A stretch of DNA of 64,000 nt from Rheinheimera sediminis. Lineage in GTDB: Bacteria > Pseudomonadota > Gammaproteobacteria > Enterobacterales > Alteromonadaceae. Location: contig NZ_RZUF01000017.1 of NCBI RefSeq assembly GCF_004005375.1, positions 62,001-126,000 of the forward strand. Direction: 5' to 3'. The position numbers and the translations under genes were made by a program. Positions 1-64,000 of the stretch are shown piece after piece; position 1 is the first letter of the stretch, and each line of letters begins with the position of its first letter. The notes under the pieces were generated by a model. That model ran no database searches. It was not told the DNA's origin and saw nothing but the letters and a program-made list of their open reading frames with translations.

Positions 1-103
1 CGATGTTTAATTCGGGCCAGGTTGCCGCGAGCAGCCGGGCCAAAGCACTGCGCAGCAAAGGTTCGTCGTCGGCTATCAGTGCAGTCGGCTGGGTTGAAGT
101 CAT
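1..103 (-). CDS. LytTR-type response regulator, N-terminal part only
   Basis: The gene runs off the left edge; only about 34 N-terminal residues are visible. They begin [20 protein letters not shown], the first strand and acidic pocket (DDE) of a receiver domain. A good ribosome site (AGGAG on the minus strand) precedes the ATG, and the histidine kinase stop lies one base upstream of it, so the two are one operon. Pairing with a LytS/AlgZ-type kinase makes a LytR/AlgR-type DNA-binding regulator likely, but the output domain is outside the window. Confidence 0.8.
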
Positions 104-104
104 A

Positions 105-1247
105 TTAATCTCCTGAAAGCCCGCTGGTCGTTGCAGTAACCTGTAGTGCCGGAATACTGATATTTACACAAAAGCCATGCGGTTCAAGCGCCATTAAACT
201 AAGTTGAGCCTGATCGGCAAAAATCAGATGCAAGCGTTCGCGCAGATTGGCGAGGCCAGTGCCTAAACCCTGGCTCTCTGCTTTGCCACCAACAGCAGGG
301 CCACCAAGAGCAGGTCCACTCAAGCCTATCCCTGTGTCTTTCACTTGTGCCAGACAACGCCCATCCTGTAACCGGGCAGTGACCTCAATTTGCCCGCCTT
401 CTTCACTGGGGTCGATACCATGCCGAATGGCGTTTTCTACCAGCGTTAACAAAGTCATAGGCGGGCATTGCACTGCCAGTGCTGCTGGATCTGCGTCAAT
501 GGCAAACTGCAAGCGATCGGGCATGCGCATATGCATCAACTCAAGGTAAGCCCGCACCAATTCCAATTCTTGTCCTAAGGTGGTGGCACTGTGATGCAAA
601 TTAGGCACTGCAGCGCGTAAATAAGTGATCAGACTATTCAGCACCTGCGAGGCCTGTGATGAGCCAGAATCCACTAATTCACGCACGTTTGCTAAGGTAT
701 TAAATAGAAAATGCGGCTCCACCTGAGCTTGCAATAAACGCAGCCGTGAATCCAGCGCGTCCCTGGCCAATTGACTGCGCTCCAGTTCAAATGACAACGC
801 CTGTTGCTGCGCCTGGCCGTTGATATGGCGATAGAGCGCCGACATGGCAATCCAGGGCGACACTAAAAGACCTGCAGCAACCAACATACCAAAGCCCAAC
901 ATTTTTTTGGAGTCCAATGACCAGACTTCAGGATGTGAAAAAGTCGTCAGAGAATAAATAAACACCGCAGCAAAAGGCGTCACTACTGCGACTGCTACCA
1001 CCTGCAGCACCCAGCGCGCCACCCAACCGGGTAATCGCTTCGGCCAGCGCTCAACTATGCCAAAAGCAAGCAATTGCATACAACCGACAAACAGCACCCG
1101 TATAGGCGGCAACAGCCAACTGGATTGAAAAATGGGTAACCATAACAGGGTTAACACCGTGCTGGCCAAGATGACCACGCGCAAACGCGGCCAGCCAAAC
1201 AGCGCTGGCGGCTTTGATAATAAAACAGAGGGATCGCGATGTTGCAT
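105..1247 (-). CDS. LytS/AlgZ-type sensor histidine kinase
   Basis: 380 aa inner-membrane sensor kinase. The first ~150 residues hold about four hydrophobic segments, followed by a short coiled coil and the His_kinase family phosphoacceptor region ([11 protein letters not shown], about residue 178). The ATPase domain shows [10 protein letters not shown] (N box), DTGIGL and [11 protein letters not shown] (G boxes). A small Gly/Ala/Pro-rich insertion lies between the two G boxes. It should phosphorylate the regulator encoded immediately downstream. The signal sensed cannot be deduced; the N-terminus shows no recognisable ligand domain. Confidence 0.88.
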
Positions 1248-1574
1248 AGGTAAACCAACTCAACCGGTAAACACACAATTGTTATTCATTGCAGCGCTGC
1301 AGCAATGAGTGAATAGGCTTAGCTTACACTGCAACCTTAGGCCATGTATTCCCTTCAATGATGACTAACGCAGTGACAGGGATAGATGACGTTATCAGCA
1401 GATGAATAACGAGGGACTCCCTGATTTGAATTCAGTACCACTGATGCCGTCACTTATCCTGTTAGAGCGTCATCAAGTCGACCCAATCCGTACTTCGTCC
1501 ATACCAGCCGCTACACAGACCGTTATTTGGTTTATTCTGCCAGCTATCAGATTTGCAACCACAACAGAGTTTTT
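1248..1574. other. intergenic region between divergent genes
   Basis: No convincing gene. It should hold the divergent promoters of the sensor kinase (left) and the DUF2306 gene (right). The one structure I see is an imperfect inverted repeat at about 1283-1316, with outer arms TATTCA/TGAATA and inner TTGCAG/CTGCAGCAA, close upstream of the kinase start. It could be an operator or transcript hairpin. No tRNA or rRNA-like structure was recognised. Confidence 0.4.
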
Positions 1575-2252
1575 ATGACCTGGATCCATATTATCGCGGG
1601 CTTAGTAGCCATCCTTGCAGGCGCAATGGCCATGATTGCAGCCAAAGGCTCACCACTGCATCGCAAAGCCGGGGCCATGTTTACCCTTTCGATGTTAATC
1701 ATGACGGGCAGTGCCGCCATAGTTTCGCTGTTTTTACGTACCGACCACGTCACAGGCGTTGTCGCTTTGGTCACATCTTATCTGGTTTGTACTTCGTGGT
1801 TGGCTGTGAAGCGCTCTGTTCAAGACAGTTATTGGGTAGTGGCAGGCTTTGCATTGGCAGCGGCAATACTGGGGGTGTATGCACTCAATCTTTGGTTCAA
1901 TTTTATCGACGATCCAAAAAGCTTAATCACCAAAAACAGCCCACCTCAGACGCTGATGGTGTTTGGTGCCATCAGTTTGTTATGTGCCGTGCTGGATGTA
2001 CGTTTATTGCGGGCTGGACAGATCATTGGCGCACAGCGTTTGGTGCGGCACCTGTGGCGGATGTGTTTTGCGATGTTAATTGCTACCGGCTCATTTTTTG
2101 CAGGCCAAATGCAAGTCTTCCCAGCTATGCTGCAAAAAAGCGCGGTGTTGGGTATTCCGGTTCTGCTGTTCCCTGTACTGCTGGTGATCCTGACCACACT
2201 CTATTGGTTGGGTCGAACTTTGCTTAAGCCGAAGCGCGTGATCGTCAGGTGA
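1575..2252 (+). CDS. DUF2306-like integral membrane protein
   Basis: About 225 aa with roughly six to seven hydrophobic helices (for example WIHIIAGLVAILAGAMAMIA at the N-terminus) and the short loop GSPLHRKAG typical of this family. Start chosen at the ATG at 1575 because the first membrane helix begins there; an in-frame GTG at 1527 would add 16 residues unlike the family. Function unknown. It stands alone between a divergent kinase gene and a convergent toxin gene. Confidence 0.65.
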   Translation: MTWIHIIAGLVAILAGAMAMIAAKGSPLHRKAGAMFTLSMLIMTGSAAIVSLFLRTDHVTGVVALVTSYLVCTSWLAVKRSVQDSYWVVAGFALAAAILGVYALNLWFNFIDDPKSLITKNSPPQTLMVFGAISLLCAVLDVRLLRAGQIIGAQRLVRHLWRMCFAMLIATGSFFAGQMQVFPAMLQKSAVLGIPVLLFPVLLVILTTLYWLGRTLLKPKRVIVR

Positions 2253-2301
2253 ATTAAAGCTTGGAGAGCTGACATCAAGTTAGATGATAGTAAAGGGTGA
2301 T

Positions 2302-2607
2302 TTAAAGCCTTTCATCACCAAACTGGTGATGCAAATCCATACGTTGGTGTAATACTCTGGCTACTTCAATACCACGAGGACCAGATCGATAGAAAATAAT
2401 ATGTTTGCCTGATAAAAAGCTTTTAGCGCCACTAAAAACCTCATCCCGCTGTAGCCCTAAGTCGGGATTGTTAGCCAACATCAGCAAAGTATTGTGTAAC
2501 TTTTCCAGATAAAATCTGGCTTGTTGTTTACCCCAAGTCTCAATTGTCACTGCAGATATGTCTTTGATATCCGACACAGCAAGCGGTGAAAGCTGGTATT
2601 CAGCCAT
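2302..2607 (-). CDS. parE: ParE/RelE-family toxin
   Basis: 101 aa with the ParE fold signature: LSPLAVSDIKDISAVTIETWG at the N-terminus, LGLQRDEVFSGAKSFLSGKHIIFYR in the middle and a C-terminal arginine-rich strand (GIEVARVLHQRMD). By family, it is a gyrase poison or ribosome-dependent nuclease held inactive by its antitoxin. It overlaps the upstream antitoxin gene by 8 bases, the normal antitoxin-first order. The HQRMD ending favours ParE over RelE. No catalytic test can be read from the sequence. Confidence 0.88.
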   Translation of the reverse strand: MAEYQLSPLAVSDIKDISAVTIETWGKQQARFYLEKLHNTLLMLANNPDLGLQRDEVFSGAKSFLSGKHIIFYRSGPRGIEVARVLHQRMDLHHQFGDERL

Positions 2608-2854
2608 TTACGCCACTGCTGACTTCATCAAAAATATCTAATGCACTTTTCGTAGATTTCTCGCCGGCAGCAAGTTGCTCAAAACCGCGTGAAACTTCTT
2701 GCCTTAATATTTCCAACTGCTGTTGCTTCGCCATATCTTTTTCGAAAAGCAATCTCAGACCTTCACGGATCACTTCGCTGGCAGAGGTATAAAGCCCTGA
2801 AGCTACTTTCTCATTGATACGTTTTTCAAATTCTGAACCTAATGTAATGTTCAT
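2600..2854 (-). CDS. parD: ParD-family antitoxin
   Basis: 84 aa from the ATG at 2854 (an in-frame GTG two codons upstream is possible). The N-terminus MNITLGSEFEKRINEKVASG...SASEVIREGLRLL is the ribbon-helix-helix DNA-binding domain of ParD. The charged C-terminal half should wrap the ParE toxin. A purine-rich GGGGTGGG stretch precedes the start. The antitoxin normally represses its own promoter through palindromic operators; a perfect palindrome lies about 20 bases upstream of the start. Confidence 0.88.
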   Translation of the reverse strand: MNITLGSEFEKRINEKVASGLYTSASEVIREGLRLLFEKDMAKQQQLEILRQEVSRGFEQLAAGEKSTKSALDIFDEVSSGVNG

Positions 2855-2871
2855 ACCCACCCCAGCTTAAC

Positions 2872-2897
2872 GCGCATTGAATGCGCACATTATGCGC
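2872..2897. promoter_or_regulatory. Palindromic operator upstream of parDE
   Basis: GCGCATTGAATGCGC at 2872-2886 is a perfect 15-bp palindrome, followed by a further half-site ATGCGC at 2892-2897. Its position just upstream of the antitoxin start fits autoregulation by the ParD ribbon-helix-helix dimer. Binding itself is inference. Confidence 0.6.
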
Positions 2898-3009
2898 AGG
2901 CAACAAGTATAGTCGTCAACAGAAACAGTTGTATAAACTTTTTAACTACGACAAGGCAAAATTTGCTATCAACTACAATTCAAAAATTCTACTGAAATTA
3001 ACCTTGCTT

Positions 3010-3657
3010 TCAAGCCAAAGCTAATCTCACCGCAAAGCCGGTAAACAAAAGCCCTAACAGCAAATTCCCGGCCTGTCCTGCTTTGGGTTGGTCTTTAAAG
3101 AAGCCCGCTATGGCGGCGCCTGCGTAAATCAGCGTGGTTAAGTACAGCAGGCTGACCAGCTCCAGCACCAGCGCTAATACCAGATAAGGCACCCAGTTAG
3201 GGTTAAAACTGGCATCGATAAACTGGATAAAAAACGACAGGAAAAACAAAATGGCTTTGGGGTTGGTCAGGCTTAATAACAACGACTTACGAAATACCGA
3301 GCCGGTTTTTACCGTTGCAGTCAGATCTACAGGCGCATCCGGATCTGGCTTAGCGGCGGGCTGGCGCAAACTCAATAAAATTTGTACGCCGATAAAAAGT
3401 AAATAAGCAGCGCCTAAGTAGCGGATCCAGCGGAACAATTCAGGTGAAGCTAACAGCACGGAGGCAAGCCCAAGGTAGGACAGCAAAATCAAGGTCGCAT
3501 CACCTAACAACACAGCAGCAAGAGCCCGCCAGGCATGGGTTGGCCCCAACACTATGCTGGTTTTCAGCACAAACAGGCTGTTTGGCCCTGGCATCAGGAT
3601 GATAACCACCACGCCAGCCAAAAAAGTCCAAAACTGAATTACGCCAAAGGCTTCCAT
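3010..3657 (-). CDS. leuE: LeuE-like amino-acid exporter (LysE/RhtB superfamily)
   Basis: 215 aa inner-membrane protein with six hydrophobic segments. The N-terminal signature MPGPNSLFVLKTS and the middle motif SLTNPKAILFFLSFFIQFID are those of LysE/RhtB exporters. Overall similarity is closest to E. coli LeuE (leucine and related amino-acid efflux): both share the LFVLK motif, SLTNPKAIL and a C-terminal GLLFTGFAVRLA. Predicted to export small neutral amino acids. It is monocistronic, with a cluster of inverted repeats upstream. The exact substrate is not certain. Confidence 0.8.
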   Translation of the reverse strand: MEAFGVIQFWTFLAGVVVIILMPGPNSLFVLKTSIVLGPTHAWRALAAVLLGDATLILLSYLGLASVLLASPELFRWIRYLGAAYLLFIGVQILLSLRQPAAKPDPDAPVDLTATVKTGSVFRKSLLLSLTNPKAILFFLSFFIQFIDASFNPNWVPYLVLALVLELVSLLYLTTLIYAGAAIAGFFKDQPKAGQAGNLLLGLLFTGFAVRLALA

Positions 3658-3694
3658 TGTTTCCTCTACGGGGTAAGTCCTTGCATGTTGCAGT

Positions 3695-3776
3695 AGGGTC
3701 TGGCACTTGCTGCCTGACCCTAATAGTTCCCTGAGCCGATCTGGTGGCTCGGGGTCAGGCTTAAAAGCCAGACCCC
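3695..3776. repeat. REP-like cluster of paired inverted repeats
   Basis: Two related hairpins stand side by side. AGGGTCTGGCA (3695-3705) pairs with TGCCTGACCCT (3711-3721) with one mismatch. GGGGTCAGGCTT (3751-3762) pairs with AAGCCAGACCCC (3765-3776) with one mismatch. A small stem GAGCC/GGCTC (3733-3737/3746-3750) sits between them. The arms of the two hairpins are versions of the same GGGTCnGGCT unit, the arrangement of REP/BIME elements mobilised by IS200-like (RAYT) transposases. It may also act as a terminator between the two leftward genes. Confidence 0.55.
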
Positions 3777-3792
3777 TTACCTGACTCCGTTA

Positions 3793-5535
3793 TTACACTT
3801 CCGGCATCACTTTATTGCGGCCTCGTTGTTTGGCCTGATACAGCGCTTCGTCGGCACTGGAGAACAATTTACGGGCACTGTAGCCGCAATCCTGCGCTGT
3901 GCTGACACCAAGGCTTGCCGTTACATTAAAGCTGTGCCCTATCAAAGCTGTATCAATATCCTCTATCGCCTGACGCACTGATTCAGCCAAAGCACGGCTC
4001 ATGTCTAAATCGCAGTCTTGCAGCAAAATGGCAAACTCTTCGCCGCCTATACGGCCTAAAGCGTCGCTTTTACGCAAACATTGCTGCGCTGCGGTGGCCG
4101 CCTGTTGTAATACCCAGTCGCCGGTTTGATGACCGTAGTTATCATTCACCTGCTTAAAATGGTCCAGGTCAAACAACACAAAACCGAGTTTTTGCTGCTG
4201 GCTTTGCGCCTGATTTAAGCTGCTAGCCAATAAATCTTCAAAATGATCCCGGCTAAATACTTTGGTTAACTTATCAAAAGTAACCCGCTCTTTCAGCTTA
4301 ATGCCGGAGCGATGCGTCCGGTATAACACAGTGACCAGCAGTAATAGCAAGGTGACGGCCACCAGCAGGTACAGCCTGTTATTGACAGATTCGGCCATGG
4401 CCAAGTCGTTTTCCAGTTGCAGCTGCCGGGTTTGCTGATTCAACAGGCTAATTTCCTGTTTACGCTGCGCCGCCTGCATCAGGGCCGCATAATAGGCCAG
4501 CGCCGCTGTCATTTGCCTGTTATTGGCTTTTTGATAGGTGTGCTGATACAGCTCAAGGTACTGCACTACTTTTTGCTGATCACCCAGTAATTTATAACTC
4601 GCAGCCAGGCCCTGATAGGCCAGTAAGGCCACTTCAAGCGAATTTTCCATAGCTTTGGAATGTAAGGAGTTTTCAAGCTGTTTTGCACTGTCCTTTGCGG
4701 CAGTTTTATTTTGATGGGTCGCATAAGCGCTGGCACGAATGGCCAGCCACATCAACGTTAAATTGTCGTATCCCAGTTGGCTTACTGCTGCATTTTTTGT
4801 CTGCAGTAAGTCTAAAGCCAATTCAGGTTGATGCTGATTCAGGTAAATAATGCTAATGGCGCTGTCTGTTAACAAAGCATACAGCATTTGATTTTCAACA
4901 AAACACTGCTCGTTATCTGTTTTTATTTGTTCTAATGGCTTAACAAAAACACTACTTTTGTAGGCAATCTGGCTGGTTAAGTATAAGGCGGCACAACGAA
5001 CTCTGGCTGATACTTTTTCAAGCTGTATTTTCCGCACTAAATTTGCAGACTCGTCATACAAACCAGAATCCATCAAAGCTAAGGCCATTGCCATAAGACC
5101 ACTTGCTTTTACTTCATCTGCCACTTCAACAAATTGTTCATCACTAAACTGTAAACCATAACTAAATGCCTGATAAAAATTGCCCGTATGCTGGTGTAAA
5201 TTCACCAAAGACACTACAGCTCTGTATTTTAAGGTTAGATCTTCAGACAGATTAAGTACTTTGAGCAGTGACGATTCGGCAACCGCATAATCGCTGCGTA
5301 AAATCGCAGCGCGCCCGACATAAAATGCCAATGTGATTTTATCTTGTGCGCTCCAGCCAAGAGCAGGCTCAGCAGAGAGCTTATCTACATGCTCAATAAA
5401 AGCTTTGGTATTAGAGCTAAATAATGACTCAAAAGTATCTACATCAAGTGAATTGGCTGCCATAGCTGAAGGCATAAAAATGCCGGCCAAAATGGCCATA
5501 AGCAATACATCAAACCATGACAGCCAGTTTTTCAT
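3793..5535 (-). CDS. TPR-sensor diguanylate cyclase (GGDEF)
   Basis: 580 aa. A signal peptide (ending near SAMAAN) is followed by ~350 residues of helical, TPR-like repeats predicted to be periplasmic. A transmembrane helix (YLLVAVTLLLLLVTVLY, about residues 385-405) leads to a C-terminal GGDEF domain with an intact active site (GRIGGEEFAILLQD). By family it makes cyclic di-GMP from GTP under control of the periplasmic part. The RxxD inhibitory site is not evident. Its ATG overlaps the stop of the upstream borosin precursor gene by one base (TAATG), so it is the last gene of that operon. Confidence 0.85.
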   Translation of the reverse strand: MKNWLSWFDVLLMAILAGIFMPSAMAANSLDVDTFESLFSSNTKAFIEHVDKLSAEPALGWSAQDKITLAFYVGRAAILRSDYAVAESSLLKVLNLSEDLTLKYRAVVSLVNLHQHTGNFYQAFSYGLQFSDEQFVEVADEVKASGLMAMALALMDSGLYDESANLVRKIQLEKVSARVRCAALYLTSQIAYKSSVFVKPLEQIKTDNEQCFVENQMLYALLTDSAISIIYLNQHQPELALDLLQTKNAAVSQLGYDNLTLMWLAIRASAYATHQNKTAAKDSAKQLENSLHSKAMENSLEVALLAYQGLAASYKLLGDQQKVVQYLELYQHTYQKANNRQMTAALAYYAALMQAAQRKQEISLLNQQTRQLQLENDLAMAESVNNRLYLLVAVTLLLLLVTVLYRTHRSGIKLKERVTFDKLTKVFSRDHFEDLLASSLNQAQSQQQKLGFVLFDLDHFKQVNDNYGHQTGDWVLQQAATAAQQCLRKSDALGRIGGEEFAILLQDCDLDMSRALAESVRQAIEDIDTALIGHSFNVTASLGVSTAQDCGYSARKLFSSADEALYQAKQRGRNKVMPEV

Positions 5536-5810
5536 TACACTGCAGCTTTTAAACTTTGAGGCTTTTGGTCTTTTTCTTCTTCATCATCAGGCTCTTGATC
5601 GTCCGGCTTGTCAGGCAAAACACAGCAGACGATATCGCCGCTGGTTTTGACCATAGTGGCAATAGCATTACGATCGCCAGACAAAATCACGCTGATTTGC
5701 TGTTCAGTGAGGCCTTGTTGTTCCATACGCTCACGCAGCTGTTCAGGGTTTAATGAACGCAATTCCGCACTTGAACCAAAACTGGTAATAAAACTCAGTA
5801 AATTACTCAT
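5535..5810 (-). CDS. Split-borosin precursor peptide (candidate)
   Basis: 91 aa from the ATG at 5810, chosen because AGGAAAA lies at good spacing; a longer frame up to 5894 runs into the methyltransferase gene. Residues 1-53 (NLLSFITSFG...NPEQLRERMEQQGLTEQQISVILSGD) form the small helical bundle seen as the borosin-binding domain at the C-terminus of fungal OphMA and in Shewanella SonA. A short hydrophobic stretch DIVCCVLP (59-66) follows, the place where backbone N-methylation occurs in SonA, then a very acidic tail. Next to the methyltransferase gene this makes a split borosin precursor. The modified residues are inference. Confidence 0.8.
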   Translation of the reverse strand: MSNLLSFITSFGSSAELRSLNPEQLRERMEQQGLTEQQISVILSGDRNAIATMVKTSGDIVCCVLPDKPDDQEPDDEEEKDQKPQSLKAAV

Positions 5811-5883
5811 AGATTTTCCTTTTTTGTTGTGAACACGATAGCATTTTTTTGCGGTTAAATTCAGAGTCCCAATTTGAGCTGTC

Positions 5884-6690
5884 TCAAGTTTCATGCATTA
5901 AAGCAGCTAATTTCGCCTGCATCGCCAAATTAGGCATTAGCTTTTCTGCCGGCGGTAAGACCAGCGTTGTATGCAAAAAAATATCTGCATCAGGCAACTC
6001 TGCCAAATTGACCTGCTGCATTCTGGGTTCGCCAATCGGCAAAGTGCAGGCTTCATACAAAATAACCGGATGCTGTGCCGGGTAATACTCAGACAGCAGC
6101 TCGACCAATAACGCCAATCGCTGTGTATTGGTATGAAAACGAGCTGTGGATAGATCCCCAGCCACTCCGGCTTGCCATAAAATCAGATAAGCACTTGGGT
6201 CAATCCGGCGCTGGTAAATCATCAGTTGGGTGGTTTCAAAGTGCTGACAACCGTAACGACCGGGATCAATAGCTAAATCGGCAAACAAGCAGTCTTCGGC
6301 TGACACACCAGGTTCCATATGAGCTTTGTAGCCTTGTTGCCTCGCCTCCGCAATAGCTTTATGCGGCACCCAGGCAAAAACACCAGGGTGACCATAAAAT
6401 GCTCCCACTACCTTTTTACCGGCATGAACTTCGGCCAACATGGCGTCTACCATCTGGCGGTAACTGATTTTCCTGTCCTGGCCTTCAGAGTAATACCGCT
6501 GCAGGCTGCGTACATCAGGATGCATTGCTTCCAGCCATTTCTCGACCACACCATGTGACATTAGTGAAAAAACCACATCGGCCTGCTCTATATAACTTTG
6601 ACTTAATGGCGTGATATGGGACGCCATCGTCATTCCAGTACCCACACAGACTAAAGAACCCGAAACTGTTGTCATTAATTTAGTTACCAT
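5884..6690 (-). CDS. Borosin-type backbone alpha-N-methyltransferase
   Basis: 268 aa of the tetrapyrrole-methylase fold. It carries the motifs diagnostic of borosin peptide N-methyltransferases: VCVGTGM at the N-terminus (SAM site), FYGHPGVF, EPGVSAEDCLFADL and DPGRYGCQ, which line up closely with OphMA of omphalotin biosynthesis. The precursor domain is not fused and is encoded separately downstream, the split arrangement known from Shewanella oneidensis SonM/SonA. It should methylate amide nitrogens of the precursor core using SAM. Start at 6690 overlaps the GNAT stop; an ATG five codons later (6675) is equally possible. Confidence 0.88.
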   Translation of the reverse strand: MVTKLMTTVSGSLVCVGTGMTMASHITPLSQSYIEQADVVFSLMSHGVVEKWLEAMHPDVRSLQRYYSEGQDRKISYRQMVDAMLAEVHAGKKVVGAFYGHPGVFAWVPHKAIAEARQQGYKAHMEPGVSAEDCLFADLAIDPGRYGCQHFETTQLMIYQRRIDPSAYLILWQAGVAGDLSTARFHTNTQRLALLVELLSEYYPAQHPVILYEACTLPIGEPRMQQVNLAELPDADIFLHTTLVLPPAEKLMPNLAMQAKLAALMHET

Positions 6691-7222
6691 TCATGCATAG
6701 ATAAGGTGGTCGCTGGTTAAGCTCAACCCAATAATTTCGTTCTAATTGCCAGAACCAATACTCGCCATCACTACTTACTCTCTGCACACTTAGTCGCCTG
6801 AGCAAACGAGCGGAAGCTAAATGATTGATCTGGTGTTTAGCTACCACAGTGTCAAGCCGCCATTGCCTGAAACCAAAGTTAATCAAACCAGACAGGATCG
6901 GAACCGAATACCCCTTAAAGCAAAATTCTGGCGACAACATCAAACCGAACTCAGCCACACCTTGTTGTTGCGTTATAAGCGCCGCAATCCCAATCTTAGT
7001 GCCGTCCGCCTCAGATACAGACCAGTAATAGTAGACAGAATCAGACTTTGGTGTCAGAGCCTGCTGGAACAACCGAGTGGCCTTTTTATCAGTTAATGGC
7101 GTGCCTATGTACTGCATAACCATCGGATCATTAAAAAGACCTATAAACAATGTCCTGTCGCCGGAATCCAAAGGCGTAAGTTCGAAGCCTTGATGCCGTA
7201 TATGCCTTTGCTCCAATCTCAT
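6680..7222 (-). CDS. GNAT-family N-acetyltransferase
   Basis: 180 aa of the RimJ/RimL-like GNAT type: an N-terminal HQGFELTPLDSGDRTLF segment, the FNDPMVMQYIGTPL motif, and an acetyl-CoA binding region around FGLMLSPEFCFKGYSVPILSGL (the usual Q/RxxGxG/A loop is degenerate, CFKGYS). It overlaps the aspartic-peptidase remnant upstream (ATGA) and the borosin methyltransferase downstream (11 bases), so it is transcribed with them. It could acetylate the peptide product or provide self-protection; neither can be shown here. Confidence 0.75.
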   Translation of the reverse strand: MRLEQRHIRHQGFELTPLDSGDRTLFIGLFNDPMVMQYIGTPLTDKKATRLFQQALTPKSDSVYYYWSVSEADGTKIGIAALITQQQGVAEFGLMLSPEFCFKGYSVPILSGLINFGFRQWRLDTVVAKHQINHLASARLLRRLSVQRVSSDGEYWFWQLERNYWVELNQRPPYLCMNGN

Positions 7223-7753
7223 CTTGCGTCTGCCACCTTAATCAAGCCCATAGCGTTATCGGCAGAGCGGTCAAAAATACAATATTTATTATTCATCACC
7301 GGCAAACCCAAAATACCCTGACTGGCCCAGCCTGCTAACTGGCTGGCGATTAAAAACATGGCCTGGCCCTCTGCGGGCGCATTGATTTGCCAATACGCAC
7401 TGGATTCTACCCTTAAAACCACGTCGGATTGATGACAATCATTCCCTATGAGGGTTAGTGAAATAGCTGGTCAGTCAGAGAGTTGCAACTGCTCTAGCGG
7501 CAAACCCAGCATCGAGTTTCTGGCCAACAGCGTCATAACTCATGATCTGAACATCAGCGCTCAGCTCAACCACAGTATCTTCATAAGGCTGATAAACACT
7601 GTGCCGCACAGCCAAAGCAGCAGATCCGATGTCCAACAGCAGATTGACTGGCTGCCGTTGGCTACCTATCCGCAAAGCAGCGGTATAGCACCCCTCGGCA
7701 TAGGCCATAGTGATAGGTAGAACCAACATCATAAACTTGCTTGCACCTTTCAC
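7219..7753 (-). pseudogene. Decayed pepsin-family aspartic peptidase
   Basis: Two out-of-frame pieces of one gene. 7475-7753 encodes a signal peptide and the first-lobe signature (YTAALRIGSQRQPVNLLLD), but the catalytic DTG is DIG. 7219-7422 (open upstream to about 7455) encodes the C-terminal-lobe signature ILGLPVMNNKYCIFDR. Together they give about 160 residues against more than 300 for pepsins, so an internal deletion and a frameshift have removed the middle, including the second aspartate. Its position at the head of the borosin operon suggests it once processed the leader or product. A short functional protein cannot be excluded. Confidence 0.65.
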
Positions 7754-7949
7754 CGTAGGCCAGCACGGCGGGGGGATAAAAATTCACTTTAATTGCGAAG
7801 CACCGCAACTGGCAAGACAGATCAAGGCTAAAAAGCTATAAATGAACAAATCCGGCAGAAGCCGATCCACTGCTGGCACTTCAAGAGCTACTAGGATAAA
7901 ATGCGCGTCCTTTTTCTTGGCGTTAACTTTTTTACGGGCTAGAACACAA

Positions 7950-9377
7950 ATGGGCAAAAAGCTGCACATTAAGACCTGGGGCTGCCAGATGAACGAATAC
8001 GATTCATCCAAAATGGCGGACCTGCTGGATGCAACTCATGGCTACACTCTGACTGAAGATGCTGCTGAAGCGGACGTGATCCTGCTGAACACCTGCTCTA
8101 TTCGTGAGAAGGCACAGGAGAAGGTATTCCATCAGTTAGGTCGCTGGCGTCCGCTGAAAAAGAAAAACCCGGATCTGATTATTGCGGTGGGTGGTTGCGT
8201 CGCTTCACAGGAAGGCAAAGCCATTCGTGATCGCGCCCCTTATGTCGACATCGTGTTCGGGCCACAAACCCTGCACCGTTTGCCGGAAATGATTAACGCT
8301 GTGCATGGCGACCGCTCTCCTGTGGTGGATGTATCCTTCCCTGAAATCGAAAAGTTTGACCGCCTGCCAGAGCCTAAAGCCGATGGCCCAACGGCTTTCG
8401 TATCTATTATGGAAGGCTGCTCTAAGTACTGTACCTTCTGCGTAGTGCCTTACACCCGTGGCGAAGAAGTCAGCCGCCCACTGGATGATGTCTTGCTGGA
8501 AGTAGCCCAACTGGCGGAACAAGGTGTACGTGAAGTCAATCTGTTGGGTCAAAACGTCAACGCCTACCGTGGTGAAACTTTTGATGGCGAAATCTGCCAT
8601 TTCTCTGAGTTATTGCGTTTAGTCGCGGCCATAGACGGCATTGACCGAATTCGTTACACCACGTCGCACCCTGTTGAATTTACAGACGATATTATCGAAG
8701 TATACCGTGACGTGCCTGAGCTGGTGGATCACCTGCATTTACCTGTGCAATCAGGTTCAGACCGTATTCTGGCGCTGATGAAACGTAACCATACCGCCAT
8801 CGAATACAAATCAAAAATTCGTGCCCTGAAAAAAGTACGACCGAATTTATGTATGTCGTCTGACTTTATTATCGGCTTCCCTGGTGAAACCGCAGAAGAC
8901 TTCGAAGCCACTATGGATTTAATCAAAGCCATCAACTTTGATATGAGCTTCAGCTTTATCTACAGCGCACGTCCTGGTACACCAGCAGCAGATTTACCGG
9001 ACGATGTATCGGAAGATGAGAAAAAACAACGTCTGTATATACTGCAGGACCGTATAAACCAGCAGTCATTGCAAATTGCCCGTGCTATGCTCGGCACTGA
9101 ACAACGTATTCTGGTGGAAGGCCCGTCGAAAAAAGACATTATGGAACTGACCGGACGTACGGAAAACAATCGTGTGGTGAACTTTGAAGGTTCGCCAGAT
9201 ATGATTGGTCAGTTTGTAGATATTTTAGTGACAGATGTCTTTACCAACTCATTAAAAGGTAAAGTGATCCGCACTGAAAAAGACATGGATTTACGTCGTG
9301 AAGTATCGCCACAACAAATTATGGCAGCTAAAGCGGCAAAAACAGACGAATTGGGAGTGGCAACTTTTACTCCTTAA
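7950..9377 (+). CDS. miaB: tRNA-2-methylthio-N6-adenosine synthase MiaB
   Basis: 475 aa, the normal length. Order of domains: N-terminal MTTase domain with cluster cysteines in [21 protein letters not shown] and [10 protein letters not shown]; radical-SAM core with [17 protein letters not shown] (CxxxCxxC); C-terminal TRAM domain (about residues 375-440). It adds the methylthio group to i6A37 of tRNAs reading UNN codons. Start taken at the ATG at 7950 ([13 protein letters not shown]), which matches E. coli MiaB; an upstream in-frame ATG at 7842 would add 36 unlikely residues. First gene of the miaB-ybeZ-ybeY-ybeX-lnt group. Confidence 0.97.
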
Positions 9378-9397
9378 GAAGATATCTTCACTACACC

Positions 9398-9516
9398 AGC
9401 CAAAGTAATTGGCGTTGCAGCGCGACGACAAGGGCGGCAGTCCCCTGGAGCATAGTTCACTATGTGACTGGGGCTGGTGCACCAGGTCAACAAAGCGGCA
9501 GCGTCTGGTACTAAGG
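9398..9516 (+). repeat. ERIC-like intergenic repeat, copy A
   Basis: Between miaB and ybeZ. It contains the ERIC core CCCCTGGAGCATAG...CTATGTGACTGGGG, a long imperfect inverted repeat, followed by GTCAACAAAGCGGCAGCGTC and preceded by TTGGCGTTGCAG. It is the most diverged of three copies in the window (others at 29,668 and 43,501). It is transcribed between two genes and could fold in the mRNA. Boundaries are approximate. Confidence 0.75.
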
Positions 9517-9538
9517 CTAAACAAAAGAGACAGGACTT

Positions 9539-10603
9539 TTGGATAATCCAATAACCAGCTTAGAATTTTCTCTCTCCCCTTTTGAACCTCAGCGTCTGGC
9601 TTTTTTATGGGGCCCCTTTGACGATAACTTACGTCAGATTGAACGCCGCTACCGTGTCCAAGTGTCCTACCGCGATAATCAGCTGCGTTTAGTCGGCTTA
9701 ACGGATCAGCTTGAGCCGGTAAAACACATTATCGAAACTCTGTATAGCGAAACCACCACTGCCCAGGGCAAGGCTGTGCCGTTAAGCCCGGAGCAAGTGC
9801 ATCTGGTGATCCAGCAACAGCAGCAGGACCCGACAGAGCAGCAGTTCGACGAAGAACAGGTCAGTATCAAAACCAAAAAAGGTGCCGTCAAAGGCCGCAA
9901 CGCCAATCAAAGTGCTTATGTGCGCAATATTCAGCGTCACGACGTCACTTTTGGTATTGGCCCTGCAGGTACAGGCAAAACCTATTTAGCTGTGGCTTGT
10001 GCGGTCGACTCGCTGGAAAAAGGTGAAGTTCGCCGTATAGTGCTGACCCGCCCTGCGGTCGAAGCCGGTGAGAAACTGGGCTTTTTACCTGGTGATTTAG
10101 CCCAGAAAGTTGACCCTTACCTGCGGCCTTTGTACGACGCTTTATTTGAAATGTTAGGTTTTGAAAAAGTAGAAAAGTACTTAGAGCGTGGCGTGATTGA
10201 AATAGCCCCTCTGGCTTATATGCGTGGCCGTACTTTAAGCGATGCTTTTATTATTCTGGATGAAAGCCAGAACACCACAGTGGAACAAATGAAGATGTTC
10301 CTGACCCGTATTGGCTTTAACGCCAAAGCGGTGATCACAGGCGATGTTACGCAAGTGGATTTACCACGGGGCCAGTACTCAGGCTTAAAGCACGCGATGG
10401 ATGTATTGTCCGATGTGCCGGAGCTGAGTTTTAACTTCTTTAAAGCCAAAGACGTGGTGCGTCATCCCGTGGTACAAAAAATTGTCATGGCGTACGAGGC
10501 TTTTGAAGAGAAAAAGCAACAAGCGCTTGAGGCTGAAAAACAAGCTGCAAAGCTTGTAGCAAAAGAAGCCGCCCAAGCTGCAGCTAATACGAGTAAAGAC
10601 TAA
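9539..10603 (+). CDS. ybeZ: PhoH-like ATPase YbeZ
   Basis: 354 aa. An N-terminal KH-like segment (FLWGPFDDNLRQIERRYRV) is followed by the PhoH P-loop domain: Walker A GPAGTGKTYLA (about residue 141), Walker B AFIILDESQN and a C-terminal Lys/Ala-rich tail. By family it is an RNA-binding ATPase working with the endonuclease YbeY, encoded four bases downstream, in rRNA maturation and quality control. The start is a TTG with AGGA only three bases upstream; no better ATG fits the conserved N-terminus. Confidence 0.93.
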   Translation: MDNPITSLEFSLSPFEPQRLAFLWGPFDDNLRQIERRYRVQVSYRDNQLRLVGLTDQLEPVKHIIETLYSETTTAQGKAVPLSPEQVHLVIQQQQQDPTEQQFDEEQVSIKTKKGAVKGRNANQSAYVRNIQRHDVTFGIGPAGTGKTYLAVACAVDSLEKGEVRRIVLTRPAVEAGEKLGFLPGDLAQKVDPYLRPLYDALFEMLGFEKVEKYLERGVIEIAPLAYMRGRTLSDAFIILDESQNTTVEQMKMFLTRIGFNAKAVITGDVTQVDLPRGQYSGLKHAMDVLSDVPELSFNFFKAKDVVRHPVVQKIVMAYEAFEEKKQQALEAEKQAAKLVAKEAAQAAANTSKD

Positions 10604-10606
10604 ACC

Positions 10607-11068
10607 ATGAGCATTACCCTGGATTTACAGCTGGCAAGCGAAGCGCAAAACCTGCCTACAGAAGCTCAATTTCAGCACTGGCTGGAAGCCGCTATTTTGC
10701 CGTTTCAGGAAATAGCAGAAGTCACAGTGCGTATTGTCGACGAAGAAGAAAGTCAGCAATTAAACTTTGATTATCGCGAAAAAGATAAACCGACTAACGT
10801 GCTGAGCTTTCCTTTTGAACTACCACCTGGTGTCGAAGAATTGCCATTATTAGGTGATTTAGTGATTTGTGCACAGGTGGTGGCTGCTGAAGCGAAAGAG
10901 CAAGGCAAAGAATTACACCATCACTGGGCTCATATGGTGGTGCACGGTTGCTTGCATTTATTGGGCTTTGACCATATAAATGACGCAGACGCTGAAGAGA
11001 TGGAAGCAGAAGAAATTCTGATTTTGCAGCAATTGGGTATAAAGAACCCTTATATTTTAGAAGATTAA
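10607..11068 (+). CDS. ybeY: Endoribonuclease YbeY
   Basis: 153 aa with the invariant zinc-binding motif [11 protein letters not shown] near residue 115-125 and the substrate loop [11 protein letters not shown] (about 60-70), both diagnostic. It is a single-strand-specific RNase for 3' processing of 16S rRNA and ribosome quality control. It follows ybeZ by three bases and precedes ybeX, the conserved order. Length is normal. Confidence 0.96.
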
Positions 11069-11088
11069 CTGGTATTTTGTTTCTCACT

Positions 11089-11116
11089 TACCCCAATGAT
11101 TGTGGGTATTATTTTT
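11089..11116 (+). terminator. Possible weak terminator between ybeY and ybeX
   Basis: TACCC (11089-11093) can pair with GGGTA (11104-11108), followed by TTATTTTT. The stem is short and the loop long (10 nt), so termination would be partial at best within an otherwise conserved operon. Confidence 0.3.
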
Positions 11117-11142
11117 AAACTACTTGGAGCTTAAGTTCACTC

Positions 11143-12021
11143 ATGGGTGACGACCATTCCCACTCTAGTCGGGGTTCTGCAACAAAATCCTGGCTTGACA
11201 GAATAGCAGCGATTTTTACTGCAGAACCACAAGATTTATCTGATCTGGTTGAAGTTATTAATGAAGCTGCCATGCGCAAGCTGATTGATAACGACACTCA
11301 AAGTATGTTGCAGGGTGTTTTGGATGTCTCCAAAATGCGCGCCCGCGACATTATGGTGCCCCGCTCGCAGATGGCCACCATTAACATTGACCAGTCCCTT
11401 GAGCAAATGATGCCGCTGCTGTTGGAAAATAACCACAGCCGTTATCCAGTGGTCAACGAAGACAAAGACCATATCGAAGGCATTCTGCTGGTGAAAGACT
11501 TACTGCAGCATAGCTTACAAGGCAACACAGAATGGAACCTGCGTGATTTATTGCGTCCTGCGGTGATCATTCCTGAAAGCAAAAGAGTGGATGCCTTATT
11601 AAAAGAATTCCGCCAGAAACGTTACCATATGGCCATAGTGGTCGACGAATACGGTGGCGTGTCCGGCCTTATTACCATTGAAGATATCCTTGAACAAATT
11701 GTCGGCGAAATCGAAGACGAACACGACGATGAAGAAGATGTAGATATCAAAAAAATGGCCAGCCATGTCTATCAGGTCAGTGCTTTAACCCCTGTAGATG
11801 AGTTTAACGAAAGTTTCGGCACCAGCTTCGATGAAGAAGAAGCCGGCACTATAGGCGGTATTGTGCTGCATGCTTTTGGTCATATGCCGGAAAAAGGCGA
11901 AACTATTGAACTGCAAAATCTGACCTTTAAAGTCAGCAAAGCCAATAGCAGACGTCTGGTGCAGCTGCAGGTTATTCGCGCCAAAACTGCAGCAGACACT
12001 TCAGCGCTACAGAAGGATTAA
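11143..12021 (+). CDS. corC: CorC/YbeX CBS-domain protein
   Basis: 292 aa: an N-terminal segment, two CBS domains ([13 protein letters not shown]...; about 65-185) with RYPVV and [20 protein letters not shown], and a CorC_HlyC transporter-associated domain at the C-terminus ([17 protein letters not shown]). Associated with Mg2+/Co2+ efflux and ribosome homeostasis in enterobacteria. It has no membrane helices, unlike its larger relatives. Start ATG at 11143; the sequence GGAGCTTAAG about 15 bases upstream is a loose ribosome site. Followed seven bases later by lnt. Confidence 0.93.
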
Positions 12022-12027
12022 CTTTTT

Positions 12028-13554
12028 TTGTTGTCGAAAACGACCTGGTTCCCAGCCCTGCTTTTAGCAGGGCTGGGTGCATTAAACACCTTAGCTTTTG
12101 CCCCTTTTACTTACCATATGTTGCCACTGCTGACTCTGTCTGTGTTGGCCTGGTATCTGCTGCAGGCGCAAAATCCAAAACAAGCGGCCCTGTTTGGTTA
12201 TGCTTATGGCTTAGGCTGGTTTGGTGTAGGTATTAGCTGGGTGCATGTCAGTATTGCTACCTTTGGTGGTATGCCGCTGATTGCCAGTTTGGCTATTATG
12301 GCAGTGCTGGTAGCTTATCTGGCTTTATTCCCTGCCCTTGCCATCTGGTTTAGCTGGCGTTTTCGCGGCAATTTCTGGTATCCGCTGCTGTTAGCCTCCA
12401 GCTGGTTTATCGCTGAAAATATCCGTTCCTGGTTCTTAACGGGTTTCCCCTGGTTGTCTGTAGGTTACAGTCAAACCGATGGCTGGATGGCACCCTGGGC
12501 GCCCGTCGTAGGCGAAACCGGCATCAGCTTTTTAATGCTGTTAATAGCGGGCTCTGTCGCTGTTGCTGTGCAACGTAAGTTATGGGTTTGGCCTGCGATA
12601 GCCGCCATAGTATTGATAGTCAGCCCAGCTCTGGACACAATCAAAGGCTGGCAAGAGACAGGCGAGCAGGTCAAGGTTGCCTTAGTACAAGGCAATATAG
12701 CGCAGGATTTACGCTGGGATCCGGAGCAAGAAGCTATCACTATGCGCAAGTATATGGAGCTGAGCCGTCCACACTTGAATGCCGATATTATGATTTGGCC
12801 TGAAGCGGCCATTCCACAACTTGAACCTTTGGCTTTGGCGTATTTATTTAATCTGGATATGCTGGCGGCAGAAAACAATACGGCTGTGGTCACAGGTATT
12901 CTGGATTATAAAGAAAACGGTGATGCCTATAACGGCATGATAGTTCTGGGTAAATCAGGCAAAGAAGCCACTGGCGGCGATTACAGATACAGCACCAGCA
13001 ATCGCTACCGGAAACATCATTTATTGCCTGTTGGCGAATTTGTACCTTTTCAGGACGTACTGAAATATGTGGCTCCGCTGTTTAACTTGCCAATGAGTTC
13101 GTTCAGTCGTGGCGACTGGCTGCAACCCAATTTACAGGCCAATGGCTATTCGCTGCTAGCCGCTTTGTGTTTTGAGATTGCCTTTCCACGCCAGATGATT
13201 GCCAATTTCAACGACAACACTGACTTTCTGCTAACGGTCAGCAACGACGCCTGGTTTGGTGATTCTATAGGTCCCCATCAGCATCTGGAAATTGCCCGAA
13301 TGCGCGCGCTGGAATTAGGTCGCCCTCTGCTGCGAGCCACCAATAACGGCATTACAGCCACAGTGGCAGCTGATGGCAAAGAGCTAAATCGTTTACCTCA
13401 GTTTGAAGAAGGGGTATTAACTGGCGACGTTGCATTAGTGCAAGGCCGCACGCTATACAGTATTTGGAGCGACTGGCCAGTACTTATACTGAGCCTGTTT
13501 TCTGTTGGATTTTTGAGCTTAAGACGCTACCAGTTGGCGAAACAAGCGAAGTAA
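12028..13554 (+). CDS. lnt: Apolipoprotein N-acyltransferase Lnt
   Basis: 508 aa inner-membrane enzyme that adds the third acyl chain to lipoproteins. Six or more N-terminal helices precede a nitrilase-like periplasmic domain with the expected triad: Glu in IMIWPEAAIPQ, Lys in YRKHHLLPVGEFVP, Cys in LAALCFEIAFP. A final C-terminal helix anchors it. The likely start is TTG at 12028 (a second TTG follows at once), with AGAAGGA at a suitable distance overlapping the end of corC. Last gene of the miaB group. Confidence 0.95.
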   Translation: MLSKTTWFPALLLAGLGALNTLAFAPFTYHMLPLLTLSVLAWYLLQAQNPKQAALFGYAYGLGWFGVGISWVHVSIATFGGMPLIASLAIMAVLVAYLALFPALAIWFSWRFRGNFWYPLLLASSWFIAENIRSWFLTGFPWLSVGYSQTDGWMAPWAPVVGETGISFLMLLIAGSVAVAVQRKLWVWPAIAAIVLIVSPALDTIKGWQETGEQVKVALVQGNIAQDLRWDPEQEAITMRKYMELSRPHLNADIMIWPEAAIPQLEPLALAYLFNLDMLAAENNTAVVTGILDYKENGDAYNGMIVLGKSGKEATGGDYRYSTSNRYRKHHLLPVGEFVPFQDVLKYVAPLFNLPMSSFSRGDWLQPNLQANGYSLLAALCFEIAFPRQMIANFNDNTDFLLTVSNDAWFGDSIGPHQHLEIARMRALELGRPLLRATNNGITATVAADGKELNRLPQFEEGVLTGDVALVQGRTLYSIWSDWPVLILSLFSVGFLSLRRYQLAKQAK

Positions 13555-13610
13555 AACAACTCTATCTGGTTGCGCTTACGCGCAACGCGCTATGCCCGGC
13601 GCACCCACTA

Positions 13611-13636
13611 AAAAAGCCACCGCGAGGTGGCTTTTT
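13611..13636. terminator. Bidirectional rho-independent terminator
   Basis: AAAAA-GCCACC-gcga-GGTGGC-TTTTT: a perfect six-base-pair GC stem with a tetraloop, flanked by A and T tracts on either side. It lies between the convergent lnt and phoD-like genes and can serve both strands. Confidence 0.9.
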
Positions 13637-13652
13637 GGTATTTAAAGGTAAA

Positions 13653-15353
13653 CTAAAGCTTATAACTTTGCTGATGCCCTAACCTGGTCTGATACTGCTT
13701 TGTCGTAATGTCATCGACAAAAAACCACTGTGCGTCCATTTGCTCTTTGCCAAAAGCTACCAACAAAAAACCACGCTGATGCAAATTGCAGTAGTCCAGC
13801 TCGTTGATCAATTTCGGCAACACCTTGGCCAGATGCTCAACTTGAGCTGTATTCAACTTCAGATAGGTTTCAATACCAGGCGAACTGACTGAAGGGGTCG
13901 CCAACTCTACTCCCACTTTCTTACCTTGCTGATCATGTAAAGTCGAAGCCCAGGCGTTGTGAGTATCACCTGCCAATACCACCAGTTGCCTGTTCTGCTG
14001 CTGCGCAGTTTGATAAATCAGTTCACGCTCGTAAGGATAGCCATCCCAGGCATCCAGGTTATAAGCGACAACAGACTCGATACGTTGCTTGTCTGTTGCA
14101 CTCAGACTGGTATCAGCTTCAGCTACACGCTGCTTTAACGCTGCTAACTGGGCAATTTTTTCGACTAACTCAGGGCCTGGCTTAGAAAATGCCGACAACA
14201 ACTCAGATGGAAACAGCATCTTCGCCATCAATACCTGCTGACCTAACACCTGATACTGAGCTTTAGAGCGCATTAATTGAGTTTGCAGCCATTGCTGCTG
14301 TTTTTGCCCAAGCAAAGTTCGGTTTTGACTGGTCAAATCGCTGATAAAACGCTTAGTGTCAAAAGCTTTGGTGCTTTGATCGGTGTAGTCTTTATACTCC
14401 AACTGCACATTACGCCCTTCAATCCGCGTATCGAGCATATACAAATCAACTAAATCACCAAAAACAAAGCTGCGATACAAACTTTGTTGCTGTCCTGAAA
14501 CCAAAGGACGTATTGGCATCCACTCATAATAGGCCTGCAGCGCGTTCAATTTGCGAGCCTGATAATCACCTTCATCTGGCTGATGGTTTTCAGCACCATC
14601 TGTCCAGGCATCATTGGTAATCTCGTGATCATCCCAAACACAAATAAAACTGTGGCTGGCATGAGCTTGCTGTAAATCTTTATCACTGCGATACAAAGCA
14701 TATCTGTTGCGATAATCTGTCAAACTGATAATTTCGTTCTGATTATCTGCTGCCAGAGTCCTGCCTAATTCAACAGAACGCTCTGCGGCATAACCGCCTT
14801 GCTGGTATTCATAAATATAATCGCCCAAATGCAGCACTGCATCCAACTCTTGTTGTGCCACTTGCTGATACACATGGAAATAACCAGCTGGATAGTTTGA
14901 GCAAGACAAGACTGCAAAACGAACCTGAGACACAGAACCTACTGGCAGTGTTTTACCATGGCCGACCGCGGATACTGTATTGCTATCTCTAAAACGATAA
15001 TAGTAACTGCGGCCCGGCTCTAAACCTGTTAAATCTACTTTACAGCTGTAGTTGGCTTCTTTGCGCGCCAAACACAGCTGTTGATGTTGTATCGCGGAAA
15101 AATCTGCGCTGTCACTTACCTCCAATAGTAACTGCACAGAATCAGGTTCTTGCTCAGCTGTAACTTTAGTCCATAAAATTAAGCGATCAGCTAAAGGATC
15201 GCCACTGGCAACACCATGTAAAAACTGTATTGAGCTGGGGTTGGTGGCTGTCTTGACTGAGCTGCTGCAACCAAGTACTGCAGTACTCAACCAGGCAGCG
15301 CCGGTTAAAAAAGCACTGTTTTTAAGAAAATCGCGTCTGCTGAAATTCGACAT
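13653..15353 (-). CDS. phoD: PhoD-like alkaline phosphatase / phosphodiesterase
   Basis: 566 aa. The N-terminus carries a twin-arginine signal (SRRDFLKNSAF) that also ends in a lipobox-like TAVLGC, so a Tat-exported lipoprotein is possible. An N-terminal fibronectin-like PhoD domain (FLHGVASGDPLADRLILWTKV) precedes the metallophosphatase domain: LSCSNYPAGYFHVY, LHLGDYIYEY, CVWDDHEITNDAW and VVLAGDTHNAW supply the metal ligands. Predicted extracytoplasmic phosphomonoesterase/diesterase requiring Ca2+ and Fe3+. No Pho box was checked. It stands alone. Confidence 0.9.
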   Translation of the reverse strand: MSNFSRRDFLKNSAFLTGAAWLSTAVLGCSSSVKTATNPSSIQFLHGVASGDPLADRLILWTKVTAEQEPDSVQLLLEVSDSADFSAIQHQQLCLARKEANYSCKVDLTGLEPGRSYYYRFRDSNTVSAVGHGKTLPVGSVSQVRFAVLSCSNYPAGYFHVYQQVAQQELDAVLHLGDYIYEYQQGGYAAERSVELGRTLAADNQNEIISLTDYRNRYALYRSDKDLQQAHASHSFICVWDDHEITNDAWTDGAENHQPDEGDYQARKLNALQAYYEWMPIRPLVSGQQQSLYRSFVFGDLVDLYMLDTRIEGRNVQLEYKDYTDQSTKAFDTKRFISDLTSQNRTLLGQKQQQWLQTQLMRSKAQYQVLGQQVLMAKMLFPSELLSAFSKPGPELVEKIAQLAALKQRVAEADTSLSATDKQRIESVVAYNLDAWDGYPYERELIYQTAQQQNRQLVVLAGDTHNAWASTLHDQQGKKVGVELATPSVSSPGIETYLKLNTAQVEHLAKVLPKLINELDYCNLHQRGFLLVAFGKEQMDAQWFFVDDITTKQYQTRLGHQQSYKL

Positions 15354-15624
15354 AGTCCCTCCGAAAAAAAACTACTCTAGTCAGCTTTCATGATTTTTTG
15401 ATGACGAAAATCAGTAAAAAAATATACTTTATCCTAAGAATACAGGTGTTTAACTCAATAGTTGCTCTATTATTATTCTAAAGCGTAAACCAATACAAAA
15501 AATAAAAATTAGACCGCACAGCTTTAAATTGATAAAATTGATAAAATCAAAACATAGATACTGAATTCTATTATTCTAGTAAAAACGCTAGTTTCGCAAA
15601 GCTATCAGGTCAAACGAGGTTCTT

Positions 15625-17112
15625 ATGCACATCTACCCATTCCGTCAGCAAGCATTCCGTATAATGAACAGTATTAACCTGGCACTGATGTTGTTATCTC
15701 TGGCACTAGCCAGCTGGCATCAAAGCTGGGGAGCCGCTTTACTCATTGGCCTGCCCGCCTTAATTGTTCCTTTTGTACTGTACAAGACCTTAAGGGACCA
15801 TCGCTTGTCTCGTATCGCCTTTGGCGTGTCTTTTATGTTGTTTTGCGCTTTGCATATTCATCAATCCAACGGTGTGACTGAGCTGCACTTTGGTATTTTT
15901 GTGTTGTTAGCGGTGTTAAGCGCCTTTAGAGACTGGATGGTGATAGCAGTGGCTGCTGGCACTATAGCTGTGCATCACTTGTTATTTGCTTACCTGCAAA
16001 CTCAGCATAATGCTGTGTTTTTACTGCCGGCACAGGACGCAACTTTTAGCAACGTCATGGTACATGCCGCTTATGTAGTAGTTGAATCTGCAGTGCTTAT
16101 TATTATAACCCTGAATTCCTACAAAGAGGCTATGGTGGGCCTGGCGTTCTCGGAGACGACCAAAGAGTTGGTCGCTGACCCTGCTCAAATCAATCTCACT
16201 GTACGTTGTCCCGATATCCAATCACGCCTGGTACAACAATTTAATCAAGCGCTGGAGGGTATTCAGCACACAGTACAAACCATTCATCAATCAGTGGCTA
16301 TGCTTCACCAGGAGAGTGCACATTTGTCTGAGGACGGACAACAACTGGTCTTAGGTATGAATGAGCAAAACACTCAGGTAAAACGCATTGCAGCCGGTTC
16401 TGAAAAAATGGCGCAAAGTATTGAAGCACTGGGGGAATTAGCTGCAGCTGTGCTTTCTGCAGCCAAGCAAGCGGAACAAAGTTCGGTGTCGGGAAAAGCA
16501 TCGGTCGACCAAACCATATCTGCAATCTCTACTTTGGCCGTTACCTTGCGAGATGCGGGACAAAAAGTCGATAGTATGGCCTTATCCAGCAAAGAAATCA
16601 CAACAGTACTTGAGGTGATTAAAAGCGTTGCCGAACAAACCAATTTGCTGGCTTTAAACGCCGCTATAGAGGCGGCAAGGGCAGGAGAACAAGGCCGGGG
16701 TTTTGCGGTTGTTGCAGACGAAGTTCGTACTCTGGCAAGCCGTACTCAGCAATCTACTGAACAAATTCAGCGTATGATCCAAACCTTAACAGATGCAAGC
16801 CAGAGTTCGGTACGCTCAGTTCAACATTGTTTAAGCCAGGTCGATCATACCGTTAGTTTAGCCAAACGCAGTGATGAGTTACTGAGCACTATTACAGGCG
16901 AAGCCCAGTCCGTAGCAAGCTCAGCGGGCATTATGGCAAGTTCTTTAGAGCAACAACGCAATGCCAGCTCAGAGATGGCACAAGCCGCGCTGTACTTGAA
17001 CGACAGCACCACCACTCAAATGCAGCGTAGCAAAAAAGTAAAACAAAGCACAACCCAGATTGAACAGGTAGCCAACCAGCTGGCGACTGAAGCCAACAGA
17101 TTCAGCAGTTGA
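15625..17112 (+). CDS. Methyl-accepting chemotaxis protein with membrane-embedded sensor
   Basis: 495 aa. The first ~185 residues form about six transmembrane helices with almost no periplasmic domain, a histidine-rich region ([14 protein letters not shown]) and no HAMP consensus. The C-terminal half is a chemoreceptor signalling domain with the hairpin tip [32 protein letters not shown]. It should control CheA/CheW arrays, sensing something within the membrane, perhaps energy state. The next gene overlaps its stop (TTGA). Confidence 0.88.
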
Positions 17113-17639
17113 AACAACAACGCACAACCAGCCGAGTAAAAGCTGCTGTAGTTTTGCTCATACTCTGGATCACGAGTAGCGCAGCAGCTTTTTATTGGTT
17201 TTTTTTAAATCATTATGGTGTATTCGATGAGCAAGGTTTGTGGCAACAACAGCCACTTTTACCAGCGCAAGTACAACACAAACTACGCCAACAGCTGCTG
17301 CCCGACAATACATGGCAAGCTGTGCTGATCACTGACCCAGACTGCAGCTGCAGCTCTTTTGCTAAGGGGCATTTACAGCGGATGCAACAACGTCAGTCTG
17401 ATTTGGCGATCAAAGAGCTGGAACTGGAAGAAGCCAAAGCACTTGGGCTGGATGTCATAGCCGCGCCGCTATTATTGCTGTTTCAGCATCAACAACTGCT
17501 TTACGCCGGCCCCCTCGCCACAGATTTGCTATGTAGCGATAACGCCAGCCTGCTGGATGGCATTATCAGGGGCACTACGCAATTGCCCGGCTTTTGGCTG
17601 AATGGTGAAAATACAGCCTGCCGTTGCCTGGTCCCTTAA
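17109..17639 (+). CDS. DUF6436-like thioredoxin-fold membrane protein
   Basis: 176 aa, start TTG overlapping the chemoreceptor stop. One N-terminal membrane anchor ([22 protein letters not shown]) is followed by a periplasmic domain with a [13 protein letters not shown] motif in the position of a thioredoxin-like CxC and further cysteines at the end (LLCSDN, ACRCLVP). Tentatively the DUF6436 family. Translational coupling with the chemoreceptor suggests joint expression; function unknown. It overlaps the convergent DoxX gene by four bases. Confidence 0.55.
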
Positions 17640-18022
17640 CGTCGTGAGGGCAAATGATGTACTGCAACTGACAGTAACACTAGTATTAACAAAGCACTGA
17701 ATTCAGCGCCATTGCGGCCAGGCCCTACCACAAACCAGCCTGCTTTGGCGTGCAGAATTGCGATACCAGTGGCGTAAATCCCAACATACCCCAAACACAC
17801 CAAAGTGACATAGCGGTTGAGTGCCAGAAACAAGGTGCCGATAATTTCAAAAGCCGTAATAGCGACTGCTATTAATACTCCCATGGGCCAGCCCTGATTA
17901 TCCAACCACTGACCAAAGGGTCCTATACCGCCGTTTAAGGCCCTGTGCCAACCGTGTGCGCCTATGAGTCCAGCCAGAGCCAGTCGCAATGTGCCCCAAC
18001 CAAATACTTGTTGTAGTGACAT
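17636..18022 (-). CDS. DoxX-family membrane protein
   Basis: 128 aa from the ATG at 18022, preceded by GGAAGAAG. Four hydrophobic helices with the DoxX pattern: GTLRLALAGLIGAHGWHRAL at the start, then FEIIGTLFLALNRY. The charged loop GRNGAEF near the C-terminus is typical of the group. Role unknown; relatives are linked to quinone-related redox or thiosulfate handling. The longer frame up to 18154 overlaps the ACT-domain gene and lacks family similarity. Confidence 0.75.
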   Translation of the reverse strand: MSLQQVFGWGTLRLALAGLIGAHGWHRALNGGIGPFGQWLDNQGWPMGVLIAVAITAFEIIGTLFLALNRYVTLVCLGYVGIYATGIAILHAKAGWFVVGPGRNGAEFSALLILVLLSVAVHHLPSRR

Positions 18023-18050
18023 CACTTCTTCCTTTATTCCTTTATCAGTT

Positions 18051-18458
18051 TTACAAGGTTTTACTTTGCTGCAGCTGTTGTAAGGCTTGCAGCGCGGCTT
18101 CTGCCTGATGCACAGGCACCAGAATATGATCATGAAAAGCGCCGGCAAATACATTACAACTTAAACCAGCATTAGCTAATACCGTAGCAAAGGCTGCGGT
18201 TAACCCCACAGCTTGTAAGTCAGAATGTACCCTTAGGCTGATCCAACGCGCTCTGAACAAAATATCCAGCTGATAGTCCGTTGCCTGCTGTTCTGTCAGC
18301 ACTAAAGTCAGACCTTCTTTTTCTTTAAAGGTGGCCAGAGGTACAGGACCCTGCCAGCTTTTATCCAAAGGCCAGACAGAATACACATACACCTCTGGCT
18401 CCAGTGTCGGCTGCATAGTACTGAGCAACTGATCCAGAGCTTGAATAACCACTGTCAT
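18051..18458 (-). CDS. ACT-domain protein (DUF2241/COG3602-like)
   Basis: 135 aa. Two ACT-like halves: EPEVYVYSVWPLDKS...ATFKEKEGLTLVLTEQQA, then WISLRVHSDLQAVGLTAAFATVLANAGLSCNVFAGAFHDHILVP, the most conserved segment of this family. ACT domains bind amino acids, so a sensing role is likely; no enzyme is attached. Lies 28 bases upstream of the DoxX gene on the same strand and 17 bases downstream of the glycosidase gene. Confidence 0.75.
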   Translation of the reverse strand: MTVVIQALDQLLSTMQPTLEPEVYVYSVWPLDKSWQGPVPLATFKEKEGLTLVLTEQQATDYQLDILFRARWISLRVHSDLQAVGLTAAFATVLANAGLSCNVFAGAFHDHILVPVHQAEAALQALQQLQQSKTL

Positions 18459-18475
18459 TGTTGATCCTCATTCCG

Positions 18476-20290
18476 TTATTTTAATAACACTGGCAACTGG
18501 CCAGCAGCTTCCACTTCCCCCAGTAAAAATCCAATCACCGCATCATAAGCTGGCCCTGAAAATGGTCGCTCTGCAGTTTGCGATTTCTGGTTATAGCTAT
18601 AGGTAGCCAATCGTAAGTCAGCGCTATTGCTGAAATCAGTTAGGTCATAAGGGGTACGTAAAGACACCATCACTGTTTTTTTGCCTGCAGCCTTAGCTTG
18701 TTGTAACAGCTCAACTAACAGCTTTTTTTGCTCTATCACTGTTAGTTTCATCGCAGGTAAAGCCTGTAAGTCAGCCAATACCCCCAACTCAGCTGCACTT
18801 TGAGCTGGCGAGATCAATGAACCTAATACCAGATCAGCCTGAGCTATTTGCTGTAAAGCCAGCTTTTGCTCAAAAGAAGTTAAATCACTACAAGTAACTG
18901 ACTTCGCCTTTATGCCCCACCCGCTTAACGCCTGCATCCAGCTTTGGCATTTGGTTTGATCGGGCGCAATCAGGTGTAGTTTTAAAGCGGCCAGATTAAG
19001 TGGTAACTGTAATTTATTTGTACCAACCTGTGTCAGGCTTGCCTCTGCCAGTTGTCGCTCCAATTGCAGATCCTGCTCTAAACCTATGCTGTCAGGTAAA
19101 GACTGCTGTGCCGGGCTGACTTTCAGCTGCTGGCGCAATCTGGTGATCCGCTGGGCTGATTGGGCTATTTCAGTGCTGTTTAGCTGGCCTTGTTGTACAG
19201 CCAGCACAACCTCATCAATAAGCCTTGCCAAAGCCGCCATATCGGCAGGCGTTTTTATTTCATAAGGCATCAGCGCTATATCAGCGCCAGCCGCAAAGGT
19301 TTGGATCACAGCTTCCGAGGGGGTAAAAAACTGACTGATGCCCGCCATATTCAGTGCATCGGTAATAATGATGCCCTGAAAGCCCATGTCCTCGCGTAAC
19401 AAGTCCGTAAGAATGGCACGGGATAAAGTAGCGGGTTTAATCAGCGCCTCACCGGATTTGCTGGTTAAGCTGCTGTTATCCAACGCAGGATACTGAATAT
19501 GAGCTGTCATCACCATGGCAGGCTGATGCACTTTTATCAGCTGCCTGAATGGATACAAATCCACAGCTTCGACTGTGGCTCTGTCATGCTCAACCAAAGG
19601 TAAACCTGTATGACTGTCTACATGAGTGTCTCCATGACCAGGAAAATGTTTAATGGTGCCTAAGACGCCTGCCTGTTGCATAGCATCCAGCATAGCGCCG
19701 CCCGCCGCTGCTACCGCAACAGGGTTATCGCCAAAAGAGCGGGCATTAATCACAGGGTTAGCCGGATTATTATTCACATCCAGGCTGGGCGCGAAATTTA
19801 AGTTAATACCAAGCGAGCTTAATTGCCGCGCTATAGATCGGCCAACATCAGTAGCGAAGCGGTTGCCAGATCTTGCAAAAGTAGCACCTATGGCCATATT
19901 ACCGGCAAAGGCTGGAAACTCTTGAGTCGGCAGACGAGCCACCCGGCCTCCTTCCTGATCAATACCTATCAGTAATGGCAGATCATCACTGCTTGCCCGA
20001 TGTAAATCCGCTGTTAATCGACGTATTTGCTCTTTTTCTTTTAAGTTATTAGCAAATAAAATAACGCCACCTAAATGCAACTGCCTGACGGCATCTGCAA
20101 ACTCTTTGGGTAACTCAGTTAAATCGGTTTTGCATTCTGCGGATGAGCCCTCAATGCAAAAATGCCTTAAATCGATCATTAATTTTTGACCAATCTGACG
20201 ACGCAAGTCCTGTTGATCTATTGATGCATTCCCCACACAACCTCCTGCACTTAACGTCATTACTGCCAGCAGCAGTGCACAATGTTTCAT
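18476..20290 (-). CDS. GH3-family beta-N-acetylhexosaminidase-like lipoprotein
   Basis: 604 aa. The N-terminus is a lipoprotein signal (LSAGGC), so it should be envelope-anchored, unlike cytosolic NagZ. The GH3 barrel (about 30-390) shows IGIDQEGGRVARL, IKHFPGHGDTHVDSHTGLP (substrate Lys-His and acid/base His) and IITDALNMAGI (catalytic Asp). A C-terminal GH3 domain (about 420-600) makes it longer than NagZ (~340 aa). Predicted to cleave N-acetylglucosamine from muropeptides or chitin fragments; substrate unresolved. Confidence 0.87.
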   Translation of the reverse strand: MKHCALLLAVMTLSAGGCVGNASIDQQDLRRQIGQKLMIDLRHFCIEGSSAECKTDLTELPKEFADAVRQLHLGGVILFANNLKEKEQIRRLTADLHRASSDDLPLLIGIDQEGGRVARLPTQEFPAFAGNMAIGATFARSGNRFATDVGRSIARQLSSLGINLNFAPSLDVNNNPANPVINARSFGDNPVAVAAAGGAMLDAMQQAGVLGTIKHFPGHGDTHVDSHTGLPLVEHDRATVEAVDLYPFRQLIKVHQPAMVMTAHIQYPALDNSSLTSKSGEALIKPATLSRAILTDLLREDMGFQGIIITDALNMAGISQFFTPSEAVIQTFAAGADIALMPYEIKTPADMAALARLIDEVVLAVQQGQLNSTEIAQSAQRITRLRQQLKVSPAQQSLPDSIGLEQDLQLERQLAEASLTQVGTNKLQLPLNLAALKLHLIAPDQTKCQSWMQALSGWGIKAKSVTCSDLTSFEQKLALQQIAQADLVLGSLISPAQSAAELGVLADLQALPAMKLTVIEQKKLLVELLQQAKAAGKKTVMVSLRTPYDLTDFSNSADLRLATYSYNQKSQTAERPFSGPAYDAVIGFLLGEVEAAGQLPVLLK

Positions 20291-20411
20291 CTAGTCACCA
20301 CATTCTGAGTTTATCTGAGCACTATATCAGGGCAAAGTCAGCTCCGTAACCGCATCTGCTGCAATGCTTTTTATCTGCGGGTTATTTCAACCACTCCCCA
20401 TCCTTAATCCT

Positions 20412-20439
20412 TTGAGCCGAATAAGGCTTTTGTTATGCT
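20412..20439 (+). promoter_or_regulatory. Possible sigma-70 promoter for the cyanophycinase-like gene
   Basis: TTGAGC (20412-20417) and TATGCT (20434-20439) are separated by 16 bases, upstream of the gene starting at 20551. It agrees reasonably with -35/-10 consensus but is a pattern match only. Confidence 0.35.
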
Positions 20440-20550
20440 CAGGCCGTTGCCAGACAAAGATCACTGAAAAAACCAGGCCAAAGATGCCGGAGCGGGCAAC
20501 AGATGAAGCAGAAGTAACAACGTCAATAAAGCAAAGTGGAGTAAAACCTG

Positions 20551-21819
20551 ATGAAAATAACCTATCTGCTGGCTCTTGGTCTGAGCCTTGGCAGCCCCTT
20601 TTTATCCGCAAAGGCTCAGTCGCAAGGCGAACTGATGATTGTGGGTGGCGCTTTAGCCAGTTCCAACAAGGCGGTCTACCAGCAATTTATTCAAAGTGCG
20701 GGTGGCACTGCGAAAGCTAAAGTCATGGTGATCCCTGCTGCCAGTAGCCAGCCTGTGAAATACTTTCGCCAATTCCAGCAGGATTTAGCCTACTACGGCG
20801 TGCCTGAGCAGCAGGTGCAATTAGTGCCGATAGCAGTGAAGGATGACAAAAGCACCACAGAAGATGAATCCTTATGGCGCCATAACGCTGCAGACCCAAA
20901 ACTAGCGGCTCAAGTGCAACAAGCCACAGCGGTCTGGTTTTTAGGGGGCGACCAAAATTATCTGGTTGATACCTTAAGAGCTGAAGGGAAAAACAGCCCT
21001 GTTCTTGATGCTATCTGGCAACTCTATCAAAGCGGCGGCATTATCGGCGGCACCAGTGCAGGCGCGGCAATTATGAGTGAAACAATGATTGTTTCAGGCT
21101 CATCCTGGACAGCATTAGCAGGAGCAATTGCTCAGCCTGATACACAAATCGATGAAGCCGCGGATGAGCCGCTGCAATTACGCCGAGGTTTAGGTTTTTT
21201 CCCCGAAGGCATAATTGATCAACACTTTGATCGCAGAGCCCGGTTTGGCCGTCTGATCGTGGCAGTAGCGGAACAGAAATCGGATTCTGCTATAGGCTAT
21301 GGTGTGGATGAAGACTCAGCGCTGTTTTATCAGGCCAAAACCCGGCAGTTTCAGGCTTTAGGCTCTGGAGGCGTAACTGTGATTGATTTACGTCAGGCCA
21401 GAAAGGTGAAAAACTCGCTTGGCTTTCAAATGGAAAATATCCGTTTAAGCTATCTGCAGGGTGGCGATAAATACGATATTAAAAGTCAGCAACTCTTACC
21501 TCACCCAGACAAGCTACAAACTACAGGCCATGAATACGGTGACAATCCTCATCCCGTTGTGTCTGGAGTTTTCAGTGCCAATACCAGACTGAAAGACTTT
21601 ATTACTTTTGAGCTAACCGACAATAAAGCAGCCAGCAAAGTCATGAGCTATTTGCATCAGGGTAATGGTTTAGTCTTTAGTTTGACCTTCAGTAAAGATA
21701 AAAAGACCCAAGGTTACTGGCAATATCTGGATGGTTTAAAAGACAACAGCAGTGCCCATCAGGTGCGTTTAGATATAGTGCCAGGCCAAGTGCAGATTGA
21801 TTTAAAACCTCAGAGCTAA
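20551..21819 (+). CDS. Cyanophycinase-like peptidase (S51 family)
   Basis: 422 aa with a signal peptide (cleaved about ...FLSAKAQS). The S51 signatures are clear: ELMIVGGAL, VWFLGGDQNYLVDTLR and the nucleophile elbow GGTSAGAAIMSE, with GLGFFPEGIIDQHFDRRARFGRL and GYGVDEDSALF later. By family it hydrolyses cyanophycin (Asp-Arg polymer) to beta-Asp-Arg, here outside the cytoplasm. About 120 extra C-terminal residues form an added domain. No cyanophycin synthetase is visible in the window. Confidence 0.85.
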   Translation: MKITYLLALGLSLGSPFLSAKAQSQGELMIVGGALASSNKAVYQQFIQSAGGTAKAKVMVIPAASSQPVKYFRQFQQDLAYYGVPEQQVQLVPIAVKDDKSTTEDESLWRHNAADPKLAAQVQQATAVWFLGGDQNYLVDTLRAEGKNSPVLDAIWQLYQSGGIIGGTSAGAAIMSETMIVSGSSWTALAGAIAQPDTQIDEAADEPLQLRRGLGFFPEGIIDQHFDRRARFGRLIVAVAEQKSDSAIGYGVDEDSALFYQAKTRQFQALGSGGVTVIDLRQARKVKNSLGFQMENIRLSYLQGGDKYDIKSQQLLPHPDKLQTTGHEYGDNPHPVVSGVFSANTRLKDFITFELTDNKAASKVMSYLHQGNGLVFSLTFSKDKKTQGYWQYLDGLKDNSSAHQVRLDIVPGQVQIDLKPQS

Positions 21820-21828
21820 ATGCTAGTG

Positions 21829-21869
21829 AGAGACAAAGCCGGAATACACAGAAATCTGGCTTTGTTCTC
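21829..21869 (+). terminator. Probable terminator after the cyanophycinase-like gene
   Basis: GAGACAAAGCC (21829-21840 region) pairs with GGCTTTGTTCTC (21858-21869) around a 17-base loop, with one bulge. It begins just after the stop codon. The T tract is weak, so efficiency is uncertain. Confidence 0.5.
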
Positions 21870-21973
21870 GTGTAGCAGTAGGAAAAAAGCTATAAAAGAT
21901 TGCCCTTACTACCAGCCAGACAGTTATAATCAAGCCTGAATTTTGTTGTTAAGCCGTAGTCGGACAGGTTGTT

Positions 21974-22450
21974 ATGTATAAACCCACACCATTGTTGAGT
22001 TATTTCTGGGGTCTGTTTAGTGGTTTGATTGTCTCCGCTTTTTTGTTTACCTCCTTCAGCCAACCCCTGGTTGTCTCAGAGCAGCCTGAAATTGAAACTG
22101 AGCCAGTCAAGTTAACAACAGCTCCAGCCGTTGTAGCAGACATACCACGCCAGAGTCTGGCGGCAAGAGCTGAATTGCTTTTAAAGTACTACACCATTAG
22201 GGATGGTGCGGAAGAGACGAATCTAGCACCTTTGTTACAGAAAAATGGGCATCTGGAGATTTTCAGCCAGATGCTGCAAGAAAGTACAGCTGATGTCAGC
22301 GATTTAATTCAGTCTACTCAGTCGTTCACTGCAGCTCAGTTTTACGCTTCGCTGGTCCGTATCAAACAAAAAGATGAGGAGCAACAAGCCAAGGCCCAAC
22401 TGGAATTACTAAAACCTGCCCCAATGACACCTGAGGTCAGTAAGCCATAA
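21974..22450 (+). CDS. Hypothetical membrane-anchored protein
   Basis: 158 aa. One N-terminal hydrophobic segment (LLSYFWGLFSGLIVSAFLFTSF) is followed by a Pro/Glu/Thr-rich stretch and an alpha-helical periplasmic region ending in a Lys/Gln-rich tail. No recognised domain. Start ATG at 21974. It lies between the cyanophycinase-like gene and a solute-binding protein gene with gaps over 70 bases, so no operon is implied. Confidence 0.6.
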   Translation: MYKPTPLLSYFWGLFSGLIVSAFLFTSFSQPLVVSEQPEIETEPVKLTTAPAVVADIPRQSLAARAELLLKYYTIRDGAEETNLAPLLQKNGHLEIFSQMLQESTADVSDLIQSTQSFTAAQFYASLVRIKQKDEEQQAKAQLELLKPAPMTPEVSKP

Positions 22451-22527
22451 ACTCTAGAGATCAGCACAGAAAAAAGCACAGATGCAATTTTTGACTATAG
22501 TCAGAACAACGACTGCAATCAGGGACT

Positions 22528-23286
22528 ATGCCAATGAGGATTCTGTTGCTCTGCTCCGCGCTTTCCTGCGCTGCAGTTTCTGCAGCCTCTCCTTGCCCCG
22601 TACCTATGCGGATGGCTTATAACAACGACTGGTTACCTTATGTTCAACTGCAAGATGAAAGAATATCGGGTTCGGATATTGAGCTAGTCCGGCGCTTAAC
22701 TCATAGGCTGGGCAGCGCTTTGCAATTGGTCCGAATGTCAGAACAACGTGCGTTACAGCAGCTGGAGCAGGGTGAGCTGGACCTGCTCTTTGCCGCATCT
22801 TACACAACAGAGCGAGCCAAATACGCCTATTTTTCTCTGCCCTATAGGGAAGAACATATTACAGCAGTACTGAACACCGATTTATTAGCACAACATCCAG
22901 ATCTCAGAACCAGCACAGATTTTTATCAACTGGCCAGCAAACGCTGGTCAGGAGCCGTGAATACAGCAGGCTACTATGGCGAGGAATTTGAACGCTTCAA
23001 ACAAAACGAAGGGCAAAACCGTTTGTTTCACGTAGCGGAGGAATTCAGGCGCTTACAGATGGTGGTTCAAGGCCGCGCCCAGTATTCGATAGTGGACCAA
23101 AACGTGGCACATTATCATATTCATCAGCATCAAGAATTTTCAAAGCTCAGACTATTGCCTTTTCTGTTGCATCAAAGCAGCATTCATCTGATGCTGGGTA
23201 AAAAAACTATTTCCGAACGCTGTGTGAAGCAATTGAACCTGATTCTCAGTACTGAACTTAAGAGCCAGACTGCATCTGTGCAATAA
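22528..23286 (+). CDS. Periplasmic solute-binding protein (family 3-like)
   Basis: 252 aa with signal peptide (ending CAAVSAAS). The body fits bacterial extracellular solute-binding family 3: MAYNNDWLPYVQLQDERISGSDIELVRRL, then LEQGELDLLFAASYTTERAKYAYFSLPY. Such orphan proteins without permease genes are common in this bacterial group. Ligand probably an amino acid, unproven. Its end overlaps the convergent DUF2959 gene by 29 bases. Confidence 0.8.
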   Translation: MPMRILLLCSALSCAAVSAASPCPVPMRMAYNNDWLPYVQLQDERISGSDIELVRRLTHRLGSALQLVRMSEQRALQQLEQGELDLLFAASYTTERAKYAYFSLPYREEHITAVLNTDLLAQHPDLRTSTDFYQLASKRWSGAVNTAGYYGEEFERFKQNEGQNRLFHVAEEFRRLQMVVQGRAQYSIVDQNVAHYHIHQHQEFSKLRLLPFLLHQSSIHLMLGKKTISERCVKQLNLILSTELKSQTASVQ

Positions 23287-23902
23287 ACTTATTCGAATCT
23301 GCTATCGCCTTGTTCATTTCACTGATCAAATTACGTACATCCTGCTGCAGAGTTGCGAAATCGGTTTGAATAGAACCAATAGCTTTGGCGTTTAAATTAT
23401 GCTTTAAAAACAGAACATTATCCTGCATAACTTTGAGTACAGGTTGCATTTTATTTTCTGCAGAACGCATTTTACTCAACAACTGACGAAATTGCTTTTC
23501 GGTACTGACCAGCTTTTGTTTACTTTGAGCTTTTAAACTTGCGTTTTGGTACTGTTCAAGCTCATCACGCCACTCACTGAACAATGCCTCGGCTACAGAC
23601 TCTACTTTGTCGATACGGGAACTTACCAGCTCTGCGGCTTTGATACTTTGCTTGTATTCAGAATCCAGAACTTCGTATTTTTGCTGTAAATCACCACCAT
23701 GAAATTGCAATAACTGGCTGAGCTCGTCCAGCGCGTCTTTGAACTGCTGCTGCCCCTCAAGCTGCGCATCACGAGCCTCTTTTACCCTATTGACCAGGAT
23801 TTCACGTTTCTCCACACCAAATTTTTCCATGGTGGCATAGTAGGCTTGCTGACAACCTGTCAGAGATAAAACAAACAGCAGTAAACCGCTCAATTGACGC
23901 AT
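23258..23902 (-). CDS. DUF2959-family lipoprotein
   Basis: 214 aa. Lipobox LSLTGC at the N-terminus, then the family signature YYATMEKFGVEKREILVNRVKEARDAQ and an almost entirely helical, coiled-coil body ending LISEMNKAIADSNKFIAQM. Predicted to be lipid-anchored and face the periplasm. Function unknown. Overlaps the 3' end of the convergent solute-binding gene. Confidence 0.8.
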   Translation of the reverse strand: MRQLSGLLLFVLSLTGCQQAYYATMEKFGVEKREILVNRVKEARDAQLEGQQQFKDALDELSQLLQFHGGDLQQKYEVLDSEYKQSIKAAELVSSRIDKVESVAEALFSEWRDELEQYQNASLKAQSKQKLVSTEKQFRQLLSKMRSAENKMQPVLKVMQDNVLFLKHNLNAKAIGSIQTDFATLQQDVRNLISEMNKAIADSNKFIAQMQSGS

Positions 23903-24117
23903 GCTGAACTCCTGAATTCGGATTAAAAAACCATAGTACTAGTATAAACACAGAAAATCAGCAGGCCGAAAGCCCACAGAACATTTGAGTCTTGTTTTAA
24001 CTCAGGCTAGTATTCACAAAAATTACATAAAGCACAGGCAAAATCGACAGGGTTTTCTCAGAAAATATCCGCCAATTCCGGTTTTTGTCCCCCATTTCAG
24101 GTTAAATAGAGGAAGTT

Positions 24118-26028
24118 ATGCAATTTAACCACTTGTCGATCCGACATAAATTATTACTTAGTTTAAGTGGCGCCGTCTTAATAGCCAGTGTGTTGATCAG
24201 TATGATTAGTCAGTCTATGACTCAGACTGTATTAACTGACAGGATGCTAAACAGCGAACTGCCAAAAAGCCTGCAGCAAATCAAAGCCAGCATAGAAACC
24301 GAAATTGATCATTTGAGTGGTATTGCACAGCAATTGGCAACCTCACCTCAGTTTCATGACTTTTTAAACAGCAACAGAGATCCAGCTCGTGAACAACTGC
24401 TGGTTGCTGAACTGGAAAACATAAAACAACGCCATGGTTTACAAGCTGCATCCTTTTGCAACAGAGAACTGGGTGACTATTGGAACGAAGCAGGCTTTTT
24501 ACGTCGGTTAAATCAGCAGCAAGACAGTTGGTTTTTTGCCTTTAAAGACAGCGGTAAAACGAGCCAGGTTTCTGTATTTAATAGTCCGGAAGTAGGCTAT
24601 CAGATTTTTGTAAACTACCAGCAACTCGACGGCAGAGGTTTATCAGGTATTGCCAAACCGCTGACAGAGATGGTTACTATGATTAGCCAGTATAAAATTG
24701 AGCAGACAGGTTTTGTTTACCTGGTGAACCCGCAGGGCCAGATCCAATTGCACCCCGAACAGAGTATAGGTACCGCATTGTCCACAGTGTTACCAGGTGT
24801 CGAACTTGGCTCTCTATTAAAACCACAAGGTATTCAGCTACTTTCCGCAACAGTCAATGGGCAGAAACTGGTGCTGGCGGCTATTTATGTGCCAAGTATG
24901 GACTGGTATTTAGTGGCTCAGGTGCCTGAAACCGAAGTCTTTTCGGTGTTAGAGCAGATCAAACAAACCAGTTGGATTACCGCCTTGCTGGTGACCATCA
25001 TCTTTGCCTTTATTTCTATATTGCTGAGTAACAGTATCAGTCGCCCCATCCAGCAACTGGGTGAGCTGTTTGCCCGTATGGGACAGGGAGAGGCGAACTT
25101 AGCGGTCAGGATAGAGCAACAAAATGGTGCCGAACTACAACAGCTCACTAATGGATTTAATCAATTCATCAGCAAAATTGCGCTTTTAATCCGTGATATT
25201 CATCAAAGTAGCATCACACTGAATGCTCAGGCAAAAGCCTTGTCTGAACAATCTTCGCTTAGTCTGGAGCAAAATCAACAACAACTGGCCTCCTACACCA
25301 ATGTGCAACAGGCCATGGTGCAAATGGAAGCCACAGTCGCCGATATAGCACAGAATTCAGCCTTGGCTGCCGACAGCACCGGCAAAGTCAGTCAATTAGG
25401 TTCTGAGAGTAAGTCCAGTGTCGATCAAGCCAGCACACATATTAAAAGTTTGTCTGTTGAAGTCACAGATGTTGAAGCTGTGATCCGCTTATTGGCAGAA
25501 AAAGCGGATAGCATCAGTCAAATTCTCGATGTGATCCGTAATGTGGCTGAACAAACCAATTTATTGGCACTGAATGCAGCCATAGAAGCCGCAAGAGCCG
25601 GTGAACAAGGTCGTGGTTTTGCGGTAGTAGCAGATGAAGTACGTAATCTTGCGGCCAGAACTCAACGTTCTACCACAGAAATTCAGGATCTGATCAGTAG
25701 CTTGCTTTCGAGCACTTCAGCAGCAGTAACAGCAGTCACTAAAGCTGATGCAAAAGCTCAGCAAGGTGTTGAACTCAGTCAACAGGTCAGTCAAAGCCTC
25801 AGTGCTATCGCTGGTCAAATTCAAAGCCTGGAAGGTATGAGCCTGCAAATAGCTGCAGCCACAGAACAGCAAGCCATGGTAACGGCAGATGTCAGCAGTC
25901 AGTTAACTCTGATGAATACGGTAAATAAGGCAAACCTCAGCAGCGCTGAGCAAATGCAACAAGCCTCTCAAAGCTTGTTAACACTAGCTCAGCACCTTAA
26001 TCAACTCGCCAGCCGTTTCTCCGGCTAA
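24118..26028 (+). CDS. Methyl-accepting chemotaxis protein (Cache-HAMP)
   Basis: 636 aa in the classic layout: transmembrane helix (about 12-32), a periplasmic domain of ~250 residues with Cache features ([34 protein letters not shown]), a second helix ([18 protein letters not shown]), HAMP ([16 protein letters not shown]) and the signalling domain with [32 protein letters not shown]. Cache domains of this kind usually bind small organic ligands. Stands alone with its own terminator. Confidence 0.93.
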
Positions 26029-26041
26029 ATGACTCAGCAGA

Positions 26042-26067
26042 CAGAGCGGAACTCAAACTCCGCTCTG
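26042..26067 (+). terminator. Terminator after the Cache chemoreceptor gene
   Basis: CAGAGCGGA and TCCGCTCTG form a perfect nine-base-pair stem with an eight-base loop, 14 bases after the stop. The T tract is poor (GGTTGT), so it may need Rho or act as a 3'-end stabiliser. Confidence 0.6.
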
Positions 26068-26200
26068 GTTGTAATGAGCATGCCAGTGTTCGATCGAATC
26101 AGGTTCAGTTATTTTTCTAAAATTTTGTCACAGTTTTATCTTTTGCCGTGTCTTTGTTTTAACGCAAGTTACTTCACTAAAAAAAACAGAGGACGCACTT

Positions 26201-26476
26201 ATGAAATCAACTGCAGTTTCCACTTCAACCAAACTTCATCTGGCGGCAACGTTCACAGCTGCTGTTGCCTTTAATGCAGCGTGCAGTTACAGCTCCGGCT
26301 GGTTTATGCCGCTGCTCTGTTATCTGCTGGCGATGGCGAGTCTCTTTACTCTGTTCCATCGTTTTGGCCCGCTGAGCAAGGCACAAAAAATCGGCTTATG
26401 GGCTGTTCAGCTAGCAGCAACACCAGCTTTTATTGCGGCCTTATGGTTCAGCGGTAAACTGAACGTCATGCTTTAA
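26201..26476 (+). CDS. Small two- to three-helix membrane protein
   Basis: 91 aa, start ATG at 26201 with GAGGA eleven bases upstream. Hydrophobic segments at about 12-28, 34-52 and 64-84. No recognised family. Ends just before the convergent yjjG gene. The codon pattern and ribosome site support it as real. Confidence 0.6.
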   Translation: MKSTAVSTSTKLHLAATFTAAVAFNAACSYSSGWFMPLLCYLLAMASLFTLFHRFGPLSKAQKIGLWAVQLAATPAFIAALWFSGKLNVML

Positions 26477-26491
26477 ACTTCTGCCTCTTTA

Positions 26492-27175
26492 TCAGAGGAA
26501 AGCGCTCAATGCAGCTTCCAGCTCTGTTAAAGACTGCACTTCCAGATCCGCTGTGATACCTGCTGGTAAAGTTGCGCTAAAGCGATTGAGCCAGCAGGTA
26601 TAAAAACCAGCTTGTTGGCCACCGCTTATATCCGCAACAGGGTTATCGCCCACCATCAACACTGTGGCAGGATCCGGGTTTCCCATCAGCTCTTTGGCAT
26701 GACTGAATATCTGCGGATGAGGTTTAGCCGCCCCCACCTGCTCAGAAATCACCAGAATATCAAAATGATTATGCAGGCCTGTTCGCTCTAAGCGAATTTG
26801 CTGTAAGTCGGTAAAGCCATTGGTGATAATGCCCAATTTGGCTTTGCCTATTAGCGCATTGAGTAAACTGACTGCACCAGGCAGAGGTGTACAAACGTCT
26901 GCCATCGCCCGTAGAAAACCAGCATTAAGTACAGAAGGAGCAATATTCAGCTGCTGCCCCCAATAGTGAAAACGTTGTTCCTGCAACTGTTTTGCATTGA
27001 TTTCGCCACTTTGGTACTGCAGCCAGAGCGGCTGATTCAACGCTTGATACTCTTCATAATGCAGGGCCGTAAAATCCACGCCATAACCTTTAAACATCAG
27101 CTGTAAGCCAGCAAATGCATCAAAATGAAACAAGGTTTCGTCGGCGTCGAATAAAATCCAGTTAAAAGCTTTCAC
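26492..27175 (-). CDS. yjjG: YjjG-type pyrimidine nucleotidase (HAD family)
   Basis: 227 aa. HAD motifs in order: ILFDADETLFHFD (nucleophile Asp), LGIITNGFTDLQQIRLERTGL (motif II), Lys in GAAKPHPQIF and MVGDNPVADISGG (motif IV). The GFTDLQ and FDADETLF variants are typical of YjjG, a dUMP/dTMP and damaged-nucleotide 5'-nucleotidase in the cytosol. Lies 22 bases downstream of the Lon-like gene on the same strand. Confidence 0.88.
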   Translation of the reverse strand: MKAFNWILFDADETLFHFDAFAGLQLMFKGYGVDFTALHYEEYQALNQPLWLQYQSGEINAKQLQEQRFHYWGQQLNIAPSVLNAGFLRAMADVCTPLPGAVSLLNALIGKAKLGIITNGFTDLQQIRLERTGLHNHFDILVISEQVGAAKPHPQIFSHAKELMGNPDPATVLMVGDNPVADISGGQQAGFYTCWLNRFSATLPAGITADLEVQSLTELEAALSAFL

Positions 27176-27197
27176 CTAAATACTCTTTAGCTGGGGG

Positions 27198-29588
27198 TTA
27201 ATCATCAGATGAACCGTTGACTATATCGGCTATCTCTTCCAGACGGCGCAATGCCAGGTAGTTAATGGTGCGTTTCGGGTATTGATTTTTGCTGTTACGC
27301 TCACCTGCCGGCATATCCATTAACAGCTCCAGCGCTTCATCCACACCTTTGACAACGTAAATATGAAACTGGCCCTGCTCTACCGCTTTAATCACTTCAT
27401 CATTCAGCACCAGATTCAGCTGGTTGCTGGCCGGAATAATACAGCCTTGTTTGCCGGTTAAACCACGCGACTGGCACAAGCGGAAGAAACCTTCAATTTT
27501 TTCATTCACGCCACCTATGGCCTGCACCTGACCATGCTGGTTAATGGACCCTGTCACCGCCAGGCTTTGGCTAATAGGAATATCGGCTATACCTGAAATC
27601 AGCGCGCAGACCTCTGCCAGTGACGCACTGTCGCCATCTATTAAACCGTAGGATTGTTCCATAGCTATATTGGCCGATAAGGTCAGTGGGAAATGCTGAG
27701 CGTATTTAGCGCCTAAATAACCTGTCAGCAGCATCACACCTTTGGAGTGAATGGATTTACCCAGTTCTACTTCGCGCTCAATATCGACCACGCCAGTAGA
27801 ACCAGCAAAGACGGTGGCGCTGATACGGGCCGGTGTACCAAAGGCAGTATCACCAATTTCCAGTACTGTTAAACCGTTAATTTTGCCAACAGCCCAGTCG
27901 TCTGTATCTATTAAAATCTGGCCTTCCTGAATATCTTCCAAAAAGGACTCGCTGATACGGCCTGTGCGGTATTGCTTGCCTTCGAGCGCCATTTGCACAT
28001 GCTCTGCGCGCAGCTCAGTGGAGTCATGCTGAGTGGCATAAAAACAGGCTTCGCGCACCAGCTCCAGCACTTCAGCAAAACGGGCAGACAGTTTGCGCTG
28101 ATGTTCGGCCTGACGGAAACTAAAATTCAGCAGTTGCTTTAAACCACAAGCGGATAAAGTTTCCATATCCATTTGCTGAATTTGATCCTGAATTTGCAGC
28201 GACATATAACGCACTGTCTGCTCGTTAAATGGCAAATAATGCTCAAAGTCGGCTAACACCCGGAACAGTTCATTAAACTCATCGTCCACGTCCTGTACCA
28301 GATAATACAGATCCCGCGAACCCAAAAGCACTATTTTCACGCTAAGCGGTATCGCCTTAGGCGTAATAATGGTGGAGTTAGTGACTGCATGATCGCTTAA
28401 GGTATCAATCAGAATTTCACCGGTTTTCAGCGCCAGTTTCAGCGCATCCCACAGGCTTGGCTGCGACAATAAACGATCTGCATCAAGCACCAGATAACCG
28501 CCATTAGCCTTGTGTAAAGCGCCAGGGCGGATCATGCGGTAATTGGTGTATAAGGAGCCTTGCATCGAGCTGTATTCCACCCGGCCAAATAAATTGCCAT
28601 AGCTTGGGTTCGGTTCAAAAATAATAGGAGCGCCGTCCATCAATTCGTGATGCATCAGTACATTAGGCACAAAGTCGCCGACAAAAATGCTGCGAATATC
28701 CAGCTCTTCCAACTTATCGCTTTCAGCTTCTTCCGGTAACAGCTCCAACATAGCTTTGATTAAAGCAGGCTTCATATCCCGCAGATAACGTAATACGCCC
28801 AATTCACCGGCATAATCGTGTTCTAGTTGCTTCAGTAACGGTTTAATGGCTTGCTCTATGGTCTCACGACGCAGCGCACGCAGGTTTTCCGACAGTTCAC
28901 GTTTCCACTGCGGTAACTCCAACAATTGCTCATTCAATATGGTTTCAAGCTCTGAGACTAAGTCATAGAAAAACTGGCGTTTTTCCTCAGATAAATTAGC
29001 AAATTCATTGTCGTCCAATGCTTTGCCATCGACCACAGGCGAAAAGCTGACGGCGCCGTTTTCCTCGTACAGCACCACTTGCTGCTCTAAGGCTTTGCGT
29101 TCGACTAAAGCAATAGCAGCTTCATATTTATCGTCAAATTCCTGATGTATTGCTTTTTTCTTACGCTGATAACCCGGGTTATCAAAAGCCGCAGGGAAAG
29201 TATCCAATAGCTCGTCGATTAAGGCTTCGACTTTTTTTACCAGCACTTTGCCTTCACCTGGCACTAAACGTAAGGTACCGGGAATACGCTCATCATCAAA
29301 GTTATTGATATAACACCAGTCGTCCGGTGTAGCTTTTTCGCTGGCGGCTTGCTGCAGAATATCCTGCACTAAGGTGTAACGGCCTAAAGCAGGCTCACCC
29401 ATCACGTAAAGGTTATAACCCGGCATATCCATGCCGATGGCAAAATTTAATGCCGCTTTTGCTCTGTCCTGGCCAATAAAAGTGCTGGATAAACCTGTCA
29501 CGTCCAGCGCTTGCTGGATCAGGTGTTTATCGAGTTGTGGACCTAAATGTTCGGCGGTTAAAGCATATTTATGGCTGTTGTGCGTCAT
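27198..29588 (-). CDS. Lon-like ATP-dependent protease (AAA_32 / YcbZ-LonB type)
   Basis: 796 aa. The N-terminal AAA part starts with EHLGPQLDKHLIQQALD and a nucleotide site (GEPALGRYTLVQDIL, an atypical P-loop), followed by a long insertion and the region ALHKANGGYLVLDADRLL. The C-terminal Lon protease domain (about 560-760) has the catalytic Ser in IDGDSASLAEVCALIS and the Lys in GGVNEKIEGFF. Related to E. coli YcbZ but longer, as in other marine gammaproteobacteria. Cytosolic; substrates unknown. Followed closely by yjjG. Confidence 0.88.
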   Translation of the reverse strand: MTHNSHKYALTAEHLGPQLDKHLIQQALDVTGLSSTFIGQDRAKAALNFAIGMDMPGYNLYVMGEPALGRYTLVQDILQQAASEKATPDDWCYINNFDDERIPGTLRLVPGEGKVLVKKVEALIDELLDTFPAAFDNPGYQRKKKAIHQEFDDKYEAAIALVERKALEQQVVLYEENGAVSFSPVVDGKALDDNEFANLSEEKRQFFYDLVSELETILNEQLLELPQWKRELSENLRALRRETIEQAIKPLLKQLEHDYAGELGVLRYLRDMKPALIKAMLELLPEEAESDKLEELDIRSIFVGDFVPNVLMHHELMDGAPIIFEPNPSYGNLFGRVEYSSMQGSLYTNYRMIRPGALHKANGGYLVLDADRLLSQPSLWDALKLALKTGEILIDTLSDHAVTNSTIITPKAIPLSVKIVLLGSRDLYYLVQDVDDEFNELFRVLADFEHYLPFNEQTVRYMSLQIQDQIQQMDMETLSACGLKQLLNFSFRQAEHQRKLSARFAEVLELVREACFYATQHDSTELRAEHVQMALEGKQYRTGRISESFLEDIQEGQILIDTDDWAVGKINGLTVLEIGDTAFGTPARISATVFAGSTGVVDIEREVELGKSIHSKGVMLLTGYLGAKYAQHFPLTLSANIAMEQSYGLIDGDSASLAEVCALISGIADIPISQSLAVTGSINQHGQVQAIGGVNEKIEGFFRLCQSRGLTGKQGCIIPASNQLNLVLNDEVIKAVEQGQFHIYVVKGVDEALELLMDMPAGERNSKNQYPKRTINYLALRRLEEIADIVNGSSDD

Positions 29589-29667
29589 GCAACCTGCTCA
29601 GTGTTGAAAGATGAAAACTACAATGACGTCATCTTAACAAATCATTGAATAAAATGAATGATGTAAA

Positions 29668-29786
29668 CCTAAGTAACTTGGAGTTGCAGGGAGGCGACAA
29701 GCCTGTGAGACCCCAGGAGCATAGTTAACCTATGTGACTGGGGCGAGTGGCGCAGTCAACAAAGCTGCAGCTTCAAGGACGACGGT
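29668..29786 (+). repeat. ERIC-like intergenic repeat, copy B
   Basis: The best-preserved copy: AAGTAACTTGGAGTTGCAGG, then ACCCCAGGAGCATAGTTAAC and CTATGTGACTGGGGCGAGTG, then GTCAACAAAGCTGCAGCTTC and AAGGACGACGG. Arrangement and core match the enterobacterial ERIC/IRU consensus. Located between the Lon-like gene and the ybeL-like gene. Confidence 0.85.
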
Positions 29787-29787
29787 T

Positions 29788-30243
29788 TTAAAAAGGCAGG
29801 CCCTGACGACTGAACTGCGTCCCCCCACAATAGACACAAGCGTCTAATACTCCTGGATGGTAAAAGGCTTGCTGTTGCTGACACTGCTGGCATTGGTACA
29901 GCCCCATGCCCACTTCTTCACCTTGCAGATACGTGCCTTGATGCTCCAAATCCTGCATCAATTCCTGCCATTCAATCTGGGTTTTGTCGGTAATCAGTGA
30001 AAGTTCATACCACAAAGTTTCAGGCCAAAGTGATGGCGCTTGTTCAGCCTGTGCGGCCTGACGTTTAAAGGTTTCGATAAAAAGCTGAGTTTCATAAGCC
30101 GTCAGCTCTTTTCCCGCTTTGATATAAGCTTTGACTGTGTCGGCAAATTCGACCAGATGATCCAGTTGTTGCCGCCTTCCTTCTTCGAACATATCCGCTA
30201 ACTCATTGAGCCATTTCTGATATTTTTCTTTAAATTCCGACAT
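29788..30243 (-). CDS. ybeL: YbeL-like zinc-ribbon protein (DUF1451)
   Basis: 151 aa. N-terminal helical part, the conserved segment ETLWYELSLITDKTQIEWQELMQDLEHQGTY, and a C-terminal zinc ribbon (YQCQQCQ...LDACVYCGG). Alignment by eye with E. coli YbeL (160 aa) holds over the whole length. Function unknown. In E. coli ybeL lies near leuS, and here it is about 2.2 kb from leuS, so the neighbourhood is partly conserved. GGAGG precedes the start. Confidence 0.85.
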   Translation of the reverse strand: MSEFKEKYQKWLNELADMFEEGRRQQLDHLVEFADTVKAYIKAGKELTAYETQLFIETFKRQAAQAEQAPSLWPETLWYELSLITDKTQIEWQELMQDLEHQGTYLQGEEVGMGLYQCQQCQQQQAFYHPGVLDACVYCGGTQFSRQGLPF

Positions 30244-30386
30244 AAAACCTCCTTACTGCTTTTCTTCAGTATAGTCGGCTAAAAACGAACAACTGAGTTT
30301 TAAACCTGTAGCACAGCTTTTTAGTCGCAAGGCTATTGCGGCTTTTTGCTCTGAAGCTCAGTCTGCACATAAAACTATAACAGGGG

Positions 30387-31550
30387 GTGTTGATGAAACT
30401 CTATTTTGCGTTTACCGCTTTTGCTTTGTTATCCAGTGCAGCTAGTGCTGCAGACTATTTTCCACCTGCCGGGCAATGGCAACAAAAACCAGCGGCCGAA
30501 TTAAAGGTAGATGCAGCTATGCTGCAACAAGCTGTGGATTACGCCATCAAAGCAGAAAACAAAGCAGACCGGGATCAAGCCTTAGTGCAGGCCACCACCT
30601 TTGGTGCTAAAGAACCCTACGATCAGATTATTGGCCCGATGAAAACCCGCGCTCCTGCCAATGGCATTATTATTTATAAGGGTTCAGTGATAGCCCAGTG
30701 GGGCGATACACTGGCTGTAGATATGACCCACAGCATCACCAAAACTTTTTTAACCACTGTGACAGGTCTGGCGTTGCAACAAGGCTTAATTCATAACCTG
30801 CAGGACAAAGTAGATAGCTACATGCCTCATGGTGTCGATTTATATCAGGGTAATCACAATAGCCAAATTCGCTGGGATCATCTGCTGCGTCAAACCAGTG
30901 ACTGGCAAGGTACTTTATGGGGCAAACCGGACTGGGCCGACAGACCCGAAGGTAAAACTCCGGCTGACTGGCCAAAACGGCCGTTACGCACTCCTGGTAG
31001 CCACTACAAATACAACGATGTGCGGGTGAACCTGCTGGCATTATCCACCTTATATGTCTGGCGTAAGCCTTTGCCCCAGGTGCTGAACGAACAGATCATG
31101 ACGCCTATTGGCGCTTCGTCCACCTGGCGCTGGTATGGCTACGACAATAGCTGGATTGAACTGGATGGCCAGAAGATGCAATCGGTATCCGGTGGCGGCC
31201 ATTGGGGCGGCGGCATGTTTATTAATGCCTGGGATTTAGCCCGTTTTGGTTATCTGTTTTTACGGGATGGTCAATGGCAAGGCAAGCAACTGATCAGTAA
31301 AAAATGGATCCGGCTTGCCAGCACTGGTGGCACAGCCAACCCTGAATATGGCTTTGCCAATTGGTTTTTAAACCCGGGCCGCAAAGCACTGCCGAATGCT
31401 CCTGAAACCGCTATTACATTTCAGGGTGCTGGCCGCAATATTATTTACATCGACAAAGACAACGATTTACTGATGGTCGTGCGCTGGATTGGTAATGGTG
31501 ATGAGCTGAATCAATTAGTGGGCAAAGTATTAACTGCTCTGCCCCATTAA
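30387..31550 (+). CDS. Serine hydrolase of the beta-lactamase / PBP fold
   Basis: 387 aa with a signal peptide (ending AASAADY). SxxK motif in DMTHSITKTFLTT, YxN in YKYNDVRVNLLA, and a late GAGRNIIYID strand in place of the usual KTG. This is the class C-like esterase/peptidase group (COG1680), often annotated beta-lactamase but usually not antibiotic-inactivating. Periplasmic. Terminates in a strong hairpin shared with the convergent exporter gene. Confidence 0.82.
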   Translation: MLMKLYFAFTAFALLSSAASAADYFPPAGQWQQKPAAELKVDAAMLQQAVDYAIKAENKADRDQALVQATTFGAKEPYDQIIGPMKTRAPANGIIIYKGSVIAQWGDTLAVDMTHSITKTFLTTVTGLALQQGLIHNLQDKVDSYMPHGVDLYQGNHNSQIRWDHLLRQTSDWQGTLWGKPDWADRPEGKTPADWPKRPLRTPGSHYKYNDVRVNLLALSTLYVWRKPLPQVLNEQIMTPIGASSTWRWYGYDNSWIELDGQKMQSVSGGGHWGGGMFINAWDLARFGYLFLRDGQWQGKQLISKKWIRLASTGGTANPEYGFANWFLNPGRKALPNAPETAITFQGAGRNIIYIDKDNDLLMVVRWIGNGDELNQLVGKVLTALPH

Positions 31551-31556
31551 AGTCTC

Positions 31557-31586
31557 AAGCTAGCGCTGGTCTGCCAGCGCTAGCTT
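31557..31586. terminator. Perfect hairpin between convergent genes
   Basis: AAGCTAGCGCTGG and CCAGCGCTAGCTT form a perfect 13-base-pair stem with a four-base loop. It overlaps the last codons of the LysE-type gene and lies seven bases after the serine-hydrolase stop. Poly-T tails are lacking, but position and strength suggest bidirectional termination or 3'-end protection. Confidence 0.65.
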
Positions 31587-32195
31587 CACGCCCAAAGCGA
31601 CAAATAAAGCTCCCATACTTTTATTCAGCCACTGCGCAACCAGCGGGCTTACTTTCATTTTTTTTCCGGCAAAGCCAGCACTGACGGCTAAAAACACACA
31701 CCAGAGCATACCGTTGACGTTAAAAATAAAACCCAAAATAACAAAAGCCAAAGCTTTGTTAGCTGCATCAACAGCAATAAACTGCGGTACAAAAGCTAAG
31801 AAAAACAGCGCTACTTTTGGATTCAATACATTAGTGACAAAGCCTTGCAGGAAAATGCTACGAAAGGAAGCCGATGAAACCTGCTGTACAACAACGCCAT
31901 GTTCAGCAGGTTTTGCCAACAACATTTTCACCCCGAGATAAACTAAATAGGCAGCGCCAGCCAGTTTCACCAGCGTAAAAGCTGTCGCAGAAGTAGCAAG
32001 CAAAGCGGAAACTCCCAAAGCAGCGGCAAAAATATGCACAAAAACACCAGTGCCAATACCTGCAACTGCAACCAAACCAGCACGCCAACCCTGACTGGCG
32101 CTGCGGCTGACAATTAGCACCGTATCTGGCCCTGGCGAAATATTCAGCAATAAGCCGGAAATAATAAACAACCACAGATTTTCAATACCAAACAC
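31560..32195 (-). CDS. LysE/RhtB-family amino-acid exporter
   Basis: 211 aa with six hydrophobic helices and the signatures NISPGPDTVLIVSRSASQGWRAG and NVLNPKVALFFLAFVPQFI. This is a different branch from the LeuE-like gene at 3010 (here FVPQFI rather than FFIQFID). Predicted efflux of amino acids such as threonine or homoserine lactones; substrate not determinable. Divergent from leuS. Confidence 0.82.
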   Translation of the reverse strand: MFGIENLWLFIISGLLLNISPGPDTVLIVSRSASQGWRAGLVAVAGIGTGVFVHIFAAALGVSALLATSATAFTLVKLAGAAYLVYLGVKMLLAKPAEHGVVVQQVSSASFRSIFLQGFVTNVLNPKVALFFLAFVPQFIAVDAANKALAFVILGFIFNVNGMLWCVFLAVSAGFAGKKMKVSPLVAQWLNKSMGALFVALGVKLALADQR

Positions 32196-32402
32196 CAGCT
32201 ACTCCTTGATGAAATAATCCTCTTCAGTTCATTACTTTATGCAGCAGAAGTAATACAGACAAGAGCCTCACCACAAAATAAAACAAAGCAAGGTTTGTCG
32301 GTTGTTGCAGTTGTTGCCGCCCCCCTGCTTGCGGTATGCTAGCGGCAATTTTTCCCGCCGGTTTCATCGGTCTGGTTTTGACTTCACGTTGGAAGGTTTT
32401 TA

Positions 32403-34991
32403 ATGCACGAACAATATAATCCGCAGTTGATTGAACAGCAGCTGCAAAAGGAATGGGAACAAACAAACGCCTTTAAAGTAGTAGAAGATGCTTCGAAAGA
32501 AAAATACTACTGCCTCTCCATGTTCCCGTACCCAAGTGGCCGTTTGCATATGGGCCATGTGCGTAACTACACCATAGGTGATGTGATCAGTCGTTTCCAG
32601 CGGATGCAGGGCAAAAACGTTATGCAACCTATGGGTTGGGATGCTTTTGGTTTACCAGCTGAAAACGCTGCTATTGCCAATAAAACAGCACCAGCCAAAT
32701 GGACCTACGCCAATATCGACTATATGAAAGGCCAGCTGAAACGCTTAGGTTTTGGTTACGACTGGGACCGTGAAGTCGCCACCTGTAAGCCTGAATACTA
32801 CAAGTGGGAACAATGGTTTTTCACCAAGCTGTTTGAAAAAGGCTTAGTGTTCAAAAAAATGGCGACAGTCAACTGGGACCCTGTCGATCAGTGTGTGCTT
32901 GCCAACGAGCAAGTGATTGACGGCCGCGGCTGGCGTTCAGGTGCCCTGGTGGAACAACGTGAACTGGCCCAGTGGTTTATTAAAATTACCGATTACGCTG
33001 AAGAGTTATTACAAGACTTAGACCAGTTAGACGACTGGCCTGAGCAAGTAAAAACTATGCAGAAAAACTGGATCGGCCGCTCTGAAGGTGTAGAGATCGA
33101 GTTTAAAGTGGCAGATTCAGATCAGACGATGTCGGTCTACACCACCCGTCCAGACACTTTGTACGGCGTCACTTATGTTGCCGTTGCTGCCCAGCATCCA
33201 TTAGCTCAGCAAGCTGCCGTGAACAATGCTGAATTACAGGCTTTTATTGAAGAATGTAAAGGTGGTAAAACAGCAGAAGCCGATATGGCGACTATGGAGA
33301 AAAAAGGCGCACCAACAGGTTTGTTCGCGGTTCACCCTTTAACAGGTGAACAGGTACCAGTCTGGGTCGCTAACTTTGTACTGATGCATTACGGCTCAGG
33401 CGCTGTGATGGCCGTACCTGGTCACGATCAGCGCGATTATGAATTTGCCACTAAATACGGCCTGGCTATTAAACAAGTGGTTCAGCCAGAAGCTGGCAGC
33501 GCTGCAGTTTGCGATTTAACCACTGCAGCCTTTACTGAAAAAGGCGTGCTGATTAATTCAGCTGAATTTAACGGTTTAGATTTTTCTGCCGCTTTTAAAG
33601 CTATATCCGACAAATTAGCCGCTATGGGCGTAGGACAGGTCAAAGTGAATTACCGTTTACGTGACTGGGGTGTATCCCGTCAACGTTACTGGGGCTCACC
33701 AATTCCAATGCTGACACTGGAAGATGGTACTCAGGTTCCTGTACCAGAAGACATGCTGCCGGTACGTTTACCAGAAGATGTGGTGATGAATGGTGTGACT
33801 TCACCGATCAAAGCCGATCCAGAGTGGGCAAAAACCACCTACAACGGCCAGGCCGCTTTCCATGAAACCGATACCTTCGACACCTTTATGGAATCGAGCT
33901 GGTACTATGCCCGTTACTGCAGCCCGGATCATGACAAAGCCATGCTGGACCCGGCTAAAGCCAACTACTGGCTGCCGGTTGATCAGTACATTGGCGGTAT
34001 AGAACACGCCATACTGCATTTACTGTATTCACGTTTCTTCCATAAACTGTTGCGTGACGTAGGTTTAGTCCAGTGCGATGAGCCTTTTAAGCGTTTATTG
34101 TGCCAGGGCATGGTATTGGCAGACACTTTCTACCGCGAAACTGAAAACGGTGGTAAAGAATGGTTCTCCCCTGCTGATGTCGCGACAGAGCGTGACGAAA
34201 AAGGTCGCATTACGGCCTCTATTTTAAAAACAGACGGCAAGCCGGTGTTGTCTGCGGGCATGAGCAAAATGTCCAAGTCGAAAAACAACGGTATAGATCC
34301 GCAGCTGGTGATCGACCAATACGGCGCCGACACAGTACGTTTGTTTATGATGTTTACCGCGCCACCAGAGCAAACTCTGGAATGGCAAGACTCGGCGGTA
34401 GAAGGTGCAAACCGTTTCTTACGCCGGATTTGGACTTTGGCAGCCGATCACAAAGAGCTGTTCAGCACAGCTGTGACCTCTTTGGAATTAAATTCCGACC
34501 AAAAGGCGCTGCGCCGCGATATTCACAAAACTATCGCTAAAGTGTCAGACGATATAGGCCGTCGCAACGTGTTTAATACAGCTGTTGCCGCCATTATGGA
34601 ACTGGCCAACAAAGTACAAAAAGCGCCTGTCGATACAGATGCAGACAAACAAGTGAAACGTGAAGGTATTCAGACCTTAATTCAATTACTGAACCCAATC
34701 ACACCACACTTGTCGCAGTACCTGTGGCAAGAATTAGGTTTTACTACAGCATTGGAGCAAAGCCCATGGCCTGTGGCTGATGCAGCTGCTATGGTGGAAG
34801 ATGAAAAGTTAGTGGTAGTGCAAATTAACGGTAAAGTACGGGCTAAAGTAACAGTCTCAGTTGATGCCACTGAACAACAAGTACTGGAACTTGCTCATGC
34901 AGAAGAAAACGTGCAGCGTTTCCTTGAAGGAGTCACTATCCGTAAAGTGATTTATGTTCCGGGTAAACTGCTGAGTCTGGCCGTAGGATAA
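32403..34991 (+). CDS. leuS: Leucyl-tRNA synthetase
   Basis: 862 aa, normal bacterial length. HIGH-type motif in [16 protein letters not shown] (about 42-57), the CP1 editing domain in the middle ([16 protein letters not shown]), KMSKSKNNG in the catalytic loop (about 622-630) and a C-terminal anticodon-binding plus tRNA-contact domain. GGAAGG precedes the ATG. First gene of the conserved leuS-lptE-holA-nadD-rsfS-rlmH-mrdA-mrdB-rlpA-dacA run. Confidence 0.98.
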
Positions 34992-34992
34992 A

Positions 34993-35478
34993 ATGAAAAA
35001 ACACTTGATGTGGACAGGGCTGCTGCTTGCTGGCAGCCTGCTTCTGACCAGCTGTGGCTTCCACTTACGTGGTAGCCTGCCGCTGGAACGTTATCCGGCT
35101 ATTTTTGTGGATGCTAAAAAGCATTCTGAACTGGCCAACCTGTTATCACAACAATTAGAAAGCAATAAAGTAAAATTGCTGACCAAACTGGATCCACAAG
35201 CACCAGCACTGATGCTACAACAAGATAGTCTGGAACGCCGCACCTTATCGTTATTTCCCAATGGCCAGGTTGCCGAATACGAACTGATCTATAGAGTCAA
35301 GTACCAGTTATTGCTGCCGGATCAGGAACTGCAAGAGTTTCAGTTTGAACTGACTCGTGATTATCAGGATGATCCAAATTTGGCTTTGGCCAAAGCCAAA
35401 GAACTGGATTTGTTATTGCAGGAACTGAGAAATCAGGCCGCCAGCCGTATTATCCGCCAGTTAAACCGGATCCGCTAA
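34993..35478 (+). CDS. lptE: LPS-assembly lipoprotein LptE
   Basis: 161 aa, lipobox LLLTSC followed by GFHLRGSLPL, the family hallmark. It is the outer-membrane lipoprotein that plugs LptD and helps insert lipopolysaccharide. Starts one base after leuS and its stop overlaps the holA start, the standard arrangement. Confidence 0.93.
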   Translation: MKKHLMWTGLLLAGSLLLTSCGFHLRGSLPLERYPAIFVDAKKHSELANLLSQQLESNKVKLLTKLDPQAPALMLQQDSLERRTLSLFPNGQVAEYELIYRVKYQLLLPDQELQEFQFELTRDYQDDPNLALAKAKELDLLLQELRNQAASRIIRQLNRIR

Positions 35479-36530
35479 TGCTGAAGCTGTATAGCAATCA
35501 GCTTGCTGCACAGTTACAGAAAAGCCTGGCACCAGTGTATCTGGTGTTTGGTGAAGAGCCGCTGCAAAAGCAGGAAAGCATTGATTTCATTCGGGCTGCT
35601 GCAAAAAAACATGGCTTTGATGAACGGCAAAGTTACAGCTGGGACAGCAGTTTCAGCTGGAACGACTTTCTGATGGAGCTGAATAATTTATCCTTATTTT
35701 CGCCTCGTCGGGTATTTGAGCTGGAACTACCGGCTAAATTGCCAACAGGCGCAAGCGACTTATTAAAACAGCTCCCCTCATTAGTGCACCCGGATTTAAT
35801 TCTGGTGCTGCATGCTGCCAAAAACGCCACTGATTACGCTAAATCAGCCTGGTTTAAAAACTTGGCTGAACAGGCAGTACAGGTGCAGTTTTATCCGCTG
35901 GACGATCAGCAATTTCAGCGTTGGTTACAGCAACGCGCATCGCAACTCAAACTGCATTTAACACCGGATGCCATCACCTTGATGCAGCATCACTGTGCCG
36001 GTAATTTATTGGCTGCTGCACAGGAGCTGGAAAAACTGGGGTTAAGTCTGGTCAGTGGTGCTGTCGATGCTGAACTTCTGGAACAGCATTTAGCTGACCA
36101 GTCACATTTTTCAGTGTTTCAGTTGGTAGATGCTTTATTGTCTGGTCAGGGTAACGAAGCCTTGCACCGGCTTGACCGTTTATTACAGCAAGACACTGAA
36201 CCTGTGATTATTGCCTGGCAATTGCAAAAAGAAGTCACTACTTTGATGCAAATGCATCTGGCCCAGCAACAGGGTAAACCTCTGGCGGATTTTTTCAAAA
36301 AAAATGCCATTTGGCCTAAACGTCAACCTATGTACCAAATCGCCGTGTCGCGTTTACCAGCCAAATGGCTAGGCTATGTGCAGCAAGAACTGGCCGCCTT
36401 TGACCGGGCTTTTAAATCAGGTGCCTTAAGCAGCCATGAACTGGCATTAGCACATTTAGTTAGTTTATTGGTCAGCCCTGTTTCCAAAGTATTTTCATTG
36501 CAGCAGCGTTATGCCGACTTCACGCCCTGA
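35478..36530 (+). CDS. holA: DNA polymerase III delta subunit HolA
   Basis: 350 aa. N-terminal clamp-loader fold with APVYLVFGEEPLQKQESIDFIR (degenerate P-loop of delta), middle helices and the C-terminal collar region (FKSGALSSHELALAHLVSLL). Opens the sliding clamp within the clamp loader. Its end overlaps nadD by 20 bases. Confidence 0.95.
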   Translation: MLKLYSNQLAAQLQKSLAPVYLVFGEEPLQKQESIDFIRAAAKKHGFDERQSYSWDSSFSWNDFLMELNNLSLFSPRRVFELELPAKLPTGASDLLKQLPSLVHPDLILVLHAAKNATDYAKSAWFKNLAEQAVQVQFYPLDDQQFQRWLQQRASQLKLHLTPDAITLMQHHCAGNLLAAAQELEKLGLSLVSGAVDAELLEQHLADQSHFSVFQLVDALLSGQGNEALHRLDRLLQQDTEPVIIAWQLQKEVTTLMQMHLAQQQGKPLADFFKKNAIWPKRQPMYQIAVSRLPAKWLGYVQQELAAFDRAFKSGALSSHELALAHLVSLLVSPVSKVFSLQQRYADFTP

Positions 36531-37173
36531 TCGTGCTTTTGCCGTATTTGGCGGCACTTTTGACCCCATACATAAGGCGCATTTAGCCTGCGCTCAATAC
36601 GTGTTACAACATTGTGCAGTCAGTGAAGTGCAACTGATGCCCTGTCACCTTCCAGCTCATCGTTCCAGTCCAGGCGTCAGTGCAGAACACAGAGCTGCTA
36701 TGGTGCAACTCGCTATTGAGCATATTGCTGGCCTTTCTCTTCAGCCACTTGAGCTAGATAAACATAGCCCTTCCTACACTGTGGATAGTTTGCGTTTACT
36801 ACGCCAACAGTACCCGCGGGGTGGTTTGTTGTTTGTGATGGGTATGGATTCACTGGCGTACTTTAAACAATGGCATCAGTGGCAGAGTATTTTACAACTG
36901 GCACATCTGGTCGTCTGCCAACGACCGGGCAGTACAGCTGAAGACGGCGATTGTCCTGCTCTGCTTGAGCAACACGGCACTAGTTCCATGCAAGATCTGC
37001 ATTTACTCGACGCCGGCAAAATTATGCTACTGGGCAACCCTCCTGTAGATCTGAGTGCAACCCGGGTTCGCGCCTTACTGGAAAAAAACCAACCAAGCTC
37101 CGAACTAACTCAGCTGATACCAGCCGAAGTCTTGCACTACATAAAAACAGAAAGGCTGTACAGTGGCGTATAA
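36511..37173 (+). CDS. nadD: Nicotinate-nucleotide adenylyltransferase NadD
   Basis: 220 aa. FGGTFDPIHKAHL is the nucleotide-binding HxxH motif (usually HxGH; here HKAH), MGMDSLAYFKQWHQW is the substrate site and VDLSATRVRALL the C-terminal ATP motif. Makes nicotinic acid adenine dinucleotide in NAD synthesis. The start at 36511 lies within holA; translational coupling is likely. Confidence 0.94.
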   Translation: MPTSRPDRAFAVFGGTFDPIHKAHLACAQYVLQHCAVSEVQLMPCHLPAHRSSPGVSAEHRAAMVQLAIEHIAGLSLQPLELDKHSPSYTVDSLRLLRQQYPRGGLLFVMGMDSLAYFKQWHQWQSILQLAHLVVCQRPGSTAEDGDCPALLEQHGTSSMQDLHLLDAGKIMLLGNPPVDLSATRVRALLEKNQPSSELTQLIPAEVLHYIKTERLYSGV

Positions 37174-37225
37174 GATCAAAACAAAAAGTGTTAACATATG
37201 GCGTTTTTAGATCCCGGAGTAAAAA

Positions 37226-37546
37226 GTGCAAGCACAAGAGTTATTAGCATTCGTCCTCGACAAGCTGGACGACATGAAAGCCAAGGATATTGTCAGCCTG
37301 GATGTCAGAGAAAAATCCAATGTGACAGATTCCATGGTGATCTGCTCAGGCACCTCAAACCGTCATACACGTTCTATTGCCGACCATCTGGCTAAAGAAG
37401 CGAAAAAAGCTGGTATCAGTGTGTTAGGTATCGAAGGTTCTGGTTCAGGTGAGTGGGTACTGATTGATTTGGGTGAAGTAATAGCCCACGTTATGCAGGA
37501 AGAAAGCCGCAGCTTTTACCAGTTAGAGAAACTCTGGAGCGTTTAA
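37226..37546 (+). CDS. rsfS: Ribosome silencing factor RsfS
   Basis: 106 aa, start GTG. Signatures ALDKLDD-like [41 protein letters not shown] and [18 protein letters not shown]. Binds ribosomal protein uL14 and blocks subunit joining under starvation. Followed five bases later by rlmH, as in E. coli. Confidence 0.95.
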
Positions 37547-37550
37547 CAGC

Positions 37551-38021
37551 ATGAAGTTAATGCTGATTGCAGTCGGTACTAAAATGCCTGATTGGGTCAC
37601 CACGGCTTATGAAGAGTATGCCCGTCGTTTTCCACGTGATTTGCCTCTGGAGTTGATTGAAATTCCTGCGGGTAAACGCGGGAAAAATGCGGACATAAAA
37701 CGTATTCTGGACACCGAAGGCGAAAAAATGCTGGCGGCCGTGCCTAAAGGTGCCCGCATTATTACGCTGGAGGTGGAAGGTGGCAACTGGAGCAGTCCCC
37801 TGCTGGCGCAAAAACTGACGCAATGGCAAATGGATGGCCGCGATGTCTGTTTACTGGTGGGCGGCCCTGAGGGCTTGGCGCCAGCCTGCATAGCGGCCAG
37901 CGAGAGTAAATGGTCGTTATCGGCCCTGACTATGCCACACCCTATGGTTCGGGTTGTACTGGCTGAAAGCTTGTATCGTGCCTGGAGTATCAGTACCAAT
38001 CACCCCTATCATCGCGAATAA
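37551..38021 (+). CDS. rlmH: 23S rRNA pseudouridine-1915 N3-methyltransferase RlmH
   Basis: 156 aa SPOUT methyltransferase. [16 protein letters not shown] at the start, the SAM knot motifs [11 protein letters not shown] and [19 protein letters not shown], and the terminal YHRE. Modifies helix 69 of 23S rRNA. Normal length. Confidence 0.97.
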
Positions 38022-38172
38022 TATCAACAATGCAGCGATTTCTGTCTTTTCGACACCAAACAGAACCAGCCAAACTGTTGAGTGAAACCCCTGAATTTAG
38101 TGTGGTTCAGGTTCTAATGACTGCAAGCATCGGGGTTTGCCATTCTCCATTTAGGGATAATCACCACTAACC

Positions 38173-40047
38173 ATGATTAAAAAACGCCAATCCATTCAGG
38201 ACCCAGCAGCCGAGAGTCAGTTGTTTAATCAACGGGCGTTGTTTGGTTATGCAGTGGTGTTGATTTGTTTTTTTGTGGTGGTATTTAACCAGTACAAGTT
38301 ACAAGTGGTGATGCATGATCATTATGTAACCCGTGCTGATGGCAACAGAATCAAACTGATCCCGCAACCGCCAAACCGAGGTTTGATTTATGATCGTAAC
38401 GGTATTTTATTAGCAGAAAATCGTCCTATTCACTCGGTAGAATTGATCCCTGAGCAGGTAAAAGACATCTCTCAAACGCTAATGGAAATAGCAAAGCTGA
38501 TTGAAATTACGCCGGAGCGCCAGCAAGAATTTTTAAAAGAAGTGAAATACCACAGACGTTTTGTCAGCATAGCGGTCAAAGAGCATCTGACAGAACAGGA
38601 AGTGGCTATCATAGCGGTGAATCAACACAGATTGCCTGGTGTCACTTTGGAAGCCCGCTTAACCCGTCACTATCCTTATGGTGAACTCTTTACCCATGCT
38701 ATAGGTTATATCGGCAAAATTAACGCCAAAGAGCTGGATAAACTCGAAGAAGAAGGCGTTACAGCAAACTACGCTGCCAGCCGCGATATAGGAAAAATTG
38801 GTCTTGAACGTTATTACGAAAGCCAGCTGCATGGTCAGGTGGGTTTTCAGCAGGTGGAAGTAAATAACAGAGGCAGGGTGATACGAATCCTTGACTCCAA
38901 ACCTGCTACTTCTGGTGATGATTTAATTCTATCTATTGATATGCATCTGCAGAAAAAAGCCAAAGAGCTGCTGGGTGAGAATCGCGGAGCCATAGTAGCA
39001 ATGGACCCACGCGATGGTGCGGTACTCGCTTTTTATAGCAACCCAAGCTACGACCCGAATTTGTTTGTACATGGTATCAGCGGAAAAAACTACCGTGAGT
39101 TACTGAATTCTCCCGATCGCCCTTTAGTGAACCGAGTCACGCAAGGGGTTTATCCGCCTGCATCCACTATTAAACCTCACATGGCCATATTAGGTTTAGA
39201 ACATGGCACAGTGACGGAACAAACCCGGATCCCCGATCCTGGTTTTTATAAGCTGCCGAACTACAGCAGGCCCTACCGTGACCACGTAAAATGGGGCCAT
39301 GGCTGGGTTGATGTCTATACAGCAATCACCAAAAGCTGCGACACTTATTTTTATGACTTAGCCGTAAAACTTGGCATAGACAGAATTTCTGACTATATGA
39401 AAAAATTTGGTTTTGGTTCACGTACCGGCATAGATGTAATGGAGGAAAGTGCGGGCCTGATGCCATCAAAAGAATGGAAAAGAGCTCGACACAAACAAAA
39501 TTGGTTTCCGGGCGATACAGTGTCTTTGGGTATAGGTCAAAGTTACTGGAGCACTACCCCAATGCAGCTGGCTTTATCTACCGCAATTCTGCTGAACGAT
39601 GGTTTAAAACCTACGCCGCATATGGGCCGCTACTTCCGCAATCAAAGTAAAGATACCAGTCTTATTGCTCCCTTGGAACGCGTGATAGAGGTAAAGAATC
39701 CGAAGAACTGGCAAATATCCAAAGAAGCGATGCGCCAAACGCTTATGGAACAAGGTGGCACTGGTTTTAATGCATTTAAAGGCATTAGTTACAGCGCCGG
39801 AGGTAAAACCGGTACTGCCCAGGTGATTAATATGGCAGCCAATCAAAAGTATGATGCCAATGCAATTAAAGAAATCCACCGCGACAATGCGATGTTTATT
39901 GGCTACGCCCCTGCAGAGAATCCAAGCATTTCTTTAACTGTGACTGTTGAGAACGCTGGTGGTGGCGGTTCAAACGCTGCGCCAATAGCTCGTAAAATGA
40001 TGGATTATTACTTCACACGTCAAAGCGCGGCAGGAGCTCAGCCATGA
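38173..40047 (+). CDS. mrdA: Penicillin-binding protein 2 (elongasome transpeptidase)
   Basis: 624 aa. One N-terminal membrane helix (AVVLICFFVVVFNQYKLQ), dimerisation domain with NRGLIYDRNGILLAENRP, and transpeptidase domain with SxxK in YPPASTIKPHMA (about 330), the SCD triad in ITKSCDTYFYDLA and KTG in SAGGKTGTAQV. Cross-links peptidoglycan during rod elongation with RodA. A 151-base gap after rlmH may hold a promoter. A small coupled ORF follows. Confidence 0.97.
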   Translation: MIKKRQSIQDPAAESQLFNQRALFGYAVVLICFFVVVFNQYKLQVVMHDHYVTRADGNRIKLIPQPPNRGLIYDRNGILLAENRPIHSVELIPEQVKDISQTLMEIAKLIEITPERQQEFLKEVKYHRRFVSIAVKEHLTEQEVAIIAVNQHRLPGVTLEARLTRHYPYGELFTHAIGYIGKINAKELDKLEEEGVTANYAASRDIGKIGLERYYESQLHGQVGFQQVEVNNRGRVIRILDSKPATSGDDLILSIDMHLQKKAKELLGENRGAIVAMDPRDGAVLAFYSNPSYDPNLFVHGISGKNYRELLNSPDRPLVNRVTQGVYPPASTIKPHMAILGLEHGTVTEQTRIPDPGFYKLPNYSRPYRDHVKWGHGWVDVYTAITKSCDTYFYDLAVKLGIDRISDYMKKFGFGSRTGIDVMEESAGLMPSKEWKRARHKQNWFPGDTVSLGIGQSYWSTTPMQLALSTAILLNDGLKPTPHMGRYFRNQSKDTSLIAPLERVIEVKNPKNWQISKEAMRQTLMEQGGTGFNAFKGISYSAGGKTGTAQVINMAANQKYDANAIKEIHRDNAMFIGYAPAENPSISLTVTVENAGGGGSNAAPIARKMMDYYFTRQSAAGAQP

Positions 40048-40148
40048 CCTTGCCTAAACCTGAGCGCAGCAAAGAAATCTGGTTCACGCTGCAATATCGT
40101 AAAACACCACCCACTCTGGCTGGATCCAGCTCAGGAGAACCGCAATGA
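40044..40148 (+). CDS. 34-aa small ORF coupled between mrdA and mrdB
   Basis: A short reading frame (begins MTLPKPERSKEIWFTLQYRK) fills the gap between mrdA and mrdB. Its ATG overlaps the mrdA stop (ATGA) and its stop overlaps the mrdB start (ATGA). It has AGGAG at 40032-40036, seven bases from its start, just as mrdB has AGGAG at 40133-40137. The peptide is hydrophilic with a basic centre and Ser/Gly/Pro-rich end; no membrane helix. It could be a real elongasome microprotein or only a coupling leader. Conservation was not tested. Confidence 0.5.
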   Translation: MTLPKPERSKEIWFTLQYRKTPPTLAGSSSGEPQ

Positions 40149-41260
40149 ACCTGCTAAAAGATCCTAATCATAAAGGGCTACTAGCAAAGTTACACTTGGA
40201 CGGTCCGTTATTGGCGGGTTTAATACTGTTATGTGTTACAGGGTTATTTGTACTCTACAGCGCCAGTGGCCAACACTGGGATATGATGGCTGCACATAGT
40301 ACCAGATTGGTTTTTGCTTTCGGTGCCATGCTATTTTTAGCTCAGGTAAAACCTCAAACCTTTCATTTTTGGGCCGTCCCTTTATTTTTAGCCGGAACAG
40401 CCATGTTGGTGATGGTGCTGGCTTTTGGCCATGTAGGTAAAGGTGCACAGCGTTGGCTGGATTTAGGCTTTATGAAGTTTCAGCCCTCTGAAGTCATGAA
40501 ACTGGCGGTACCTATGGCCGTCGCCTGGTATGTATCCTCTCACCCTTTACCGTTGAAATTCCGGCACTTGATTGTCGGTTTTATTATGTGTGCTATTCCC
40601 ACTGTACTCATTCAGCAACAGCCCGATTTAGGCACATCCATTTTGATTTTTGTAGCTGGCGTTTTCGTACTGTTTTTAGGCGGTATGAGCTGGAGAATAA
40701 TCACCGCAATAGCCTTGATCATTCCAGTCGCCTCTTACACTATGTGGCTTTTTGTAATGCACGATTATCAAAAACGCCGTGTGCTGACCTTTTTAAACCC
40801 GGAAAGCGATCCTTTAGGTTCTGGCTATCATATTATTCAGTCAAAAATAGCCATAGGCTCAGGTGGTTTTGAAGGCAAAGGCTGGATGCATGGTACTCAA
40901 TCACAATTGGAGTTTTTGCCTGAGCGCCATACAGACTTTATATTTTCTGTGTTCAGCGAAGAGTTGGGCATGATAGGTGTGCTATTTCTGTTAGCCTTGT
41001 ATGCCTTTATCATTGCGCGTGGCTTGATTATCGCCAGTCGTGCTCAGGACAATTTCAGTAAACTATTAGCAGGCAGTATTACACTGACATTTTTTGTCTA
41101 TGTTTTTGTCAATATTGGTATGGTATCCGGATTGTTGCCTGTGGTGGGTGTGCCATTGCCTTTGGTTAGCTACGGCGGGACATCTATGGTTACTCTGATG
41201 GCAGGTTTTGGTATCCTAATGTCTGTCAGCACTCACAAACGACTATTAGCCCAGCAGTAG
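40145..41260 (+). CDS. mrdB: Rod-shape glycosyltransferase RodA
   Basis: 371 aa SEDS-family polytopic membrane protein with about ten helices. Conserved segments: GAQRWLDLGFMKFQPSEVMKLA, IQQQPDLGTS (catalytic Asp loop), GTQSQLEFLPERHTDFIFSVFSEELGMIG and GVPLPLVSYGGTSMV. Polymerises glycan strands with PBP2. A good ribosome site AGGAG precedes the ATG. Confidence 0.97.
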   Translation: MNLLKDPNHKGLLAKLHLDGPLLAGLILLCVTGLFVLYSASGQHWDMMAAHSTRLVFAFGAMLFLAQVKPQTFHFWAVPLFLAGTAMLVMVLAFGHVGKGAQRWLDLGFMKFQPSEVMKLAVPMAVAWYVSSHPLPLKFRHLIVGFIMCAIPTVLIQQQPDLGTSILIFVAGVFVLFLGGMSWRIITAIALIIPVASYTMWLFVMHDYQKRRVLTFLNPESDPLGSGYHIIQSKIAIGSGGFEGKGWMHGTQSQLEFLPERHTDFIFSVFSEELGMIGVLFLLALYAFIIARGLIIASRAQDNFSKLLAGSITLTFFVYVFVNIGMVSGLLPVVGVPLPLVSYGGTSMVTLMAGFGILMSVSTHKRLLAQQ

Positions 41261-41274
41261 AAGATGCAAAAAGA

Positions 41275-42270
41275 ATGATAAAAAAACTAAGCGCGTTATG
41301 TTGTACTTTGATACTGGCTTCCTGTTCACAAACGCCGGCACCAAAATCCGCTCAAACTAAACCAGCAGCAACCTGGGAAGAACCAAACAAAGGTCGTTAT
41401 TCGCAAGCCACCGACAGCCATCCTGATCGTTTACCTACCTTACTGGAGATGACGGATCCTGAACCCAAAGCAGAAGCGCTCAGCCGTGGTGGTAATAAAC
41501 CCTATAATATTTATGGAATAGATTATTCGCCCCGCACCGATCTGATGGATTACAAAGAGACAGGCATAGCCTCTTGGTATGGTCATAAATTTCATGGTCA
41601 TCTAACCTCCAACGGTGAAGTTTATAATGTATTTGCCATGACAGCAGCGCACAAAACACTGCCTTTACCTTCTTATGTTCGGGTGACCAATCTGGACAAT
41701 GGCAAGTCAGCCATAGTAAGGGTGAATGACCGGGGCCCTTTTCATCAGGACAGAGTGATCGACTTGTCTTATTCCGCTGCTTATAAAATTGGCATGATGG
41801 GCAAAGGCACTGCCAGAGTTCAGGTAGAGCTTTTAGCCTCTCCAGCCATGATCAATCAGGAAAGCTACGCCATGGGATTAGGCACTAAACGCAATCAGTT
41901 TGAAGAAACGACAATAGCCTCTAATCCGGCAGGTCCAAGACCAGGCAGCGTGACCTCCCCCAGTGAGGTTTCTGCACCGGTAAGACCCACTCTCGCTGCA
42001 TCCACACAGGCGCCGGTAAGTGCAGGTTCCAAAGTGACAGGATGTTTTATCCAACTGGTCGCCAGCAGTAATAAAGACAAACTGCAACAGTTAGGTATGG
42101 ATTTACAGCAACAATGGTCTATAACCACACAAATTAACGAAGGCAATGGAATTTTCCGCTTATTAGCGGGTCCAATGCCCTCAGCAGCCGAAGCCAACAG
42201 CTGGCTGGAACGTTTTAAAAATGCTGATTATCCATCAGCTTATATTACAGATAGAAAAAGCTGTGGTTAG
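41275..42270 (+). CDS. rlpA: RlpA septal-ring lytic transglycosylase lipoprotein
   Basis: 331 aa. Lipobox ILASC, a double-psi beta-barrel (GIASWYGHKFHGHLTSNGE ... RVNDRGPFHQDRVIDLSYSAA, about 100-190), a low-complexity linker and a C-terminal SPOR domain (CFIQLVASSNKDKLQQL). By family it cleaves denuded glycan strands at the septum or affects cell shape. Fifteen bases after mrdB. Confidence 0.93.
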   Translation: MIKKLSALCCTLILASCSQTPAPKSAQTKPAATWEEPNKGRYSQATDSHPDRLPTLLEMTDPEPKAEALSRGGNKPYNIYGIDYSPRTDLMDYKETGIASWYGHKFHGHLTSNGEVYNVFAMTAAHKTLPLPSYVRVTNLDNGKSAIVRVNDRGPFHQDRVIDLSYSAAYKIGMMGKGTARVQVELLASPAMINQESYAMGLGTKRNQFEETTIASNPAGPRPGSVTSPSEVSAPVRPTLAASTQAPVSAGSKVTGCFIQLVASSNKDKLQQLGMDLQQQWSITTQINEGNGIFRLLAGPMPSAAEANSWLERFKNADYPSAYITDRKSCG

Positions 42271-42327
42271 CACCACAGTCAATTTCGTTTAAGAATTAAC
42301 GCAGCTTAACAACATAAGAAAGGTCTC

Positions 42328-43500
42328 ATGAATACGTACTCCAGAATTTTTATTGCTTGCTCCTTTGGTGTTGCCAGTTTTTTAGCAGCCGGACAAACAG
42401 CCCCTCTTACCGCGTCGCAAATGACTCCACAACCTCCTGAAGTAAACGCTAGAGGTTTTATCCTGATGGACTACCACACTGGTGCTGTGCTGGCAGAAGG
42501 CAATGCAGATCAATTGTTAGCACCAGCCAGCCTGACCAAAATGATGACTAGTTACATTATCGGTACGGAAATTAAAAATGGCACCATCAAACCTTCTGAT
42601 CCCGTTACTATTACCGAAAATGCCTGGGCGAAACAGTATTCAGACTCGTCCAAAATGTTTATTGAAGTAGGCGAAACCATCAGCGTTGAAGAGTTAAACC
42701 GCGGTATTATTGTGCAATCCGGTAACGACGCATGCGTAGCTATGGCAGAACATATCGCAGGCACTGAGGGCGCTTTTGTTGAGTTAATGAATGCTCATGC
42801 GGTGCGCTTAGGCATGGACAATAGTAACTTCACCAATAGCCATGGTTTACCAGACGAAAATCAACGCACTACAGCCAGAGATATGGCGAAGTTATCTGTT
42901 GCACTGATCCGTGACACTCCTGAAGAATACAAAATTTATGCTGAAAAAGAGTATGTGTTTAACGGTATTAAACAATACAACCGTAACGGTTTGTTGTGGG
43001 ATAAGAGCCTGAACGTAGACGGTATCAAAACCGGCCACACATCAGAAGCAGGGTATAGCTTGGTCACTTCGGCGACCAAAGATGATATGCGGTTGATTTC
43101 AGTGGTGATGGGCACAGAAAGTGCCAAAATCCGTGAAGCTGAAAACAAAAAGTTACTCACCTATGGTTTTCGCTTTTTCGAAACATTTTCTCCTTACAAA
43201 GCCGGTGAGAAGTTTGCTGAACAACGTGTATGGCAAGGTACTAAAGAAACAATCACTTTAGGTGTTCTTTCTGAAACCCCTATTACCTTGCAACGAAATC
43301 AGCGTAAAGATTTAAAAGCTGACTTTAAGTTGAATCAGGAACTAGTGGCCCCCATATCGAAAGGCCAAGTCTTGGGTACTGTTTATCTGAAGTTAGGTGA
43401 TAAAGATATCGCCGAATTTCCTTTAGTGGCGCTGGAAGATATAGAGCAAGCAGGTTTATTCAGCCGCTTAGTGGATATGGTAAAAATGCGTTTTCAGTAA
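42328..43500 (+). CDS. dacA: D-alanyl-D-alanine carboxypeptidase (PBP5/6)
   Basis: 390 aa. Signal peptide, then SxxK in APASLTKMMTSYI, SGN in VQSGNDACVAMAEH and KTG in DGIKTGHTSEAGYS; a beta-rich C-terminal domain and terminal amphipathic helix (FSRLVDMVKMRF) for membrane attachment. Trims pentapeptides in peptidoglycan. End of the mrd group, followed by an ERIC-like repeat and a terminator. Confidence 0.96.
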   Translation: MNTYSRIFIACSFGVASFLAAGQTAPLTASQMTPQPPEVNARGFILMDYHTGAVLAEGNADQLLAPASLTKMMTSYIIGTEIKNGTIKPSDPVTITENAWAKQYSDSSKMFIEVGETISVEELNRGIIVQSGNDACVAMAEHIAGTEGAFVELMNAHAVRLGMDNSNFTNSHGLPDENQRTTARDMAKLSVALIRDTPEEYKIYAEKEYVFNGIKQYNRNGLLWDKSLNVDGIKTGHTSEAGYSLVTSATKDDMRLISVVMGTESAKIREAENKKLLTYGFRFFETFSPYKAGEKFAEQRVWQGTKETITLGVLSETPITLQRNQRKDLKADFKLNQELVAPISKGQVLGTVYLKLGDKDIAEFPLVALEDIEQAGLFSRLVDMVKMRFQ

Positions 43501-43622
43501 TACCCTTCGTACTTGAAGCTGCAGCTTTATTGATCGCATGCTCCAGCCCCAGTGACACAGGATTCTATGCTGCTGGGGGTCTAGCTGTTGTCGTCTATCT
43601 GCAACTCCAATGACTTTGGGTC
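43501..43622 (-). repeat. ERIC-like intergenic repeat, copy C (inverted)
   Basis: Reverse orientation relative to copies A and B. On the plus strand: CTTCGTACTTGAAGCTGCAG, then CTCCAGCCCCAGTGACACAG, a divergent core and CTGCAACTCCAATGACTTTG. The conserved outer parts are clear, the central palindrome is partly eroded. It begins one base after the dacA stop. Confidence 0.75.
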
Positions 43623-43650
43623 TGGAAACAACATAGCCAAAGATAAAAAC

Positions 43651-43676
43651 AGTCCCGGCAAGTCCGGGACTTTTTG
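43651..43676 (+). terminator. Rho-independent terminator of the mrd-dacA group
   Basis: AGTCCCGG - caagt - CCGGGACT followed by TTTTGTT and preceded by AAAA: an eight-base-pair GC-rich stem with a T tract, just upstream of ybeD. Likely ends transcription from dacA; ybeD needs its own promoter downstream. Confidence 0.88.
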
Positions 43677-43717
43677 TTAAAATAGAGAAAGATTATTTTT
43701 TTTGCGAGCAGAACATC

Positions 43718-43999
43718 ATGACAATTGAAGTAAAAGACACCCGCTTTGATGAATTTTTAGAGTTTCCATGCTCGGTAAATTTTAAAGTGCTGGGCGTCGC
43801 TGTGCCTGAACTGGTAGACCATATAGTGGTTGTACTGCAACAGCATGCCAAAGCAGACGACTATAACCCTCAAATTCGCCCTAGCAGCAAAGGTAGTTAT
43901 CATTCTGTATCTGTGTCTGTCACAGTCACCAGCAAAGAACATATGGAACTACTGTACACAGAACTTGGCCGTTTAGAGCTGGTTCGGTATGTCATCTGA
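43718..43999 (+). CDS. ybeD: YbeD (DUF493) regulatory-fold protein
   Basis: 93 aa with ACT-like fold; [20 protein letters not shown] near the start and [23 protein letters not shown] later are diagnostic. Conserved between dacA and lipB in gammaproteobacteria. Biochemical role unknown. AGAACATC-type weak ribosome site. Confidence 0.92.
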
Positions 44000-44037
44000 C
44001 GAGTGGTGCTGCCCTTTTTAGCAGAAGAGTAGGTATA

Positions 44038-44724
44038 ATGCCGGCACTTTCAACTGAACCGGAGTTCGTTGTGGTTGATTCTCAAGGCTTAGTGATACGG
44101 GATTTAGGGCGTCAGCCTTATGTCGAGGTATGGCAGGCCATGCAAAAATACACAGATGAGCGGACAGAACAAAGTCCGGACCAGCTGTGGTTTGTTGAAC
44201 ATGATCCAGTCTTTACTCAGGGTCAGGCTGGTAAAGCAGAACACCTGCTGATGCCTGGTGATATTCCTGTGGTACAGGTTGACAGAGGCGGTCAGGTGAC
44301 ATATCACGGCCCTGGCCAGTTGGTAGCCTATGTATTACTGGATATCAAAAGACGTAAGCTGGGTGTGCGTGAATTGGTAACTCTGATTGAACAAGTGATT
44401 ATTCAGGCTTTGGCTCCTTATGGCATTCTAGCTTACGCCAAAGCTGATGCACCTGGTGTGTATGTACAAGAACAAAAAGTTGCTTCGCTAGGATTGCGGG
44501 TGAGGAAAGGCTGTACCTTTCATGGTTTGGCTTTAAATGTAAATATGGATTTGTCACCTTTTTCCAGGATTAATCCATGTGGTTATGCCGGCATGCAGAT
44601 GATCCAAACCAAAGATATTGCCGGTCCACAACAGATGGATGAAGCAAAACAGGCGTTACAGTCACAATTTGTTGCTCAACTGGCGGTGAGCCAGATTGAG
44701 CACAAAATAGGGTTAAGTGAGTAA
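44038..44724 (+). CDS. lipB: Octanoyl-ACP:protein octanoyltransferase LipB
   Basis: 228 aa. Motifs [21 protein letters not shown] and [25 protein letters not shown] contain the catalytic Lys; the Cys of the dyad is in INPCGYAGM. Transfers octanoyl from ACP to lipoyl domains, the first step before LipA. Overlaps or abuts lipA. Confidence 0.96.
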
Positions 44725-44725
44725 T

Positions 44726-45709
44726 ATGACCATCAAAACAGCTCGTATGGAACCAGGCGTCAAGTTACGTGACGCAGAAAAAATGGCCCTGATCCCAGTG
44801 AAAGTATTACCGACAGAACGTGATGAAATGTTGCGTAAGCCGGACTGGTTAAAAATCAAGTTACCACGCAGCACAGATAGGATTGAACAAATCAAAGGCG
44901 CTATGCGTAAGCATGGTTTACATTCAGTCTGTGAAGAAGCATCCTGCCCTAATCTGTCAGAATGTTTTAACCACGGTACTGCCACTTTTATGATTTTAGG
45001 TGCGATTTGCACCAGACGTTGCCCGTTCTGCGATGTGGCTCACGGACGCCCTTTGCCTCCAAATGCGGAAGAGCCGGAAAAACTGGCGCTCACTATCAAA
45101 GATATGGCATTAAAATACGTGGTGATCACCTCGGTAGACCGTGATGATTTACGTGATGGCGGAGCTCAACATTTTGCTGACTGTATCAGCTCTATCCGTC
45201 GTGAAAGCCCGGCTATTAAAATTGAAGTTCTGGTGCCAGATTTCCGCGGCCGTATGGATGCAGCATTGGAGATCCTGACGCAAACTCCACCAGACGTGTT
45301 TAACCACAACCTGGAAACAGCGCCACGTTTATACAAACTCGCCCGTCCTGGTGCTGACTATAAGTGGTCGCTAGAGCTACTGCGTCGCTACAAAGAGGCG
45401 CATCCAGAAGTCTCTACCAAATCAGGCCTGATGGTAGGTTTAGGTGAAACCACAGAAGAAATTATTGAAGTAATGCGCGATCTGCGTGCGCATAACGTCG
45501 ATATGCTGACGGTGGGCCAGTACTTACAGCCAAGTAAACACCATTTACCCGTCAAACGTTATGTTTCGCCGGATGAGTTTGACGATATTAAACGTATTGG
45601 GTTCGAACTTGGTTTTAAGCACGTTGCCGCAGGCCCCTTCGTCAGATCCAGTTATCACGCCGATCGCCAAGCAGCGGGTGAAGAAGTTGTGAATTACAAC
45701 GCTAAATAG
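44726..45709 (+). CDS. lipA: Lipoyl synthase LipA, 3' end rebuilt by transposon DNA
   Basis: About 327 aa from the ATG at 44726 (an in-frame GTG at 44717 overlapping lipB is possible). Auxiliary cluster cysteines in [13 protein letters not shown], radical-SAM cysteines in [13 protein letters not shown] and the conserved C-terminal Ser in FVRSSYHAD. It inserts two sulfurs into octanoylated domains. The last six codons (after GEEV) lie inside the first 20-bp repeat of the transposon end, giving a tail VNYNAK in place of the usual short end. All catalytic residues are retained, so it should work. Confidence 0.94.
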
Positions 45710-45768
45710 TACTGCACAATGCTAATTTGTACTCTACATTGCTCTTTTGTACTGCCCAGCGGCTTTAC
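45689..45768 (+). repeat. Four tandem 20-bp repeats (candidate TnsB-binding sites)
   Basis: Units in exact 20-bp register: GTGAATTACAACGCTAAATA (45689), GTACTGCACAATGCTAATTT (45709), GTACTCTACATTGCTCTTTT (45729) and GTACTGCCCAGCGGCTTTAC (45749). Units 2 and 3 are most alike; 1 and 4 share GT, the ACA/CCA centre and GCT. The first overlaps the lipA stop. Abutting ~20-22 bp TnsB sites are the rule at Tn7 ends. Confidence 0.75.
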
Positions 45769-45784
45769 CAAAGGAGCTGATTAA

Positions 45785-47536
45785 ATGAAGGGGATTCCAG
45801 GGATCAAGGAATTCCCCTCAGATGATCAATATTGGAGGGTTGATTGGTTCGGTGCCATTCAGCCCAACCCAAAAGTAGCTCGTGAACCTGCCCTGCAGGT
45901 CATCATTACCCCCTTTAAAACTCCTGATATAAAAATACTCACGCCAAATAAGCTGGCTTCGGCATCCTCAAGCCTGGTGGATTACAACGAACAAAGAACC
46001 ATCCAGATTGGCACAGGCCAGCTTCCCATGCTTTGCATAGGTTCTATTTGGCGTAACAACGAGTTTCAGCCCCAGTTAGCCGGTCAGGTGACAGAGTTTA
46101 GTTCTCTGGAGATTTCAGAGCGAACTACCCGCACGCTAAACGCCAGCAGCAAAGAGCAGAATCAATACATAATCCCCTTCAGCCACTACCGTTTCGGCAA
46201 AGATGGCTTCTTCAGCAAAATGGTAGCTATAGAGCATGAAGGCGACCCATACGGCATTCTGGTACCTATGGCTGAGCTGGTTCGGTTTTATTATGCGGTG
46301 TCGACCGATCTGGCAGATGTGGTTTTCTCCGGTGATTTAAAACACAATCTGCATTCAGTGCTGAATATGGAACACACTTGGTCTGAACCTGAAGACCACC
46401 GCGAAGTAATAGGCTTACGCCAGCGTTTCTCTGACGAAGACGGCTGGGTGCTGGCAAGAATTATGAATTCACCCGAAGCCTGGGCTGGCGCTACTGCAGT
46501 GCATGACGAAATGCTAAAGAATCGTTTTAATGGCAAACCCAGTCACATAGAAAGCGCCTTTCCATTTAGCGGCCTCACCAATCTGACAGCACGCTGTAAG
46601 CTGATTCCGACCAAAGACCCCAAGATATGGCGTTACCTGGTGTTGTCATTAGTTCGCTGTACAGCTGCTTTCCCCTTTAGGCATCTGACAGTATACCGCG
46701 ACAACGATAATAGAACCGAGGAAGGGAAGGACAAGCCTGATAGCGAAAAGAAGCCAGGCTGGGCTGGCCCAAGGGTTATACAGGGCAACACGGACAAAGA
46801 TTTTCAGAGCCAACAAGCACCCAATAAAAACAGTGCTATGGAAGTGTTTAACCTGCCCACAGACAGATTTGGTGACATAGCTGGTAAAGAACCTGACAAA
46901 CCAACAAAAGAGCAATGTGAGTACAAATCTGTTGCTGTAGCCAAACCACCGGTACCCAGTGATCAGCTCAGCAGCGCCCAAGGTGATGATACCGACTCAA
47001 CAACTGGTTCAGGCCGCCTGAACAGCACCTATGAACGTGCCAAAGCTCTTCCTGCCAGCTTCGATACCTTTATCAAAGCCATTGAGCACCTGAACACATT
47101 TGAAGGCTTTAGCGCCAAGATACGGGAACCGGATGAACTGACCAGATATATTCCGCTTACTAAAACAGAGGGGTGTTGGCAGTGGTCTTATCTCGAATCC
47201 AGAAATATGACTCGTCGCCAAGTCTTAATTGGCGATATTTACTACGAAGGTAACTGGTTCAGTTTGGTAGAGTTTGAGCACAGAGAAAATGATAAATGTC
47301 GCCTTGGTCTTGCATACAAGTCAAATGGCGTTCTTGTATCAAACTACTTAATGAATTCAGCTCTTCTATGTATTGCGGAAAATAAAGGTATATGGAATAA
47401 AGTACAGACGAGCCTATTGGATGGATTACTCATCGACTCGTACAAACATGTATGGCCATCAGCTACTGATTTGGCTAGTTCGCTCTCTGCAAAAATAAAA
47501 GTACTTATCACAAAAGCAAAAGGATTGAACTCGTGA
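45785..47536 (+). CDS. tnsE: TnsE-like transposition protein
   Basis: 583 aa. Two segments resemble Tn7 TnsE by eye: an N-terminal-half motif VPMAELVRFYYAV (about residue 160) and the C-terminal domain (about 435-565), where WFSLVEFEHRENDKCRLG and IWNKVQTSLLDGLLIDSYKH match the spacing of the TnsE C-terminal fold. A Lys/Asp/Gln-rich low-complexity linker separates them. In Tn7, TnsE binds the clamp and replicating DNA and directs insertion into conjugal plasmids. Here the gene sits at the opposite end from tnsABC. AAGGAG precedes the ATG. It could instead be a related accessory factor of other Tn7-like families. Confidence 0.6.
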   Translation: MKGIPGIKEFPSDDQYWRVDWFGAIQPNPKVAREPALQVIITPFKTPDIKILTPNKLASASSSLVDYNEQRTIQIGTGQLPMLCIGSIWRNNEFQPQLAGQVTEFSSLEISERTTRTLNASSKEQNQYIIPFSHYRFGKDGFFSKMVAIEHEGDPYGILVPMAELVRFYYAVSTDLADVVFSGDLKHNLHSVLNMEHTWSEPEDHREVIGLRQRFSDEDGWVLARIMNSPEAWAGATAVHDEMLKNRFNGKPSHIESAFPFSGLTNLTARCKLIPTKDPKIWRYLVLSLVRCTAAFPFRHLTVYRDNDNRTEEGKDKPDSEKKPGWAGPRVIQGNTDKDFQSQQAPNKNSAMEVFNLPTDRFGDIAGKEPDKPTKEQCEYKSVAVAKPPVPSDQLSSAQGDDTDSTTGSGRLNSTYERAKALPASFDTFIKAIEHLNTFEGFSAKIREPDELTRYIPLTKTEGCWQWSYLESRNMTRRQVLIGDIYYEGNWFSLVEFEHRENDKCRLGLAYKSNGVLVSNYLMNSALLCIAENKGIWNKVQTSLLDGLLIDSYKHVWPSATDLASSLSAKIKVLITKAKGLNS

Positions 47537-49059
47537 GTAAGACAAATCAAATGCAAACAGAAACCCCAGCCTTGCTTCAACAAGAAACCTCTGCTTATGC
47601 ATATCCGTCCTCCCAGTATGGTTCCATAGTAATTCACCCACCAGTAGCGGAAAAAACATATAGCTTCATTTCTTACATTGACGTTCTAGTTGTCCCGCTA
47701 AGCTTAGTAATATTTTATTTTTTCAGTGTGAGAAAGCTTAAAACAGAGACTGAAAAGTTAGGTCTTGAGGCAGAAAAGCTGAAAACAGAGCGGACTAAGT
47801 TTGAGACTGAGATCAGAGGAATTGAACAAACGTTAAATCAGAATAAGCTGTCCTTCGAAGAGCAAATTAATTCAATCCGAAGAACGGAGATAAAAGCACA
47901 ACTACAGAATTTCTTTGCTCCATTTAAGAGTTTGCGAATCCAGTCATCTAATCTCTATATGTTATTCGCCTTAGAGCACAAAGCACAGGCAAAAATAAAC
48001 CGGGATGCACTGGCTGAAGAATTAGCGCGACAAAATAAAATCCTGAGCAGACAGGAAATGACTAGAACCCAAATAAGTCAGTGCTACTTTGGAACCGTAA
48101 GGCATTTTATCGATGGCAAAACCTTCAAGAAAAAGGACCAAGAAATACTAAATCAAATTCTTGTTGTCGGAGATCAGATCGTTGAGTTGATTTCAAAGAA
48201 TGCTTTTATACTTAAAAACACTAGCTTGCATGGTATATTGGGAGAGTATGCGGCGCATGTAACCACTTTGAAGCTGGCATCTCAAGGGTATCTAAAAGGA
48301 AACGAAAAAGCGTCTGAACTGTCTATGCCGCTTGAGATAGACGGCGCTATCGAATCAGCAATCATGGCCTTAGAAGCGGAGTATCAATCACTTATGCCGA
48401 ACCACAAGAAAGAAGGTCCAACATTGGACGCTGACGAGAAAGCAACCATATCCTATTACGATAATAATGCTATGTCATACTTCGATAGCACTATTACCAT
48501 TGATCTGCAGGACATATACGATAAGTTTCGTGAAGCTCTCCCCAATTCGGCTTATATTTTGGACGCAGGTTGTGGAGTCGGCAGAGATAGCCGTTATTTC
48601 ATTCAAGTTGGCTATAAAGTCAGATCCTTTGATGCATCTGAAGAAATGGTTAAGTTCTGCAGCCAATACCCATTCGCTTTTTGTGAACACAGAGCTTTTG
48701 CTGATGTAACAGAGCTTGAAGAATATGATGGAGTATGGGCATCAGCATCACTTTTACATTTGGCCGAAGATAGTTTCAAACTTGCTTTGTTAAGACTTTC
48801 CTTTGCACTTAAAGTCGGAGGGGCGATGTACTTTAGCCTTAAAGCTGAACCCGATGAATCAAACAGTAAAGACACGCGCAAGTTTTACTATTACTCTCCT
48901 ACCTTCGTCAAAGATTACCTAAAAGAGCTGAACTTGGAAGTAATTAACGTTTGGACAAACATAGGTCGAAAACCAGGCTCACCCAGTACTTTCACAAACT
49001 ATCTGGTGAAAAAGTCCAGCAGAGTAACAAGCCCAGAAACAAGATCTCGCAACAGTTAA
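47533..49059 (+). CDS. Membrane-anchored coiled-coil protein with SAM-methyltransferase domain
   Basis: 508 aa. One transmembrane helix (about 47-66, VLVVPLSLVIFYFFSV), a charged coiled coil (about 68-130), a helical middle region and a C-terminal class I methyltransferase: DAGCGVGRDSRYFIQVGYKV (motif I), DASEEMVKFC (motif II) and FALKVGGAMYFSLK. The methyltransferase part resembles TehB/small-molecule methylases, not DNA methylases (no DPPY/NPPY). Start GTG overlaps the TnsE-like stop (GTGA), so the two are co-translated. Function unknown; a defence or regulatory role is inferred only from its place. Confidence 0.65.
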   Translation: MSKTNQMQTETPALLQQETSAYAYPSSQYGSIVIHPPVAEKTYSFISYIDVLVVPLSLVIFYFFSVRKLKTETEKLGLEAEKLKTERTKFETEIRGIEQTLNQNKLSFEEQINSIRRTEIKAQLQNFFAPFKSLRIQSSNLYMLFALEHKAQAKINRDALAEELARQNKILSRQEMTRTQISQCYFGTVRHFIDGKTFKKKDQEILNQILVVGDQIVELISKNAFILKNTSLHGILGEYAAHVTTLKLASQGYLKGNEKASELSMPLEIDGAIESAIMALEAEYQSLMPNHKKEGPTLDADEKATISYYDNNAMSYFDSTITIDLQDIYDKFREALPNSAYILDAGCGVGRDSRYFIQVGYKVRSFDASEEMVKFCSQYPFAFCEHRAFADVTELEEYDGVWASASLLHLAEDSFKLALLRLSFALKVGGAMYFSLKAEPDESNSKDTRKFYYYSPTFVKDYLKELNLEVINVWTNIGRKPGSPSTFTNYLVKKSSRVTSPETRSRNS

Positions 49060-49109
49060 CCTCACATAAAAAACACAAAGCACTGTATAAAAACACACCA
49101 CAAGCTATA

Positions 49110-49191
49110 CTGGAGTAAATCACCAGCTAAACTTCTTTGCTCTGGAGAAGGTCTCCAGTATACTGCGATGAAGTCTGGAAGAGTCCTCCAG
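49110..49191. promoter_or_regulatory. Three phased 17-bp operators upstream of the ssp-like operon
   Basis: CTGGAGTAAATCACCAG (49110-49126), CTGGAGAAGGTCTCCAG (49142-49158, perfect) and CTGGAAGAGTCCTCCAG (49175-49191). All are 17 bp, with centres 32 and 33 bases apart, i.e. three DNA turns, so three dimers would sit on the same face. The middle one lies between the -35 and -10 hexamers. The regulator is not obvious. Confidence 0.7.
49137..49164 (+). promoter_or_regulatory. Sigma-70 promoter of the ssp-like operon
   Basis: TTGCTC (49137-49142), 16-base spacer occupied by the perfect palindrome, TATACT (49159-49164). A second TATACT at 49106-49111 overlaps the first operator and may be another start. 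Strong repression by a bound dimer would be expected. Confidence 0.6.
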
Positions 49192-49200
49192 TGAGGGTCT

Positions 49201-50121
49201 ATGTATACAAATCAATTCACAAATTCGACTATCACGCTTTCGTTCAGTGGTCACGAAACGTTCCCGCTAAGACAAATGTGGATCAAGAAAGTGGTCGACA
49301 TGGCTGATAGCAACCACTTGATAAAAAAGGCAAAATTTAACAGCATTGAGTTTATTGCAGAACTTGGTGTGGGTAAAAACATGCTCGCATCAATGAAACA
49401 TTGGGCCCAAGCGTGCCAAATTATTGAAGACCATGACAGTACCCATTTCGTATTAACCGAAGTGGCAAAAACGATATTCTTACACAGTGGGCATGATCCC
49501 TACTCTGAGAACCTATCTAGTACGTGGCTGTTGCACTGGAGGTTGGCTCAAAAAAGTGAGCGGGCAACAACCTGCTATTGGCTGTTTAACCGGATTCATT
49601 CAGGCGTATTCTCAAAATCAGAATTACAGCAACAACTGAGTAATTTATGTTCAGAGCTTGGTAAAGCAACTTCGCTTGGTTCATTGACAAGAGATATAGA
49701 CACTATTGTTCGCAGTTATGTCCCAAAATCTGATCTTGCAGCAATTGAAGACAGCACTGACCCTGTTTTTGGCGAACTAGGTCTGATACACCATTTAAAT
49801 AGTGATGTTTACAGTTTCAACAGAGGCCCTAAAAGCTCGTTAAATCTGCCTCTATTTTTATATATCGTGCTGGATTATTGGCGTATCTCTGGTCGAACTG
49901 ACAGTACGCTATCTCTTGATGCAATTGCGTATGGTGAAGCTTCACCAGGCAGAATATTAAAACTAGATGAAGACTCTATCATTGCTTACCTAATCCAAGC
50001 AGATGATGTCTCATTAGGGCGAATTAGATGGTCAGACCTTGCAGGCATCAAGCAACTGTCAAAACAAAACTGTGATGTTGATATGTTAATGAACGAGATG
50101 TTACGGAAAGCATATGAGTAA
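49201..50121 (+). CDS. sspB: DUF4007 protein, SspB-like nicking subunit (candidate)
   Basis: 306 aa. N-terminal signature LSFSGHETFPLRQMWIKKVVD and GVGKNMLASMKHWAQACQII are those of the DUF4007 family, which includes SspB, the nickase of the SspABCD single-strand phosphorothioation system. The C-terminal half (LSLDAIAYGEASPGRILKLDEDSI) continues the family pattern. In known systems it nicks DNA at the modification site. GAGGG lies only three bases before the ATG. It overlaps the next gene by eight bases. Distant BREX-associated relatives exist, so the label rests on the neighbouring genes. Confidence 0.75.
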   Translation: MYTNQFTNSTITLSFSGHETFPLRQMWIKKVVDMADSNHLIKKAKFNSIEFIAELGVGKNMLASMKHWAQACQIIEDHDSTHFVLTEVAKTIFLHSGHDPYSENLSSTWLLHWRLAQKSERATTCYWLFNRIHSGVFSKSELQQQLSNLCSELGKATSLGSLTRDIDTIVRSYVPKSDLAAIEDSTDPVFGELGLIHHLNSDVYSFNRGPKSSLNLPLFLYIVLDYWRISGRTDSTLSLDAIAYGEASPGRILKLDEDSIIAYLIQADDVSLGRIRWSDLAGIKQLSKQNCDVDMLMNEMLRKAYE

Positions 50122-53100
50122 TAAAAATTCAAATGGCAGCTTATCTGACTTAGTAAGAGTTGTTCCCTATTATCAGCGTTCTATTCAATTAAGTGAGGAT
50201 ATCGGGCGACAAGATGCAGTAGAGGGGTACATTTGTCACGAGACGGCACGCAGTGTTCTGCACAGTATGGTTCAGCAGGTTGTTAATACTAATCAGCGAG
50301 CTTTTACCTGGACCGGACCATACGGCAGCGGTAAATCGAGTCTAGCACTGGTATTTTCAAATGCATTGTCGAACAATCACAAAGCACAAACAATTCTGCG
50401 TACTGATACCATTACTGATTTTGACAAAGCCTTTCCTACATCAGAAAAAAGCTGGTTAATCATACCGGTGGTAGGTAGTCGTCGCTCTTTCATTGCAGCA
50501 ATATCCGAAGCTGTTGGTCGCATTTCAAATCGGGAATGTGATTCCAAAGATAGCATTTTTAAAATCCTCCGAGATCTATCTAATTCAAACGAGCATGACG
50601 GTGTTCTGTTAGTTATCGATGAAATGGGTAAATTTTTAGAGGGTGCCCAAACGACTGGTGATGACGTTTACTTTTTTCAGGAATTAGCAGAGTTATGCTC
50701 TAGAACACAGGGCAACTTAATTACTGTAGGTATTTTGCATCAATCATTTAAACAATATGGAAAACTTCAGCGACTGAGCGAAAGCACTCAAAACGAATGG
50801 GCTAAAGTCCATGGTAGATTTGCGGATATCCCTTTAATTTCGTCAACGGATGAGGTTATCGAACTTCTAGGTAACGCCATCGATTCTGAGATATCTATCT
50901 CAGACCAATTAAAATATAAAGTGATGGTTCCAGTTGCGGAAAGCATTCGCACTAGAAGGCAAGGTGTTAGCAAAGACATTGAAAGTAAGTTTTTAAATTG
51001 CTGGCCACTTCATCCTTCAACGGCACTTATCCTAGGGCCTGCGTCAAAGAAACAATATAGTCAGAATGAGAGAAGTGTCTTTAGTTTTCTGGGGTCCTCT
51101 GAATCTTATGGCTTTCAAGAGTTTTTGAAAACACGACTGGCAAATGAGTTACAAAGTTATACTCCAGCTGATTATTGGGATTATCTTCAAGCGAATCTCG
51201 AACAAGCGATTCTCGCTTCTACTGACAGTCATCGCTGGAGTATCGCAAGCAATTCGGTCAGCAGAGCAGAAGCCATGGGGACAGAGCTTCATATTGCCGT
51301 TGTTAAAAATATTGCAGCCATAGATCTTTTTAAAAATGGCTCTGGTCTTGCTGCAGACATGAAAGTGCTGCAAGCACTGTTTTACGATTGCAAAGACGAA
51401 CAACTTAAAGCGGTAATCAGCGATCTTGAAAACTGGAAGATTATCGTACACCGAAAGTTCAATCATGCTTGGTCGGTGTTTGAGGGGAGCGATTTTGATA
51501 TTGAAAAGGCAGTTTCTGAGGAAAGAGCATCAATCTCTGCCGTAGATACACAGCAACTTTCTAATCTCGCGAAATTTCAACCAGTCATTGCCAAAAAACA
51601 TTTGTATGACACTGGTACGTTAAGGTGGATGGGTATATCCATCGTTCCTCAATCTGCGCTAAATAATCACTTACGTAATTTCAAGTATTCACCTAACGAG
51701 TTCGGGCAATTTATTGTGTTAGTTGACTCGCCAGACACTATATCTGTAAAAAGTCAGCTTGAGCATTTACAGTCCGAAACAGTGTTTGTAGTTGGACGCC
51801 CAGAGAACGCAGATACGATTTCGAATCTAGCCAAAGAATTATTAGCCTATGAAGCTACAGCAAAAAGACCTGAATTAGAGGGTGACAGCGTAGCTCTAAA
51901 AGAGGTCAATTCAAGAATTGCTTCGGTAAAAGCACTACTAGAAAGACAGTTAACTCAAGCTTTAAAAGATATTGAATGGTATTTACCAGGTAACAACTCA
52001 ACTACTCGTGCAGATAATTTATCGCGGCTTGCATCTGACTTAGCCGATCAACATTTTGCAAAATCACCTAAAATTTTCAGCGAATTGCTTAATAGAGACT
52101 CGCTTTCGTCAAGCAGCGTTAGCGCGCGAAGAAATTTGCTGTATCGGATGCTGAATAACATCAAAGATGAAGATCTTGGTATTGAGGGCTACCCAGCGGA
52201 GAAAGGTTTATACCTTACAGCACTTAAAAATACGGGATTACATAATAGAGAGAAAGGCAACGAGTGGACACTATCACTCCCGACAAAAGATTCAAAGCGC
52301 CTTGCTCCACTATGGAACGCGACAGACGCATACCTAAAATCAAAAGATGACTCAGTAAAAGTTGCAGACATATACGACATGTGGCGAAGACCACCATTCG
52401 GTTTGAAAGAAGGCTTAGTACCTATCTTATTTTGGGCTTACGCACTGTCTAACTCAGGTCGATTTGCAATTTACCGTGATGGTATTTATTTACCCGCCTT
52501 AGAAGAAATTGATATCGATTACAGCCTGCAAAATATAAAGAGGATTGAACTACGTGGTGTTGAGTTAACCCCTTCCAGACTGGCACTTCTTCACTCTGTC
52601 GCCAAAGCATTAAATACCTGCGGTATTAGCCTAGAACATACAGATCCACTCACTGCAGCAAGAAAACTGGTCACTATCGTATACAGGCTAGAACCATGGG
52701 CCAGAAATACCAGAGAAATATCTAAAGAAGCAATAGCACTTCGTGATTTGTTATTGAAAGCGTCAGACCCGCATAAAGTTATTTTTTATGACCTGAAGCA
52801 GGTATTCAACAAGAAAGATGACTCCGATATTGAACAAAAGCTTATTGCGGTTATTCGGGAACTCACGTCGGCTTATTCGTCAATGTTGAAGCGATTTGAT
52901 CAATTGCTTAAGCAACAGTTGGATGCACAATCAAACTCGCAAATTAGTCTAAGAGCAAAGAATCTGAAAGACACAGCTGGCGAATTTCTTATAGAGTCTT
53001 TTCTGGGGCGCCTGACAACCTACGATGGTTCAGAGGAGTCAATTGTAGCACTTCTATCTTTGGTTGCTGAATTAACACTTAGAGATTGGACAGATCAGAA

Positions 53101-53404
53101 TGTCGTACAAACCAGAAACAAAATGATCAATCTATGTCGTCAATTTAGAGAGCTGGAAACTATTGCTGATGTTAACGCGAGGCAGCCAACTCGTCAGGCA
53201 ATAGCATTAGTTTACGGTGCCGCCGGTAAGGACTTTATCCGACACATAGAAGTTGATGACATGGCGTATGCAAAACTGGAAGACTTAACAACTAATTTGT
53301 TGAAGCAGTTAAAATCGAATGATTTGGACCAAGAGTTACAGTTTGCGGTAATCGCAAAAACGTTGGAAAAGCTAAGGATGGAGGATAGCAACCATGGCAG
53401 TTAG
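50114..53404 (+). CDS. sspC: Large P-loop ATPase, SspC-like (candidate)
   Basis: 1096 aa. Walker A GPYGSGKSSLAL (about 68-79), Walker B VLLVIDEMGKFLEG (about 175) and a sensor-like region ITVGILHQSF. The rest is a long helical part without recognised motifs. Size and place between a DUF4007 gene and a PAPS-reductase-fold gene match SspC, the ATPase needed for phosphorothioation with SspB and SspD. BrxC-like ATPases of BREX share the GPFGSGKS motif and are the main alternative, but no pglZ or brxL is present. Overlaps both neighbours. Confidence 0.72.
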   Translation: MSNKNSNGSLSDLVRVVPYYQRSIQLSEDIGRQDAVEGYICHETARSVLHSMVQQVVNTNQRAFTWTGPYGSGKSSLALVFSNALSNNHKAQTILRTDTITDFDKAFPTSEKSWLIIPVVGSRRSFIAAISEAVGRISNRECDSKDSIFKILRDLSNSNEHDGVLLVIDEMGKFLEGAQTTGDDVYFFQELAELCSRTQGNLITVGILHQSFKQYGKLQRLSESTQNEWAKVHGRFADIPLISSTDEVIELLGNAIDSEISISDQLKYKVMVPVAESIRTRRQGVSKDIESKFLNCWPLHPSTALILGPASKKQYSQNERSVFSFLGSSESYGFQEFLKTRLANELQSYTPADYWDYLQANLEQAILASTDSHRWSIASNSVSRAEAMGTELHIAVVKNIAAIDLFKNGSGLAADMKVLQALFYDCKDEQLKAVISDLENWKIIVHRKFNHAWSVFEGSDFDIEKAVSEERASISAVDTQQLSNLAKFQPVIAKKHLYDTGTLRWMGISIVPQSALNNHLRNFKYSPNEFGQFIVLVDSPDTISVKSQLEHLQSETVFVVGRPENADTISNLAKELLAYEATAKRPELEGDSVALKEVNSRIASVKALLERQLTQALKDIEWYLPGNNSTTRADNLSRLASDLADQHFAKSPKIFSELLNRDSLSSSSVSARRNLLYRMLNNIKDEDLGIEGYPAEKGLYLTALKNTGLHNREKGNEWTLSLPTKDSKRLAPLWNATDAYLKSKDDSVKVADIYDMWRRPPFGLKEGLVPILFWAYALSNSGRFAIYRDGIYLPALEEIDIDYSLQNIKRIELRGVELTPSRLALLHSVAKALNTCGISLEHTDPLTAARKLVTIVYRLEPWARNTREISKEAIALRDLLLKASDPHKVIFYDLKQVFNKKDDSDIEQKLIAVIRELTSAYSSMLKRFDQLLKQQLDAQSNSQISLRAKNLKDTAGEFLIESFLGRLTTYDGSEESIVALLSLVAELTLRDWTDQNVVQTRNKMINLCRQFRELETIADVNARQPTRQAIALVYGAAGKDFIRHIEVDDMAYAKLEDLTTNLLKQLKSNDLDQELQFAVIAKTLEKLRMEDSNHGS

Positions 53405-54230
53405 ACATGTTCTAGGACTTTCTGGCGGGCGAGACAGCGCGGCCTTAGCTGTTTACATGCGTCACTATTATCCTGAACTAGACATTGAGTACTTTTTTAC
53501 TGATACAGGGAAGGAGCTCCCAGAGGTATACACCTACTTAAATAAATTAGAGGGTTTCTTAGGTAAAACTATAACGAGATTAAATACTCAACGGGGATTT
53601 GACTACTGGCTTGATGAATATGGCTACTTCTTACCTTCAGCTAGTGTTCGCTGGTGTACCAGAAAACTTAAGCTTGACCCATTTAAAGCTTGGGTTAACA
53701 ACATGATCAACCAAGGTGACATCGTCTATAGCTATGTAGCAATCCGCTCTGACGAGGAACATCGCGAAGGTTATTCATCTCACCATAAAAATCTGGTTGT
53801 CAAAATGCCGTTTAGAGAAGATAACTACAACAAGGCTGCGGTTATAGATTTATTAAATTCATCTGGATTGGGTTTACCAAAATACTATGAATGGCGTTCC
53901 AGAAGTGGCTGTACCTTTTGCTTCTTCCAGCAAAAAATTGAGTGGGTTAACCTTAAAGAGAGGCACCCAGAAGCTTTTGAGGAGGCTAAAGCCATTGAAA
54001 AAATGGCAATTGAGCATAAGTCACCTTTCTTATGGAGTGAAGGTGAGCCATTGGAAGAGCTCGAGAAGCCAGAACGCATAGCGAAAATCAAGTCAGATTT
54101 TGAATATCGAAAAATCAAAGCGTCATCGTCCCGACCAGTAAATCCTCTGCTTGTAGGATTAGAAACTGAGATTGATGAGCTGTATTTTGCAGAAGAGGGA
54201 AATGGCGCCTGTAACATTTGTCACAAATAA
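53394..54230 (+). CDS. sspD: PAPS-reductase-fold sulfur transferase, SspD/DndC-like
   Basis: 278 aa. PP-loop LGLSGGRDSAALAVYM (about 7-22) binds and adenylates; cysteines in RWCTRKLKLDPF, SGCTFCFFQQKIEW and the terminal CNICHK could hold an Fe-S cluster. The family activates the DNA backbone with ATP and inserts sulfur. It overlaps the ATPase gene by 11 bases. A cysteine desulfurase (SspA) is absent from the window; a chromosomal IscS could supply sulfur. Confidence 0.8.
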   Translation: MAVRHVLGLSGGRDSAALAVYMRHYYPELDIEYFFTDTGKELPEVYTYLNKLEGFLGKTITRLNTQRGFDYWLDEYGYFLPSASVRWCTRKLKLDPFKAWVNNMINQGDIVYSYVAIRSDEEHREGYSSHHKNLVVKMPFREDNYNKAAVIDLLNSSGLGLPKYYEWRSRSGCTFCFFQQKIEWVNLKERHPEAFEEAKAIEKMAIEHKSPFLWSEGEPLEELEKPERIAKIKSDFEYRKIKASSSRPVNPLLVGLETEIDELYFAEEGNGACNICHK

Positions 54231-54288
54231 TGGGACTTGAAAATATAAGCGTATACGCGGTACATTAAAAAAAAATGGGAATTTTCTT

Positions 54289-56637
54289 ATGGGTAATGGA
54301 TTTAGAATTTCGGCAAGAGCTTTAAGGCAGCTAGGAGCTGAACTGATAACTTCAGATGAAATAGCCTTAAATGAATTAATCAAAAATGCTCTAGATGCCA
54401 ATGCATCTAGAGTAATCATCGATCTAATTAATCCTTTCCTATACCCAAGAAATACTTGCATAGCCAGAATACTCAATAAAATTAATAATTCTCCTTCAAA
54501 TGACCTAATAACAAACAAAGATAGCTTTTTTGTTGATGGGGTTTCTGACGAAATAAAAGAGGAATTCATCAATGGCATAATAGAGCTAGTCGATGAAAAT
54601 GACTCAGCAGAATGCATCACAAGTTATGTGAATAATTTTTATGATAAGGAATGCCATATTCGGGTTGAAGATGATGGTTGTGGTATGGACAGTAATACTT
54701 TGCAGAATTCATTTTTAGTTATTGGAACCCCCGGGAAATGGATTGAGAAACAATCAAATCAAGACAGTAAATTGCTTGGTGAAAAGGGCGTTGGCAGGTT
54801 ATCAATGATGCGCCTAGGTAAGGCTGCATCTGTTATATCTGGCGTTTCAGGGCAGAACCACTCCAGCAATATAAATTTTGATTGGTCCTTATTTGATGAT
54901 CCTTCTTTGTATCTTGAAGATATATCAATACCTGTTCACAGCAACTATAGAAGTAAAGAAATTAATGCAAGTGGAACACAAATATCAATTAATAGCCTGT
55001 ATTCGCATTGGGATGCTGAAAAAGTAAAGAGTTTTATATTTGAATACCTACGCCGACTTCAGAATCCCTTTAGCAAGAAGAGAAAATTTCCGATAGAAGT
55101 AAGACTTAATAATGAGCCACAACCAATACCAGGGATTTTTTCTTGGTTTAAAGAAGCAGCAAACTTTTCTGCACATGTTAGCTTCTCTGTGTCTGAAGAA
55201 AATGCAGTGCTAAATATGAAAAGGGAATTAACCTGGAGAGGTAAGAGCAGTGCAGAAAGTAGAATCTGGGAGGAAGCAGATTTATTAAGAGAACTTGGGT
55301 GTGATAAGGATATATTGGTTGAACTTGGGGCATTTGATTTAGATTTACTGTGGTTTAATCGGAGTGACCTTCAAGGAGCGTCAATAGACAAGAGCGTTAC
55401 AGAGATTAAAACAGAGCTCAACTTGTGGTGTGGTGGATATGCGATATACCGAGACAACTTTAGGATAGGAATGACCGGTAGCTTAGAGGACGATTGGTTA
55501 AAAGTAGATACCGGATCTCTCAAATCAAGTGGATTTTCTTTTAATAGATACCAAACTGTTGGCTCGATTTCAATCAGCCAGAAAAAAAATCCAAAACTTA
55601 TTGATGCAGCTAATCGTGAAAAATTAATAGGCTGTGAACATCTGAGCATGTTAAAGCAAATTTTAACAGAATTAGTCAATAAAGACCTGAAAAGTCATAT
55701 TGAATTTTTTAAAGAAAATGAAGCGAGAAAAATAGCTGATGAAGCTACTGCTGAACAAAGTCTAGATGATGCACGAGACAGACTAAAATCTGCTTATACA
55801 AAAATGTCTTCTCTTAAAAAAGTGCTGCCAAAAGACAAAGAATCCATCGTTGCTGAAATAGAACATGTATTAAAAACCCAGCATGAAAATATTAGAAAAT
55901 ACGAAAAAGCAGTTAACATGTCTAGGGAACAAAGAATTGAAGTATTAGAACTTGCTGGTTTAGGTATGGTGGTTGACAAAATTATTCATGAACTAGCAAG
56001 ACTTACTTCTAGCACTGTAGAAAATCTTAAAAGGTTAGAGAACAATAATAACTCTAAAGAGAGTGCAAGTTTAATTAGAATTATCAGAGAACAACTTAAA
56101 GTTACGAATAAGAGAATAAGAACGGTTGATTCTCTAAGCCCTTCTGGTAGAAATAGAAAAGAAATTTTTGATATATCAAAAACTATTAGAGCTGTGCTTG
56201 ATGGTTTTTCTGGCCGTTTTGAGAGACATCAAGTAGATGTGAAATTTATGATCGACGGTATTTTAGGTAGCCAGAAAGAGTGTGATGTAAACATGGTCGT
56301 TGGCCTTGTTGCTTTGGTGCTAGAAAATCTTTTGTCAAATTCAATTTACTGGCTGCAACAAAGCACAACAAGCTCAGACGGTCAAAGAATTATAGAGATA
56401 GACTTAGACACCCAATCAAAAACATTACTGATTAGAGATAATGGCCCCGGAGTAGATCCCTCTAATAAAGACGATATATTTAAAGCATATTACACAGGCA
56501 GAGCAAAGGGTAAGGGGCTAGGTCTATTTATATGCCGAGAAATAGCTGAGTACCATAAATGTGCAATTTATCTGGACTCTGAAGTAGATTTCGATGGAAG
56601 GCTAAGAAACTTTATTTTAGAACTACCTAAAGATTAA
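54289..56637 (+). CDS. Dual-GHKL protein: MORC/Hsp90-like ATPase plus histidine-kinase core
   Basis: 782 aa, AT-rich. The N-terminal GHKL domain has ELIKNALDANAS (N box, about 29-40), VEDDGCGMDS and LGEKGVGRLSMMRLG. A ~130-residue coiled coil follows (about 470-600), with LGMVVDKIIHELARLTSS resembling the phosphoacceptor helix of histidine kinases. The second ATPase domain has VLENLLSNSIYWL, RDNGPGVD and GKGLGLFICREIAE. So it combines a gyrase/MORC-type clamp and a kinase-type module. A 58-base gap with the palindrome GCGTATACGC separates it from sspD. It may be the effector or sensor of the module; no such pairing is known to me. Confidence 0.72.
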   Translation: MGNGFRISARALRQLGAELITSDEIALNELIKNALDANASRVIIDLINPFLYPRNTCIARILNKINNSPSNDLITNKDSFFVDGVSDEIKEEFINGIIELVDENDSAECITSYVNNFYDKECHIRVEDDGCGMDSNTLQNSFLVIGTPGKWIEKQSNQDSKLLGEKGVGRLSMMRLGKAASVISGVSGQNHSSNINFDWSLFDDPSLYLEDISIPVHSNYRSKEINASGTQISINSLYSHWDAEKVKSFIFEYLRRLQNPFSKKRKFPIEVRLNNEPQPIPGIFSWFKEAANFSAHVSFSVSEENAVLNMKRELTWRGKSSAESRIWEEADLLRELGCDKDILVELGAFDLDLLWFNRSDLQGASIDKSVTEIKTELNLWCGGYAIYRDNFRIGMTGSLEDDWLKVDTGSLKSSGFSFNRYQTVGSISISQKKNPKLIDAANREKLIGCEHLSMLKQILTELVNKDLKSHIEFFKENEARKIADEATAEQSLDDARDRLKSAYTKMSSLKKVLPKDKESIVAEIEHVLKTQHENIRKYEKAVNMSREQRIEVLELAGLGMVVDKIIHELARLTSSTVENLKRLENNNNSKESASLIRIIREQLKVTNKRIRTVDSLSPSGRNRKEIFDISKTIRAVLDGFSGRFERHQVDVKFMIDGILGSQKECDVNMVVGLVALVLENLLSNSIYWLQQSTTSSDGQRIIEIDLDTQSKTLLIRDNGPGVDPSNKDDIFKAYYTGRAKGKGLGLFICREIAEYHKCAIYLDSEVDFDGRLRNFILELPKD

Positions 56638-56666
56638 AATTTGAGCTTACACTTGAGGGAACTAAT

Positions 56667-58535
56667 GTGAGTAGCGTTAAAAAAGTTATAATTCTAGATG
56701 ACGACCTGGCTGAGCCAACAATAATGATGGAAGGAGCCAATGAAAAAATCGCTCATTTCCTAAATGATCAAGGTTCTAAAGAATTTACTGAAACAATACA
56801 GTACATAGAAAAAAATGAATTTGTCAACGATATTGACGATATCGATGCAATCCAAACATTTGTAAACTCATCCGATTTTGTAGAAAAAGTATTATTAAAA
56901 GATGACTATAAGAATCTTTTTGATGGAGCATTTCATGAACACCTCAAAGATTTCTCTGATGTCATAAACAATAGACTTAATGTTTTTAAGCCATTTTTTA
57001 CGGTATTTGGTTCAGAGAATTTCCAACTTAGTAAGACACATAAAAGACCTGTGTCGCCTGATGAATTAACTAGCTATGATGTAATCATTATGGACATCAT
57101 GATGGGCGATAGTTTTGACAGCGAATTTATCAAACTAGCAGAATACATTGGTAATGTTTGCCGAAGAGGAAATTACCCGTCAGTGTTTTTAATATCCTCT
57201 AGAGATGAATTAGATGATGAGAAGGAAACATTTAGGGTTAATGCAAAAATAAGCTCTATAGGTTTTTCAATAATTAAGAAAAGCGATTTGCTTCATGACA
57301 ACGCTGAGCTCACTATCCAGCTGATATACGAACAGATGAACAAGGCTAGGAGCTCAAATAAATCACTCAGCGAATTTACAAATCAACTTGAGTTAGCGAT
57401 TAAACAGTCAACGATCAATGTATTAAAATCACTATGGAATATAGATTACTCGTACATACAACAGATGTACGCATGTCTTGATAATGAAAATGTGCCTTTC
57501 GCAGAGCATTTCTTGAACATTATTACTAGCAATATGCTATTTAATTTGGAAGCGAGTAGCAGCCTGCATACCGCTATAAGTGACGTGAAATCAATTATCA
57601 GCGGAGATGCGGAGAGATTTTGTAGTTACTCTAAAGACTCAGACATCGCAATACATAACTTTGAAGCTTCACTACACTTTGTTGGCACAAAAACTGAAGA
57701 TATCACATGCGCTTCACTTTGCACATCTACCGACCAGCTTGGGAAAGAAATAGTTAATATTCTCCCCTTCGGATTATTATTGGCAGAGGGCAACCTTTCT
57801 GTTGGATCTCGGGCGCTAATTCACTGTACACAACAGTGCGACTTAAGTAGAAATATTATTAAAAGTAGTATTAATTTAATATTTGTAGAAGGACGCATAC
57901 TCAATTATCCGAATAAAGAATTTTGCATTCCTTTGCCAACAAACATATCAAAAACAAATCAACGACTATGGCTTGAGGTTGACAGTAAAAAAGTATTAGC
58001 CTGGCCTTACTCAGGCATGTCTCGCTACATTATCGAAAACAAGTTCAAATCCCTATCAATAGTTAGACCAGATGTAGTTAGACAGATTAGATCAAATTTA
58101 TTTCAGCAAATGTCAAGAAGAGAAGAGTCAGTTAAGACAGGCCATAATGCCTCTTTTGGGATAAAAATCGCTATCTATAATAATAGCACTACAGCTGTTG
58201 TGTTGGATTACAACGAAACTAACGATATAAGAAAAATTTTGCTGTACGAATTCCCAGATCAAAAATCGAAGGAAAAAACATTTCATTTTCTGGATCATAG
58301 CCACATTGACGTTATAAACTGGATATATCAGAATTCAGGAGATTTACTTAAAGATTTATCATTCAAAGCATTTGAAGATATCTTAAAGTCAAAACTGCCT
58401 AAAATAGGAAAAAAAGCAACTGCTGAAAAGACGGAATTTATGTTACTTGATGATGCAGACAAAGTCTCTGAGTTCTGTAAAGCTGAGAAAAGTAAGAGAA
58501 AATTAGTTAGAGTTATTTTTTATAAATTTAATTAA
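56667..58535 (+). CDS. Receiver-like protein partner of the dual-GHKL protein
   Basis: 622 aa, start GTG with GAGGGA upstream, 29 bases after the GHKL gene. An N-terminal receiver-like domain has VIILDDD (about 7-13), a candidate phospho-Asp in YDVIIMDIMMGD (Asp143), ISS about 180 and Lys in IIKKSD. A ~80-residue insertion sits between the first strand and the Asp strand. The remaining ~400 residues match nothing I recognise, with no DNA-binding or nuclease motif seen. It probably receives phosphate from or docks to the preceding protein. It is the last gene of the rightward cargo. Confidence 0.6.
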   Translation: MSSVKKVIILDDDLAEPTIMMEGANEKIAHFLNDQGSKEFTETIQYIEKNEFVNDIDDIDAIQTFVNSSDFVEKVLLKDDYKNLFDGAFHEHLKDFSDVINNRLNVFKPFFTVFGSENFQLSKTHKRPVSPDELTSYDVIIMDIMMGDSFDSEFIKLAEYIGNVCRRGNYPSVFLISSRDELDDEKETFRVNAKISSIGFSIIKKSDLLHDNAELTIQLIYEQMNKARSSNKSLSEFTNQLELAIKQSTINVLKSLWNIDYSYIQQMYACLDNENVPFAEHFLNIITSNMLFNLEASSSLHTAISDVKSIISGDAERFCSYSKDSDIAIHNFEASLHFVGTKTEDITCASLCTSTDQLGKEIVNILPFGLLLAEGNLSVGSRALIHCTQQCDLSRNIIKSSINLIFVEGRILNYPNKEFCIPLPTNISKTNQRLWLEVDSKKVLAWPYSGMSRYIIENKFKSLSIVRPDVVRQIRSNLFQQMSRREESVKTGHNASFGIKIAIYNNSTTAVVLDYNETNDIRKILLYEFPDQKSKEKTFHFLDHSHIDVINWIYQNSGDLLKDLSFKAFEDILKSKLPKIGKKATAEKTEFMLLDDADKVSEFCKAEKSKRKLVRVIFYKFN

Positions 58536-58544
58536 TTTAGTTTT

Positions 58545-58563
58545 CTCCAAACAAATATTGGAG
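58545..58563 (+). terminator. Weak hairpin after the receiver-like gene
   Basis: CTCCAA (58545-58550) pairs with TTGGAG (58558-58563) around a seven-base loop, ten bases after the stop. Short and without a T tract. Confidence 0.3.
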
Positions 58564-58630
58564 CGAATTAATCCTACTCAACGCCTTTTTGAATTTTAGG
58601 TTCATATTTGTATGTACTAGCTCAGACTTG

Positions 58631-58669
58631 ATCTGACAGTCACCAGTTTTGTGCTGGTGTCTGTCAGAT
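58631..58669. repeat. Long inverted repeat, likely end structure of the IS481 remnant
   Basis: ATCTGACAGTCACCAG (58631-58646) pairs with CTGGTGTCTGTCAGAT (58654-58669) with one mismatch and a seven-base loop. It abuts the stop of an IS481-type transposase fragment, so it is best explained as the 3' hairpin and terminal repeat region of that element. Confidence 0.6.
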
Positions 58670-58788
58670 TAGATTCGAGTCAGATTCTTTTCCGCCCAAA
58701 CCCGTTTCCCATCAATCAATCTTTTAACTGGCGTTCTGCCGTTGCACATTTTGCCCTGAGAGTTCGTTCGGTGGTAATCATCCCATTT
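58669..58788 (-). pseudogene. IS481-family transposase, C-terminal fragment
   Basis: About 38 codons end in the family's characteristic tail: WDDYHRTNSQGKMCNGRTP, then RLIDGKRVWAEKNL. Everything upstream is missing; on the minus strand the frame is closed by a stop just beyond 58788, right where the IS66 remnant begins. No catalytic DDE residues remain except possibly none, so it is dead. Confidence 0.75.
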
Positions 58789-58793
58789 TTAAT

Positions 58794-59025
58794 GTAAGCG
58801 TAACACGAACCCCACATTCCAGTTTTAGCTAATATTCCATACCCTGTTTGCATTATTCACCAAGTAGGGTTTCCTATGATGTGCAGAAGCTCCGAACAAT
58901 GGCTAGCGCTGTTTGACCAGTGCAAAGCAAGCGGTTTGACCCAGACCGAATTTGCAAAACAACACCGTATCGACCCAAGTTACACTTACAATCTACCTGG
59001 TACAAACTCAGACGGTAGCAAATAA
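58794..59025 (+). pseudogene. IS66-family left end with truncated TnpA
   Basis: Begins with GTAAGCG, the usual IS66 terminus, at 58794. From 58876 an ORF encodes MMCRSSEQWLALFDQCKASG...LTQTEFAKQHRIDPSY, the helix-turn-helix start of IS66 TnpA, and then runs into unrelated sequence at about 58990. The rest of the element (tnpB, tnpC, right end) is absent. It overlaps the 3' end of the leftward HTH gene. Confidence 0.75.
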
Positions 59026-59177
59026 AAATATCGCCGCCCCTCTTTTATAAATTCAAGCTTCCCTGTTAATCGCAAATGCATCAAGTGACAGTCAGATATC
59101 TTCAGGATCTGCTTAACCTCATTACTGGTTAACCAACTACTTATCTTTGGTTCGGAAAGCTTTTGTTTAATGCTCAT
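58986..59177 (-). CDS. Small MerR/excisionase-like HTH protein
   Basis: 63 aa from the ATG at 59177 (a longer frame to 59282 overlaps tniQ). The segment WLTSNEVKQILKISDCHLMHLRLTGKLEFIKEGRRYFY has the winged helix-turn-helix pattern of Xis/MerR-type DNA-binding domains. It is 31 bases downstream of tniQ on the same strand. It may regulate the transposition genes or assist end binding. Its last codons overlap the IS66 junction, so the native C-terminus could have been altered. Confidence 0.6.
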   Translation of the reverse strand: MSIKQKLSEPKISSWLTSNEVKQILKISDCHLMHLRLTGKLEFIKEGRRYFYLLPSEFVPGRL

Positions 59178-59208
59178 TTTCCGGCCTACGTGCGTTGATA
59201 GCATTATA

Positions 59209-60243
59209 TTATTGCCTCGATTTTGAAAGCTTATAACCTCGTTTACTTGGTGGCAAGGCAAACAATTTATCAAGTTCAGCAATTTCGGGCCCCTTCAAAT
59301 CCCGATAAACCTGGTTTGAAGGCAACATCCGTTTTTGTATGGCAGTACGAAGCTTGCGCTCTGCCTGTACGTCACTGATCCAAGCGGCAAGGCCTAACAC
59401 GTAATGGCGCTCTTTAAGGTCGCGCTGTTCAAAGGCTTTTCTGCTTTTTACTAACTCACATACTGGTTGGCTCACAATGCTGCAGATGTAGCCCTGTAAA
59501 TCAGGAGCAAGATTTTCGCTAACTATTAAACGACACATTTGATGCCATAGAATTAGCCTTGCTGTGTTTAACGGGCCACAGTCTCTGAACTGGCGGTCGA
59601 CAACATTCAGCAATGTCTCCCACTGCATAAAAGGCCTGCGGTGCCATTTATCTACCGGCTCTCGTGGAGCTTCGCTTAGTAACGCATTGCAGTGCCAGCA
59701 ATGGTCCATAGAACTAGCCTCCAGCAAGTTGGCTTTGCCAAGTTCTACCCTGTGAAACGCCACTGGATGTTGGCATTGGTGGCAGCGATCGTGCAGCATA
59801 ATTTGATGTTTAGGGCAGAAGGTATAAAACGCCAGTCGCCAGCTTAATCGAAAATACGGGATCACATCTTCTGCCAGGCATTGTGGGCAATACTGCACAC
59901 CAAAGTTTCTGAAGGTGCGGTGGTACAACCTCAGCGGCAACAGCCAACGTAACTGGCCGCTGGCATGTTTAGCACGAAAAAACCTCCCTTCAAAAAGCAG
60001 AGCTGTCATCTTTTGCACCTGCACTAATGGCGTGCCTGTGCGTTCGCTCATAATTTGCAGTAACCAATCCGGAGCAAGCCGGTCTATATCCCGGTTCCAG
60101 ATCTGGCGTTCGTGCCCAAAGTTTCGTACTGCAAAGGTTTGAGCTTTCATGCCATTGGCGTGTGCACAACGAATTAACCAGGATGATAAAGCCTCTCCAG
60201 GCAAAGGACGCGGGTGAGCTGGCCAGAGCTTACCCGTCAGCAT
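59209..60243 (-). CDS. tniQ: TniQ/TnsD-family target-selection protein
   Basis: 344 aa. The N-terminal TniQ signature LPGEALSSWLIRCAHANGM, then a zinc-binding block CPQCLAEDVIPYFRLSWRLAFYTFCPKH...HDRCHQCQHP (about 118-165), followed by a helical C-terminal part. It recognises the target site and recruits TnsC. It is shorter than Tn7 TnsD (~500 aa) and closer in size to TniQ of Tn5053/Tn6022-type elements. One base separates it from tnsC. The insertion at lipA suggests this protein reads the lipA 3' end. Confidence 0.88.
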   Translation of the reverse strand: MLTGKLWPAHPRPLPGEALSSWLIRCAHANGMKAQTFAVRNFGHERQIWNRDIDRLAPDWLLQIMSERTGTPLVQVQKMTALLFEGRFFRAKHASGQLRWLLPLRLYHRTFRNFGVQYCPQCLAEDVIPYFRLSWRLAFYTFCPKHQIMLHDRCHQCQHPVAFHRVELGKANLLEASSMDHCWHCNALLSEAPREPVDKWHRRPFMQWETLLNVVDRQFRDCGPLNTARLILWHQMCRLIVSENLAPDLQGYICSIVSQPVCELVKSRKAFEQRDLKERHYVLGLAAWISDVQAERKLRTAIQKRMLPSNQVYRDLKGPEIAELDKLFALPPSKRGYKLSKSRQ

Positions 60244-60244
60244 A

Positions 60245-61144
60245 CTACTGCGCCCTGTCTATTTGGCGTTTGCGCTCTGAAGGTGGAGTCCAGCGAATTT
60301 CGGCTAAAGCTTTTTGGTTGATATGCTCAGTGCCATTTAAAATAGCCCACTCTGCAGCCGTATTGAGCACGCCAGACAATTCGCCAATATAACCTTCGCA
60401 CATGGCATACAGCCTGGAAGCCAACGCATCCTGTTTCAGTTCAGAAGGGTGTTTTAGCGGCAACATTTTTTCAAAGCTGGCCAGCAGGCGTTTAAAGTCG
60501 TCATTCAGTTCCCAGCGCGGTAGTTGTATTGGCTTAAAGCGGTTTGCTAATTGTGGCTCAGTTTGCAGCGCCCGCAAGGCGTCTTTGGTACCTACGCCCA
60601 CAATGGAAATTTGCAGCTCATTACTCAGGTACTTCAGTACGTTCAGAAAAGCTCTTTGCCTGTGTAAGCTACCAGCCAGAATATGATGAATTTCATCGAC
60701 AACCAGAACTTTTAGCTCCACATAACGTAACAGCTTCAGCACCTGAAACTGCTTTTTATCCACCCGTTCACTGGGCCTGTATGGTGCAAACAGGCTATCG
60801 AGAATGGCATTGTAAAAACGGCCTTCGTCCGGCACTGGTGGAGCCTGAATGTACATCACTGGCGCTATAACCGAATCGCCGTTTGGGTTGTCAAAAGCAG
60901 GGTTCAACTGGCAGAACCTTTTGGCCAACATAGTTTTGCCATTGTTTGACTCGCCAATCAGGATCATGTTGGGCATACGGTTATTGCGTGGATGTTTAAG
61001 CAGTTCATCCAACTGCTGCAATACTTCTTTGGCGTAAGGGTAGCCAATCCAGCGGTCTGATTTAATCTTGTATATACGTTCCTGATCGGTCAGTAGTAAG
61101 GCTTTTTGGGCTGATTCGGTTAAATGACTGGCCTCTATGCTCAT
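60245..61144 (-). CDS. tnsC: TnsC/TniB-type transposition ATPase
   Basis: 299 aa AAA+ protein. Walker A LIGESNNGKTMLAKRF (about 62-77), Walker B VLVVDEIHHIL (about 145), sensor region ISIVGVGTKDAL. Forms filaments on target DNA and bridges TniQ with the transposase. Smaller than Tn7 TnsC (555 aa), like TniB. Overlaps tnsB by four bases (ATGA). Confidence 0.9.
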   Translation of the reverse strand: MSIEASHLTESAQKALLLTDQERIYKIKSDRWIGYPYAKEVLQQLDELLKHPRNNRMPNMILIGESNNGKTMLAKRFCQLNPAFDNPNGDSVIAPVMYIQAPPVPDEGRFYNAILDSLFAPYRPSERVDKKQFQVLKLLRYVELKVLVVDEIHHILAGSLHRQRAFLNVLKYLSNELQISIVGVGTKDALRALQTEPQLANRFKPIQLPRWELNDDFKRLLASFEKMLPLKHPSELKQDALASRLYAMCEGYIGELSGVLNTAAEWAILNGTEHINQKALAEIRWTPPSERKRQIDRAQ

Positions 61145-63012
61145 AATTCGTCCAGCTCATCGAAAGGCAGAATATCATCTACATCGCTTTCAGGAAGAAT
61201 GATGGCTGCGGGTTGCTGCTCTACTCTGCTTTGTTCAATAGTTGCATGAGCTTGCTGATGAGTTTTGCGGCGCTGATCCATACGCCGAACCGCTTTGCTG
61301 GTTTGTACGGCCTTACTTTCAATTTCGCGCATGCGCTCATAGGCATCAAAAATGGCCCGCTCGTCAATGTCCTTTTTACCCGAATCCAAAGCCCGCTTAC
61401 GGGCCTCACGCAGCTCCCAAATGCTAATTGGAGGGTGAGCCATGTTTCGGTATGGAATAGGGTAGTAAGTGGCTAACTCGGGGTCGTAGAACCAGATTTG
61501 GCTTAAATCCCGAGGGTCGCGCCGGAACATAAACTTGCGTTTACGCCTTGGTTCTTTTGGATCAGGAGCGTTAATCCATATCCGCAGCACATCACTGTAA
61601 TAGTGAATTTCATCAATCTGAACACCGTAATCCTGAATTGTTCTGAGTTCAAAAGGCATCAGATCCAGCCTGAGTTTAAAGTCGTCCACAATCTTTGCCG
61701 GCAAGCCTGAACCTGGTTGCTCGTTACTACCAAGGATGCCTTTATTCCAGGCCTGTTGTGGTGACATTCCTAAACTGCTGTGCAACCGCTGGTGATATAC
61801 ATCGACAATATAAATCGTTAACCAGGCTTCAAATTCTGACAAAGTAAGTGCTGCCTTACCTTCTGAGTCGTATTCACCTTTCTGCCTTGTGTTAGAAAAG
61901 GTGGTGCCTGGCAGTGTGTGGATCTCGGTAGCAAAAGAACCTAATGCCCTTTCCACATGAGCACCAAAGTTTGGTCGCCCAACCGGCCGCCATTCCAGAT
62001 CAATACCGTATTCGTCACAGCCACGTTGCAACATGCTGCCCCGAAACTCTTTGGCATTGTCCAAGTGCACCTTGCTTGGTAACCCCCATACAGGCCACTG
62101 ATTCTGCGTAGGATAACGGGCCAGCCATTTATCTTTGGTCAATATGGCGTGAGTTAAGCAAAGCCCTGTAGACAAGGCGCTTGGCGGGTCGAAGGAAACA
62201 TAAAAGCCTTCCACCATCCGGCTATGTACATCAAACGCCAGAGTGATCCAGGGCCTGCCAATAGGCTGACGGTAGTGGTCATCCACCAAGATAATATCCA
62301 GCTTGGTATGGTCAATTTGCACCACAGCCAGAGGGTAATCTGCGCCTGGAAAACTTCCCTCATGCGGTTTGTAACTTAAATCAGCAGTCTTCCGGCCTAA
62401 CCGGCTGGCAGCCACTAATTCGCCCTGCAGCTGCTTAATCCGGTTACGAATGCTGTTGTCATGTGGTACCGGCAAATTAAGCTTTAAACATTGCTTACGA
62501 ACTTCATCACAAACTTTTTGTTTGCTCTTTTTCTGCCTGGTAAGGTACTCACTTTGAATCGCTTCGCTAATAATTTGCTCAACCTGCGGGTTCAGTTTGG
62601 CGGCACCTTTATCACTGCGGGATCTAGGTAACAAAGACGAAAGTAACCCGCTTTGCTCATAGCTGCGTAACCAGCTATAGATAGTATTGATGTGTACGGC
62701 ATGCACAGCAGCCAAAGTAGCCACATCACCCCGAGTCCGGTTCGGCATTCCCAGCAGAGGTTTAATAATTTCGTGACGTTTCTTGGCCACAGCCCAGGCT
62801 TTGTCGTCAATCGCCTGCAGATCGGTATGAGTTTGTTCAGTAGATAGTGTGGCTGGTTGCAAGTCTTCGATATTGGCAATAACAACTGCCTGATTGTCAT
62901 CATCCAGAAGTTCGATACGATCAAAGGAATCTATGCGGCGAATACGGTGAGTTTTGCCCTGATAGGACACCAGTTTGCCTGGTTCTAATTCAACCAGAGC
63001 CACCTTAGCCAT
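61141..63012 (-). CDS. tnsB: TnsB/TniA-type DDE transposase
   Basis: 623 aa. N-terminal HTH domains (about 85-215, including VHINTIYSWLRSYEQSGLLSSL), an RNase-H-fold core with first Asp in VVQIDHTKLDIILVDD, second Asp in VHLDNAKEF and Glu in NFGAHVERALG, then a beta-barrel and a Lys/Arg/Gln-rich C-terminal tail that should contact TnsC. Cuts and joins the 3' ends. Overlaps tnsA by eight bases. Confidence 0.92.
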   Translation of the reverse strand: MAKVALVELEPGKLVSYQGKTHRIRRIDSFDRIELLDDDNQAVVIANIEDLQPATLSTEQTHTDLQAIDDKAWAVAKKRHEIIKPLLGMPNRTRGDVATLAAVHAVHINTIYSWLRSYEQSGLLSSLLPRSRSDKGAAKLNPQVEQIISEAIQSEYLTRQKKSKQKVCDEVRKQCLKLNLPVPHDNSIRNRIKQLQGELVAASRLGRKTADLSYKPHEGSFPGADYPLAVVQIDHTKLDIILVDDHYRQPIGRPWITLAFDVHSRMVEGFYVSFDPPSALSTGLCLTHAILTKDKWLARYPTQNQWPVWGLPSKVHLDNAKEFRGSMLQRGCDEYGIDLEWRPVGRPNFGAHVERALGSFATEIHTLPGTTFSNTRQKGEYDSEGKAALTLSEFEAWLTIYIVDVYHQRLHSSLGMSPQQAWNKGILGSNEQPGSGLPAKIVDDFKLRLDLMPFELRTIQDYGVQIDEIHYYSDVLRIWINAPDPKEPRRKRKFMFRRDPRDLSQIWFYDPELATYYPIPYRNMAHPPISIWELREARKRALDSGKKDIDERAIFDAYERMREIESKAVQTSKAVRRMDQRRKTHQQAHATIEQSRVEQQPAAIILPESDVDDILPFDELDEL

Positions 63013-63658
63013 TATTCAAACTCCGGATAACGCTTGCCATTGTCAGCTTCTGAGTCAAATCTGCTACCACCTGATGTGTCCCTATCAGATACCATAACAC
63101 TGGAATATATTCAGCCTGAATCATAGGGTTGGCGTCAATTGAATTTAGCAGGCTTTGCACTGTTGTACTGGGCTGCAGTGCCAGCTTCTCCAATAGCACA
63201 GGAACTTGTTCAGCTTCAGAGGTGACACGGCGGGTAAATGGCAGCAGAAATTTAGCATTATCAAGCAACGTGGTACGAACTCGCCGCTCAGTGATCAGCT
63301 TAAAACGCCAACCTCTTTCTTTGGCGTAGCGGTACGCAGCCTGAAACTTAGGTTTAAACTGCGTCCAGTTTTCCCGAAGCTCATCACGGTATTTCACTTC
63401 ACACAGCAAAGGCTTGGTACCAGCCTGATGGTAATACACCAGTACATCGGGCGTATAAGTATGGTTTTTCCCTTCAGCATCCACCCATTTGATCTTCACC
63501 GGCTGCACTTCAAAGCTTTCCACCTCAGCGGAAAACTGCAGCAACGTCAGCCAATCACGCTCCAAGGTAGACTCAAACATAGCCTTACCCTCAGATTTAG
63601 AGTTAGCAGCAACGCCAGTCACGTTGCGGTAGTTTTTAGGGATGTTGCGGATTGGCAT
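63005..63658 (-). CDS. tnsA: TnsA-type endonuclease
   Basis: 217 aa. Restriction-like nuclease: Glu in AMFESTLERDWLTLL, Asp in YTPDVLVYY and Glu-x-Lys in LLCEVKYRDEL are the expected catalytic residues. Cuts the 5' ends, giving cut-and-paste transposition. First of the four transposition genes. Its start is overlapped by the end of a gene further out, which is unusual. Confidence 0.92.
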   Translation of the reverse strand: MPIRNIPKNYRNVTGVAANSKSEGKAMFESTLERDWLTLLQFSAEVESFEVQPVKIKWVDAEGKNHTYTPDVLVYYHQAGTKPLLCEVKYRDELRENWTQFKPKFQAAYRYAKERGWRFKLITERRVRTTLLDNAKFLLPFTRRVTSEAEQVPVLLEKLALQPSTTVQSLLNSIDANPMIQAEYIPVLWYLIGTHQVVADLTQKLTMASVIRSLNNG

Positions 63659-64000
63659 TGAGAATCAGCAATGAATCGCGGATAGTTAAAATAATTAACT
63701 CCTTTCCCCTCCACCCATAGAGAAGGTCATAAACTAGGTAATCTAGGTCTTTTTTGCCACTCAATAAATAACCAATAGCAACTGTTGCAAATAAAAACTC
63801 CATCGACTTAACAAAATCATAAAAATTACGACTTAATCCGCTATGATCGCCTTTCTCTATCAATACGTTTAAGAAGTCATCAAAAATCGAAGGAACATTG
63901 TTGTTAGCGTTTCGCAATTTAATGGTTTGATTTACTATAGATTGGGAATACTCATCAAAAAAACTAGAAAAAAATTCAATTATGTACCTATGGCTTTTGT
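63636..64000 (-). CDS. Unknown gene outside tnsA, 5' end beyond the window
   Basis: An open frame runs from the window edge to a stop at 63636, at least 121 codons, and overlaps the tnsA start by 23 bases. Visible sequence includes FFSSFFDEYSQSI, FYDFVKSMEFLFATVAIGYL and YDLLYGWRGKELIILTIRD; mostly helical, AT-rich, no recognised domain. Overlap suggests it is transcribed with tnsA. The frame continues upstream without a stop, so the TTG at 63917 is not its start. Confidence 0.5.
   Translation of the reverse strand, partial: KSHRYIIEFFSSFFDEYSQSIVNQTIKLRNANNNVPSIFDDFLNVLIEKGDHSGLSRNFYDFVKSMEFLFATVAIGYLLSGKKDLDYLVYDLLYGWRGKELIILTIRDSLLILNANPQHP

What the first reader, a model, noticed from the sequence alone, without database searches (positions are those of the whole stretch)
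49201..58535. Phosphorothioation-like module (sspBCD) paired with a dual-GHKL protein and a receiver-like protein
Three overlapping genes match the content and order of sspBCD (DUF4007, large P-loop ATPase, PAPS-reductase fold). Known SspBCD systems use SspE or other nucleases as the restriction partner. Here the genes that follow encode a protein with two GHKL ATPase domains and a receiver-like protein, with no nuclease motif visible. This suggests a defence system where modified or unmodified DNA is read through a two-component-like signal. The pairing is unknown to me.
Basis: partly seen in the sequence, partly recalled or inferred. Interest (0 to 1): 0.82.

Follow-up and report, generated by a model that had tools for sequence, protein, structure and literature searches.

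The report
DNA sulfur-marking system with phosphorelay partner
A set of bacterial genes that probably marks the cell's own DNA with sulfur is paired, here and in many distant bacteria, with a two-protein signalling pair that probably acts as its defence arm in place of the usual DNA-cutting enzyme.

Summary
Genes at 49201-54230 are sspB, sspC and sspD (PADLOC E 2.5e-95, 0, 1.6e-129; BREX models score far lower). They are followed by a 782-aa protein (MORC-like GHKL ATPase fused to a complete histidine kinase) and a 622-aa receiver protein with an unannotated C-terminal domain. The pairing is conserved: of 43 loci with close GHKL relatives, 37 carry ssp genes in the DNA held (39 with two inferred from contig coordinates), and the receiver gene directly follows in 40. 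On plasmids all 16 close relatives share the record with sspD. Of 117 more distant loci none has sspB or sspC; many of the genomic ones sit beside DNA methyltransferase genes. The ATP-site, phospho-acceptor His and receiver Asp/Ser/Lys residues are invariant in 40-sequence alignments. No SspE, SspF or convincing SspH was found in this genome, so the pair is the best candidate for the Ssp restriction arm. The effector activity is unknown. Prior art: a short remark on A. baumannii (2025) and a methylation-linked family (2021). The module is cargo of a Tn7-like transposon in the 3' end of lipA. I call it a new variant of Ssp defence; function is inferred from sequence only.

The parts
49201..50121 (+). 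sspB (DUF4007), 306 aa
   Evidence: PADLOC SspB 2.5e-95; Pfam DUF4007 4.3e-78
50114..53404 (+). sspC, large P-loop ATPase, 1096 aa
   Evidence: PADLOC SspC E 0, 1227 bits, against BrxC 324 bits
53394..54230 (+). sspD, PAPS-reductase fold, 278 aa
   Evidence: PADLOC SspD 1.6e-129, 430 bits, against BrxP 39 and DndC 30 bits
54289..56637 (+). GHKL sensor kinase, 782 aa: N-terminal MORC-like GHKL part, coiled coil, C-terminal histidine-kinase core
   Evidence: Pfam HATPase_c_3 and HATPase_c; model pLDDT 80.1 matches HK853 (2.9e-12) and ZraS (1.8e-11) kinases and MORC2 ATPase with DNA (6.8e-11)
55987..55992 (+). codons of H567-E568, predicted phospho-acceptor box
   Evidence: invariant in 40 of 40 aligned sequences; 15 of 40 members match Pfam HEF_HK at E 0.01
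56667..58535 (+). receiver-effector protein, 622 aa: receiver with a long helical insert (1-230), helical part (about 228-340), beta-rich C-terminal domain (about 360-545)
57093..57095 (+). codon of D143, predicted phosphorylated Asp
   Evidence: invariant in 40 of 40
57837..57842 (+). codons of C391-D392 in the T-(P/Q)-x-C-D-L motif of the putative effector domain
   Evidence: 39 of 40 keep C and 39 of 40 keep D; same domain in the more distant receivers (hhalign 98.8%)
58986..59282 (-). small HTH_17 gene of the transposon
   Evidence: Pfam HTH_17, below cut-off
59209..60243 (-). tniQ/tnsD-like targeting gene
   Evidence: Pfam TniQ 8.1e-32
60245..61144 (-). tnsC/tniB-like ATPase gene
   Evidence: Pfam TniB 1.1e-73
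61141..63012 (-). tnsB-like transposase gene
   Evidence: Pfam Mu-transpos_C 3.6e-09
63005..63658 (-). tnsA-like endonuclease gene
   Evidence: Pfam Tn7_TnsA-like_N 1.5e-21
45688..45760 (.). left end of the Tn7-like element, inside the 3' end of lipA; terminal TGTGAATT and repeated GCT..TTTGTACT sites
   Evidence: read by eye; repeats also; the right end with the same 5-bp duplication GAAGT lies at 65204, beyond the window

Best explanation
This is a variant of the Ssp phosphorothioate (PT) defence system in which the restriction arm is a soluble phosphorelay. SspBCD, with sulfur supplied by the host IscS, marks host DNA (inferred from family). The GHKL protein is a dimeric DNA-embracing ATPase of the MORC/MutL type whose N-terminal clamp tests DNA for the host mark (inferred). 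When it engages unmarked or invading DNA, ATP-driven closure switches on the fused kinase half, which phosphorylates itself on H567 (residues shown, reaction inferred). The phosphate passes to D143 of the receiver protein, which releases or activates its C-terminal T-x-x-C-D-L/R-x-G domain, the effector (inferred). What the effector does is unknown. The two likely options are a toxin-like activity that stops the infected cell, or recruitment of nuclease action to unmarked DNA. The GHKL/receiver pair behaves as an exchangeable module that also pairs, in more distant forms, with C5 and N6/N4 DNA methyltransferases.
For: sspBCD identity. Among the 37, the order is sspBCD, GHKL, receiver in one direction in 27 (one with a gene between, L055), convergent in 6, pair directly after sspC in 3 (L079, L080, L083), and separated by SspFGH in 1. 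All 16 close plasmid relatives share the record with sspD. In this genome one SspE and one SspF model found nothing and one SspH model found only the end of an 889-aa frame, presumably FtsK; IscS is present. ATP-site residues, H567, D11/D12/D143, S177, K205 invariant in 40 of 40. GHKL model resembles MORC2 with DNA and histidine kinases. Receiver model resembles receivers. The effector domain is shared with the distant family, whose nearest upstream frame is a C5 methyltransferase in 12 of 39 and an N6/N4 methyltransferase in 8 of 39. Pairwise distances over 39 loci: GHKL-receiver r 0.93, SspB/C/D 0.78-0.96, between modules 0.31-0.40, 0 of 999 permutations as high: two modules that recombine but are not paired at random.
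Against: No function was tested. No known family was found for the effector domain; the Foldseek match to MazF is not significant (E 0.066) and profile comparison with 33 PemK rows finds nothing. 12 of 43 loci also carry at least one SspF, G or H gene, so the pair is not always the sole partner. In an even sample of 398 genomes none of the 10 other true ssp loci has the pair in the held DNA. L052, L075 and L090 have no sspD in the genome assembly, L047 has it, in two frames, only on another contig, and L079 has sspB and sspC but no sspD. The between-module correlation is low and shared ancestry alone could cause it. The SspF search rang in no control genome, so it does not prove absence; SspG was not searched in this genome, and the PbeA search was uninformative (rings in all 14 controls).
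Confidence: 0.6

Rival explanations
1. The GHKL/receiver pair is a regulator, not an effector: it senses PT or stress and adjusts expression or activity of sspBCD, or reads PT as an epigenetic signal (an option PMC12421847 also names).
For: Two-component residues are intact; sspBCD occurs without known restriction partner, and its authors propose that solitary modules may act in other cellular processes (PMC8092258, passages read).
Against: No DNA-binding output domain in Pfam for any of the 40 receivers and a beta-rich C-terminus in the model; the same output domain accompanies the methyltransferase-linked modules; in 6 of 37 linked loci the pair is convergent to ssp.
Confidence: 0.17
2. The pair is an independent defence system that only shares islands with sspBCD.
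For: Modules have partly independent histories (r 0.31-0.40); L052, L075 and L090 lack sspD in their assemblies; the 117 distant relatives have no sspB or sspC.
Against: 37-39 of 43 linked, 27 downstream in the same direction, and the pair nested between sspC and sspD in L080 and L083 and in plasmid L037. L090, without ssp, is 86% identical in its GHKL to L062, which has it, so its lack may be recent or an assembly gap.
Confidence: 0.12
3. The effector domain is a MazF/PemK-like RNase, making the system a PT-gated abortive-infection toxin.
For: After LvrB, the top Foldseek rows are two E. coli MazF chains of 5cr2 (prob 0.99 and 0.96, TM 0.54 by target). The output gives no aligned range; that the match lies in the C-terminal domain is my inference. 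Conserved Cys-Asp and Arg residues.
Against: E 0.066; sequence profiles give probability 0.9%; no PDB-sequence or PHROG match by profile.
Confidence: 0.12
4. A type 4 BREX system.
For: SspB, C and D have homologues in type 4 BREX (PMC12839542, passages read).
Against: SspC 1227 bits against BrxC 324; SspD 430 against BrxP 39; no PglZ or BrxL match among the proteins scanned from the element.
Confidence: 0.02

Closest known systems
SspABCD-SspE and SspABCD-SspFGH (PMC8092258)
   Same: Same sspBCD modification genes; partner genes encoded beside them; IscS can replace SspA (passages read)
   Different: No SspE or SspF match in this genome and only an FtsK-like end match to SspH; the partner is a GHKL sensor kinase plus receiver protein
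HEF_HK / Response_reg_2 pair linked to type II restriction-modification (PMC8011034)
   Same: Same domain order HATPase_c_3, H-E box, HATPase_c; adjacent receiver-like gene; distant relatives found here share the C-terminal domain
   Different: Modification is PT rather than methylation; receiver gene 619-769 aa against mostly about 350-510 in the distant loci; only 15 of 40 kinases and 1 of 40 receivers match the two Pfam models at E 0.01; the paper's text has no hit for sulfur, PAPS, phosphoadenosine or DUF4007
MORC / paraMORC GHKL proteins of restriction systems (PMC2292703, passages read)
   Same: N-terminal GHKL part; model resembles MORC2 with DNA
   Different: Fused to a full histidine kinase and paired with a receiver; no recurrent helicase or nuclease family among the flanking genes scanned
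Ssp of A. baumannii global clone 2 without sspE (PMC12421847, passages read)
   Same: Probably the same kind: four A. baumannii records in the plasmid collection carry sspD, a GHKL gene 41% identical and a receiver match; the one opened has all five genes
   Different: That paper only remarks on the histidine kinase; I did not show that these four records are global clone 2. The TnsB beside the opened copy is 29% identical over 320 aa to the one here

Membership tests
Ssp PT-based defence | sspB, sspC, sspD in order | tested here: met
Ssp PT-based defence | cysteine desulfurase (SspA or host IscS) | tested here: met
   IscS over cut-off at G000:C13:218657; no sspA in the window
Ssp PT-based defence | SspE or SspFGH restriction partner | tested here: not met
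   One SspE model: no match, rings in 5 of 14 controls. One SspH model: only the end of an 889-aa frame, as in 8 of 14 controls. One SspF model: no match, but rings in no control. SspG and the other models not searched.
Ssp PT-based defence | PT in DNA and phage restriction | not testable with these tools
   needs LC-MS/MS and plating
HEF_HK / Response_reg_2 | Pfam PF19191 in kinase, PF19192 in receiver | tested here: inconclusive
   window kinase 14.7 bits, under cut-off 24.1; 15 of 40 kinases match at 0.01, receivers 1 of 40
HEF_HK / Response_reg_2 | HATPase_c_3 plus H-E box plus HATPase_c, adjacent receiver gene | tested here: met
HEF_HK / Response_reg_2 | linked DNA methyltransferase | tested here: not met
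   ssp instead; the 508-aa neighbour has a generic SAM-methyltransferase domain, not a DNA methylase family
Two-component system | phospho-His, ATP-site boxes, receiver DD/D/S-T/K | tested here: met
   invariant in 40 of 40; meaning of the residues recalled from the families and from PMC8011034
Two-component system | phosphotransfer | not testable with these tools
   needs a Phos-tag or radiolabel assay
Type 4 BREX | linked PglZ and BrxL genes | tested here: not met
   no such match among the element's proteins scanned with PADLOC (7) and Pfam; the rest of the genome was not searched for them
MazF/PemK toxin fold | profile or fold match of the effector domain | tested here: inconclusive
   Foldseek prob 0.99 but E 0.066, aligned range not shown; hhalign 0.9%
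Tn7-like transposon | tnsA, tnsB, tnsC, tniQ/tnsD, 5-bp duplication, terminal repeats | tested here: met

The most novel reading that the evidence does not exclude
A self/non-self DNA defence whose restriction arm is a phosphorelay: a MORC-like clamp reads a DNA mark and sends the result by His-to-Asp phosphate transfer to a new effector domain, and the same kind of relay has been paired with chemically unrelated marks (PT, C5 and N6/N4 methylation).
Probability: 0.4. Interest if true: 0.9.

Novelty: new variant of a known kind. Interest (0 to 1): 0.73.

Why it matters
The SspFGH authors reported that 2,211 of 2,678 sspBCD modules had neither SspE nor SspFGH and named unknown partners as one possibility (PMC8092258, passages read). 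This pair is a concrete, testable answer for part of them, including probably the A. baumannii clone in which sspE is missing from 5,518 of 5,530 Ssp loci (PMC12421847, passages read). If the phosphorelay works as the residues suggest, it would join restriction-modification to two-component signalling and give a readout (phospho-receiver) for a step that is otherwise hard to follow.

Tried and rejected
BREX membership: rejected on scores. Effector as a known enzyme: Pfam, PHROGs and PDB-sequence profiles gave nothing useful. MazF/PemK: Foldseek hint only; profile comparison against 33 PemK rows negative. The VIA second look filled with receiver matches to residues 1-230 and so hardly tested the C-terminus; BFVD gave no match at E 0.001. 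A conserved nuclease gene beside the module: one search listed 164 flanking genes from 51 loci and printed 150; I scanned 109 of them, chosen by hand to stay under the residue cap. Of the 109, 11 match class-V aminotransferase (probably SspA) and 3 HNH; only 25 of 98 families were shown and the rest have at most one member each, so single nucleases of different families could hide there. Promoter and terminator scans gave fewer sites than shuffles. The receiver protein alone found no viral-contig relative and no phage record. The A. baumannii GHKL/receiver DNA has no megablast match in the E. coli genomes. The class sample for the receiver protein (274 genomes) gave three matches: this genome, G141 (which has the same five genes) and a weak one with seven stops. 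PbeA in this genome: 23 matches, the best 2.1e-24 to part of the model, but the model rings in all 14 controls, so I draw nothing from it. Papers: no description of sspBCD with a GHKL/receiver pair as a system appeared in the listings or in the passages read; the library lacks most subscription papers. The reappraisal of PT machinery (PMC10853773) has no hit for histidine kinase, GHKL, MORC, receiver or response regulator. The Tn7 cargo survey (PMC8649781) has no hit for Ssp or DUF4007 and lists Dnd in its table (passages). The V. cholerae paper with a GHKL-Shedu protein (PMC12137116, passages) concerns a different system.
Full report
What is there. SspB, SspC and SspD are clear family members, with PADLOC E-values of 2.5e-95, 0 and 1.6e-129; the best BREX scores are far lower. 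The genes overlap by 8 and 11 nt, and the GHKL and receiver genes follow after gaps of 58 and 29 nt, so the five look like one operon (inference from spacing; the promoter scan was uninformative). G+C falls to 35-41% over 50-58 kb, against 43-51% in the first 46 kb.

The GHKL protein. Pfam finds HATPase_c_3 in the N-terminal quarter and HATPase_c at the C-terminus. The fold model (mean pLDDT 80.1, pTM 0.61) matches the histidine kinases HK853 and ZraS and, over about 540 columns, the MORC2 ATPase with DNA (6.8e-11, TM 0.33 by query) and Hsp90-type chaperones. In 40 aligned sequences (this one and 39 relatives) the N-terminal residues E29, N33, D36, D128, G130, G132, K166, G167, G169, the H567-E568 box and the C-terminal N680, N684, D717, G719, G721, G743, G745 are all invariant. 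Both ATP sites and the phospho-acceptor therefore look functional. The motif meanings are recalled from the GHKL and histidine-kinase families.

How conserved the pairing is. A cut at 450 bits of the GHKL model splits them into 43 close loci (41 genome, 2 viral) and 117 distant ones (39 genome, 78 viral); genome loci fall at 580 bits or more and 392 or less. The 43 are not all independent: L082 is 99.9% identical to L056 and three other pairs are 84-86% identical in the GHKL, and L086 comes from the same MAG as L064. Close: the large receiver directly follows in 40 of 43, the three misses being contig ends; ssp genes lie in the held DNA in 37 of 43. For L054 and L057 an sspD was found on what contig length (38642) or coordinates (573233 against a locus end of 572808) indicate to be the same contig, giving 39 of 43. 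L047 has an sspD in two frames on another contig; L052, L075 and L090 have none in their assemblies; L079 has sspB and sspC but no sspD. Distant: none of 117 has sspB or sspC; two have weak SspD-like hits of 74 and 59 bits. A receiver gene of the distant type lies directly downstream in 33 of 39 genome and 29 of 78 viral distant loci, by a model built from 29 of these same genome neighbours, so the genome figure is partly circular. The nearest upstream frame by my simple gene caller is a C5 methyltransferase in 12 of 39 and an N6/N4 methyltransferase in 8 of 39.

Independent collections agree. Of 55 plasmid records with a GHKL match at 1e-20, the 16 with 27.9% identity or more all also appear in the sspD list; four of the 16 are A. 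baumannii and two are near-identical A. tumefaciens plasmids. The 39 weaker ones (38 Campylobacter, 1 Hymenobacter) are not among the 60 of 68 sspD records shown. Eleven of the 16 records were opened, and each has a gene of receiver size directly after GHKL and ssp genes nearby. The opened Campylobacter record has GHKL, response regulator and dcm instead. Seen from the ssp side the pair is a minority partner: of 398 genomes drawn evenly from the phylum 14 have SspD at 1e-20, this one included; 3 are distant PAPS proteins without SspB or SspC nearby; none of the 10 other true ssp loci has the pair in the held DNA. Their neighbours include SspE (L028), SspFGH (L029, L031, L032) and a PbeA-like gene (L025).

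Arrangement. Of the 37 linked loci, 27 read sspBCD, GHKL, receiver in one direction (one with a gene between), 6 are convergent, 3 have the pair directly after sspC (two with sspD after it), and 1 has SspFGH between. Twelve of the 43 loci also have at least one SspF, G or H gene and none has SspE by my single-sequence model, so the pair can coexist with SspFGH. In 39 loci with all five proteins, pairwise distances correlate strongly within each module (SspB/C/D 0.78-0.96; GHKL/receiver 0.93) and weakly between modules (0.31-0.40; 0 of 999 permutations as high; the test does not remove shared host ancestry). That is what exchangeable restriction arms on a common modification module would give; PMC8092258 reports similar patchiness for SspE and SspFGH (passages read).

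In this genome. One SspE model gave no match (it rings in 5 of 14 control genomes); one SspH model matched only the end of an 889-aa frame, presumably FtsK, as in 8 of 14 controls; one SspF model gave no match but rang in no control; IscS is present over its cut-off. SspG was not searched, and a PbeA search was uninformative. The pair is therefore the best candidate partner I found for sspBCD. One HNH_5 gene lies at the right end of the element beside tnsA; I found no sign that it belongs to the module.

Mobile carrier. The module is cargo of a Tn7-like element: tnsA, tnsB, tnsC, tniQ, ends at 45688 and 65204 with terminal TGTGAATT/TGTGAATA, repeated GCTAATTTGTACT-like sites and a 5-bp duplication GAAGT; it sits in the last codons of lipA (ends read by eye). 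An A. baumannii copy also lies beside a Tn7-like gene set, with TnsB only 29% identical over 320 aa, so two different transposons seem to carry such modules.

What is known. The kinase/receiver architecture was described by Bellieny-Rabelo et al. 2021 as HEF_HK and Response_reg_2 in type II restriction-modification neighbourhoods, without a tested function (PMC8011034; abstract, Results and passages of the Discussion read). GHKL proteins of restriction systems are the MORC/paraMORC set of Iyer et al. 2008 (PMC2292703, passages). The A. baumannii paper of 2025 notes Ssp without sspE in a region with a two-component system and suggests a new Ssp variant or an epigenetic role (PMC12421847, passages). 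The listings and the passages read gave no description of the combination as a system.

Mechanism. Shown: gene content, conservation, intact residues, predicted folds. Inferred: PT marking, DNA sensing by the MORC-like part, phosphorelay, activation of the C-terminal domain, and defence. Unknown: the effector's chemistry and whether the trigger is missing PT or something else on invading DNA.

Noticed in passing
window 45688-64000 (right end at 65204, outside the window): Tn7-like transposon with both ends in the 3' end of lipA and a 5-bp duplication GAAGT; it supplies the last codons of lipA.
   Followed up: yes
window 63636-64000, continuing to about 65081: HNH_5 nuclease-like gene overlapping the start of tnsA on the same strand, upstream of the transposition genes.
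   Followed up: partly
window 47533-49059: 508-aa protein with a C-terminal SAM-methyltransferase domain; relatives lie in ssp loci L026, L036, L042, L059, L066 and L069; in L042 its two parts match two separate genes.
   Followed up: partly
window 45785-47536: 583-aa protein without any Pfam, NCBIfam or PADLOC match, first cargo gene after the left end.
   Followed up: no
L007:4467-5252 (same locus as L049): 261-aa gene without Pfam match between sspB and sspC.
   Followed up: no
L055 and L078 (sspC), L083 (GHKL): The gene is split into two open frames, perhaps decayed copies or assembly errors.
   Followed up: no
L127, L128: Two IMG/VR contigs carry sspBCD with the GHKL gene (L127 also the receiver gene; L128 ends inside GHKL), so the module may travel on phages or the contigs may be islands.
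   Followed up: no
L025:10364-12508: PbeA-like gene (1.3e-185) directly downstream of sspBCD, a Pbe/Ssp combination.
   Followed up: no
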